Source of the DNA: Dillenia suffruticosa
Taxonomy: Eukaryota > Streptophyta > Magnoliopsida > Dilleniales > Dilleniaceae
DNA length: 64,000 bases
NCBI GenBank assembly: GCA_033439265.1
Contig: JAVTVX010000031.1
Location: 3,085,501-3,149,500 of the forward strand
Direction: 5' to 3'
Shown: positions 1 to 64,000 of the stretch, one piece after another
How positions within the stretch are numbered: the first letter of the stretch is position 1
Layout of the letters: every line of letters begins with the position of its first letter
The notes under the pieces: generated by a model
Databases searched by the model: none
Told to the model about the DNA's origin: nothing
What the model saw: the letters and a program-made list of their open reading frames with translations, nothing else
Translations under genes and position numbers: made by a program

Positions 1-829
1 ACACAATCGTTGGATGAGTGGATGAGCGGAGTTAGTGTCATAATATAAAATTATTATAATTATGATTATTAATATTAATTTAAATAATATTAGTGAAATA
101 TGAAATATTATGTTAAAGGTATTTTCCAATATTAGTAATTTTAAATAATGTTACATATAAAATTAGTGGTTGGGTGGAATTTGAGTTAATTTGATTGAAT
201 TGTGTCGGGGTATTAACGGGTATTAATGATATTAATCTCAATGGTACACATGGATGAGGGTTCATCTCTAACAGGGCAATAACAGGAGTTGGGAAGGCAC
301 ATCTCCTATCCTTTCCTATTTCTTCTTCAATTTTCTCTACGATTAGTTTATGATATAATTTAATTTAATGTAATTAATTAAATTTCATGTAATTTCTTTA
401 GTTTTTATCATTATTAATTTAAATAAAAATATTAGTAATTTAAATAATTTAAATAATATTATGAGATTTCAGAGTTATTTAAATATTTTAGAATTAGCTT
501 CAAATGCAATTTAATATTATTTATGGGATTGACAAAAGAACTCATTTGAATTGTTTTGCTTTTCCAATAACATAATAACTAATGTACAAATATAATTAAT
601 TATATCAACATAATTAAATAATATTAAATATTATGTAATTAATTATACCAATATAATTAATTATACCATTTCATTTCATAATTTCAAATTATAACACTAT
701 ATTATCTAATAATTTAATAATTGATTAATAAATTTTCAAAAATATAACACTACATTATATAAATTACTAATTTCATATATCATAAATGGTCATAATTAGC
801 ATAGCTCAGGGTTCACCGCATGTGTGGTA
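1..829. other. AT-rich intergenic DNA
   Basis: No gene is visible. The stretch is dominated by short runs such as ATTAATTTAAATAATATTA, which recur in the duplicated block that follows. Confidence 0.6.
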
Positions 830-1765
830 CCATGTGCGTAGGACCGCAGGCATGCTTATACGCACATGTGCACCTCTGCTATCGTGGATATGTGCACCAC
901 CCGGACAAAATCATATTTCTCAATTATAAAATCTAAAATATGAATGAAGTATAGTGATATATATGGTGTAATTAATATTATTAATTTAAATAATATAATG
1001 ATATAAAATTAAACATGGTATGTATATGGTATGTACTAATATATAAGTCGCATAATATGTAGAAATAATAGAGTAATATCATGTAACAATTAGATGAAAT
1101 GTAGTAATAATATATTAATAGCAGGTAATAATCGAATGAAATGTTGTAAGTGATTTTTTTCAACAACGTACGTAATATTTAATAAAACAAATGTGTAATG
1201 AAAAAGGGGATAAAGATAAAGATAAAAAATGGGTAAAAATAAAAAAAATGTGAAAAACTGAAAAAAATAAAAAATAAAAAAGTTTAGATTTTTGAAAATT
1301 TGTTTGTGAAAAAAAATGACGAATTTTTAAATTTTGTTTGTAAAAATGATATAAGTGTGGGATCGTGTACGCGGTCCGCACACATGTGCACATGTGCACC
1401 TCTGCCACCGCCTACATGTGCACCGCCCTGTCCGTTATTGAGCGAAATCACATTCCTCGATTATAAAATCTAAATATTAATTAAGTACAATAATAGTATA
1501 ATTAATATTATTAATTTAAATAATATAATGATATGAAATTAAACATATGTATGAAATGTAGAAATATAGTAATATGAGGTAACAATTGTCATGGTAATAG
1601 CTAAAATAAAAACACAAAACTAATAATGTAATAATGAAAAAAGACGGTAAAGATACAAAAGTGATATAATAATAAAAAATGACGTTAAAGAGTAAAAGAG
1701 TGGAAAAAGTAGAAAAAAATGACAGGATTTTAAAATTTTGCTTATAAAAATGACAGTCAAATAAT
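830..1765. repeat. Diverged tandem duplication with GC-rich palindromic core
   Basis: Two diverged copies follow each other, about 830-1350 and 1360-1765. Each starts with a GC-rich block containing CACATGTGCACCTCTGC, followed by TATAAAATCTAAA, then ATTAATTTAAATAATATAATGATAT, split here as ATTAATTTAAATAATATA and ATGATAT, and finally an A-rich tail with AAAAATGAC motifs. The short ORFs in this block are low-complexity and are not credible genes. Confidence 0.7.
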
Positions 1766-4054
1766 TAAACCAAATACTATAAATCATCTCGTGCAAACCA
1801 TCAAAGCCTTTCCTTCCCTCCAGAAGCTCTCCTCCCCTCAAAATTCTCAAAATTTCTAACTTAACTAAAATCTTATTCCTATCAAATATTTTTAATCAAA
1901 AATTGAAAGTTTTACTCTCCTAACCCATATACACCTCTCATTCAAGTTTTCATTGAAACATTTTATAACATATATTCAAAAAGTCTACAAAATGAACGAT
2001 TTATAAAGTTTTATCAAAATGTAATCACATTTTTTAAAATGAAAAGTCATTCTGGGTTCCACTGCATTCCAAAAATTTTTAATTTTTTTGACTATAAATA
2101 TAATATGGGATAAATATTGGATGAAGTAAACAGCTGATCACGAAGAATGATAACCATCCCAAAAACAAGTTGAGTATGAAGAAACTCAATCATCCCAAGA
2201 TGTTACCCCAATTTTGATTTAAAAATAAACAGATCATTTTATTTTAAGATAATTAGTAATTATCCGTTTTTAATTTTTTTGTTTCGAACAGTTGTCAAGA
2301 AATGTAGAGACTCAATGCACTATCAAGAAGTTTGGAACTTAAAAAAAGGAAAATGCATAATGGTTTAAATGAATGAATTAAATCAACCAATAACAATGGA
2401 TGGTACAATCTTTACCGGATTCTTTGACTTTATGTCCGAGTGCATTCGATTGCTCTAATAAACTATAAGATTTGGTATCACATACCAACAGAGTATAATA
2501 AAAACATATTGAAAATTGTATAGATATATAGTTTTTATTACTCAATCGCATAATTGTATAGATGAAAATTAATATATCTAATTTTATTTTTTATATATTT
2601 CGATTGTAGTCAAAGATTACTTTCAGACCACTTAGAGATTATACTAAAAAATGAGTTATTGGAAATTTGTGTAACAAATGAAAGAGTTTTAAAAATACTC
2701 TGAAATAAAAATGGTTCGATAATTCAATTGAAATAAATGAAAATATCAAGAGAATAGAAAATAAAATATTTGATTCGAATCATTACAAAAAGTTTGTTAT
2801 TTTATGGTTGAGTGATAAAGGAAAGATATAAGTTAATAATTTTTCTTACTTCTATTATTCATTTGTATTATAATACTTTTTTCTCTATACTAGGAAATTA
2901 TTAACAAAAAATTTAGAATGTGGCACAAAGTTGGCAGATCCACATTGTTTAGAATTTAAGTCATTTGCCAAGCTCATACATGAGAATGTATTAACGATTC
3001 ATATTTATTTACAATTAATTTTACTACATAATACTTCAAAATGGTTTACTTTTATCATTACAGACGACATAATTTGTAACGAAACGTTCTAAAGCTAAAC
3101 TTTATATTATAAGTAGACCCAATCAATGGCGGTTTAATTTTTTTGAAAATATCAGAAGTTGTGGTATAGATGACTATTTTTATATAATTCTATTTGATAT
3201 GTTTATGGTACATTGATATTTGATTCATCTATTGACAATGAAGAAAAGCAAGTAGAAAGTTCAAATTTATTTTGAAAAAGTGATATCGTATATAAAGTTA
3301 AAGAGTCTGATTCGAGGGGAAAAATCATGTGTGGGAAAGTTACAACTCCAACACAACGTGTGCATTCAATCACACCTAAAAACGAAGATATAACTATTAT
3401 GATGGAACAATTAATAGAACAAAATCACAATCTTACTAATTTGGTGAGCAATGTTTCTATGCATGTTGCTATTCATACTGGAAGTAGACAACAAGATGAT
3501 TTGATGCATCTGGTTAATGAACCAAGGTTTATTGCTAGTGTTCAGATACGAATGTCATTTTTCTGATTTTCACTATATTTTTACTAATTTCACTTTTGTC
3601 TTTGAATAATAATTCAAATTTTTTATGTTGTTAGCTTTCTCCAATAATAGATGCTGGGAGTGCACATAGAAACCAACCATCATCATCATCCCAAAAGATA
3701 GTATTTTCATTTACAACCATTTTTTACGATATTCCATATAATTATATTCATTTTACTACTAGTTTTTATGAATAGATTGATATAAAAGAATGTGCATAAA
3801 GTTGGTCACCTGTATAGTTTTGATACTGCGATTGTGCTTTCAAACTGTGATGGTAATATTTTTGTGATTGAAATGAACATTTTTAGCTTGAGTATCTCAG
3901 AAGATATATTGTTGTAGGATATGCAATCTTTTTTTTTTTTTATCTTATATGTATCCTACTAATATATCAATCATTCTCGTAAATTAATACAAGAATTACG
4001 TTTATATTATTTTTGTAATTTTTTATTTTATAATCTCTACACCATATTAAAAAA
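1766..4054. other. Intergenic DNA, nothing recognised
   Basis: AT-rich sequence with no recognisable domain, RNA gene or terminal repeat. An ORF of 79 codons at 3327-3566 (+) has no motif I recognise and could be a fragment of an unknown mobile element. Confidence 0.5.
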
Positions 4055-5114
4055 ACCGTCACTATTGATGTCATGTGTAACCTGGTGATAAAATATACTA
4101 ATATTTCCTAACACTTATGATGATAACCGCTTTCCTAACATTGTAATAACCAATGATAAAAAGGTAGTAATCTTTCCAAATACTTTTGGTAAGTGATGAT
4201 AAAAGGCAGTACAATTCCTAAAACTTGTGGTCACCGATAATATAATATAGTAATTTATACTAACATAAAAGATAATAATTTTTTCTAATATTTTTCTAAT
4301 CAAACCAACGACAAAGAGTAAATTTTCTAATATTTGTAATAACCAATGATAAAAATAATAACATTTCTTGACATTTGTAGTAACGGATGATACAAGATTT
4401 ATACTAAAATATGTAGTAACCAATCGATGATACAAGATAAAAATTTATACTAAGATATGTGTTAATCGACAGTAAAAATTATTTTCTTTAATTGACAATA
4501 AAAGGTAGTAATACTTTATAATACTTGTAGTAACCAATGATATAAGATGGTAACTTATACTAACATATGTGGTAACTGATAAAAAAGTTAGTAATATTTC
4601 CTAACCCTTTTCTAACTCATGATAAAAGAGAGTAATATTTCCTAACACTTGAGATAATTGACGATACAAGACATTAAGTTATACTAATACATATGATAAT
4701 TGACGATAAGACTGTAATTGTTCCCAATGCTTTTTCTAACCGACGATAATAAAAGATAGTAATTGTTCCTAACACTTGTAATAACGACGATAAACCCTAA
4801 TAACATTTTTTAACACTTGTGTAACTAATAATAAAAAGGTAGTTTGTAATACCTGTGATATCCGATAATAAAAGATAATAACATTTACTAGAATGTGATA
4901 ACCAATGATAAAAGATAGTAGCATTTCTTAACATATGTAGTAACCGATAATAAATAGTAGTAATATTTCTTAACAGTCATAGTGAATGACAATAAAAGTA
5001 AAAACATTTCCTAATATATATGATAACTGATGATAAAAGGTAGTAACTTTTACTAATACTTTTGAAACCCATCATAAAAGATAGTAATTTTTACTAATAT
5101 TTTTCTAACCGTCT
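4055..5114. repeat. Degenerate minisatellite, units of roughly 40-50 bp
   Basis: About 1 kb consists of diverged copies of a unit that reads approximately GATAAAAGGTAGTAATATTTCC followed by TAACACTTGTGGTAACCGAT, given here in two parts. The phrases GATAAAAG, GTAGTAA, TTTCCTAACA and GTAACC recur in the same order throughout. Unit length varies and the copies differ by many substitutions and small indels, so the array looks old. The minus-strand ORFs over it are by-products of the repeat. Confidence 0.8.
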
Positions 5115-7482
5115 GTATAGATACAGGACATGGTCCAACGGTAACAAAAATTACCAGAATAGAATTATCCCAAATGGTGTATAGCCAACTAAAGGTCCAT
5201 CCATTGGAGAAAGTTCTGTCGACAGTCTTAGTGGATTTAGCAGACATCTGGATAGGGTATTTGTTTTGTAGTGAAGAACAAAGCATGTTAGTGGTACTCT
5301 TTCACCATTTCTCTAAATAAATAAAAAATGAAAAACTAAAATATAAATCTCAATATTAAAAATAAAATCTAGGACAGTGTGTGGACAAAATTTGAATACA
5401 TAGTAAAAAGCAGGTTAATATGGGGTGTATGCGTAAGAAAGGGAGGGAGTGAAAGGAAAGGGCGAGAGAGTAGAAGGACCTAAGTATAAAAAAACCTTTT
5501 TTTCATGCATTTTATCTCAATTTTCATGTTTGAAATTCATAATTTGCATGAGTTTAGTTGTGGATGTAACCATTCAATAATGTAATGTACGTGTAAAGTT
5601 TAACCTTATCCTTAAGGTTTTGATAGAAGTGTTGACTAATAGGTTTGACTTAATAAGGTTTTAAATAAATTGATAAAGTTGGAGACGAGAAAGATTATTT
5701 GACACAAAGAAATGTAAGTTGGGTTTTACGAAAAATTGACAGAGTTAGAATGACTAGCGTTTATGGCCAAGAGGTTCAAGATCTCTTAAAATATCACTTA
5801 TAAAAATTCCCAATGTCTCCCTATTGGCAACCACAATCGAATTACTACCGGCAACCGAAAGGTCCACCAACAATCAAGATCTCCCTCCCTTTTCCTATTT
5901 CTCTCAATTTGTCGGTCTCTTTCTTTCTCTTTCATCATTTCTTAGTCTCTTAATCTTGCACTATCTCCTCGATCCCTTATCTTTTCTTTAAGCCACAGGC
6001 AATGATCAACATTGGTAACTCTAACAAAGTTCTTTGGTTCTCTCTCTCTCTTAGTTTTAGTCTCGATCTTTCTCTCTTTCTTTCTAATATCATCATCGCC
6101 TTGCCAACATCATATTCAACCCCCTACGAATCCAAAGATACCATCACTACTATTAGCACCAGCGCCATCAATGCCCTCTTCATCTCTAGTTATGAAAGTA
6201 AGAGTAATTTCCCTTTCACCTCTTTTCTCTATTCAAAACATTAGACCTAAACCTTTTTCCTTACATCTGCAAGGCTCTTTAATTCTCCAAGTTATTTTCG
6301 AAAGAAACTCCCAAGTTCAAAGAGGATTTGAAGGCCTATGAAAGACCTTGTTCTTCTCTTTCATTTCAAGTCGAGTGTGTGAATAGTTGAATTATGATTT
6401 TAGGAGGTTCTCCGAGGTCTTCTTCAAACAACCTCTTGACTTATCAGAGAATTATAAGAGGTTGTTTTCCAAGCAAATTCAAAGGATTAGGGTGTATTTT
6501 TAAAACATGAGGTCACAACAAATCTGTAACCTTTCTCTCATTTAAAGCTGTAAGTTTTATTTCCTTCCTCCTCTTTTTATAATTTTTGCGCTTAATTCCC
6601 TCTCCCTCATTTGAATTTTTCCCTTACAAGCAAAAAGTGTCATTTGACAGCAAAGATTGCATTTCTGGAAGGGACTTGAGTAGCCAAATAGCAATAAAAT
6701 CATCCTTTTTCTAACTTATGTTTCAGCCAAGTCTTGAATATGTTGATCTTAATTTTTACACCTTTTAATTCCTTTCAAATTTTGAATTTTTGTAGTCTCT
6801 TGATTTTTGAATGTTTAGTGATGTTCTAATATGTTTTTCATAGAATAGATCTTTTAAATTCTGTTTAACTTGGGTATCCTCTCTTGACCTCATTTTCTAT
6901 TATACAATAACACACCTAACCCTAAACACGTCATTTTTTATTATACATGTATAAATAATAAATTATGTTGTCGTCTCTTAGTTTTCTATGTTTTGTGGTT
7001 ATGTAAGTATAAGATAAATGATGTAATTGAGTTTTAAGATAAAAAATTATGAAATTTGACAATTAAAAACATGTTTTATATAGGATTATTCAAACATCTG
7101 AGGGTTAAGATGGATCTCCAATGAATTGAGCTTATAAAGACAAATATTTTGCATGCTTGTGTGCTTTTATTTTAGATATCATATTGTCCTAAATTAATAC
7201 ATAAGTTTAGTCGGTCTTAAATGATTGAGGCATAAAAATTTCTCATTGAACTATTAGGATTCAAAGTGAATTTAGCTTATATAATATGAAATATGCTTAT
7301 ATAATAATATAGTTTAAGTTAAGCCATGGATAATAATATTTTTTTCCTAAAAGCCTATAGGATTTTGGCGATTTGCCTTACGAATGACAACTCGAGTATA
7401 GTTTTGGTTTTTTATGAATTGAGCATTATTTTACATTTTCCTCTATGGTCTATGTTATTACATCTATAGTTACACTATAAAA
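5115..7482. other. Intergenic DNA, nothing firm
   Basis: CT-rich tracts at about 5880-6100 look like a plant 5' leader, and two overlapping ORFs (6002-6341, +) lie in them. Their translations are serine/leucine-rich products of the CT repeats with no recognisable domain, so no gene is called. Confidence 0.4.
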
Positions 7483-7935
7483 AAAGGAGCGGCTTAGCAA
7501 CGCCATTATCGATAGGTCAAAAACGCATCACAAATAACCTTTTCAGAATAGCATTACTAAAGATTGCTCATGTCACCAACCTTATGCGATGCGAAGGTGG
7601 TGGTCATAGAAAGCATCTGAAAATGTTGCAACGCCTTCTCCAACCATCACAAATTTCCAACAGCTATACTCTCCTGCAAGAGGCATTGTTGTAGGTTGTA
7701 ACGAAATTTGCGAGGGCATCATCATAAAAATTTTGACTCTCGAGTAATCAAACATTTTGACATCGCACACTTTGCAACGAGGTAAGTCGTCACTATAGTA
7801 GCATCACAAATTTTTCTATGATTTTGTTACGACGTGTTCTAACATTGTAAATGTTGCGACAACTTATACGTTGCAAATTAGCTGTCACAATTTTTGTGAC
7901 AACCTGTTATGCATTACTAACAGGTGTCGTACTTT
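7483..7935. mobile_element. CACTA-type transposon end (fragment)
   Basis: The block opens with CACTATAAAAAAAGG, which matches the CACTA terminal consensus of CMC/EnSpm elements. It continues with the expected subterminal composition: many short dispersed GCAACG, TTGCGAC, CATCACAAAT and GTTACGACG motifs on both strands. I did not find the partner end (TTTTTTATAGTG-like) nearby or any transposase sequence, so this is probably a truncated or very short non-autonomous copy. Confidence 0.55.
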
Positions 7936-8852
7936 ATTAAAAAGACATTTTTTATTTATACCAATGATCGTTAATTATTATTAAACTAACAATAATAAAA
8001 AATAAGAGAAAGTATATGATTTTTTTAATTTAAAATAAATATTTATACTCAAATATTAAAAAATTAGAAAATCAAAATAATAAAGAAGAATTGTTCATGG
8101 ACCATCATCACGGGCTACATCAAAATAAGCTAAGATATCAAGAGTCAGGCTGATGGACATCTAGCGAGACCTAGACCTTTGGCTATATCTTTTATTTCAA
8201 GTGAGATTGCATAGATATTACTTATTAAGTCAAGTCTTCTTTTATAAATTCAATTAAATATTCTATGATAGCTTTTATATTTTCCATTCAACTAATAATA
8301 AGCTTCCTAATATATTATTGAGAAACATGAAAGTTTGGGAGTTTGAGCAAATCCTCTCATGAAACATAAATATTTTAATTTTGTAATTATAAAATTCTCA
8401 TTATGTATAGATTTTGTTTTCGTAATATCATTTTTAATTTTTTACACTTTTCGATCAATCATAATAAAATAAAATTAACCTAAATTTAAATAATAAAAAA
8501 GTGTTTCTATACTATTTACTAAGTCATAAAAGTGTGACACCCAAATGCAACAACCCAAATAGTTATGAGTTTTCATTATAACTGTTCCCTTTGACAAATA
8601 TCTTAACTCTAGATTTATCTTTAAACTCTCTCTATAACAATCTTTGTGTGAAAAATAAACTAAAATTCTTGGATTTACGCTTGATTAAGTAATATTCAAT
8701 TTCTTAGTTTAGTTTTAGACTATCAACAACTCTCATAATTACATCATTATTGCTGGCATATTCATCTTTCACGACCTTTTTCTATTTGTATTTTGTATTT
8801 TTTTGAAAATTCCAAGTTCTTGAATGTGTAAGTGCATAATTGTGGATGGAAT
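7936..8852. other. AT-rich intergenic DNA
   Basis: No gene, RNA or repeat structure recognised. Confidence 0.5.
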
Positions 8853-9244
8853 TAAAATTTTGATAATTGGATTAAAAATTATAAAAAAAAAAAAAAAAAC
8901 AAAACCAAGGATCATGATCATGAATAAGATCTCATTCTATTAGTCTCTCTTCTAAATTCTTCCATTGTCATTCAAGCACTAAAAATATATAGGTTTCCTC
9001 TCCCTTTCTCTAGGAAATTGTAGGGCTCTCTTTCTCTATTTCAAATTTTAAATTTTGATAATTTGATGAAAAATCATAAAGACAAAAAATACAAAAAAAC
9101 AAAACTAAGGATCATGATCACACAAAGATCCATTATATTAGTCTCTTTTTTAAATTTTTCTATTGTCATTCAGACAATAAAAACAAGTAGACTTTCTCTC
9201 CCTTTGTCTAAGAAATTATAGGGCTCTCTTTTTCTATTTCAAAT
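8853..9244. repeat. Tandem duplication, unit about 190-200 bp
   Basis: The two copies (about 8853-9047 and 9044-9244) share AAATTTTGATAATT, AAGGATCATGATCA, TATTAGTCTCT, TTCTATTGTCATTCA-like and TAGGGCTCTCTTT in the same order. A weaker related segment with CTCTATTTTTGATTT and AATTCCAATTATTGTTCTTGAT occurs again at about 9510-9655, matching 9220-9375. Confidence 0.75.
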
Positions 9245-9844
9245 TTAATTCTCTCATTCTGACTAAATTTTAATTCTTTATTTTATAAAACATATGATTC
9301 AAAAGAAAAAATCAATTGCAATTACTGCTCGTATTCTTGATCTTGGTGAAGAACATATTAAAAGGTAGCATATTTTTTTTTACCTATTAAAAAAAATCTA
9401 CATCTTTGAAACCCTCCAAAAAAAAAGTCATTTTTTATATTTTTTTCTTGATCTCTAAATTTTTTATTTTTAATGTCCATTTTTTTTCACTTGATCTCTA
9501 TTTAAGAAAAAGGTACGACTCTTTTCTCTATTTTTGATTTGATTTTCATTCTTTGATTAAATTTTAAATCTCTTCTAAAAGATGTTAGAGGAGAAGTTCA
9601 ATTCCAATTATTGTTCTTGATTTTAATGAAGAATAAACCATAAAAAATAACATATTTTTCACCAATTTTGAAAAAAAAATCTCCCTATTGAAATCTTCAA
9701 TCGAATTGCTGATATAAAGTTGTAGATATGTATATATTTATATAAAATATAAATAAAGTAAAGTATAAAGAAAGTAGATATTTTTTAATCATTCATTTGT
9801 ACTTTGTATGTAAAATAACATATTTATGATCTTTTTTCAATTGT

Positions 9845-9985
9845 GAGAGATGGCTGAGTGGAAAGTTCCAACCTACACGAAAGGTGTACCGATTTGGCAC
9901 TGTCTCGGAGAGAGACTCAGTGAAATAAACATGTTTTTGTGAAGATGCGGACTACCTGTACCCGGACAAAAAAACCCTGTTTGTG
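9845..9985 (+). pseudogene. Organelle-derived mosaic: tRNA-Ser 5' end fused to large-subunit rRNA fragment
   Basis: GAGAGATGGCTGAGTGG (9845-9861) matches the 5' part of plastid-type tRNA-Ser, but the anticodon arm and the rest are missing. From about 9869 the sequence is a bacterial/organellar 23S rRNA segment: GAAAGGTGTACCGAT, CACTGTCTCGGAGAGAGACT, GTGAAGATGCGGACTACCTG and CCCGGACAAAAAAACCCTGT follow in rRNA order with scattered substitutions. These are nuclear remnants of organelle DNA (NUPT/NUMT), not functional RNA genes. I favour plastid origin but cannot exclude mitochondrial 26S rRNA. The following stretch to about 10260 looks less AT-rich than its surroundings and may be more organellar DNA; that is unverified. 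Confidence 0.75.
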
Positions 9986-10269
9986 GATTCCGAACAGCTA
10001 TAATGGTCGAACCTAATAAGATAGTAATTACAACCCATGAAATATTAAGTACTTGGGCATGGACTTGGAAACCCCATATTTGCCAATAGAAATGTTGGTT
10101 AATTTTTTTGTTAATTTAATGGTTATATTTATATACGCGACAATCTCATTTCTTTCTATGGAGAAGGGAGTCCACCTTCTTTTATTTCTACATCTAGCAT
10201 CCGACTTGTACCATTGATACTAATAGGAACTGAACCATATAGCAAGGAAAAGTTTGATTCAAGGGAGAA

Positions 10270-11352
10270 AAAGAGACAAAAATTGGAATATAATTCTTTT
10301 CTATTTTTTTGTTATTTAGATCTCCCAATTTTTCATTTTTAATGTTCACGGGAATTTTTGTAATTGTTTTTTTTTCATATATTAGATTATGATAATAAGG
10401 ATTTATAATTTAGTTTCTTTGTTTGTGAATTGTCTATTTTTTTTAAAAAAAAACATGATTACATGTTCTTAATTGTACTTTCTTTTTAAACTATTTTGGT
10501 TGATCTCTTAATTTTTTATTTTTTGATTGGTTTTCATATTTTCATTTTTTGGTGAAATGTTTTTTTTCCATAATAATTGATCAATTTTTAATAATTTAAA
10601 ATTTTGTCATGATTATCTATGAGTTTTAATCACTGAATTAAAACTTTAAATCATAATAAAATGTAACTTTTATATGTGTTTTAATCTATAAATTCACGTA
10701 AACAACCTATGTGCATGATTTTATAAAAGTTACTTAGTTCATAGCAACATGATATCATAAGTTTCAAATGCATCTATTAGAGTAAAATGAAGGTGTACAA
10801 TGTGACAAGGTTAAATGAAGTAACCTATATATAAATAGAGGTTTTTAACATTTTATTTTATAATTGAAGTTCTGAATTAGAAATAAACTCATTTACTCTC
10901 TCTAGGTGTCGAATTGGATTAACTAAACTAGAGATTCCCTTTTTTTGGAGTGAATGGCAACTAGGTTTATACAATATCAGAGAAGTCCATATGTATAATA
11001 ATTTTGTTGATGAAAATAAGTATAATGGTATGTGATCATATCAAAATCATGGATACTCACAAACAACGATACCAAAATTAGCACCAACAAGTCATATTAC
11101 ATTTACAACTTGAATTTTATTTTATAATTGTCCTCAATATCAGAGAAGTCGACATGTATAATAAAAAATAACATTTTATTTTATAATTGTTCTCAATCTC
11201 ATCACATTTATTTTGGTTCGTTTATGGCTAAACTCTTGATGAGATCAAGTTGATTTTTTCATTTTGTTTAGGGTTTTATAATGTTCTTTTTTAACATTTA
11301 TTTAGTTGAATTTTGTTTTCATATTACTTAAATGAAATTTTAGAATTTCTAA
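10270..11352. other. AT-rich flank of the Copia element
   Basis: No gene is visible. The last part (TTTAGTTGAATTTTGTTTTC, then TTACTTAAATGAAATTTTAG) resembles the repeated sequence on the far side of the retrotransposon at 24030-24560. It probably belongs to the pre-insertion target. Confidence 0.5.
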
Positions 11353-12750
11353 TGTACAAATGGTGCTTTGATTATGATCATGCAAGATAATTTAAAGAAA
11401 CAAAGGTTGAACAAAATGGAAATATATAGACAATCAAGTGCTTAATGTGCGGGTTGACCTACTAAATACACAAGTCAACCCACTAAGAGTTTTATCTTAG
11501 GAAACAAACTCATTCGACTTGCCAAAACATTTAGGTCAACCCTTGCAAACCAACAAGTCGACCCATAGATAAGTCTGATTGACCTAGGCCTAGATGATCC
11601 TAGTCTCTAGCATAAACCTGTTAACCTATAGAATAGACATGTCGGCCTAGGGACATACAAAGGTCAAAATATTGAATAGGCATGTCAACCTAAGCCAAGA
11701 AAACTTTAGTCCTAAGTGAAATGATTTTGACATAAATATACTACTACTAACCTATTCAAAGAACAGGTTGACCCAATAACTAACGAGAGCTATGTTTACC
11801 GAAAGTTATGTTCATCGAGAGCTATTAAGTCAACCCAAAGGAAGGAGCTGTTGACCTGAGCCTACATATTACTCAAGTTAATACTAAATGACCATAGGTC
11901 GACCCATAGTATAGAACATATCAACCTAAGCTTGAATTGATATATTTATAAGGCCAAGTCTTAGACAGGTCAATCCTCATCCACACCAAGTTGACTTACC
12001 TTAATTAGACTCACATAATGTATTGACCAGAAGACAAACCTGTCGATGTAGGAGAACAAACCAACCTATAAAAGTTCATTTGTTGATCAAGTGAGATCAC
12101 ATGTCAACCAATTAAAGAGCCATGTCAACCAAAAATCAATTAACACTTAGGATGACTCGCTACAAGTTGACCCGCACATAAAGGTCGTTCGACGAATTTA
12201 TGGTCTAAAGTAAGAGAGTGTCAACCCATCTTTGAATAAGTCAACCATTGATGATGAAATTGCATTGAACTATCAACATACTTAATGGAAAGTTAAATGA
12301 ACATCACAAATCAGTTGACACTAGAAGTTAAATTGGCCAACCTACGTTTATAGGCCAACTTAAGAGCAAGTATGTCAAGCCTAAGAGAAATGAAATTTGC
12401 TTTACATAGGTCAACCTAAGAAGAAGAACATGTCAATCTAAACATAAACTAAGTAATTCTTACACTACATAGGTCGACCTAGGCAATGCATAGATCGACC
12501 TAGATCTAATCAAATTTGTTATTATAGCTACATGAGTCAACCCAAGAGATACATATGTTGACCTACATATTCACCAATAAGATTTTTTGGAACATAGATC
12601 GACCAAAATTGTGTATAAGTTTATGTATACTCTTTAATAAGTCGATCCTAGTAATTGATAGGTTGACCTACACTTACATTTTGTGTCTAACGAACAAAAA
12701 CTTTTTTAAAATTTTGTCAACCTAGGAATTTGATTATGTTGACCTAAAGC
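11353..12750 (+). repeat. 5' LTR of the Copia element (3' part missing)
   Basis: Starts TGTACAAATGGTGC and runs collinear with 21722 onward: both share ATGATCAT, ACAAGATAATTT, CACTAAGAGTTTT, AACCAACAAGTCGACC and dozens of later blocks. Homology stops soon after GACCTAAAGCAA, whereas the 3' copy continues for about 900 bp. The downstream third of this LTR and the primer-binding region therefore appear deleted. The sequence is studded with diverged copies of GGTCGACCTA/GGTTGACCTA. Confidence 0.8.
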
Positions 12751-13958
12751 AATAATTATAATAGCTACCATTAAAGAATGATGCTCGATTGTGTTCAGGC
12801 GGAGTAAGGAGGATTTTCAAAATTGACCTAAAATAATCATTATAATTGTTACCAAAATCAAACACAGTGAGGATAGCATGTCTAGGAGTAAGGAGGATGA
12901 TGAAGAAGACATGACCTTGCTCATTCGAAAGTTCTAGAGGTTCATGATGCAGAGTAGAAAAAAGGCAAAACTAGTTTCAGAAGGTCAAAAAAGAAAGAGG
13001 AAATATGATACTATGAATGCAAGAAACTTGGCTACATCAAAACGAATTGTCCTCTAAGAGACTCTTAAGTTTGCATAAGTTTGCTTGCTTCTCAGGAGAT
13101 GCATCAAAGCGAATTGTGTGTTTAAAGTCTGAAGAGACTCTTAATTCATCATCTTGGTGGATTAATAGTGGGTATTTAAGGCACATGATAGGAGATGTAT
13201 CAAACTTCTCAAGTTTAGAAAGAGAAAAGGAGGAAATGTGGCTTTTGGAGACAATTTCAAAAGGAGGTTCATGATACAAAGTAGGAAAAAGGCAAAACTA
13301 GTTTCAGAATGTCAAAAAAGAAAGAGGAAATATGATACTATGAATGCAAGAAATTTGGCAACATCAAAGCGAATTGTCCTCAATTGACAAGAAGGAGAGG
13401 AAGAAAAAGAAAGCTTTAGTGGCTTAAGTGATGAAAATAGTTCCTTTAGCAATGATGAAGTTCCTGAGAAACAAGCAAACTTATGCTTCATGGCATTATA
13501 AGAAAGATGAAAGGAACAGGTGTGTTTTAAGTCTAAAGAGACTCTTAATTCATCATCTTGGTGGATTAACAGTGAGTATTCAAGACACATGATAGTAGAT
13601 GCATCAAACTTCTCAACTTTAGAAAGAGAAAAAGAGGAAATGTGGCTTTTGGAGACAATTCCAAAGGTAAAATAATTGGAATCGATAGTATAATTAAGTC
13701 TTTTTCTTTAACTCAAATTCAGAATGTTTTACTTGTTGATGGTTTGAAATTTAACTTAGTTAGTGTTAGCCAATTATATGATAGAGGCTATAGGATTATG
13801 TTTGATTTTGACGTTTGCTTGATTGTTGATAAAGTATCTAATTGAAACAAAATTTACTGATCATAGAAGTGGAATCATATATATAATAGATTTGAAACAA
13901 TCAGAAATTAAGGATGAATCTTGTTTAGTAGCAATAAATTAAAATAACACATGACTAT

Positions 13959-16792
13959 TGTCACGCCCCAGACTAGGATCATGAACAGCCGCCCGTTGTC
14001 TTGAATGCCGGCTGTATTTTTATAAAAAATCGGACAAAACCTCCCCATATTTAGGAGGTCTCCCAAGTACAATTAATTTTGTATAAATTACAACCATCCT
14101 ACAAAATAAACAAATGGTCATCCCAACCTCTCTAAAATCAACCAATCCTACAGCCAACATCCAGAATAACGCAACGCTATACAAATTTCCAGCAAACTAG
14201 CCATAGACCTCTACTGTCATGCCCCCATCAAAGGCATGGATAGCCGCCAGTCACCAGTCGCCCCTCCTATGATTTAGAGATGGCACCGAGCGATTCTAGA
14301 ATACACTTCTAAGACATAACACATTTCCAAGTACATACACAACGAATAAGAAATGTCTCATTGCAATGTTATGCAATGACATGAGAATTCCACAATTTAA
14401 ATATCCATATTTATACAGTCATCCCAGAATTATACAATGGTCGTCTATAGATCTCAGAATGCATATACATTACCAATACAAATTTTTGCAGCAGAAATAT
14501 ATAATGACTCCTCAAGTCCAAACCAAATCTCCCAATGATATTGAGCGTCCTAAAAGCAACGCTTCTTGTCAAATACGATCTCTGAAATAAGAAAGAAAAT
14601 GAGAGGTGAGTACTCGGGAAAAAATACTCAGTGAGTGAGTGGGTCAATACCATCATCTAATATGAAATGTGAAACTGGAGTGTCAAAGTATAAGTATACT
14701 AATCATATTTCAAATCATCATACTTTTCATTTCAACAATATATCATTAGCACGTATTTTCAAGTCAAATATGCATTCAAAGTACTGTCACTAAAATCATA
14801 GAGCTGCCAGCCGAAAATGTCCTGACAGAGGTCTACCGCGACTTATGACAGGCGCACTGGGGGTGTTATATGCAAGTTTATTTAAAGTGCTCTCTACCCC
14901 GGCGTTGGCGACGGATCTCGTCCAGGTGCTAGACTTGGAGAGAGTATCCAAATCCTCCCCTTTTGGGTTCAACCTAGTTAGTACCGTATCGTTAATAAAA
15001 ATCACAACAACTCGTGGGATACCCCAGACCTAGGCATATCCGGACGTCACCAAAGCGTCTCTCACGATATCTTTCGTAGTTACGGAACAATACATACCAA
15101 AGCCATCAAGACCAAATCCAAAATCGTATCAAAATGTGCCGAAATCAGGTTCACAAACCAAATAAAACATATAGCATAAAATGGCACATTATACATTTCA
15201 ACCATATGGATGCATAATTTTAATATTTCAACACAGTTTTTGGACACACCATCAGTTCACAAAAATCAATTTTCAAACCAGTCAAAACATTTCAAGTACA
15301 CTACAAATTATGCGCATTTATCAAATATTTTAAAATAGGGTTTACACATTAAACAAAAGTATTGAAATAAATCTCACTCACAGTTTTGGGGAGAGAAACG
15401 CACTCCCCAATAAAATCACAATACATAGAATCAAAACTCCTCTCAATCGAATCACCAAGAAAGCCAACCTAATCAAATCATCACGAATTTCATCAAATTT
15501 TCGACTATTTTTAGGGTTTATCATTTTTCTTAAATTCGTACAAACCCTAAATTTTTCAATTTATAAATATACACTAATGTCATCAATTTCGTTCCATTTC
15601 CAAGGTATTGAAGTCTATTTTCATAATATAGACGTATTTTAATTTCCTATATGCAGGACAATTTATAATGAAAAGACTGCATCAATCCTTAAACTCAAAT
15701 CCCAAATTCTGACTGTTTTTAAGCATTCATCAAATCAAACTCTAAGAGAAACTATCTAATCAAGTCAATATGATTCTATCATCCAGAATAGCTCAATTTA
15801 TATAAAATCCTATATTTGACCTAATTAATTTCATATAATATCAAACAATGCAATACACTCTTACTCTAATTTACTCTAAATTCGTCCAAATAAATCGAGT
15901 GAATTAGAAATTCTCACCTAGGTTCTTCGAGGTTCACAATCCTGTGGTCCAAACGTCGTTCTACTCAGTCCAGGACCTGCAGTGAAGGATTTCTGTGAGG
16001 ATGGCAGATGGCTCTCAAAGGAGGAAGCCGGTCGCAGGCTGGCGGGCTGGCCCGCTGGTGGGCTCGCGGATCAGCAGGCCATAGTGGCCTCGCGGGTCAG
16101 CAGGCCGCAGTGGGCAGCCAGGCTGTGCGCGCGGGCTGGTGCACTGTGAGGCACGCGTGCTGGCTCTCGTGCTGGGGTACGCTGGCGCTCGTGCAGCCAA
16201 GGCGCGCAAGGGCGCGCTAGCGCTCGTGTAGAGGCACGCAGGGGCGCGCTAGCGCTCGCGCAGTGCGCGCTCGTGCTCGGGAGAGCGTGCAGTGCACGCT
16301 CGTGCTTGGGAGAGCGTGCAGTGCAAGCTCGTGCTCGGGAGAGCGCACAGTGCTCTGCGTTGTCGCGCGCTGGTGCTCTCGCGGTGGTGGCGTGTGATAG
16401 AAGCGCACGGCGGAGGAAACCGAGAGGGAGATCGCGACAGTGATCGCGAACAGCAAAGGGAGAGAGAGAGAGTGAGAGAGAAACCGAGAGAAGGAAATAA
16501 AGAGAGAAAGGGAAAGTGAGAGAAAGACGAAGAGAGAGGGAGACGCGGCGGCGATGGTGGCGGCGGAGGAAAGCACGGCCGCGGGAGAGGAACGGACGGA
16601 GAGAGAGTGGCGGGGGAGATGAAGAGTCGGGGAGAGAGAGAGAGAAAGGGAAAGATTAGGGCTAAAAGCCCTAATCCCTAATTGGGGGGTGCTGCGTTTT
16701 GTCTCAAAACGCAACACTTTACTGTTTTTTTTTTAAATATATATATTTTAAAACCAATATACATTATTCGGGTACCGAGTGTCAGTGTTACA
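13959..16792 (-). mobile_element. Solo LTR of a Ty3/Gypsy element, 2.83 kb, TSD ACTAT
   Basis: On the minus strand it begins TGTAACACTGACACTCGG and ends GGGGCGTGACA, typical plant Gypsy LTR termini. It is flanked on both sides by the perfect 5-bp duplication ACTAT (13954-13958 and 16793-16797). No internal gag-pol is present, so it is a solo LTR left by LTR-LTR recombination, or an LTR-only insertion. Its GC-rich part (about 16000-16720) carries short tandem repeats around CTCGTGCTCGGGAGAGCG, and GA-rich tracts follow. The ORFs there are compositional artefacts. The LTR is much better preserved than the Copia element it interrupts, so it is the younger insertion. Confidence 0.9.
16220..16352. 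repeat. Short GC-rich tandem repeats inside the solo LTR
   Basis: Repeats of about 36 bp built on GCTCGTGCTCGGGAGAGCGT followed by GCAGTGCA occur three times in succession. They are preceded by GGGGCGCGCTAGCGCTCG-like repeats. This GC content is far above that of the surrounding DNA. Confidence 0.75.
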
Positions 16793-19379
16793 ACTATGGT
16801 ATAGAAGGTTAGAACATGCTAACATGGACTTGATATCTAGACTAATTAGAAAAGACATTGTAAAAGAGTTTCCAAAACTAAGATTTGAGAAAGACATATT
16901 GTGTGATGCCTGTATGAAATGCAAACATACCCGATCATCATTCAAACCCAAAAATGTAGTATCAATTGCTAAACCTTTAGAGATACTTCACATAGATATA
17001 TTTGGAGCTACTACAACTCAAAGTTTAGGAGAGAGCCACTATGGTTTTATGATCATTGATGACTTCTCAAGATTCACTTGGGTAATATTCTTAACTAAGA
17101 AAGATGAGACATGTGATGTTTTCATCAAACTATGTAAAAAAAAATTCAGTATGAGAAATGATATTCCATTAAATGAATTAGGAGCAATCATGACAAAGAA
17201 TTTGAAAATAGGACAATGAAAGAATTTTGTAGAGAATATGGAATTGATCATAACTTCTCAACACTTAAAACATCTTAACAAAATTAGGTTGTAAAAAAAA
17301 GGAACAAAAACTAGAAGAGATGGTAAGAAAAATACTCTATGAGCATAACTTGCCCAAATATTTCTAGATAGAGGTTGTGAATACAGTTTGTTACATCTTG
17401 AATAGAGCTCTCATTAGACCAATTCTAAAGAAGACCATCTTATAAGCTCTACAAAGGAAGGAAACCTAACATAGTATACTTTTATGTGTTCAGATGTAAG
17501 TGCTATGTTCTAAACAATGGCAAAAACTCTCTAAACAAATATGATACTAAGAGTGATGAAGGAATCTTTCTAAAATGCTCAACTTCTAGCAAACTATATA
17601 GAGTATACAATTAGAGAATTATGATGGTTAAGAAATCAATTCACATAGAATTTGATGAAAATGATCCTCTAAACTATAAGAACTATGATGATTAAGATAT
17701 AACCAAGCTCACTAAGGAACTAGAATTTGTAGAAAATGAAAATGCTCAAAAAGAAGATTTTGAGATAGAGTAAGAACCAAAAGAGAAAGAAAATATTCGT
17801 TAAGAATAGGAAATTAGATATCCAGCTATTGGAAAGTATGTTAACATAGAAAACACATAGGTAGTGTAACCTTAGGTATTAGAACTAGATCTATCATTCA
17901 AAATCAGTGTGAATTTGTGACATTCATTTCTTCAATAGAACCTAATAATGTCGATAGAGGCCTAGAAGTTGAAAATTGGATTATGACTATGCAAAAAGAA
18001 TTGAATCAATTTGAAAAAAATAAAGTATGAATCTTAGTTTTTAAACCAATTGATCGATTTGTTATAGGAGGTAAGTGGACGCTCATAAATAAACTTGATG
18101 AACATGACATAATTACAACAAATAAAGCAAAATGAGTAACAAAAGGATATAGTCAGGTAGTTAGATTAGAAACAATTAGGATGTTTTTAATATTTTCTTA
18201 CTTTATGAACTTCAAGTTATTCCAAATGTATATTAAAAATATCTCTCAATGGATTCATCAACAAAACAATGTTTGTTGAATAACCTTTAGGTTTTGAAGA
18301 TCTTAAATATCCAAATTATGTCTTTAAATTAATCAAAACACTATATGGAGTTAAACAAGCTTCTTGAGCTTGGTATGAGAGATTAAACATCTTTCTGATA
18401 GAAAATGAGTTTAAAACGCCAAAATTAAACACTATACTATTTATAAAGAAAAAAAGACAATGATCTATTGATAGTTCAAATATATGTTGATAATATAATT
18501 TTCGGAAGAACTAGTGAGAGCATGTTTCAAGAATTTGTAAAAAGATACAACCTAAATTTGAAATGAGTATGATAGAAAAGTTAAATTATTTTCTACACTT
18601 ACAAATTAAACAATCTGAAAAAGAACTTTTCATAAATCAATCTAACTTCACTAGAAAATTAATTAAAAAAATTGGCTTTGAAGATTTTAAGGAAAATGTC
18701 ACACATGAGTACAAATATTAAACTTGATAAAATGAAAAAGAGAAGTCCATGTGCCAAAAATTGTATAGAAGTTTATAGGATCTCTTCTCTGTACTGCCTT
18801 TAGAACAAATATATAATATAGTGTATGTCTCTGTACTAGATTCTAATTCGATCCAAAAGAATCTCATCTAGTTGTTGTCAAAAGGATTTTTAGATACCTC
18901 AACAATATAATAGACTTAAAACTATGGTATGACAAAGGATCAAATTTTCAGCTGCATGGTTTCTCAGATGCAGACTTTGTAAACTGTATATTGGATAGGA
19001 ATAGTAAATAATATTTTTTAATTCTTCAGAAGTATGCTGCTATCATGGTATTCCAAGAAACAATCTTAAGTTTTGAGGTTTAAATACCAAATGAAGGATT
19101 ATAACATAAATTTTGAATACATTCTGATAAAATGTGACAACAAAAGTTCCATAAACCTAACCAAAAACCCAATGCGCCACTCATGAACAAAATATATTGA
19201 AGTGACATATCACTTCATTAAAGTCTATGTATTGAAAAATAACATAATTCTTGAGTATATGGAGACACAAAACCAAATTGTAGATATAATCATGAAAACT
19301 TTATATAGAAATAGGTTGTATGAGTTTAGGGGAGGGTTAGGAATGATAAAGCTTGAGAAATGATCAAGAGTTTGGAAAA

Positions 19380-19850
19380 TAAAGTATGGCGATATTTGCA
19401 TTTTGTATAAAACAAGTTGACCGAACTGATATATAGGTCGACCTAATTGTAATATAAGTAAGGTAAATTGAAAAACAAGTTGACCCATTGATAGCAATAG
19501 GTCAACCAATGTACATAAAATGAGTGTGTGTTGACCTAAGCTTCACTTAGGTGCACGTTATAAAATTCAAAGTCCAAATGTCTTAGGTTGATCCATATGC
19601 AAGAATGTGTCGACCGACCAAAGTGTTTAAACTAGGATAAGAATCTAGGTCGACAGAAGATGGAAGCAAGTCGACCTAAGGTTAAGTAATGAGCTAACCT
19701 ATGTGTAAACAGGTTGACCTAAAGAGGACAAGTAGCATAAGGTCATAGGTCATAGGTCAACAAAGAGGCTGTTAATCTATCTCAAAAGGGATAGATGATC
19801 GACCTAAATAAGTCGACCTCGGATTTTAGTAACCACATAAGAACATCCTA
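19380..19850 (+). repeat. GTCGACCT-rich segment between pol and the extra ORF
   Basis: Copies of AGGTCGACCTA-like and GTTGACC-like words recur every 20-40 bp, as in both LTRs, but this block lies inside the element, downstream of RNase H. No coding potential is visible in it. Confidence 0.65.
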
Positions 19851-19984
19851 ACCATCCCTTTCTCTCTCATACTTAACTCTTTTCTCTCTTGATTTCTTCA
19901 TCTTTCCAACTCAATCTCTCGGTTAATTCACTCTAAGTCACTTCAAACTAATCTCTCATATACTCAAACCTTCCTAGATCTCTC

Positions 19985-20985
19985 ATGGCTCCTAAAACCA
20001 GAATACCTACTTCAAAGAAAGTGGTAATAGCAAAGTCCTCTTCTTCAAAGCCCCAGTTGTCGAAACCTCCCACTAAAATGCATAAATTCAATGCCAATGA
20101 TTTTCCATCTACGCAACACAGTAAGTTTTATGAGAAACTCTTCTCTAAAAAGAAAATCAATCAGAAACAATTGATACATTAGGATTTCCTTAAACAAGTG
20201 AATTTCAAATATGAGGAGTTCTTGAGTTAAGTATTTCCCAATTGGTTGAATGTTCCCAATAGGTATGTTCATGAGAAAGCGATTAAGGTGTTTTATAACA
20301 ACATAACAAGCATTAGTGACAAGGAAGAGGATGAAAATAGTAATAACCGTATGATGATTGGTAAGCATTCTATTGCTTGTAAGTTTAATACATATTAGGA
20401 TGGAAAAGTGATTGAAGTTAACCCTGGACTCATTTTAAGGAGAATGCAATCGATTGAGTCAACATACATGCAGTCTGATCTTATGAGCAATGTCAGGATT
20501 GTATTTGATGATCCAAAGATGGCTGTAGTGAATACAAATGCCACGGATCTAGACTTCCATGAGAGAATCCTACACTTATTAGTCACACATGTTTTCAGGC
20601 CAAGGGGTGGAAATCATATTACAATTACTCGAAAATATTTTTGGTTGATGGCTTATGTGATGAGGAAGGAGAATTCGGGCATGCATTTTCTAATCCTGCA
20701 TTTCCTAATGGCACCCATAAAGCAGAGCGTGTCAATTTACCTTATACTAGTGTAATCACTAATATTCTTGGTGCATATAGGATAGATTTGAGGCAAGGAA
20801 CTAAAGTTGACTTGAATATGAAAAATGGAATCAATGCATCCTATTACTCAAGGCAAAGTGGGTCTGCAAAGAAGTTAAAGAATTTGTTAGAAAGGATGCG
20901 AAATAAAGGAAGGAGAAGGGGAAGAGACCTATTGGGGAACCTATTGGGGAAGAAAATCAAGGAATGGAGCAAGGGGAGTTGGTAA
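19985..20985 (+). pseudogene. Extra ORF of the Copia element (third ORF), broken
   Basis: A coding-like stretch starts at an ATG (19985) after a pyrimidine-rich leader and continues in the same frame to about 20690, interrupted by three stops (near 20180, 20228 and 20397). It then continues in a shifted frame to 20985. The N-terminus is basic and Ser/Lys/Pro-rich (MAPKTRIPTSKK). The central part (HERILHLLVTHVFRPRGGNH, then a KYFWLMAYVM segment) resembles the plant 'putative transposon protein' domain that accompanies several LTR elements. That assignment is tentative. Position between pol and the 3' LTR is where Sireviruses keep their additional (env-like) ORF, but I see no signal peptide or transmembrane segment. 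Confidence 0.55.
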
Positions 20986-21721
20986 TTTGTGTAACAGCAG
21001 TTCATCTAGTTTAAAACAAATCACTCTTGAGAAAATATGAGAAAAGTTGGAGAAAATCAAGGAGAAAACTTAAAAGACTCAATCTGAGACAAGTCACATT
21101 GGGGTAACATAATGCCATACTTGCCTTGGAATTCAAGAGGATGGCTAATCATATGGAATCTCTCACCAAAAGTAAGATCTCCCGAGACACAAGGTCTACA
21201 AGATCTCTCTGAGGACTAGTCTCTTTCTCTGCCTTCTGAGTGTTTGATGATGTTTTCTTAGATTCTCTCATGGTTATTAGGCTAAAGTTTGTGTATCTTG
21301 CTTGAAGCTTGTAAGCTTGGGGTCTGAACTAGTAATGTAATCTTTATGATCTTCATGAACTTACTTACTTCCTTATTATTGCTTGTGTAGGCATATTTTA
21401 AAATCTCCTCACAATTCTTTGGCACTCAGTCACATTTTCAAAGAGAGTTTTATTACTTAAAAATAGGTCCATGATGTTAATCTTGAGCATTTGTTTTTGC
21501 CATTATAGTTTAATTCGTGTCAACCCCTAATGTAGATGACAAAATGGGGAGAGATAGAGGTTGGTTGAGGTCAATACAAAGAGGAAGAGATAAAAGTTTG
21601 TAAGGCACAAAAGATGAATGAACTTATAGGTGACATTAGTGTTTGAAACACAAAAAGAAGTTCTTAAATCTATGTATTTTTAGACTTTATGAGTTTTATC
21701 ATCATTAAAAAGAGAGATTAT

Positions 21722-24020
21722 TGTATAAATGGTATTTTGATGATGATCATACAAGATAATTTGAAAAAACAAAGACCGAAAAATCTGAAAATACATAGAC
21801 AATTGAGCACTAAATGTCCAGATTGAACCTACTGAATATACAGGTTCACCCACTAAGAGTTTTGCCTTAGAAAACAAGTTCATTTGACCTACCAAAGCAT
21901 TTGGGTCGACCCTTATAAACCAACAAGTCGACCATAGATAAGTCCGATCGACATAAGCCTAGATGATCTTAGTTTCTAGCACAAACATGTCAACCTATAC
22001 AATGTACATGTCAACCTAGAAATACACACAGGTCAACCTATTGAATAGGCAAGTCGACCTAAACCAAGAAAACTTTAGTTCTAAGTGAAATAATGTCAAC
22101 ATAGGTATACTAATGTCAACTTATTCAACGAACAAGTCGACCAAGTGACTACCAAGAGCTATATTCACAAAGAACTATGTTTATCGACAGCTATCAGGTC
22201 AACCCAAAGGAAGGAGTTGTCGACCTGAACATACATATTACTCAAGTTAAAACTAATTGACCTTAGGTCAACCCATAGTATAGAACATGTCACCTTAAAC
22301 TTGAATTGACACATATATAAGGCCAAGTCTCACATAGGCCGATCCCCATCCATACCAAGTTGACCTACCCTAGTTAGACTCGCATAATGTGTTGGCCAGA
22401 AGACAAACCTACGAGTATAAGCCAACCTATAAAAGTTCATTTGTTGACTAGTTGAGATCACAAGTCAACCAATTAAATAGCCATGTTGACCAAAAATCAC
22501 TTAGCATTTTAGAATGATTCACTATAGGTTGACCCACACATAAAGGCTGGTCGACTCATTTATAGCCTAAAGTAAAAGATATGTCAACTCATTTTCGAAT
22601 AAGTCGACCTTTGATAATAAAATTGTATCGAACTATTGACCTACTCAATGGGCAGTAAAATGATCATTACAAATCAGTTGACACTAGGAGTCAAATTGGT
22701 CGACCTATAGTTATAAGCCAACTTGAGAACAAGTATGTCAACCCTAAGCCTAAGAGAAATGAAGTTTCCTCTACATAGGTCAACCCAAGAAGAAGAATAT
22801 ATCGACCTAAACCTAGACTAAATAGTTCTTACACTGCATAGGTTGACCCAGGGAATGTATAGGTCGACCTAGACCAAGGCAAATTTGTTGTTATAGCTAC
22901 ATAGGTCGACCCAAGAGATGCATATATGACCTAAGCATTTACCAATAAGATTTCTGAGAATATAGGTCAACCAAGATTCTGTACAGGTCTACCTATACTC
23001 TTTAATAAGTCGATATTAGTAATTGATATATTGACCAACATTTACATTTTGTGTCTAACGGATAAAAAGTTTTTTGAAATTATGTTGACATAGGAATTTG
23101 ATTATGTCGACCTAAAGCAAATACTCTTCTGATTTCGAAAGAGTTAAGCTTCTGAATTTTTATTACATGGACATTTAATTATGATTAACCAAACTTAGCA
23201 TGTCATAAAGTACCTGATTAAGTGCTTGTTCAGACTAACCACGCTTGTGTAGCAAAAGAAATGACCACGCTTGTGTAGCAAAAGAAATGATTGGTTAGTA
23301 GGACTAAGGTGACAAAAAGCAAATGAAACATGAGGAATAAAACAACATGTAAATGTATTTATTGAAAACGGTGAAAAATATTAGTGAGAAATGTTCAAAT
23401 TTACCTACTACAACAGCTCTCATTGATGCACTTATAAATGTCGACGTGAAGGAGAAATAGAGTAGTTGATGATTAATGACCTATTGATGAACTTATCAAA
23501 GATCAACATCCAAAGATTGATTAAAAGTACTCTGTTCTTGAAAAATACACTCTGTTTTTTCTTCTTTTTTTTTCATCTTTTCTTTAGTGTAAACTTTCGT
23601 GAACTTAAATTTCATTACATTTGAGAATTGAAACCTCATTCTTTATAACATTATTATTCTTTTGTATTGAAAGTTTCAAAAACAGTAGAGGGATTCATGG
23701 TTTGGAGTTTAAAGAGAGAGTCAATCCGTGTAACATTGAGAAGTTAGTGCTTGTGGATAAATATTGTAAAGATTTAACTTGAATTTGTTATCAAATTTGT
23801 AGTATTGAAATAATAATAGAAAATCCAAAAGCGTGATTGGGAATGGATGTATACAAGATTTGATGAAACCACTACAAAAATTTTTATGTGTTCTTTACAT
23901 TTATTTTTATTGTAATCACCAACAATAGTTCCAAACTTGCATCAATCTATAAATCTTTAGAAAAATTTAGAAATCGATATTCAACTTATTCACCCCTCTA
24001 GGTTGTATTTTAGTTTCAAT
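21722..24020 (+). repeat. 3' LTR of the Copia element
   Basis: Starts TGTATAAATGGTATTTTGAT right after a purine-rich tract and is collinear with 11353-12750 for about 1.4 kb. It then continues through non-repetitive sequence to the CACCCCTCTAGG motif near 23990, common at the end of Sirevirus-type LTRs. A perfect 26-bp tandem duplication (CCACGCTTGTGTAGCAAAAG plus AAATGA) sits at 23239-23290. Confidence 0.75.
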
Positions 24021-24029
24021 TTAATGTAT

Positions 24030-25000
24030 ATAATCAAAATTTTGGGTTTCTCTTTTAAGTTAACAAGTATCAAAACATTAATCGGACATTAATGAGAGTC
24101 GATAAATTTGTAAGTCAAATTTGATCATGATATGTAAATAACACTTCTAAGATGTTTATTACCAAATTTATGGTGAGCTCCAAAACAAAATTCAGACATA
24201 CAATTTTTTTAAAACATTTTGCTTAATTGAATTCCGTTTTCAAGTTATTTGTATAAATTTTTTCTTAATTGAAATCCATTTTCTTATTACTTATGAGAAA
24301 TTTCATAATTTCAACTTAGTGGATATTATCCAAAATTTATGTTTCTTTTTAAGATAAGAAGTACTAAAACATTTTTCGAATATGAATTCAAAAAAAATGT
24401 GGTCCTCATATGTAATCAACGCATCAAATTTATGATAAGTTCTGGACAAAATTTAGGGATATAATTCTTTACTTTTTGTATATATTTCACTTAATTGAAG
24501 TCTGATTTCATATTATTTATAAGAAATTTACGGTTTTAGTTTAATAGATATAATAAAATTTTTGAGTTTCTCTTGAAGGTAAAAAGCACTAGCAATTGCC
24601 ACATGCAGCGTGTGTACCATAATCTCTAGTAGTGAATAAGGAAGAAAGTTGATTTATAATCAACATACCAACAAATCTACATAAATTTTGTGGATAGAAT
24701 CAGAACCCATCAAGCAATTATTTTGACAACAAGGAATGACAATACTCGATAGGGGTTGAATGCTTCGATTCACAGTTGCAGGGATAGAGAATAGACAAAC
24801 CAAGAGGGAAAATTTATTAAAACACTTGGGTCAAGATGTCTCCCTTATCAAACAATAGAGTATAAGGGAAATGTTTAATAAAATTATAAAAATATATATG
24901 TTTATAAAGACTTGAACATGAGATATCAGAAAAAATAATAATAAGAATTTTTTACGCTTAGATATGTTATAAGAACGAAGATATTTAATAAATAAGATGG
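24030..25000. repeat. Three diverged repeats flanking the Copia element
   Basis: The words GCTTAATTGAA, ATTTATAAGAAATTT, TATATAATCAAAATTT, GTTTCTCTTTTAAG and AGTACTAAAACATTTTTCG recur in order about three times to 24590. A partial copy ends just before the 5' LTR at 11352. The remainder to 25000 shows nothing recognisable. Confidence 0.55.
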
Positions 25001-25129
25001 GGAGGGCCAAAATTTAATTCTCGATTCCCGGCGGCACCGAAATACAGTAGCAACCGGTGGGAAGAGAATTGAGTCAAATGTGAAGGGCATTGCAGATATT
25101 TTACGAAGGGACAAAAATGTCAAGCAGAA

Positions 25130-25334
25130 CCACCACTATTTCTCGATACGGACGGTTACGCAGACAAGTGCATTCGCCCAGGAGTAGCGTGTTGTCGGCA
25201 CGGCGAAAGGAGAAATAGGAAAGACAGAGAGAGAAATGCCCTCGCCCTCGTACTTCAGTTGAATTCGACTCTCCACTGCGAGACCTGATTGATTTCGATT
25301 CCCTCACACACACACACACACACACTCTCTCTCG
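25130..25334 (+). promoter_or_regulatory. Candidate leader exon A (CA/CT repeat, GTAAAT donor)
   Basis: A locally GC-richer stretch ends in a (CA)n-(CT)n microsatellite (25305-25333) followed by the possible splice donor CTCG/GTAAAT at 25334/25335. The pyrimidine-rich sequence after it looks like plant intron start. This could be the first exon of a transcript, perhaps an upstream DCL1 leader or an unrelated non-coding RNA. No ORF of merit is present. Confidence 0.35.
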
Positions 25335-27949
25335 GTAAATTTCTATCAGGATCTCTTCTTTGCTTTTGTTTGATTCCTTCCTTGTCTACTACTTACGCTA
25401 CTTCAGATTTTGAGTTTGTAATTTTTTGTGCGATTTTCAATGATTCGTTTTCCGATGATTGATTGTCGTGTTTTCGTTTCTGCAATTGGTGCATTCTGCT
25501 TCGTATGTCAAATGTGAACCAAATTCATGGGAATCATGCAACTGTAGGAAGATTCCTCTTCATTTTTCCTCACCTTACCAAGTATAGATCCCTAGGCAAG
25601 TTGGCTCGGCCCATGAGGAGTAGACAAAGCAATTCCATAGGGGGTTCTAGGGTTTTAAACTTCTAGTTTTTTAAATAGAATCTTTGGAAGAATTAATATT
25701 TCTTGGATGTAGTGTCATTGACGGCATTTGAAAGGGTAATCAAAAACTGTATTGGGTCTGCATTTTTATGCTGAACTAATTTTAAGGCTCACCTTAATTG
25801 GTTCCGGAAGGAATAAAGAGATGAAGCTTATATATGGAGATGAGCAATTATGTCATTGTTGTAGTCCTTAATACTAAAATGTAATGTTCGGAATGCCAGA
25901 ATTTTTCAGAACCATTTTTGAAACCTCATTTTAGTCACCGGAAAACTGTGGAGAAGCAGGAGGTAAAACAAGGCAAAATTCAACGGGGGCGAAGCACAAT
26001 ATATACCTTGTTTTATACAAAATTAGTTTAAATTGTATATGAGATATCCCAAAATAATAACTTCCGAACTAGAAAATATTTACTTTTTATGATGATATCA
26101 ATTATGGCGGTAACCAATTCAAGAATAGATATGGAAAAAAATTAAAGAATTTTTCAATTTAAAGAAAAATTGATAGATTAATAAAAAATGAAAAAAAGAG
26201 AGAGAAAGATTGGGTTAGGTTTAGATGCGTGAGAGAGAGAAGAGGACAAGGTAATAAGAAAAAAAATTGGTGTATGGTGGTTCAAAAAGAAGGGAGTAGG
26301 ACATGTTTAGTTGCCCTTTAAATTGTTTACAAAGTGAAAATTTTTACGGGAAAATTGCATATGTGATTTTCTTCTTAAATTTTATGGGGGGCAAATTATA
26401 ATTTTTAAGAAGGCAAATTACGATTTTTACGGGAGGCGGAACCATTTTGGGTCATAATCTTTACAATTTTATAGACTAGAACTTTTTCTGAAAAAAATTT
26501 CAGGGGACACTTGCTCGCCTGCACCACCCCCTCCCTCTGGCCTGTGAGGAAATTGAGAGAAGATTGCCTTGTCATGAGTTGGAAGAGGTAAAAGTGTGGT
26601 GGGGTTGTGACTTCAACGTGGTGCTTTATGCGTATAAAAGGTGATCAACTGACAGGAGATTGATGCTGGTTTTCATGAGTATTATCCCTTTAAAATGATG
26701 GTGTGGGAGTAGCAGCAAAGATCATATATAGCAGGACTCAAAGCTCATATATTCAAGGGGCTACTTGAAGCTTATATTGTCCTGAGTTCTCCAAATATAG
26801 TAGATGTATACTTTGAGTTAGTAAAGTTATAAGCTGATTATACACATTTTGAACGGAATATTTGTTTTAAAAAATCCATATTAAGGTATGAAGGTTTTTG
26901 CTAAATTAGATTTTGTTATTCTTATCAAATGTGTGCATTTAAATATGAGTAGCCTACGTGTTTGAGTGTTAAGCAGGTTAAATCTCAAGCTAGGGCTCAA
27001 TTGTGTACCACACCATGTGTACCAGCCTAGCCCCTGAAGGGGAAAAAAAATTTATATTACAAATTCTTCTCTTGATGGATGCTTTCAAACAAGCACTGTT
27101 CTCCTATAAGTAATGCTAAATGAACCAAATTCTGTGTGGCAGATGTGTTGACTAATTCTTACTCGAACCATCAGAATATTTTGAATAATTGAAATAAAAC
27201 ATTTGACTGCAAATTGGTCAAAACATGTTGATGTAGCTTGTTATGTTAGATTTGGTCTTTTTGGTCCATCTAGCATTAGTTGTTCTTCTATACATGGATT
27301 ATAAATTGTGCATTATGCTTCCATTTCTGAAAGTTGAGATATATGTCTTGTTCTTCAATACTTTGATTCGTTTTGTATACATAAAAAAGAGTTGTTCTCA
27401 CAGGACATCCAAATCAAATGCTGGCTGAAATAGATTATTACTCAGGCCTCTCGAACATTGGATAGTATGTAGTGGTAAAGGTGGGGAGTGATATTGATAA
27501 TCTGTTTATTGCCATAGTTGTCATCATTGGCAACAACTACAGCAGGGTCAGAGTATGAACTCTGCCATCTCAATCCTTAGTCCCTGCCCCCCACCTGAAG
27601 ACTAGCTCCTCTGAATAAGTGAGCTTGAAAATAAAGGGCTAGCATCCAATGCAATTATTGATCCTTTTCCTGCTTAAGTGAGTAAACTGTGTTGGGGCTA
27701 AGTGGCATAGAAATTGAAGTATTGAAAGATTGATTCCAAGTTAACTTGTTAAAGCTTAATTTCATTGACTGGATTTAGCTACTAGGTTTTGGGCAAAGTG
27801 CGGTGCCAGTTATATTGGAATTAAATAGATTTGAGAGAGAGGCAGGCCTGTCGTCAACTCCGCTGGGACGAGAAGGTGGTGAAGAACTGGAAATTCATGA
27901 GAAACAAGTAGAGGCAAGTTTTGATAGTGGGGCAGGACGAGAGAGAGAT
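25335..27949. other. Non-coding DNA upstream of DCL1
   Basis: No protein-coding gene recognised. The 27803-28156 ORF (+) is largely a translation of CT repeats and is not called. Confidence 0.5.
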
Positions 27950-28058
27950 GTTAAAGAGCCCATCTTAGACTTCCCAGCCTCTCTCTCTCTCTCTCTCTCT
28001 CCCCTGCCCACATCTAAACCCTTTCTCATCTCTCTCTGCTTCAATTTGACTTCATTCA

Positions 28059-28093
<35 letters not shown>

Positions 28094-28152
28094 GTCTTTG
28101 ATTCGACCCCTGTCCGGCGACTCTCAGCTGTCTCCCTCCCCTGTTGTAACTT
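27950..28152 (+). promoter_or_regulatory. Candidate DCL1 5' leader exon B (CT-rich, GTAAGT donor)
   Basis: Two long CT microsatellites (27979-28000 and 28063-28092) stand in a pyrimidine-rich stretch ending in the strong splice donor CTT/GTAAGTAC at 28152/28153. CT-rich 5' untranslated exons followed by an intron are common in housekeeping plant genes. The next good acceptor before the DCL1 start is TTTTTTTGTCAG at 34280, which would make a 6.1 kb leader intron. The link to DCL1 is inferred from position, strand and splice signals only. Confidence 0.5.
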
Positions 28153-28639
28153 GTAAGTACTTTTCTCTCTGCGCACTGTCTCTTTCTTTCTCTCGCTCTC
28201 TTTGTCTCTGCTCTGTGTCTCTTTCGTCATGTTTAGGAAGTAATAATTTTCCAAGCCCGGATGAGCTGAATTTTAATTTGATAAGCAGAAAGTGGAGAAT
28301 CATCAAAGAGAATGTCATGGGTTTCTTGCATGTATTTATGCACTCAGTCTCTTGCATTAATTGGAATTTTCTTTTCCTGCTTTGCTTTGGTGCCTGAAGT
28401 GATAAATGCAACCTCAGCAGAAGAAGATTTATCACCACTTTTTTTGGTGGGTACAGGTAATCCTTGCAAGATTTTGGAGAGAGTTCTTGCCAAATGGCTT
28501 AAATTGTGGAAAGAAAATTCTTGATAGCAAGGTTAGTGGGTTGGGTGAATGAAGATTTCTTATAATGCTGATAAAGATCTCACTCAAGATTTTCCTTGTA
28601 GCAGATAAGCATGTATGTCTAAAATGCCAAAACTGGTGG

Positions 28640-28880
28640 TGAATAAGTTAGGGAAAATTTTTTATGGGGCCATATAGAAGGAATTTGAAAAAAATTGGTG
28701 GGAACAACAAAATGTTGGGGGCAAAAAGGAAAAAAGAAATGGTGGTCTTGGAATTGGAATTAGAGTAGTTAAAAATTCAACCTTACTGTTAAAATTGGTT
28801 TTGGAGAGCTACGTTGGAGAGTAAAGTAATGCTGTGTGGTATAAGCTGATTGAGTGTTCTAAGGCAATGAAGGCTCAAGC
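28640..28880 (+). pseudogene. LINE ORF2 fragment
   Basis: The + strand translation contains NGGLGIGIRVVKNSTLLLKL followed a little later by NAVWYKLI. This matches the conserved segment just downstream of the reverse transcriptase in plant L1-type LINEs (GGLGI...N.ALL.KW.WR...LW..VI). In-frame stops are present. It lies in the presumed DCL1 leader intron, same orientation as DCL1. Confidence 0.7.
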
Positions 28881-31800
28881 TTGTTATGTTTCAACCAAGG
28901 GAAAATCAGTGTGTTAAAGTAGTGGGAAGGGGTAGTAAAGCAAGATTTGGGAACTCAAACCTCTTAGAATGTATGTTTGGATGAGTGTTGTATTTATGGA
29001 GTGACATAAGAGGTGAGTTGAGAGTGTATCGCTGTCTTTGATTAGACGTTATCGTTTAAGCATTACTTCAATGGATAAAGCAATATAGGAGATTCGAATG
29101 ATCAGTACTCTACCAAAATTTCTTTCTTTTGGAAATACACCCTTTCTTCCCCATACTCCTGCATTCATGTCAATTTCCATTATGGAGGTGTTGAGTATGC
29201 AAGATATGCATTGCAAGTGCTCAAGGTTTTACAACTTGTAATCTGCGCCCCCTAGAACTATTTTCTACTTTCGCCCTTGCCCATGGATGAGGAAAAGAAC
29301 GAAAATTGAAGGAAATAAAGGATATAATTTGTAGAAAAGATTTAGGCAAGTGAGAGTTGAAGAGGGTGTCTCTCTTATCTATTCTACTTGCAAACTACTA
29401 CCCCTAAATGTTTGCAGTATGCTTTTTTATTTTTTATTTTTTTTCAAAGATTAAAAAAATACTCTTCACTTTAGGAATGCACCTTAGAGTTTAGACCAAA
29501 AAACAAGAAGTTTTCTCTCCTCACACAAGCCAAAGGCTCAAAATATGATTGGTATTCTCAAATAGTCTGCTCAGGAAATAACGTATTAATTAGCCTAGGA
29601 AACTTGAGAATTAATTGACCTTGAGAATGAGTGTGTTGCGTAGAAAATTGTGGCATTTATGCCTTCCTCCTTGGTCAAGAATTGTGGCTGGCTTTTGAGA
29701 ACCCTTGGGCATGGCTGGGTTGGGTGTGAATACTTTTGGGTTAGACTTGAACTTGGTTTCCTTCTCACGTGATGGATATATATGTGCTTTTTGATACCAA
29801 ATCTGCTGGTGTTATTGCAATTTGGAAATCAAAGTCTTCCTGATTCCTACCAGCAGTGTAGGATTAAATCAGCTATAACTTTTCATAGATCTCTGATTGA
29901 GCTGATTCATTGTTACCTGGAAACTAGACTTGAAAAGATTTCAAATGCTATATAACTTGGCTCTGCTTCATAAGGAATTGGCTTCCAAATTCCTTTGTTG
30001 ACTAAGCTTCTGTTTTCTGTGATATGTTCTGTCATGCCTGTGTCAATTTTGATGTCATGACAATTTTTGAAGCCTCATTGTGATGCTATGCTATTTGGTA
30101 GGCTCTTTTGTGGTTTATATATTGATCTTTCCCTTTTCGGTTTTTTCCCCCATTTCTTAGTATGACATCTTATTCTCACTTTGTATATTTTTGTCCTCCT
30201 GAAAAATAAAGAAAAGAAGAAGAGGCATCTCAGTGGTCTCTCTCTCATTAAGTGTGTGCTGCCTAAGTAAACTCTTGGATGGCCCCCATCTAGTTTTTTC
30301 AGTACTTTTTTTTTTGGCTATTAACTAGGGCTAGCATCTAACACCATTATGAGTTTAAAAATAGACATCGTTGATATGGGGGGATGGTAGGAATTGGCTG
30401 ATGTAGGCTCCATGTTGCCCTATAGAGCAATACTCACAATGTGGTGGCTGATATTGGGTTTGGGGGGGGGAGAAAGAGAGCTCGATGCCCTAGTGCCTAA
30501 ATAAGAAGAGCTCGATGCCCTAGTGCCTAATTAGGAAGAGAGAGAGGATCTCACCCCCTTGTTTTTTTTTTTTGGTTCATTTAAACAATTTCCTTTTATA
30601 ATTGATGAAGACTCCTAGAATATGTTGATATCTAATATAATGTGCTCAAGTTTGATTTATCAACAAGTTTTGATTTGATATGACCTGAACGAACAAAAAA
30701 TTCTATATCCGTATGATTGATATTTTGTTATGTAACCACGTTACAACTTATACCATCACAACTGTGCATGCAATCATGACCAATGCCGTGACATAAATCT
30801 ATGACCACCATAGAGTGCAATTTGACTTATACAAACGATTAGCAATACTATCCAGTTTATACATTCATTCTTTCATATGAGATGCAGGGTAAATTACTGT
30901 GAAACCACGCTCATATGACAAACTAATTTAGCTTTTCTCCAAAGTTTGTCTTAGTGATCTTCGCCACTTGTATATGTGATCTCGCATGATTGGCAATGCA
31001 GCTTTGGTGAGTAAGTATATAAGGGGCTTTCTTTCTTCCCCACCACCATTTTTTTTTGTACTGGACCAACGACATCCGGAATCATATTCCGACTAATCCG
31101 ATCCGAACTGATGTCGAACCCTTTTTTTTTTGGGAGCTCTCCCAATGCAGTTCTTTCCATTCCCAAGATTCCAACCCGAGTCTTGATTAAGGGACTTAGC
31201 GCCCTTCTCACTAGGGTAGTTGTCCGTTGGTTCTTCTCCACCACCCATGGGTGTCAGTGTCAGTATTTTGCAGTATTGCATACCATATGTGTCTTGATTT
31301 GTGATTAGAAAAATGTAGAGAGTACATGACATAATGTTGAACATTTGACAACCAGATTAATGAGGCAAAATGAAGATTCCCATCTAATAGGCAAATGATT
31401 TTTCAATGCTAAAAATGATGCTGTAATGCTGCTATTCTGATTGAAGTTCTTTACCGTAAAGGAGGCTTCTTCTTTTGCCCTCTCTTTTCCTATATTTATT
31501 TTGATGTTTGGTGATAAATTGTTGTTGTATTCCCTTTGTTGTTTGCAGAAGTGTAAAACTATTTATCTATCATCTAGCAAAGCAATTTTTGTTTGATTTT
31601 TTTGGTTGTTTGCACTTTATTGTCTTGGAACTTCAGCATAGCCTCTCATATACAATTTTGAAGGTGATAAAAATAAGGAATGCTCTGTACATTGATTGTT
31701 TTTTCACGTCTTGCTCTAACCTACAAATTTTAAACTTCATGATTAGGCTGTGTGAACATCAGCTTGGTGATATTGCCTTTTGGCAGTTGTGGGATGATGG

Positions 31801-34280
31801 AAAAATCGTGTGTCAAGCATCTTCAAAAGCACTTTGTAAGGTATTACATCCTTATTTGCTCTTTATGTTGTCTTTATAACAGTAGTTGTATTATTGAGTT
31901 TGAGGCACATGGTTCTTCTTGGTGCTCTTTGTTTTGCCATTTTTTCTATTCACTATCTTTTTTATTGTTTCATACAGTGTCACCATATATTCTCCAATAG
32001 GCTTTACCTTCTTATTCTTTATTTGACTCTACTCCTTCAAACTTGTAACTCATTTAATTTTATATGCACAAGGTTTAAGTTACTCTTGTATTTTTAACTC
32101 TGCTAGATCTGTACGTTCTACTATGAAAATATTCTAGAATTGGACCGGAACAATCATCGAGATATGCCTTTCTTCTGCAGTTCTTGGTGATCATTGTTCA
32201 CAATTGTTTTTTGTAGCGAAGATTAGTTCTGGGACAAGATTAATTGATACATATTAAATTAATAAGTGGTGGTTGTTAACATCTCAAAATTAAATAAATA
32301 TCTAAGTATAGAATTTGTATAGAGAGATGTGTAGAACCTTCCATAACATTCCTAAAGAATTAAAATGTCGGCTGCATGTTTCTCCCTAAACTGATATTTA
32401 CTAATTTTTTCTTGGCTTTGCATCATGTTCACTAAAGAAACCAACACTTTTTTTGGTCTATTATTTTCTTTCCCCTCATAATAGAAGGGACATTACAATA
32501 GGGAGAAAAGAGAAAGAAACCTAACAAAAAGGGCTTTGAGATCTATCCTTTTATAATCTAATTGATAGAAATCATGCTTTAAAAGTTAATTCAAGAAGGA
32601 AGAAAGCAGAATCTAATGAGCCTCTTATTTTGATTTTGTGGGAGGGTGATTCTGGACAGCCTTTGTGGGAGATTGAGTAAATTCCAAGGGATGTCACTGT
32701 TCACGGTTTTTTATTAATTTCCTATTCTTGGTTTTATTTTATTTGGGTGTCTTGTTATTTAAAAAAGTTATTTCTATTTTGATTGTTGTTAGAAGAGTCA
32801 TTACCAAGACTATTTTGGAGTTTCTAAATTTTGTCATAGTGGTAATTTCTATTTTTTGTCAAGTTAATCATTTATTTAAGAATTGTTAACTTTTTGGGAG
32901 ATTGAGTAAATTTTGAAGGATATCAGTGCTCACACATCACTGTTCACATTTCTTTAAAACAAAATTTCGTATCTTTGGTTTTATTTTATTTGGGTGTCTA
33001 GTTATTTAAAAAAATTATTTCGACTATTTTGGAGTTTCTAAATTTTTTTCATAGTGCTACTTTCTATTTTTTATTAAGATTAATCGCTTATTTAAAGACT
33101 CTACCTTTGTTATGACTAATGACTACTACTATTTTGAATTTTGCTTTGAGTTCTCTCAAACCTTTAGAACGTGTGATGCTTTCTTGCTCTACTTATGATG
33201 CCTCAGGATATACTAGTGTGATGCTGGTATCCCTATCTTCTTTGCTCTCTTCAAATTCTTTGTTGCTTTAAGTTTAGCTGCTGAAATATAATTCTTCTCA
33301 AAACCCATAAATGTTCCAGAAATTAACCTGTTAAGACCATCAAACAAATCCTAATTTCCTTGCCCTAAATTCCTCCAATTTCATTCTGCATCACTAATAT
33401 TTGCATAATAAATTTTCGTTTTTTTCCTTGCATCCTTTTTCTGTAAAAGGATTTCCCGTACTTTTTTCTCTTCTCATATTAATGACACCTTTTGCGTTTT
33501 TTGATGAGAAAGTGATAGAGTTATTTTTGATAGGGAAAGGGGAAGCACAAAGGAAGTGCTTATCCAAGAAGCTATATAGACAGAAACCCCAAAATTAACA
33601 TTAACCATAAGGGAAGCAAAAAATTGAGTAAAAGGCCAGAAAACTAGGTTCTGAAGTTCAGTGTCTAGAAGTAATGGTTTATTCATCCCTTCAAAAATCC
33701 CTTTGTATCTTCTTCTCGTGATAAATCAAAGCAACTGATCAAGAATATTGCTCTCCATCAAAACTCAATCTGAGTTTGTCATCATAGATCTGAGCTCGTC
33801 ATCTTGGATTCAAGCATAATGCTCTCAGATCCAAGATCTTCCATGTTTAAAACTCGTGCACCTGTTTGAACTATAGTTAAAATCGGTAATCTGGCTAAAA
33901 TTTTTAAAATTGTTTTAAGTTTTGAGCTCTTCTTTTCCCCATCTTTCTGGCGACGAGAAGGGCTAAAATTCAGTTATCATTGTATGAAGGGCCTGTTTGA
34001 TATTTTTATTTTTTTTCTTTTCTAAATACATTTTCTTTGTCAATTTCAACATTTCGGTTTCTTTGGCTCATGCTTAATCCTTTGCTGGTGGGGTTCTTTC
34101 TCTCAAGGCTGTTGCTTTGAAATACTTTTATGTATTTTTGTTAAACTTAACTGGATAGTGTTCAGGGTGTTGGGGATTGGGAAGCTGTGGCTGTCTGCTT
34201 GGGGTTTTATTTTGATCAAAATAATAGTAATTTCTAGTCTTTTTTGGTGAATTCATGGAAAAAATATCTTTTTTTGTCAG
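28881..34280. other. Presumed DCL1 leader intron, non-coding
   Basis: No protein-coding exon is recognised. It contains a 30-bp tandem duplication (GAGCTCGATGCCCTAGTGCC at 30480 and again at 30510) and a roughly 220-bp tandem duplication at 32668-33110 (listed separately). Short ORFs on both strands lack recognisable domains. Confidence 0.45.
32668..33110. repeat. Tandem duplication, unit about 220 bp
   Basis: Both copies (about 32668-32890 and 32897-33110) carry GGAGATTGAGTAAATT, CACTGTTCAC, TTGGTTTTATTTTATTTGGG, GTTATTTAAAAAA and GACTATTTTGGAGTTTCTAA in order, with moderate divergence. Confidence 0.8.
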
Positions 34281-34406
34281 GTGTACACTCAGTCATGATC
34301 ATCCCCATTAGAGGTTTGGAGAGCTGCTAGCTGTGATATTTCTTCTTTGGTGCAATTAACAACTTTTGCTGCTGATGTATATGACTTGTATCACTACCAA
34401 TATAGA
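34281..34406 (+). promoter_or_regulatory. DCL1 5' untranslated sequence next to the start codon
   Basis: A polypyrimidine tract and acceptor TTTTTTTGTCAG end at 34280. The stretch to the start contains an in-frame ATG at 34347 with no stop before 34407. I chose 34407 because the translation from there (MDGKARVLG...) begins as in other plant DCL1 proteins, shortly before the conserved PSYWLDACE block. Initiation at 34347 would add 20 residues. Confidence 0.55.
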
Positions 34407-37400
34407 ATGGATGGAAAGGCTAGGGTTTTGGGAAGTGCTGGAGATGCTGAACAAATTCATTCACCCGAAGATAGCCGGCCATCTTACTGGTTAGATGCCT
34501 GTGAGGAAATTCCCTGTGATATTGATTTTGTGGACCTAGATCGTCTAGTTCATGAATCAGTTGATGTGACATCCAACCAGGACAATAGTGGCCTAGATCC
34601 TTGTTTCTTTGGGGGAATTGATCATATCTTTGACAGTATCAAGAATGGAAACGGTTTATCTCCTATTGCCCATGGCCCAGATGCATTTGACCATCAGAAT
34701 CTGAACCAGAACTTGGCTAGGGCAGTTTCTTTGGAGTATGATGAGGCAGCAGAGGAGCTTAGCAAGACGTATGGAGTCAATGGTTCCAAAGAAAATTCAA
34801 ACTCCTTTATTTTGCCAACAACAAAGGCCAATGCTTGTGCTGAAAATGAGAATGTTGTTGGAAAGAGACTCCAGGATGACATTTTTTATAGTTCTGATGC
34901 TAGGGACACCTCGGCAGTTGGAAAAACGGAACATTGTTTAGTCAATGATATGAGACAAGATTTCAGGGGTAATGATTGGAGGCACCATGATGTTGATTAT
35001 GGAGAGAGATTCAGGAGGAGGCCTTGCCTCGGTAGTCACAAGGATGAGAGGCTTTTTCCCACTAGAGGAAATTATCAGCACAGAGAGAGATTTAGTAGGA
35101 AGAGGCCACGTGATTGGGAAGATTTTGAGAGGAGAGACTTCAACCGAAGCAGGAGGGAAAATAGAGATCGGGATTGGAGGGGCCGAGAAGCTAAGGGTTA
35201 CTGGGAGAGGGAAAGGCCTGGTTCAAAAGAGCTTGTTTTTCACGTGGGTACATGGGAAGCTGATCAGAGCAAGGATGTAAACTTCACCCCAGAAAAAGCC
35301 CATGAATGTGGTGGAGAAGCTGAGAAGAAAATTGAGGTGCCCAAGGAGAGACTTCCTGAGGAGCAAGCACGGCAGTACCAATTGGATGTTCTTGAACAGG
35401 CGAAAAAGAAAAATACAATAGCCTTTCTCGAAACAGGATCAGGGAAAACTCTTATTGCAGTGCTTCTAATTAAAAGTGTCTGCAATGATTTGCTTATTCA
35501 AAACAAGAAAATGCTTGCTGTCTTTTTGGTTCCTAAAGTTCCTCTGGTTTATCAAGTAATACCATGTCTTACACTACTTATATTCATTAGCTTCAGCTTT
35601 AATTGGCTAGAAGTGTAGTTGATCTTGCGACTTCTATTCCAATTTCAGCAAGCAGAAGTTATCCGTGACCAGACTGGATATCAAGTAGGCCACTATTGTG
35701 GTGAGATGGGTCAGGACTTCTGGGATGCACGAAGGTGGCAGCGTGAATTTGAAACAAAACAGGTAAAAGTAATTCCTTAACGAAACTGATGTTTGTTATA
35801 TGAGAAAAGGTGAAGTAGATCGAATCTTGCTAATGCAGGTTATTTTTGTTGTTATTGCTGCTGCTGCTGTTGTTGTTAACTTGGAAATCCTTCTTTGAGG
35901 AATTTTTCTTTCTTATATGATGATGACCTCTTTAAACACGATGGCCAGTAGCAACCACTAGATATGCATTTGGCTTTCATAGTCCAAGAGAGACTATAAC
36001 CTTATGTGTGTATTGTATTTGCATTTTATTTTATTTTTTGGTGGAAAGATTCTGTTCCTGAGGCACTGTTTCTGAATAGTGAATGCCGTTCTCTGTTTCA
36101 CAGCTTTAAGGTGTTGACTTGTGAGCTATTCCCTTCTGAAAGTAAGCATGTCTGTGTCATCTCCATGTCAACATGCCTTTGGACATGATAGTATTTAACT
36201 TAAAATAGTGTAAACTTTGTATAACTTTGTTGGCTTTATGACATGTTGTCTCACATGCCCCATGTCTTTATCTGTGCTTCATAGCTTGTGAGATATGATA
36301 CTATTGCCAAACATTGATAGCTGCATGTTGCTATGATTGACAGCTTATTGTGTGTTCCAAATTTTCCTAGATTGAGTAAATTTATTTACAGAGTAAAGAA
36401 TACCAAGGTATCACACCTTGTTTTCCTTTGGATTTCTTTTCTTGCCAATTGCCTACTTTTATTGATTTTTCCTCTAGATTGCTCGATACTTCTTCCGTAC
36501 TTTACTGTGATTTTAAAGCTTGCCAATATACGTGCAAATGTGATCCTGAGTGTGAACATGATTACATTGTAGGCTGCCTGGTGAATTGCTTCCTTTTGGA
36601 GGGCAAAGATTATGGACCGTGACTTGTTAATTATGCAATCTTGTCCGCATACTTTGCGGGTTTATTTTTTTAATTCATCCATGTTTTCATTAATTCTAGT
36701 CAGCTTCCAAGTCAACTTTCTGTTTATTGTCTTTCTAGCTGCTTGTTTTCACAGGATATCATATCTTCAAATTATACGATAAAGATTCTGTTTAGGCTTT
36801 CATTATTGTCTTAGCTGCTTTACATTATCTCGAAAGGCTGTTACCTTCTTGCTGCCATATGACTTTCAAATTTAACATTTGGTGCTGACAAATCATTACT
36901 CTGTCATCCTCTTGTCTACCTTTAGTCTCAAACACCTAATTTGCAGTACCTTTTCTTCTGTTTTTTTCTCCTCCACCCCCCCCCCCGCGTGGATATACAA
37001 GCAAACAGGCAAGGCACCTATGGGTGCTAATTAAGGTAAATGCAAGAAGGAACCGCAAACCATGTAAAGATGTGTGAAATATCAACATTTTATGCTATCC
37101 GTGCAATTAGGTTTTGCTTATCTTTAGATAGTCAATTTAGTTGTGATAAACCATATATCTACTTACTACAATCTTCTCAATACAGGTTCTAGTGATGACA
37201 GCTCAAATTCTACTGAATATTCTGAGACACAGTATCATAAAAATGGAAGCAATCAATCTTCTTATCTTGGATGAGTGTCATCATGCTGTGAAGAAACACC
37301 CCTATTCATTGGTGATGTCTGAGTTCTATCATACCACTCCGAAGGAAAAGAGGCCATCGGTCTTTGGAATGACTGCCTCTCCTGTTAACTTAAAGGGTAT

Positions 37401-40400
37401 TTTCCTTATAAATATTAATTTGCAGCTTGTTTCTCTTTTTTCTTGTTACCACTCATGATTATGTAACTTCAGGTGTTTCAAGCCAGGTGGATTGTGCAAT
37501 AAAGATTCACAATCTAGAAAGTAAATTAGATTCCATAGTGTGTACAATAAAAGACCGCAAGGAGCTGGAAAAACATGTGCCAATGCCCTCAGAAGTCGTG
37601 GTCGAATATGACAAAGCAGCAAGCTTGTGGTCTCTTCATGAACAAATAAAACAAATAGAAGTTGCTGTTGAAGAAGCTGCACAATCAAGCTCTAGAAGAA
37701 GTAAATGGCAGTTCATGGGAGCTAGAGATGCTGGGGCTAAGGAAGAGCTGCGGCAAGTTTATGGTGTTTCTGAAAGAACAGAAAGTGATGGAGCGGCTAA
37801 TTTGATTCAGAAATTAAGAGCTATTAACTATGCACTTGGTGAACTGGGGCAGTGGTGTGCTTACAAGGTAACTTAGTGGTGGTTTCTTGTGCTTTGGTCT
37901 GGGTTGACTCTGCAATTTGCCATATATTGTTTACTCAATTCCTTTATTTTGTAGGTGGCACAGTCCTTTTTGACAGCTTTGCAAAATGATGAAAGGGCAA
38001 GTTTCCAGCTTGATGTCAAGTTTCAAGAGTCATACTTGAGTAAAGTTGTCTCTCTTTTACAATGTCAGTTATCTGAGGGTGCTGTCTCTAGCAAGGATAT
38101 AGAAGCAATGAATATGGACTGCCCTTTTATAACTCAAGGGTGTGATGGGGTTGATGACATTGAAGAGGGTGAACTTCCTGATGGTCATGGTGAGATTTGC
38201 TAGTTAGCTTTTATTAGCGACTTTAAGGTCTTCTCTTTAGTAATACTTTTTTTTTATATATATATAAAAGGAAGAACACATTAAATGTATGAGAGAATCT
38301 ATGAAAACCTGAGAATAAGAAATCATAAAACAAATCAGAGCAAAAACACTAATACACAATGGCTTTCTAATTTCTCTTCAAATATTCTAGACTATAATCT
38401 TTATAAATTCCAGAGGAATGAGCATAAAAGGAAGTATTAAAAAAAAAAAAAAACTGTCCTATAAAAGAGAAGGCCCAATAATCTGATTTCGAAAAATTCT
38501 GATGTTCTGCTCTCTCTAAAAACACCATGAGGTGAGCAAAAGTGCACATCTCCATATCAACCGGATATCTTTCTTCCCTCTAAAATCTCTAAATTTTGTG
38601 GGAAAAAAATCAAAAATTCTTGTGGGGCACACCCCGAATATTGTCACATATAGCAAAAATACGGCTTCACGTCTCCCTCATGATAGAGCAATCAAATAAG
38701 TGATTTCTAGGCTCAGGGTTTGTGTGGCATATAACACATGCATCTAAAGAAATAGCTTTTTAAGGTCTCCTCATTTGAAGAAGATCATTGGTATTTAAAT
38801 TTATTGAGCATGATGGACCAAATAAAAGGTTTAACTTTGCTAGGAACCTTCACCGTCTGATTAAACTTGTTTAATTTGAAAAAGGAGGGTTTTGGGAGAA
38901 ACTAGTTAGATGGTGAAAAAAGAGATCGACAAGTAAAAGCCCCTGAAGAATCAAGACTCCTAACCCTAGAGTCAGAAGCATGAGGCGAAGGTTCATTATC
39001 CTAAAGGAGAGAAATCACAGATAAAAACTCAACTAATTCTCTATTGTCAAGATTCCTTCCAAAAGGAAAATCCCAAGAAGGTGAATGATTCTCCAATATA
39101 TAGAAATGGAGCTAAGTGAAGTCCGGATAACCTATAAATGTAAGGGAAAGAACAGGATAAGGGGGAATCCCCTATCCATGGAACCTCCTAAACTAACGCA
39201 AGAGAACTATCACCAACCATGAAGGGACTTAAAGGAAGAAAAATAATATATAAATGAGAAATGAATTTCCAAGGACTGCAATGAGAAACTCTTCAGCATT
39301 GGCACCTCCTTCATTGTGACGGGGACCATACTTGCTCTTTAAATTCTATGCCAAGGAGAATTGAATTCGAAGGAAAATTTCCATATTACTTGAACAAGAA
39401 TGGACAAGGAAAAGGAAAAGGAATCTTTGACTTGAGTTCTACTAGGAATCAGAATCTGTTTGTTGGAAAGTGAAATCTCATCTGGTTCTTAAACTGTTTC
39501 CCCAATTCTGCCGTCTGAACTCAGAGGACCTTCTCTGATTTCGAAAAAGATAGACATCTTGGTTTACTAACACCATGTTACTGCAATTGAGTGCCACTAG
39601 AACTGATATCTTCAGAACTAATGATGTTTCTCCAAATAGTCCTTCCTTTCCCATCCTGCAAAATCATCTTCAGAGCATATTAGGCATACCAGCCTTGCCA
39701 CTTCACATCACCGGGCAATCCTACTTTACCTCCTTCCCACCCACTGGAATAACAGATGAACTCCAAGAGTTGACCTCCATTATTATGACTTTTCTGCACC
39801 CAAAAATGAGGCCATGATCTGTAAAAACCTCCACTATGATCTGATTATTAAGATTGTGAAGTATCTTCTGCAAGAGGCCATATAACCACCTAGTACATTC
39901 CTGGCCCACGGAAATCAGGCAAATACATCTCCCCTTGTTTTCTACTAATTGGCAGAAATTGGAAGTTTCCTTGATGAGGCGAACCTCAAAAACTTTATAT
40001 TCAACTTGAAAATCTATTATGTTCCTCAAAAGACACTTTTGAATAGAATGGTGACCTGAAGCATTTCCAATGCTTAGCAGAAATTCTTGCCAGTTGGTCC
40101 TTGGGGCTATTTTAAATACTTATACTTTTATGTGTTTTAAAGAATTATGGTGGACCTTAATTAGGTCAACTATAGAGGCTTTGTTGCTCAGCCAAGAAGG
40201 GATGGAGCAAAGCTAGGGCAAGGTGTTTACTTAGTTTGTGGGCTGAGCTAATTATTAGTTGTATTTTTGGGAAGGGGTTGGGAGCAGAAGACAGTGATGG
40301 AAGTGCCATTCATGATTGTTGGTAAATTAGAGTTGATGCGTACATTTGGAATTCAGGTGGATTACTTGTGGCCATAGGATTATATTTTTATATTGAACAG

Positions 40401-43400
40401 GTGTCAAGTGCTCTGTTTATGAGGTCGTCTTTTGGAAGTTCAATTCTTTTGGATAGTCTATCATGCTAATGAAGTGCTGACAATGAGATATTGAAGCTGA
40501 ATTGTTCCCAGAACATCTGGACTTCTGTGAAGGAAGAGATTGTTGTAGGAACATAGAATGATTTAGCAAATCTGGTTGTTTCTTGATGGCTTGGAGAACT
40601 TCCATTACAAGGTATATGCACGGTTGAAGAACTTGAATTGAAGAAAAATGAGAAATCTTTGGAAGTGATGGTAGCAATTGTATAATCATGTATTGTTAGG
40701 TTTAGTATCACAAAATGAGATAATCATATGGAGATGGTATATATTTAGGGTCAAGGGCTGGTTTGGGATGGGGTGACCTAATCCCAGCCCTCCCTGGAGC
40801 TCAGGCAAGGATGGTATGAATTAAATGTCTGGATATTTGGCGGTTGGCTTACCAAACCATTTCAATGACTAGGGCTAGCTCATCAAATCTCTCAAATGAA
40901 TGTAAATCAGAGACATTGAACATTGCTGTAAATCTGGCAGTGACTCTACCAAATAAACATTTTGGCTGATTGTCTTCAGTACCTTAGAAGTTCACTCTAC
41001 ATTGACTTAAACTTGTTATTGGTAACTTCAAGGAACCTTTTGTGAACATAGCCTCAAATGCACAATCACCATGTCACTCTTTTGAAGTCTTTTGCCCGTT
41101 GATGTTGATTGGAAATAGCAGCATAAATTTCAGCACTTCTCATGAACTTTCTGAACAGCAAAAGCTTCCCCTTTATGACGGACTCTAGGCTTCTGCAGGA
41201 GTTGGCAGCAGGTCGAACGCATGTTGTGGCTTAAGTCCATTGTCTTATATGTGCTTTTGTTTCATCTGGCAACTTCTTCAGGTGTAACTAAGTTCCAACT
41301 CTTAACATAATTTCCAACCAAGTATCCCATGCTTCAATGAACTTCTTCATACAAGAGCTAGGTTTTACTATCTGCTTATTTTGACAAACCTGCTAGTTCG
41401 ACCACCTGTCCATCCATTAGCAGCACTTCAATCACCTTTAGAGCCTGCTTGATCGCCCTACAAATCACTAGTAGCAGCTGTAATGTCCTTCCTTTCACCT
41501 TGGATATGTCCAGGTCTCTTTGCCCTCCAATGCCATTCCATCTCCTATGTCACTTAACATATTATCGAGCTTCTTCTAGGAAGTCAAGCATATCCCTCTT
41601 TACTAAAATTACTAACAAAATTGATTCTTTTTTAAATATTTTTGGAACATTCTTTCAGATTTCTTGCACGCTTTTATAGTCAGGCCATTCTATATTACAT
41701 GGGTTACACTGCTAGAATGCCTGGCATGTGATAAATTGATTGGATCTGCATTTGTTGAGGAAATTTGGACAATTTGTGATGACAAAAGGCATCTTTCAAT
41801 AAACTCATCCTTTCTGTGATCTTAATTTGAGTGCATGGCATTTGCAATCATGCTTTCTTGAACTGACTGCATGCCTAGTCTGTGTGCATCTCTAATATAT
41901 CCCTATCCTTGGTATGTGGTACACCCTATGCAACTGCAACCTGTGGTTGCGAGTTATAGGATAACAGCTAACAAGATTTCCCTCCAATTTATAATTTGAA
42001 GACTTCTTTGCAGCATATGCCTTTGCTAGTTTTTCTGTGTCATTATCTGCTAATTGTCATTTGTTTTGGGGTTTAAATGAATGTTATAGAAAGAAATTTT
42101 ATATTTATTTTTCTTCTTTTTATGCGGCTTAGTTGCCTCTGGTGGAGAGCATGTGGATGAGATAATAGGTGCCGCTGTAGCTGATGGAAAAGTCACACCC
42201 AAAGTGCAGTCACTAATCAAAATTCTTCTCAAATATCAGCACACTGATGACTTTCGTGCGATTATCTTTGTTGAGCGTGTAGTAGCGGCCTTGGTTCTTC
42301 CTAAGGTTGGAGTTTAATAATGCCAAAATATAGAATTCTCTGTGGTTTTTTATATCTTGTGTTCCCTTCCGATTTCTTGACAACTCTGTTACTGCCACGC
42401 ATCCAGGTTTTTGCCGAACTTCCATCTCTTAGTTTTATCAAATGTGCCAGCTTAATTGGGCATAATAACAGCCAGGAGATGCGTACATGCGTAATGCAGG
42501 ACACAATTGCTAAATTTCGAGATGGTCGTGTATGTATAGTGCACTTATACACTTTATAGAGACAGTTTTTTCCCCTGATTTTCTCCTCATAATTGATTGC
42601 ATTTGATACATAGGTTACACTATTAGTTGCCACAAGTGTTGCCGAGGAAGGCCTTGATATCAGGCAATGCAATGTTGTTATTCGCTTTGACCTTGCGAAA
42701 ACTGTTTTGGCATACATTCAATCTAGAGGCCGTGCAAGAAAGCCAGGTTCAGATTACATCTTGATGGTTGAAAGGTATCTAATTTTGTTCTGGTTCATTA
42801 TTGACATTGAAATTCATCCCAAATAGTCTTGACTTCATATCATCTCTAAAGGGAGAACTCGGCACATGAAGCATTTCTAAGAAATGCTAGGAACAGTGAG
42901 GAGACCCTGCGGAAAGAAGCGATTGCGAGAACTGACCTCAGTCATCTTAAGGGTATTTCAAGGTCCATGACAGCCGATATAATACCTGGTTCAGTGTACC
43001 AGGTAGAGTCAACTGGCGCTATTGTAAGCCTGAACTCAGCTGTTGGACTTGTTCACTTTTACTGTTCACAGCTTCCGAGTGACAGGTACTCTTATGCTTC
43101 TGCATTTTTTTTACAGCCTAATCAGTTTATTTTCCTCTTCTGAAACCCGGTTTCTATCTCCCCCATTTTCTTTTCAGATATTCGATACTTCGCCCAGAGT
43201 TTATTATGGAGCTGCATGAGAGGCCAGGAGGGCCCGTGGAATATTCATGCAAGCTTCAACTTCCCTGTAATGCACCATTTGAAAAACTTGAGGGTCCTTT
43301 ATGCAGTTCAATGCGGCTTGCGCAACAGGTATGCTGCAAAGGACTATAAGACTTATTTGTTTGCTGCATTGTAATATTCTAATACGATCATTATACTTAT

Positions 43401-46400
43401 ACAATGTATGTTCAATTTTTGCAGGCTGTTTGTTTGGCAGCTTGCAAGAAGCTCCATGAGATGGGGGCACTAACGGACATGCTTTTGCCAGACAAGGGAA
43501 GTGGGGAAGATGAAAAGGTCGAACAGACTGATGAAGGAGATCCACTGCCTGGAACAGCTAGACACAGAGAGTTTTATCCAGAAGGTGTTGCCAATATTCT
43601 TCAGGTTAGCTTGTCTTTATCTGCTTTACTTTTTAAGTACCTTTCTGCGATAGAGACATACCTAGATACCAGCATAGAACCAGAAATTCTGGAACTTGAA
43701 ATTTCAGTATTCTAAGGTTGTAGTTTCCCCCCAACTGCCCTAGGTGTCCTGTTCTTTTTCCATGCATCCGATAAATGACATCAAGAGATACAAATATGTC
43801 AAGAGAGGTTGACCTTGAAAGCTGTCTACCAAGTGTCCGAGGGGAAATAGTTGTATCACTGCATCAAAACAAACAAGTGCATGTACTATTTTAATTGCAT
43901 GTGATCAGGGGTATATATTCTGCTGGTATTGCAGTTTGTGAGAGATTACAAGATGATCCCAGTTCACCTGGCTTGCATCATGTATTGGCTTCGATCCTGA
44001 TTTTGACCAGTAAATACATTTAAATTGTTGGAGCATGTATGGGAACGAGTCCTTTTCTTGTTGGGGGTGGAGGCTTTAGGCTAGGGACAAGTGTTTGGAT
44101 GTGTCCATTTTTGTTTTTTCCCTTTTCCCTGAGGGTATTGTTAAAAGAATAATGAAAATTGATAAGCATAGCTTTGTCCAAGTTACTGATATGGTTATTT
44201 TGATGGTCAAATGATTTGTTTTTGTATGTCAATTTCAGAATTTATCTCAGATGAGGACAGGTTTTAAGAATGATTTCTTAACTAGGAAAGCATGCAAAAC
44301 AAACAGTTTCATTGGGCACCCCACAATTATTTGGGAGATGCTTGGTTACCATTTAGCTGCATAATGAGAAGTGCATTCAATGTAGAAAACTTGCAAACAC
44401 ATGATTAGTGAGAATCTTTAATTACAAGAAATACAGTTTCTAAACACTATCAGAGTAGATTTGTGAAGATTGCTATTCCATATTTTCCTGTTCATTTGCA
44501 AGTGATCCAAAAGTTTATCCTTATCTTTGAATGAATATGGAACCAAATACAATCTTTTTTTAGAATTTTTTCCCTTATAGTGCTATCTGGGTTCAAGACA
44601 AACTTACCTGATCTGTCCTACCTTGCAGGGAGATTGGATTTTATCTGGCACAAATTCTTGTAGTAACTCTAAGTTGATTCATCTGTACATGTATGCTGTC
44701 AAATGCATAAATATTGGCTCGTCAAAGGATATCTTTTTAACTCAAGTTTCAGAATTTGCAGTACTTTTTGGCAACAAACTGGATGCAGAGGTATCTTGTT
44801 TACATTTATTACATTTATTCAACTGTTTTGCCTCTTGTTCTAAATATATTGTTTATTATAAGGTATTATCGATGTCGATGGATCTCTTCATCGCTCGAAC
44901 TGTGATAACGAAGGCATCCATTGTCCTACAAGGGTCAATAGATATTACTGAAAGTCAGGTTAGTTCTACGATTGCTGCCTCTGAAAACATCGTTTGTTGC
45001 ACCAACCTCTATGCTCAAGTAAATTTCTAAATTGTGCAGTTGGCCACCCTGAAGAGCTTTCATGTAAGATTGATAAGCATTGTACTGGATGTGGATGTTG
45101 AACCTTCGACCACACCATGGGATCCCGCAAAAGCATATCTCTTTGTCCCCATAGTTGGCAATAACATTGCAGATCCTGTGAAGGACATTGATTGGGACCT
45201 TGTTGAAAAAATTGTCAAGACTTATGCATGGAACAATCCCCTCCAGCGGGCCCGTCCAGATGTTTACCTGGGCACAAATGAACGGAGTTTAGGTGGAGAC
45301 AGAAGGGAGTATGGATATGGGAAACTTCGCCATGGCATGACGTTTGGGCAAAAATCACATCCTACATATGGCATCAGAGGAGCTGTCGCACAGTATGACA
45401 TTGTGAAAGCTTCTGGTTTGGTTCCAAATAGGGATGTCGATGAGATGCAGAGGCATGCAAATCCAACTGAAGGCAAATTAATGATGTTTGATACTATTAG
45501 CACCGCAGAGGATCTTGTTGGGAGGATTGTAACAGCTGCTCACTCTGGGAAAAGGTTTTATGTGGATTCAATATGCTATAACATGACTGCAGAGAGCCCA
45601 TTCCCTAGAAAGGAAGGCTACCTTGGACCTCTAGAATACAGCTCATATGCTGATTATTACTGGCAAAAGTATGCAGTCCTTGTCATTCAAATCATTGATG
45701 CTTTTATTTTATATATAGATATATATATATATATTCTTGTTTGGCAAAGTTATTTGTCTCATTCATCCCTTTTGGAATCTGCTTAGTTCTAATATAAGGC
45801 TGGATGGCCTGGTGGCAACTAAATGTTGTGCCTGAGGAAACTTATCCCATTCTATGCGGAATCAACAACTACTGTCAAGTGCTAAGTGTGGGGCTTCACC
45901 AAATAGCTGCTCATACTTTTACCAGGTGGCAGTGGTTTATGTTTCCGTGTAGATTGGAGATGCTTTGTTTCATCTTGCACAACAGTAGTTGCTTTAGGCT
46001 ACCATTTGCTTCCGATAGGTATGGAGTTAAATTAATCTATAAGCAACAACCTTTGATAAGAGGACGTGGAGTTTCCTATTGCAAGAATCTCTTGTCCCCA
46101 CGATTTGAACATTCAGAAGGTATGGATTTAAGGGAGTTGTCTGGCTACTCCTTTCCTGTTGGCTTGCTTTGTTGTGCAGGCTTTTTTACAATCGAGCATA
46201 AATTTGTACAACAGAGAAAATATGATTTGGACTTCTATTTATGCAGCACAAGACGGTGAATCTGAAGAGACCTTGGACAAGACATACTATGTTTACCTGC
46301 CTCCTGAACTATGTTTTGTACATCCACTTCCTGGATCACTTGTTCGGGGTGCTCAAAGATTGCCATCCATCATGAGGAGAGTGGAAAGCATGCTGCTTGC

Positions 46401-48470
46401 TATTCAGCTGAAGGATATCATTGGTTATCCTGTTCCATCATCAAAGGTATCTTTAATTGTGAGATGAAACATTGGTATTGAGATAATTTACTTAAGAATA
46501 ATTGAATTGATCTTCCATTGTGCTCAGATATTGGAGGCTTTAACTGCTGCATCATGCCAGGAGACATTCTGCTACGAGAGAGCAGAGCTCCTCGGAGATG
46601 CTTACCTGAAGTGGGTTGTTAGTCGATTCCTTTTTCTCAAATATCCCCAAAAACATGAAGGTCAGCTAACAAGGATGAGACAGCAAATGGTGAGTAACAT
46701 GGTTCTTTATCAGTGTGCACTGAATAAAGGACTTCAATCTTACATCCAAGCAGATCGATTTGCTCCATCTCGATGGGCTGCCCCAGGGGTGCTGCCTGTT
46801 TATGATGAGGACATTAAGGATGCTGAATCATCCTTATTTGATCTGGAAGTAGCTACTATTATCACAAGTCAAAACAGTGAGGGATTTGAAGATGAAGAAA
46901 TGGAAGATGGAGAACTTGAGGGCGATTCGAGTTCTTATAGAGTTCTTTCTAGCAAGACACTTGCAGATGTTGTTGAAGCACTAATTGGAGTTTATTATGT
47001 AGAAGGTGGGAAGCATGCTGCAAACCACTTAATGGAATGGCTAGGGATTCAAATAGACTTTGACCCCTCGGTTGTAGGTGGAATCTCTGTGCAACAGAGT
47101 GTTCCAGAGAGTATTCTTAGGAGTGTCAATTTTGATGCTTTGGAGGATGCCTTGAGCATCAAGTTTAAAGATAGAGGCTTGTTGGTAGAAGCTATAACTC
47201 ATGCTTCTAGGCCATCATCTGGAGTCTCCTGCTACCAGAGATTGGAGTTTGTTGGAGATGCAGTCTTGGACCATTTGATTACTAGGCACCTATTCTTTAC
47301 ATACACTGATCTGCCTCCAGGACGGTTGACAGACTTGCGAGCTGCTGCTGTGAACAACGAGAATTTTGCACGGATTGCTGTTAAGCATAAGCTTCATGTG
47401 CATCTTAGGCACGGATCCAGTGCCCTAGAAAAACAGGTTTGTCTTGTTTACTTTAGCTTTACTTTAGACTTGCAGATTCTATGTTCTCTTTTCTGTGGGG
47501 ATGTGAGTTCATGATATTGTTATCATGGTTTTTCCAGATCAGGGACTTTGTTAAGGAAGTTCAGGATGAATCATTAAAACCTGGATTTAATTCCTTCGGT
47601 TTGGGAGATTGCAAAGCTCCGAAGGTTCTTGGAGACATTGTTGAATCTATTGCTGGAGCTATCTTTCTTGATAGTGGACGCGACACAGCTACTGTTTGGA
47701 GGGTTAGAATAAACGCGTGATTGATCTGTTCTAATCTTCATTTTATATGATTTTTTTTTTCTTTCCTCCACCCATAAATATATTTCTGATACACCAAAAC
47801 TCTCTGCTTGCTTTCCTACAATGCTTTCAGGTCTTCCAACCTTTGTTGCACCCGATGGTAACACCAGAGACACTTCCTATGCATCCTGTGCGGGAGTTGC
47901 AAGAAAGATGTCAGCAGCAAGCAGAAGGGTTGGAGTACAAAGCCACTCGAACTGGCAACGTGGCTACTGTTGAGGTGTTTGTTGACGGTGTCCAGATTGG
48001 AATTGCTCAGAATCCTCAGAAGAAGATGGCTCAAAAATTAGCTGCGCGCAATGCACTTATTGTCTTGAAAGAGAAGGAAACAGCCAACGAGAAACAGAAG
48101 AGTGAAGAGAATGGAAAGAAAAAGAAGAAGAATGGCAGCCAAACTTTCACAAGACAGACTTTGAATGACATATGCTTGCGTCGAAATTGGCCCATGCCAT
48201 CCTATAGGTAATATACATAGCACATGAGATCCAAGCATTCATTAATAACAGGTCCATTCGGAGTTGATAGTTTAGTTTTTTGGCATGCATAGGTGTGTGT
48301 GTGAGGGTGGCCCTGCCCATGCAAAAAGGTTTACTTTCGCTGTACGTGTCAATACCAGTGATAGGGGATGGACTGATGAATGTGTTGGAGAACCCATGCC
48401 TAGCGTCAAGAAAGCCAAAGATTCAGCTGCTCAGCTCCTTTTGGAACTTCTGAACAGGTGGTATACATGA
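34407..48470 (+). CDS. DCL1: DICER-LIKE 1, miRNA-processing RNase III (20 exons, 1980 aa)
   Basis: DCL1 is the nuclear Dicer that cuts plant pri- and pre-miRNAs, working with HYL1 and SERRATE. Coding exons: 34407-35555, 35649-35762, 37186-37396, 37473-37867, 37955-38189, 42133-42305, 42407-42529, 42614-42774, 42852-43085, 43178-43328, 43425-43604, 44629-44790, 44863-44958, 45040-45668, 46019-46119, 46247-46446, 46528-47436, 47538-47702, 47831-48207, 48293-48470. All introns are GT-AG and the frame stays open over 5943 nt. Seen in order: Arg-rich N-terminus (about 210-300), Walker A GSGKT (344-348), DECH (450-453), helicase C-terminal QSRGRARK (836-843), Dicer dimerisation domain (about 870-960), PAZ (about 1190-1310), RNase IIIa [12 protein letters not shown] (acidic residues E1458, D1462, D1585, E1588), RNase IIIb [12 protein letters not shown] (E1678, D1682, D1774, E1777), dsRBD1 (about 1814-1877), a KKKKK basic stretch, dsRBD2 (about 1900-1975). 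All catalytic residues are present and length is near Arabidopsis DCL1 (about 1900 aa), so it looks functional. Exon 16 adds a few residues (AQDG) that vary between species. Confidence 0.97.
38245..39480 (-). pseudogene. LINE (L1-type) ORF2 C-terminal remnant
   Basis: Read on the minus strand from 39480 downward the translation shows, in LINE order, a KSKYG segment, [12 protein letters not shown], a VGD...PWIGDSPLS segment, [15 protein letters not shown], then [11 protein letters not shown] (after a one-base shift). The zinc-binding domain C-x2-C-x9-H-x4-C ([17 protein letters not shown]) lies at about 38686-38736. A T-run and TA repeat at 38247-38268 on the + strand would be the poly(A) end. 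Several stops and shifts make it dead. The endonuclease and catalytic RT core were not found. Confidence 0.85.
39720..40030 (-). pseudogene. Possible LINE ORF1-related remnant
   Basis: A 102-codon minus-strand frame contains [20 protein letters not shown] and a following C-T-R-W-L segment. This resembles the protein that precedes ORF2 in some plant LINE lineages. It is on the same strand and on the 5' side of the ORF2 remnant, so both may be one internally deleted element. The family assignment is from memory of the pattern and is weak. Confidence 0.4.
40955..41240 (-). pseudogene. Ty3/Gypsy pol C-terminal remnant
   Basis: On the minus strand the translation gives a [17 protein letters not shown] block (41238 downward), then QHQRAKDFK followed by a frame change into MVIVHLR, then a segment ending VLKTISQN. 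This is the order found at the C-terminal end of plant Gypsy integrases, ahead of the chromodomain (EFxxGDxVMVHLR...GPFxVLxKIxxN). Frame changes and stops make it a relic. Confidence 0.7.
44779..44872 (+). promoter_or_regulatory. miR162 target site split across DCL1 exons 12/13
   Basis: CTGGATGCAGAG forms the last 12 nt of exon 12 (44779-44790) and GTATTATCGA the first 10 nt of exon 13 (44863-44872). Joined by splicing they make the miR162-complementary sequence known from Arabidopsis DCL1, including the same one-nucleotide bulge. The 72-bp intron between them means unspliced RNA lacks the site. In Arabidopsis, cleavage here gives negative feedback on DCL1; conservation implies the same here. 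Confidence 0.9.
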
Positions 48471-49006
48471 TTGTGAAGATGTTTGTGCAACAATTTGACC
48501 CTGCTGTTCACTTGTGGTGTTGTATTCTGATGCTTGGCCTAATTTTAACATTCTCACTCTCTTTTTAAAAAAGGGTTGCGATTTGGGGACGTTTTTATTT
48601 ATCTATTTTTTCTTTGCAGCTTTGTATTCTCTGTTGTTTGCCCAATATTTTCAAGTTGGGTCAGAAATTGTTGTCAGCCTTCTTCGAACTTGCATATGTA
48701 ATATATGTCCAATGTTTAATATTTATAAAAATGAACAACGCTAAAAAGGTCGATATGTACCATTATTTGAGAAGCATGAGCAATATTTTTCTTTAAATGT
48801 ACGATTAATTTTTTTAACTTCTTTATATTATTTGAAAAATATATTATTATCGTATGTACAAAAAATTTAATAGAAATGTGCATTAATGGTATCTATTGTA
48901 CAACGTTAACATGTATTTTTGTTTTAGCATTTTGTAAAATATTTTAATTTATTAGTACAACTGTGTACAATGATTTTAACTACATGTGCAATATTTTAAG
49001 AAACGT
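48471..49006 (+). other. DCL1 3' untranslated region and AT-rich spacer
   Basis: The first 200-300 bp are probably 3' UTR. I see no clear AATAAA before 49000, and plant poly(A) signals are loose, so the transcript end cannot be placed. The rest is AT-rich without features. Confidence 0.45.
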
Positions 49007-49145
49007 TGGAAGGGATTGATCCCATGCATCGTTTTACAATTCTTTCAACCAGGTCCCACTCAATGTCCTTCACAGGATCTGCCATGGGGACAAAGGCTCA
49101 AAATCCATATCCGGTACAATGTTCATCAGTCTCACATGAAAGCTC
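49007..49145 (-). pseudogene. Inverted partial copy of DCL1 exon 14
   Basis: The minus strand is collinear with DCL1 exon 14 (sense 45053-45249, PAZ-proximal coding region). The shared part includes a perfect 23-nt block (+ strand TCAATGTCCTTCACAGGATC then TGC), ACATGAAAGCTCT, GGGGACAAAG and GGTCCCA. Two internal deletions (about 15 bp net and about 46 bp) and scattered substitutions separate it from the gene, so it cannot encode protein. Its right end touches the left terminal repeat of the Mutator-like element. Confidence 0.9.
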
Positions 49146-49291
49146 TATAAATTTTAAATAAGATTATTTAAATATCGTATTTTTTTAATTCCTAAAATGA
49201 TGATTTCGCACTCTAAAAATGTGATATCAGTATTTTTAATGTTAATATTAAAAAAAAAAAAAGCAATTTTGTATTATGAGAGTGCGAAATA

Positions 49292-49612
49292 CCTCTCTCT
49301 GCACATTTTCTGTGCGTGGTGCCTTTGCAGTGCACGAGTATGGCTTGTGCATTGTGCACGGGGTGCCCATGCCATAGCACATATGGCCAATGCAAGTCGC
49401 GAGTGGTGCCTATGCAGTAGGAGTGTATAGCCGGTGCGCTGCGCGCGGGGTGGCCAAGCTACAGCACTTATGGCCTGTGCGAGTCGCGAGCTGTGCCTAT
49501 GCAGTGGTCGTGCATGACTTGTACAAGTCACGAGCTGTGCCTATGCAGTGACCGTACAAGGCGTGGGTACCGCGTCCCATGCCACAACGCGTATGACCTA
49601 TGCGCACCGCCC
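49292..49612. repeat. GC-rich minisatellite inside the Mutator-like element
   Basis: GTGCCTATGCAGT and GTCGCGAG(T/C)(G/T)GTG words recur about every 60-80 bp four times, interleaved with GCCCATGCCA and TATGGCC(A/T)(A/G)TGC. This gives a degenerate GC-rich array just inside the left TIR. The ORFs over it are repeat artefacts. Confidence 0.7.
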
Positions 49613-50161
49613 CCACAGTAGCTTCTACTCACTTTTCATGATATCAAATACACCCACTACAATACTCAAAACATTACCACCGTACTTCATATCGAATACA
49701 AGTAAAATATCTCGAAACAATACTAAATCAATACTGTGAATACCATGATCCATACTCCAGAGTACTAGACAAACACAACCAAACATAACCAAACACAGTT
49801 AATGTCCTAAGGAGATAGTTTAGTGGTATAAACTCTCCTTCCCTAATCTGATGATTTCAAATTCAAATTTTTGTACAAACAAAAAAAAAACAGTTAATAG
49901 AAACGCCACCAACTAATTCAACTATGACCACCATGTAATATAAATCAAAATACTTCACATTCAAAAAAAGTAATAAGAAATTAACATAACTATAAGTATT
50001 TATATACGTTGAAATAACATAAAAAATATACGGCAAAGAATAAGAAAATAACAAATTTTATTTTATAAAAAAATGAAGTTAATGATTACAAAATTTAATT
50101 ATAATACATATGAAATGAGAAATGTAAACTAAATGCCATAAAGAGGTCTTTTAGCATGGTG

Positions 50162-52020
50162 TCACGATTGGCATCTTACAGGAATACGAGCTAGCCTATC
50201 AAGTACAGGTAAAGGTATATCATATAACGGTGTACTCTTATCTATCTTGAGAAATGTAACAGGAGGAACATTAACTGAATGTCGAGCACGACGACATCTT
50301 CGCTCATAAACACTAAGTCGTAGAAGCTCATCGATATCGTTAGTACATATCAGAGTCAGAGTCGGGTAGGAAAATGATGGAACTAACTCCGTCGCTTCAT
50401 CATAATCATCCGCAACACCCAAGGTCGAAGGTATATCCATCCGTTCGGTAGGTCTATGTACAGATGTCGAATGATGGTTTTCATCAAATGGCACATGGCC
50501 GACAAATTGAAGCGCACGCTATGACTCATCTCTAAATTGTCCAAATATCAGATTCACTCCTTTAGCAAATACATCTGACGCTAATAAATGCATGTTTTCC
50601 AGCTTATTGCACTACAAAAGATGAAAGAAAAGAAATATTACATAAACTATAAAACAATATTAAAAGGTAAATATATCTTGGCTTACGAGATACTCCAATT
50701 GTATCGCTATGGGTCGGTATCCGTGCTGATAATAATGGACAGGACACGCGATATATAAACAGGTGATCTGACGATACCACCGCATATAGTTAGATGTTAT
50801 TCTCGGCTCACCGAAAATGTCATCACCCTCTACAATGTGGTTTGTACAGTTATCCCACACTTACAAGGGTATGCCATGTGTCCTCACCCAATCGTGTACA
50901 TGCCTTCTGCGTCGATCAGTCCCGTACAACTCCTGGTCCGTAGATACTGATAAAGGAACACGCTGCAGAAGTCCGAACTGTCTCAAACCTTCTGAGGGTA
51001 ATGATACTCGACAACCTCAAAATAAATCAATGGAGCATCGACCCGCCATATCTCACTGCCGACAAGGCAATAGGCGGGTAACACCATCACGTTAGTTTGC
51101 AAATATGGCAACCAAATGAATTGAAAAAAAACTATCGTGTTAGTAAAATCTATAGAAATAGAAGACGGTGTTAATAAAAGAAAATTATACTCACCCATAT
51201 ATTTCTCATATGATCAAACTGGTTCTTGTACTTTCTAAGAACAAACTGTTCTGTATGTACAGTGATCCTCTAGGGCCTATGAGCAGGTGTGGAACGAGGG
51301 TATCGGATCAATATGGTGACGCCTGATCAGGGTAAAGCTGTGCACTCTCTCCCATGTCCAAAGCTGATAAGAGAAAATATCCTGAATAAATGATCTAATA
51401 TTTATATAAAGTATTGTTAAATAAAAATTCAATAATCAAGTAGAGATAAAATACTTGTATAAGTAAAATCAAACCACAAATCTGTCTAACACCATCCACA
51501 CAAACCCAACACATGGCTCTGCAAAATGTTGCCAAGATAGCACTGTCCCAACTATACTGTTCTATGCACTCTAAATCTCATAGAACCTCCAAATAACAAA
51601 ACTTAACCCTCGATCTTGACTGGTCCCCAAAAAGAGTACCCAGAGCTGCATAATGCGATCGCGTGCGTGCAACTCCACCAATGTCGCATCAGAGTCCGGA
51701 TCCAGAGCAAGCAAGAAAATCTATAATATCCGTATCTTAAGACAGTCTCTAAAAAAATCGTCTGGTGCAGGATAGAAATCCAACAGATCACGATAGACGT
51801 CCTGCCACTCAATAATATAATGAAAGTAATCTACCCTAATAACTGTATCTCCATCTACAGGCAATCTGAACATAACCGAAATGTTCTGTAACGTAATCAT
51901 GTTCTCACCAATGGGTAAGTGAAAAGTATGGGTTTCCTATCTCAATCGCTCAATAAACACGGAAATAAGAGCATAATCATGCTGGATATGACCACACCTA
52001 TACAAACCATAAAACCCAAC
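50162..52020 (-). pseudogene. Plant mobile domain (PMD, MAIN-like) protein, broken
   Basis: Read on the minus strand from 52020 the product follows the PMD family (PF10536; MAIN/MAIL and transposon relatives). The order is RCGHIQHDYALISVFIERLR, then TFHLPIGENMITLQNISVMF with RLPVDGD, then DPDSDATLVELHAR, QYSWDSAILA, LWTWERVH, SEIWRVDAPLIYFEVVEYH and a DNCTNHIVEGD segment. Plausible introns sit at 51364-51454, about 51135-51195 and about 50610-50686. Defects: stop codons at 51937-51939, 50861-50863 and 50519-50521, and a one-base deletion near 50985 (after the VVEYHYPQK segment). PMD proteins are linked to silencing and genome stability when host-encoded. Here the gene lies between long TIRs, so it is transposon cargo. 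A serine/threonine phosphatase domain, fused in some family members, is not seen. Confidence 0.85.
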
Positions 52021-52260
52021 CTACAACAAAACTCTAATTTCAATTTTAAAAGTATAGTTTCAATTTCAAAACTCTAATTTCACTTTTAACACTCTAATTT
52101 CATAACCCTAATTTTAATTTTAAAACTCTAATTTCAATTTTAAAATCCCTAATTTCAAAACACTGATTTCAATTTTAAAATCATAATTTTAATTTTGAAA
52201 CCATAATCCTAATTTCAAAACCCTAATTTCAAAACTCTAACCTTGATTTGAAAATCATAA
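52020..52260. repeat. Degenerate CCCTAATTT-type short repeats
   Basis: AAACTCTAATTTCA / AAACCCTAATTTTA words recur about every 14-20 bp, superficially like decayed plant telomere repeat. They lie just upstream of the PMD pseudogene and may be its promoter or leader. Confidence 0.6.
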
Positions 52261-52562
52261 TTTCATGAGACATGAATGCACACCATATAAATTAAATCAA
52301 ACCCTAAAAATATAAACAACTCAGAAAAGAAAATTCAGAAATCTCCAAACTCTAATTTTACTTGCTTATACATCTTATACTCGGGTAACAAAACCAACAA
52401 ACAAGGCAAAAGGAGAATGATTTACCTTGGACAGATGATCTTCACGCTGTTGGAGAAGGAGAAACTCGCCCTTCATCGCTTGCAGTCTGAGAGTGCAGAG
52501 GGACACTGTAGCATGCAGAGAAGGAGGGGAGACGAGAGAGCAGAGAAATGACTTCGTGTTCT

Positions 52563-52603
52563 GGGATTGGGTAGTTAATCCGTGGGATTGGGTAGTTAAT
52601 CCG
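52563..52603. repeat. 21-bp perfect tandem duplication
   Basis: GGGATTGGGTAGTTAATCCG occurs twice, separated by a single T, next to the right TIR of the Mutator-like element. Confidence 0.9.
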
Positions 52604-52757
52604 ATGCTTTCGCACGCTGTTAGTACAAAATTGTTTTTTAAAAAAATATATATTAATATTAAAATTGTTAATTTTATATTCTCAGAGTACGAAATCAATA
52701 TTTTAAAAATAAAAAAATATATATATGATATTTAAATAATTTTATTTAAAATTTATA

Positions 52758-55700
52758 ATCATTAAGTAAATAATCCGGCCAACGGCATAATTTTGAATTT
52801 ACTTGAGCAAACAAGTTAGCGCAACAAAGGCAGCACTCGTAGGACCCACCTCTTAGTAATATATCTACGGGTAAAACACATGACCCGTCTATGAACCCTA
52901 CACTGAATTTATAATTAAGTCTTTGAAATTTAAAATATCATGATTAGATTCAAATTTTTGAACTGCTACAATTAAAATCCAATTTCACAAATGACGCCAA
53001 CACAGTCGTTGAGTTGGCAAAGTGATTTTCTTAGAGAAACCGGATATGAAATTTACAATAAATTTGAAACCCTAATTTGTTTGAAAATAATAAATTATTT
53101 CTAGTAGAGTTCTTAAATTCAACTTAATTTGAAAAATCTTAATTTGATTTACAACTCAAATTTAATTCAAAATTTTATGTCAATTGGAAATGTTAATATG
53201 ATTTGAAATTCGTCTCCAATTTAATTAAATTAGAAATTTCGAATTAATTTGAAAATCTTAATATGATTTACTTTAAAATCCTTGAGATCCCTGAAATTGA
53301 TGGGTCGAATATCATTTGCCCAAACCCTGAAAGATCTCGAACTGATTGATGCCTTCAACTTGTGTTTTGTCACTGGGGACTTAACCATCAATTCAGCATT
53401 CCACGCTCAGCCACAACAATCTATCCTCCATATAAAATCTTATAACCCATTTTCGAAGAGTTGGACTTGTGAATATATTAGATATCAGCTACCACCATAT
53501 TTAGTTTTAATTAGAATAATACATTTCCACCTTTGTATTGTCTCCGAGTCAAACACGTCCGATCGTCTTGGAATTGAGATCAACAAACTTGCTCAGATCT
53601 CCGGTCATATGACTGATAATACCATTGTTCAAGTATCATGTGTTTGGCTCCAACCTTCTTTCTTCTTTAGAGACGACAACAATCTTAGAAGGTAAAGGAG
53701 ATGTGAAATTCCAAATGATTACCATGTCTACCCTTGGGGAGGAGCATTTGAGGTCTGTTGACCGCGTGACAAGATAAAGCCTTCGGGTCCTAAATCGGTT
53801 TGTTCTGATAAAGGCAACGAAAGAGAGGATGTTCAATCGATGGTTAATAATAGTACAAAGGACAAATGACCCACGGAACTAATGACATATCACTAAACTC
53901 TCTTAACCTACAAATTCAAATCTTAGACTTCTAATCTTAAAAATTTTTTTTTTTAAAAAAAAATAAGGCAACAAAAAATCAACTCCTAAATTAAGACCCA
54001 TAACTACTCGAATAGGATAACCCAACCCCTAAATTGAACCCCCCCCCCCCCCATAACTACTTAAATTGGATTAGACAGATTTTCAAATTATAGTGGTAAA
54101 GTACCACAAAAAAAATTGACCGATCTCAATTGTTTAAGGTTCGGATTATTGTTGTTGTAGTGGTAAAGTACAAAAAATAAAATAAAATAAAAAAATAATA
54201 GTAGAGATTATTTCTCAATGACTAAATGTGTACGAAAAAAGTAACAGAATCGTTTACATTAACAAAAAAAACTAAATTAACAAGAACATTTTAAATGTGT
54301 ACAAGAATTGCCTAAAAATGCAGGAATACATCATCAATTAACAAGGTCAAAAATTAGTAAAATGTAATGAGAGCAGCAATAAACCAACCCTAAACACAAT
54401 TTTCTTACATGTGTAAAATAATCTAAGCCCGCCCCCAAGAGAGATCCAGATCCAGCTCCTTCATTGAAGGGAATACCAAACTCCTGCAATCAACATCCAA
54501 ATACCTTATACAAACACTCAACCAGAGACATTCTAAATGAAATCAGGCTCTTCAATGAGAAGGGGCTTTTCACGGATATACTGAAAACCAATAAAGATTA
54601 CAAGATTATTCAATATCACCATCTCGTGCCACAAATGTCTGAATCATATATACAAACCTAAAAGCTGCAGCAAAATTCACACACCACATGACCCTTCTGA
54701 TCCTGATTATGAAGGTCTAATTTCAGTTCAAAAATACAAAGGGTTCATAGGAACAGTTTCAAGCAAGGGTGGCAAATTCAGATATACTAAATATAGTACA
54801 AAAGTTGTGGATTCAGGTTCAGGTTGATGCAATGTGACCCTAAATTGAATAACTTAGCAATTTGCTCGTATAAACTGGCTAATGGCGATACATGGATGCA
54901 AATATCAGATTTATAACCCCCACCCAAGTAACAATTATAACCAAAATGTTCGAGAGATAACAACCAACAAAGGAATTATTATTTTCCAGTTCCCACAAAT
55001 AAAATAAAATAAATAAACCAACCTAGTTAGCTAATTGCAGTGAATAAAAGTCCAACAAAAGCTAGTTAACTCTTCGTGGCCAATCTCATCAATTCCTACT
55101 AAATGATAATCATCAATTCAAGCTGCTTACATCTGTGACCCATGGAACAGGATGAAATTTGCGTGAACAAAGAAACTGTTGAAGGGTGACATACAAAGAT
55201 AAGAATTAGCCCAACGGTTAACTTTGTTGGGATTTCTTTCCAGAAGAAGTGTATAAATTGGAAGAATAATTTTATGGCTGAAAATTGCTTTGTTTTCTTG
55301 TCATTGCATACAAAAAAATTTTAAGTATATAATTTATAGACTAGATCGGACATTTCAGAGTCAATCGTTACACCTCCGGAAGTTCCATGTACATAAAACA
55401 TTGAAGAGTTATTCTTGGCTAACCCAAAGGTCTAGACTGTCTTCTCAAATTCTTCTGTTGAAAAACAAAAATCATTTTTTTCCTGAAGAACTCAACATCA
55501 TCATTCCCCCTCTAGTTAATCAGACAGCTACTCAAATGCCCATGTTACGGTTCAGGCCTCCAGCGATAAAATCATTTGGTTTGAAGGTAAAATTGTAAAA
55601 AGAACCATGTTTGCTCAGTTCTGTATTTGATCAGACTTCCTTGACAGGCAGAATTGAAAATTGTGTAAAGATTCTTCAAATTTTAAGAATAATCACTGAA

Positions 55701-57018
55701 GAACTTGTTAATCATACCAACAAAAACGAGATTTTAACAAAAATGATGAGAAATAGTCCAATAATCACATCATGTACAAATTAGGGAAAGGCAACAAAAA
55801 TAAATGAATTAATAATCTGCATCTTGCTTCTGTTTACAATTTTGTACTCACTTTTTGAAAATTCTCACTTTGCATATGGCAGTGGCAACACTATGCACCT
55901 GGATGCATTAAACAATCATTTGAAAAAAGTAATTACAATATTAAATGTAAAACTGTCCCCAAATTTTTTGCAATAATCCATAAATTTTGAAGATTTGTCA
56001 TATTATCAGCCTGTCCGCCAAGATATAAGTGGGTGAAAGAAAAGCTTTATCCTGTTTAATGATGAACTGAAGTGCCTCAAGTGAAGTCTCAAAGACCTTG
56101 CCTTTCATTTATACCTAAACTTTGTCAAGAAGGAAAACTACAATGGAAGCTAGTTGAACCAATCACAGGACTGCAATTTTTAAGCTCCCATTAGCAGCGA
56201 AAAAATTGACAGGCTCAAGAAAAAGGGAGAATGAAAAAAAGACATGGTGATAATAAGTGATTAAGTGCATGTCGCAGATCAAAACTTAAATCCTGTTTGT
56301 AAATGCACCAAACAGAACACGGAACTTCTCTTTCCTTTTTCACTTCCCCAGAGTATAGCTAATATTTGTAACACAACCTACCAATTACGATGATGGTTAA
56401 AATTAAATTATAAATATAAAAATAAAAACCGACAGCAACAATTGAAGATTTTTAAGGCCTTTTACTCAAAAAAGGAGAGAGTTGATGAATTGAAAATTTG
56501 CTGACAATTGATGAGAGATTCTCTAAGATTTTGCCTTCTCTGTCATGCAATTCTCCTCTCCCACTTTTATGGCTCCAAGCATTTGCACAAGAGATACTGC
56601 TTGAGAGAGAGAAGAATAATGAAGACCCTCCTTGCTTTAGAGGATAGAAGACAAGACAACAGAGAAAAAAAAGAATTAGGAAAATAAAGAGAAATTTATT
56701 TGAACAATCCAGCTTTATTTCCAAGACTTCCCACAGTGATTTCATTGCAGTGATGGTTGACAATGACCATTAAAGAGAGGTCTGTGACCCTTGGAACTCA
56801 GTGAGAGAGAGAGAGAAAGAGGGAGACAACACTAGGTTTTTTTCCTTCTTTTTCTTCTTTTGCAAATTGAGGAAGCTTAAATAAAGGGATACATTTGGCA
56901 TTTCACATGGACAAAAACACCAAAATAGAACATACAATGATTTTTTGCAAATATCACCCTCGAATAAAACAGAAACTGAGTACTTGCATATATTGATGGC
57001 ATTATGCATTTGTAACAA

Positions 57019-57057
<39 letters not shown>

Positions 57058-57374
57058 GTTCCAGTACCTGGGAAAGAATGAACCTCCGAGCTCTGAGAGA
57101 TATAACTCTGCAACTCAAACCTTTGAATCATTACTGCCCACCATTACCACCACATGAATCAACGAGTGCTAGAACCATGTGGTTGGCTAGTTCTTACAAC
57201 AGCCTGAGTATTGCTAACAGATCAAGTTAGGTTTACAGAAAGTGATCTGTGACATGTAATTGCATTGCTTATTAATTGCAAATAAAAACTGATATCTGTT
57301 ACTCAGGCATTTGTGTGTATGCGTGGGTTTTTTTTTTTTGGGGGGGGGGGGGGTTTTGTGGTACCTTGAAACAT
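52758..57374. other. Spacer between DCL1 and UTP21, nothing firm
   Basis: No recognisable gene. ORFs at 53282-53695 (+) and 56452-56763 (-, with a hydrophobic stretch) have no motif I can name. Homopolymers are striking: about 14 C near 54039, about 35 A from 57021 and a T10-G13 junction at 57330-57355. The 3' UTR of the UTP21 homologue must occupy the right end. Confidence 0.45.
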
Positions 57375-60300
57375 CTAGAATTGCGAATTGCTGAGAAATG
57401 TTATCATGCATCTGGCACTTTGGAACAACTTATCTACTCTTTGCCAAACAGCACTTTGAATTTCCAGAAGCTTTCTTGCTTTGTCTTGTAGTACCGACTG
57501 CTGCCGAATTGTTTCACCATGTATCTGTCCGCAAAAGTAGCAAATCCATAATGCGACAGAATTCCGTCAAATTCAAGAATGATAAGATGAAGCATTTAGT
57601 GGCATCCTTTTCTTTCCCATTCTATGTACACAATTTATTACATGATCAAAAGTCAATCTCATCCTAAGCAGTAAAAAATTAATTATTGGACTTCTTATTA
57701 GAACCAGGAAGCCTCATCAAAACCTATGAATAATGCGCATCGATCATCTTGCTGGATTTGGTATCTGTATAACTGGCTTGGTTCCAGATATATAAACTTC
57801 CATCAAATTGCTGTTTTAGACATATCAGACACCACTATTTACTCACATTCTTCAACATACTTCAACATACTTCAACATACAAACATTCATTATCCACAAT
57901 CTTAACAGTCAACTAATTAGCATGTTACACAAGCCAGAAGTATGTGAATTAACTAGATAAAGATTCTTTTTTTTTTTTTTCCAATTCCTTTTTGCATAGT
58001 TGAAATGAACATCTCAATTAAAGTAGTCAACATAAAGGAACTACAAAATTTAGCACACCATGTCAAATTCACACCTAATGCTATGGCATAGAGCATAGAT
58101 TCTTCTTCATGACTAAGAGCATATGCATGCACCCTAACAATGTCCCAAATTAGACCATGCATTACATCTGTTATAATAGTGATCCCTCTATTATAGTTTG
58201 AGAAGATCAGATTAAATGAACAAACCTAAGGTTCACAGGTAACCAAAGATTTAACCCACTTAATCATCCATCCTATAGATGAAGCTAAAACAGCTCCACG
58301 AAAATGTACAACCCCAAATATGTAACCTGAAAAGGAATGCCGAGCTCAGAGTTATCTGAGCACACTACAGAGACAAATGAGAGAGCATTTGTTGAAAGTA
58401 TCTATTATTAAGTTGGCCGAGATGCAAACGATAAAACTAAAAGACGCCCATTTTATCCTCAACTTTCTCTTTGACCACATTTATCATGGTTGATAAGCAC
58501 TTGTCATTATTAAGGAGGACAGAGTCCTATGATTTAACATACATTTGGATTGCTATTAAATTTTTCCTCAGAAATTGGATAGCATGGTGCCATCCCTGCT
58601 TATTTTCATCTTAGCGATAAATGATGACCCACAAAATTGTAGAAAGTACTCAGATTCCCAAGACAGTTGGATCCTTCTCCTACATAATGTATCACATATC
58701 AAAGGTAACAGTTATTTATTAACATAAGGAAGGAATTTCTACCTTTAGAAACAATCTGATGACTGCTTGTATAAACTCAAAGTTATTTCTGCAAGAAACC
58801 TCATGTATGAGATAATCCAACAGCAGTTCAATTGAGAACAGCTCTGGTCTCTTGTCCAATTCTTGTTGATCATCATCGTCGTCATCTATAATCTGAAGCA
58901 TTCTAAGTTCCATATCTAAAGCTGAAGGAGATAAACCTTTGATGTACTCTGTGAATGCTGTAACTGAGAATGCAAAGCAGACCGATGTAAAGTTAGACTA
59001 TGATTTAGAATATGTATCAGGCAGTTCACCAAACAATTTTCCACAGTATATTCTTTTTTGAAGAATAATTTTCCATAATACCTTTGAGTAATGTGACTAA
59101 TTCAGGTAATTAACTTACAATTGTTCATCTTCGAGCAGGAGTGAAGAAGTTGCAAAAACTGGGATGGTGGCAGGTCAGATTTGCTCTTATTGATTTCCTT
59201 TTCATCAGCTTTGATATCCCTTTCCTCATCAGCTGGATTGCTAGGTTGAAATAATATGTCCCCAGAGAGATTTGGAAGTGACGGCAAGAAGAAAGGTGCC
59301 TTCTCAGGCTTTTTGGGAGGCTCTATTGGTTTGTTGCGGACCTGGGAAGTGTAGTATAATAATGTTTACATGGCATGCAAGGAAGCAGAAACCACAATTA
59401 AACTGGAAAATGGTTCTCGTCTCTTTTTTTTACTCGGACTGAAAAAAATCAGTGACCTAATGTCAAAAGGCTTCAAATACACTATAACTATGGTTTCATC
59501 CTACATTTTAAGGACATAACCAAGGAATTAAACCAAAGCTATGGTTCATTTTATCATTACACTCAGCAAATCATTTGGTCCAAATTTGATTTCCTTACTT
59601 CTATTAACTTGTTTACTTCTAGGTGGATGGATAATATACAGAAACAAGAGAGAGCAAACTCAAACCTTTATGATGTCCAGATTAATCAAACTTTGCCATT
59701 GGCTTTTGGGCAATAGAGAAAGTGTAACTAGTTCTGGAATTTGCAGATGAGAGAGTAGACCGATAGAAGTACTTGTATTTTGTGAAAGATTTATAACAGC
59801 GTCATCAGCATCCAAAGGTTGAGAATCTTCCATTGAAGACATAGAAGGCAACTTAACATTCACCACTTCTTTTCCACTTGCAAAAGCATCAATACTTGAA
59901 GCTCCAGAAAACATCACGCTGTTAGCCCTGACAACAACGAAAGGTTTTAGAAGAGCACTAAAAAATTTATACCCACAGCGGACAGCATTACTTATGTGAT
60001 ATGCAACCCAGTTAATTCAACATTATATTAATATAGCTACAACAAAATCTCTCTCGCTATGCCTGCAATTTAGTGGTGTTTTGTAAAAACATGTAGCAGA
60101 AAGGAAACAGCAGGCAACGAAGAGCATAAGAGACGTAATTACTAACATACCACAGGTAAATCCCATTCTGATCAACATGAGTAGTTGCCAAAAAGTCCAT
60201 ATTTGGTGAAAGTGATACTGCTGTTATAGACACATCAACATGTAAGGCATCTATTTGTCTGGCTAAAATAACATCCCAAATCCTAAGACTTCCATCCATG

Positions 60301-62490
60301 CTGGATGACAAAAGCCACTTTCCATCCTCGCTAAAGCACAGGTCTGTAATCCGGTCCATATGGCCTTCAAATTCACGAACCACTTTTAGTGCTATGACAT
60401 CAAACACGCGTATGACTAAATCATCAGCCACAGTGGCCAGAAGACCTGTGAAGAGTGCCAGTAGCAATTAAAGAATTACCATCAGAGAGAGAGAGGGGAA
60501 AAAAATTAAAAGCAGACAAAAAAATTACCATTAGAGCGATGGTAAACAATTTTGAACAGGGTGGAGCTAATTTCCCATTTTGATTTTAGTGCAAGTCCCT
60601 TGAAATCCCATACCTGCATGACAAAGGCCAAATAGTGGAATCTCAAACTGAAATAAATGCATCTATGGCTGCAAATTGGCATGAAAAGTAATGAACCACA
60701 CTGCACAGGCAAGCATAGTTAAGCACATATATATTGGGAAAACGAAAGAGAAAATCTTTCAAACCAAGAAAAATAAAACACAGAACATAGAATTCTGTAA
60801 TACCATAATAGGTGACTGACTAGTATCTTAAAATTCTTTAAGATACAGAACTCATTTATTACATTTCCATTAAAAATAGTGATAATAATACTAAGACTAT
60901 ATAAATAGAATATAAATTCAAAATACAGTACAATATAAAAAAAGAAAAAAGCTATGATATAAAATAAATAGTTTGGTATATAATCATTTTATTTAATTTA
61001 GCTATTTATTTGTTAATATAATTTAGTTAATTTATTAATTTAATATGTATAGTTAAATTATTTGTTGCTTTCTTTATATATTCTATATTTTATTTTGATT
61101 TTCTTCTTTTTTTGTTTCAAACTACGAACAATAAGCTAAAATAAGATGCCACTATCAGAGGGTGATATGCAAAGTTACTAAATCAAGGATTATGGAATAG
61201 AAAAGCTAATTGAGTGGCCTGCTACATTGACATGTAAATCTTTTCCAATTCTGTGCAAAAATTTACAGACATAGAGTTCTATAATGATTTCCTGTGCTAA
61301 AATTACAAAATCCATAAACTGATAAGCATTGTTGCGGTGCAATAGAAAAGCCAAAAAGAGGAAATTGACCTTTATAACCCCACGATATCCAGCACTTATC
61401 ATAAGGGTGTTTGTGGAATCACAAGCAACTCCAACCACCTCACCGCAGTGGGCACAACTTCCCTTTTCTGATTTGTCTATGAAACTACCTCGACTGATTC
61501 CAGATTGTAGATTAAAGCGCTCAATCCAACCACCAGCTGTTCCGAGAACAACAAAATTACCACATGCACTAATTGCACAAGCCTGTCAAATGAAAGAAAC
61601 TTTTATCACTTTCGATATAAAGCTTCACGTGAGTACCAAAGATTAAAATTAATTAGCAGCTAACTTTTGTTTGCCATTGCCCCAGGCTGACACATGTAAT
61701 AACATAGTTTCAAGGTTTGGGAATGGCCAGTTTATGAGATGTAACCCTACCAAGGGCTGCCTTTAGTTGGATCAATTCTGGGTGATGAACAGTTCTCGAG
61801 TTTTAGTTAAACCTTTAGCATCAAATTCATTCTTTCAAAATGGATAAGTGAAAAAATAAAATTAAAATACCTAGGGATGACATCCTGCACAAGGGGGAAG
61901 AAGAACAAAGGAATACTATTAAAAAGGAAAAAAGAAAAGTGTTACACTATCTAGGGTGTGTTTCTATGTTAGTACAAAGATGACTCAAATAGAAGAGGGA
62001 GGGTGAGAAAAATGTTGCAAGGTAGGATAATATGCTACTCCCTTTACAATTAAAGGTATAGCATGATGACCTTTCGTCAAAGTACAAGCAATGCCAACAT
62101 AATGTCATACATGCGTGGTGTTGTTTAGAAAATTATTTACTTTTTTTAATTAATATGTTCGGCTAGAAGAACAAAAAAAGAGGCCCATTGATTAACCATG
62201 TCATAATGGTTTCCCTCATTCACTAATTAACGATCAGAGCTCGAATCCTGAAAGCTCAGGTCTGGCAATTTTTCAAATTAGAATGAAATGAATAGTGTAC
62301 AAAGAATGAGTGAAATTTGACATGCAACTCATGAGACTCGATGGCTGTACCTTCACTGGAGTCGGATTTTGGGGGCAAGGTCTCAGGATATGGTCACCAA
62401 TGACAAAATTCTGAAGCCTCCACACATATGCCTGGACAGTATCCATGTGACAGGTGACCACATTGCACCAATCGCGTTCCCTAATTTCGG
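57375..62490 (-). CDS. UTP21: UTP21/WDR36 homologue, SSU processome subunit (3' half)
   Basis: Utp21 is a WD40 protein of the U3 snoRNP/UTP-B complex, needed in the nucleolus for 18S rRNA maturation. Exons on the minus strand, 5' to 3': 62490-62351, 61582-61370, 60613-60529, 60445-60151, 59927-59666, 59341-59119, 58963-58743, 57524-57375. Phases agree across all junctions (1589 nt, about 529 residues). Seen: EIRERDWCNVVTCHMDT, then WD40 repeats (GTAGGWIERFNLQSGISRG, DSTNTLMISAGYRG, EDGKWLLSSSMDGSLRIWDV), a linker, and the Utp21 C-terminal domain starting PELVTLSLLPKSQWQSLINL, with an acidic DDDDD stretch and the conserved end TFLSNSQF. The donor at 61370 is the unusual GTCAAT. The N-terminal WD40 propeller is off the right edge; the intron upstream exceeds 1.5 kb. 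It converges on DCL1 tail to tail. Confidence 0.95.
57851..57881. repeat. Short tandem repeat in UTP21 intron
   Basis: TTCAACATAC occurs three times in a row (ten bases plus one spacer) in the last intron of the UTP21 homologue. Confidence 0.85.
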
Positions 62491-64000
62491 CTATATTAAA
62501 ATGGACAGGAAGAATAGTAATTCAGATCATGTTACAAACAACTAGCATATAAGAATTCATAGTAATTCAAATCAGGATTCAAAGAACTAACATATGAGCA
62601 TTCACTAGCTTCATGATGTTTGATATCTGAAATTTATTTTCTTATAGTATGTAAAATTCAACAAAAGTTTGTTTCCCTCTTTTACTTTTTTATCAGAAAA
62701 AAAGAAACTGAATTACTTGAGGGAAAGTTAAGCAAATCCAAAAAGAGCACAGATATCAGGATTCCACAAAATCAATAATCTCTACAAAAGAAATAAGTGA
62801 CTTTAGGAACATCAAAACATACTCTCGAGGACTGTCCATAAATCAACAACCTCTAGAACTGTTTATTTACCTTTTCTTGCATAAAGCAATATAATGTTTG
62901 ATTGAAAAGGATGCTTAAAGGTTTTGCAGCAAGGATATCTATTATGGAAGAGGCTCCCTGTGTGTAATGAGTGCTATGCTAGGTCTTCAGAGATCAGACT
63001 ACTGGTCTTGCTCTCTTTAGGGATAAGATTTTTTTTCCCTGGGCTCATGTAAGTTTTTTGAAGACTATAGTCAGCATGATCTGAAAAGAAACCAGCAAGC
63101 AATCCTCTATTAGCTTATTTGCTAGTGTTTTTATATTGAAGGATTTCTCAACCCCATAGTACCCTTGTAATCTTCTTCTCTCAGTAACTTCAAAATATAT
63201 ATAATAAAATAAAATAAATTGAGAAAGGCACAAAGGAACCCAACCATTTCTATAACAAAAGACAAAGAATGCATAAGAAGCCCATGGCAAAATCATTTAC
63301 AAGGAAATAGTCAAAAAAACCTTTCATTAAATATTTGAATCTTGGTTATCTCTCTTTTAACCCACTAGATGGAATCTCAAGACCATCAACAGCCCTCAAA
63401 CTCCAGTTCCTCAAATGCTTCCACAAATGGTTAGGTATGACTTCCTACACATATTATGGGTTTCTATCCATTGGGAAAGCTCTGAGTATAAAGTTGCCTT
63501 CAGATCCCAAAGACCTGTTGAATACCAACTGAAGCATGTACTGAACATAAAAGGGTATCCATGGACATAATGTATAAACAAACACCTAAAAGACTCTTCT
63601 ATGACAGGAGCTGTTATGGACCACACATCTTTGTCACTTTACCAATGTGTGAAACATTATTAACATTTTGTTGTGTGTGGCTTCTAAAGTAGAAGGGAAA
63701 AAAAGAGACACCTTATTGATAGCAACTTTCGCTCCACGCAACTTTCAGGCTCTCTCCTCTTTAGAATAAATTCCTGGCCGTCAATAACGTCCAACTTGCC
63801 TTCTCCTCCAAATTCACAGAACCCCCCCCCCCCACCCAAAACACTTATCGATACAGGAAAAAAAGAAAGAAAAACACAAAACTCTTGGATCCTTATTCGT
63901 AACTCTTGGATCCCCTATTCGTACCAGGAGAGCCAAAGTAACTATTCACCAATTTCCTGCCAGGGGGAGCTAGTGGACCAACAAACAAATTCAGATTATG
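62491..64000 (-). other. UTP21 intron or upstream region, no exon recognised
   Basis: I searched the minus strand for the lysine-rich stretch and WD40 repeats that should precede the first visible exon and did not find them. The stretch is probably one long intron. A run of about 13 C near 63820 is the only feature of note. Confidence 0.5.

Follow-up and report, generated by a model that had tools for sequence, protein, structure and literature searches.

An inverted copy of part of DCL1 next to the gene in Dillenia suffruticosa, very probably a decaying local duplicate later split by a transposon

Shortly downstream of DCL1 in Dillenia suffruticosa, a piece of the gene is repeated in opposite orientation and abuts the terminal repeat of a transposon. 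Two questions arise at this locus: whether the piece was brought there by the transposon or was present before it, and whether it could feed small RNAs back on DCL1 itself. We addressed both by alignment, self-comparison and RNA folding in a window of 64,000 nt, by which we mean the whole stretch of DNA that was analysed.

The parent gene occupies 34407–48470 on the plus strand, and its reading frame is intact in our model, in which exons 14–20 were placed exactly, exons 1–13 were joined by eye and the start codon is a putative one. Exons 14–17 (45040–45668, 46019–46119, 46247–46446 and 46528–47436) and exons 18–20 (47538–47702, 47831–48207 and 48293–48470) translate to 852 amino acids with a single, terminal stop (TGA, 48468–48470), and translation of 45031–45678 in the frame of exon 14 matched Arabidopsis DCL1 (7eld_A) with an E-value of 2.9e-108. 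The complete model of 1980 residues was 97% identical over its full length to the equally long protein P0241 of Dillenia turbinata (825 of 852 residues over exons 14–20), and the next best-scoring matches, among the best 120 of 1181, were ~80% identical. At 537 strongly agreed columns, defined by ≥ 97% agreement among the other listed DCL1 proteins, the gene in the window departed six times and P0241 seven times; thus, as judged from its sequence, the window DCL1 looks normally constrained. A site that we take to be the miR162-type target spans the exon 12/13 junction (44779–44790 and 44863–44872; CTGGATGCAGAG/GTATTATCGA, read by eye); it is present in the gene and lies outside the inverted copy. 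Elsewhere in the window, a 1.4-kb direct repeat upstream of DCL1 (11350–12752 and 21719–23120, 81% identity) possibly represents a duplicated piece of a gene or the ends of a transposon, and the ORF at 16752–17219, by its appearance to the eye, presumably resembles a Copia-type integrase region.

The first half of the copy (half A, 49004–49145, minus strand) begins 534 bp beyond the DCL1 stop codon, counted from its final base. Its minus strand aligned with exon 14 (45054–45248) at 124 of 141 identical bases, with gaps of 37, 15, 1 and 1 nt in the copy and a single gap of 1 nt in the parent, and with 23 nt as the longest perfect run. The local score of 57.0 compares with a maximum of 18.0 in 60 dinucleotide shuffles searched against 34000–48470; in a BLAST self-comparison of the window, half A appeared as two pieces with E-values of 4e-18 and 2e-10. 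The initial annotation had described a minus-strand match collinear with exon 14, with a 23-nt perfect block and two internal deletions, situated ~0.54 kb past the stop in opposite orientation. Alignment and measured distance agree with this description (the deletions being those of 37 and 15 nt), and the similarity to exon 14 is far above chance.

The self-comparison also contained a second inverted match, of 52777–52828 to 44993–45045 (E-value of the core 1e-6). Full alignment of this half B (52777–52862, minus strand) to 44942–45045 gave a score of 40.2, compared with a maximum of 16.0 in 60 shuffles, and showed that it holds the start of exon 14, intron 13 and the end of exon 13; judged by eye, it may extend to ~52867. 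Halves A and B are collinear and equally inverted, with only 8 bp of DCL1 (45046–45053) absent between them. When the two flanks of the transposon were joined, they formed a single alignment from 44942 to 45248 of the plus strand, which identifies the source as the final 17 bp of exon 13, intron 13 (44959–45039) and the initial 209 bp of exon 14, the exon–intron limits being read off the sequence. The feature is an inverted genomic copy of ~0.31 kb of DCL1, intron included, that lies 0.53 kb downstream of the gene and is split by 3.6 kb. Intron 13 is kept at 55 of 65 aligned bases over 44958–45039 (the intron plus one exon base), and its retention rules out a processed pseudogene.

No extension of the copy was found to the left of 49004, at 48656–48745 or immediately after 52868, where 869, 953 and 561 of 1000 shuffles, respectively, were as good; two control pieces from within the copy were each matched by 0 of 1000 shuffles. 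Longer searches for an extension likewise stayed at shuffle level. At its far end, the copy is followed by a possible MITE-like element (52869–53321, with the ends GGGTAAA.../...TTTGCCC), whose end match is weak (score 8.3, compared with ≤ 8.0 in 500 shuffles). Beyond this element, within 53320–53400, a match of 11 in 12 nt, equalled by 32 of 1000 shuffles, is at most suggestive of a continuation.

What separates the two halves is a TIR transposon of 3.6 kb (49146–52757) with a Mutator-like layout. Its TIRs, at 49146–49289 (144 bp) and 52608–52757 (150 bp), are 76% identical and enclose a Plant Mobile Domain (PMD) gene on the minus strand (50983–51936), which is broken or intron-split into pieces at 51721–51936, 51395–51577 and 50983–51213. 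The first of these matched PF10536 above the curated cut-off (E-value 5.5e-9) and the other two matched it below (0.003 and 1.8e-5), all three collinear in profile order, and a fourth, marginal piece was seen at 50861–51016 (E-value 0.043). We take the PMD gene to be linked to the Mutator superfamily. A MULE transposase family was not detected in the 16 ORFs scanned (14 inside the element) of the 48 listed; non-autonomous elements can do without a transposase. Membership of the Mutator superfamily is putative; it is founded on layout and the PMD gene, and neither a defining transposase nor a target duplication was found. Both subterminal parts of the element (49316–49505 and 52027–52265) contain short repeats in direct orientation, at spacings of 87 and 129 bp. 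Candidate relatives of the TIRs at the start of the window were discarded, as they consisted of AT-rich alignments only (scores 25.0–37.7).

The junctions of the element bear on the order of events. The initial annotation had the fragment ending exactly where the TIR begins. This is correct for half A, next to which the TIR starts at 49146, but not for the copy as a whole, which resumes beyond the transposon at 52777–52862. Neither half is enclosed by the TIRs, and in DCL1 the two matching segments adjoin each other with a gap of only 8 bp, which argues that the transposon entered a pre-existing copy; because it interrupts the copy, the insertion is the younger of the two events. The insertion is not a textbook one. 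By-eye comparison of the TIR flanks revealed no direct repeat that could be a target-site duplication, which in Mutator-like elements measures 8–11 bp. At the right junction, the TIR is separated from half B by 19 bp (52758–52776) that replace the 8 bp of DCL1 sequence; a small deletion that followed insertion, at the left end, might account for this 19-bp/8-bp mismatch.

The initial annotation had suggested an origin through transposon activity, by gene-fragment capture or breakpoint repair. A MULE would then either have taken up the DCL1 piece, as Pack-MULEs do, or have made it by repair on its arrival. The map of the locus already contradicts this: pieces captured by Pack-MULEs sit between the TIRs, and here both halves lie outside them and continue each other. 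Although half A does abut a TIR, and MULEs are described as capturing sequences as Pack-MULEs (PMC8277862), we regard such an origin as very unlikely. We also rejected a capturing element that uses both flanks of the copy as its ends, since inverted similarity between the flanks was at shuffle level (19 of 100 shuffles as good). Direct similarity between flanking sequences, AT-rich in nature, was observed for 48811–48976 and 53110–53269 (score 23.7; 0 of 100 shuffles as good); this may reflect related transposon remnants or composition.

On this evidence, the copy is very probably a duplicate that arose locally, in inverted orientation, from part of DCL1, has been decaying and was later split by a transposon. 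Copying would have occurred at the DNA level, because intron 13 is present, either with the nearby gene serving as template in the repair of a break or through a template switch during replication. The PMD-carrying TIR transposon would then have inserted into the copy. After that, the copy would have drifted as a pseudogene fragment, and DCL1 itself would have changed at two residues of the corresponding segment. Such a copy is most likely without a role, and would give at most stray small RNAs from occasional read-through or antisense transcription.

The differences between the copy and its source fit this course of decay. The exon part differs at 17 of 141 sites (11 nonsynonymous and 6 synonymous, each difference being classed singly) and the intron part at 10 of 65 sites over 44958–45039, in addition to indels. 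An assembly artefact, in which the copy would owe its place to a false join, would be expected to leave nearly identical sequences, and we consider this explanation to have next to no likelihood. Identity did not differ significantly between the exon part (124/141) and the intron part (55/65; Fisher p = 0.51). At six of the nonsynonymous sites, the copy leaves a residue that is near-invariant in the 120 listed full-length DCL1 proteins (S13, L16, V18 and V20, each 120/120; D51, 118/120; L68, 119/120), and three others fall on the variable residues 43, 57 and 65.

The remaining two point the other way. Residue 12 (45075) is Met in the copy and in 120 of 120 DCL1 proteins, and Ile in the window gene. 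Residue 62 (45223), whose assignment hinges on the placement of 1-nt gaps nearby, is Asp in the copy and in 94 of 120 DCL1 proteins, and Tyr in the window gene, a residue shared by 1 of 120. Among 120 exon-sized homologues, Met was found at residue 12 in 113 of 117 and Asp at residue 62 in 91 of 118, and P0241 also has Met12 and Asp62. Since Met12 and Asp62 are kept in the copy and changed in the gene, the copy is older than those changes of the gene. A P0241-like donor is not indicated: at residue 50 the copy agrees with the window gene and with 99 of 120 DCL1 proteins in having Ile, where P0241 has Val, and at residue 55 it agrees with the gene and with 108 of 120 in having Val, where P0241 has Ala. 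We infer that the copy holds an older DCL1 sequence and that it has drifted without visible coding constraint, in the manner of a pseudogene.

Would such a copy nevertheless act on DCL1? It had been argued at the outset that a DCL1 RNA reading through into the copy would hold sense and antisense arms of its own sequence, and folding bears this out. When a spliced read-through RNA running from exon 14 to 49145 was modelled, its minimum-energy fold paired 130 of the 142 copy bases with the exon, compared with 0 in three controls in which the copy was shuffled. The isolated duplex of exon 14 and copy, which includes the 23-nt perfect run, had an energy of -189.6 kcal/mol. Because the arms pair in the modelled fold, the proposed geometry is sound in physical terms. 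Transcripts extending past ~49146 might accordingly fold exon 14 onto the copy, and dicing would destroy the transcript and release siRNAs, a cis feedback beside miR162. The copy lies only 0.53 kb past the stop, and AATAAA is absent between stop and copy, although in plants its presence or absence is not a reliable marker. On the other hand, the arms are separated by 3755 nt of genomic DNA (45248 to 49004), two deletions have removed 52 nt of the exon arm, the exon half is not significantly better kept than the intron half and a 3.6-kb transposon follows immediately after half A; moreover, an Rfam search of the window yielded no match that reached the gathering thresholds. Taken together, self-silencing of this kind is very improbable. 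The wider scheme that could be built on the self-complementarity of read-through RNA, in which the efficiency of termination would set how much DCL1 RNA is diced, as a lineage-specific cis feedback on top of miR162 and a hairpin in intron 14, has in our view only a slim chance of being right.

An independent plus-strand transcript over 49004–49145 could in principle act in trans, as an antisense RNA or a source of siRNAs against DCL1 mRNA. The one point in its favour is orientation, the plus strand being antisense to exon 14. A transcript leaving the left TIR outwards would, however, be of the minus strand, i.e. sense to exon 14, and we hold this proposal to be highly doubtful. Antisense transcripts have been reported at Arabidopsis DCL1, where they do not come from such a copy (PMC2664332). 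As far as sequence allows a judgement, the inverted copy is most likely an inert relic and no switch; a regulatory role would be possible but quite unlikely, and feedback on DCL1 through the copy is not the reading that we would favour.

A better candidate for feedback on DCL1 is a predicted 217-nt hairpin in intron 14 (45669–46018), apart from the copy. It spans 45796–46012 on the plus strand with 83 pairs and -96.9 kcal/mol; the stretch 45790–46015 has the same energy and a z-score of -7.95. When 250 segments of 220 nt were folded across 33900–48900 (mean z near 0, standard deviation 1.1), the extreme was z = -7.2 at 45780; the overlapping segment at 45840 had -3.8, and the next elsewhere -3.0. 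The trait of the MIR838 type, a long hairpin within DCL1 intron 14, is therefore present in the window. Similarity of the hairpin to ath-miR838 was marginal, with a score of 10 that was reached in 56 of 2000 shuffles, and an Rfam search of 45640–46040 alone returned no related family and one weak unrelated match (E-value 4.3). In Arabidopsis, MIR838 sits in DCL1 intron 14 (PMC2664332, PMC4429486). A similar intron-14 hairpin has been reported from Medicago, where it includes a stretch resembling miR838 and is matched by three small RNAs, the miR838 homologue not being one of these (PMC4833791), and a Brachypodium paper considers miR838 seemingly Arabidopsis-specific (PMC4053937). A survey of introns of 56 miRNA-biogenesis genes in grape appears, from its account, to find no prediction that matches its new miRNAs (PMC2717091), which would speak against MIR838-like introns being widespread. 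A structure of this sort in intron 14 may nevertheless be commoner among plants than these accounts state. It may also matter more than the copy and, if functional, would add a third, distant lineage to Arabidopsis and Medicago.

The inverted copy itself provides a case history in which an apparent transposon-captured gene piece is, on our reading, an older inverted duplicate, split by a transposon and keeping a residue that the gene has lost. Were it transcribed, it would offer a natural test of small-RNA feedback from an inverted piece near its gene. In the titles and abstract openings of the publications among the matches listed, no inverted DCL1 copy beside DCL1 was described.

Several known systems resemble the locus in part. 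Local inverted duplicates of gene fragments are reported to seed young MIRNA or siRNA loci (Allen et al., 2004, as cited in PMC1790633). These share with the DCL1 copy that an inverted partial copy of a protein gene is complementary to its parent and carries drift mutations. In contrast, they form a self-folding transcript at a locus of their own, whereas here the working gene is one arm, 3755 nt away, and a transposon divides the copy. A young MIRNA arisen by inverted duplication was rejected for the same distance between the arms, as such genes are compact foldbacks within a single transcript. Hairpins within DCL1 introns are documented for MIR838 (Arabidopsis intron 14) and miR1047 (Physcomitrella intron 7) (PMC4429486, PMC2664332, PMC4053937). 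They parallel the feedback first proposed for the copy in that a hairpin would act on DCL1, but they are intronic, whereas the inverted copy lies at a distance downstream of the gene. With Pack-MULEs, the locus has in common a Mutator-like layout beside a piece of a host gene; it differs in that the DCL1 piece lies outside the TIRs and is interrupted by the element. Finally, nothing that we found separates the copy from the non-processed pseudogene fragments and filler DNA known from break repair in plants: like these, it is short, local and drifting, and it has retained its intron.
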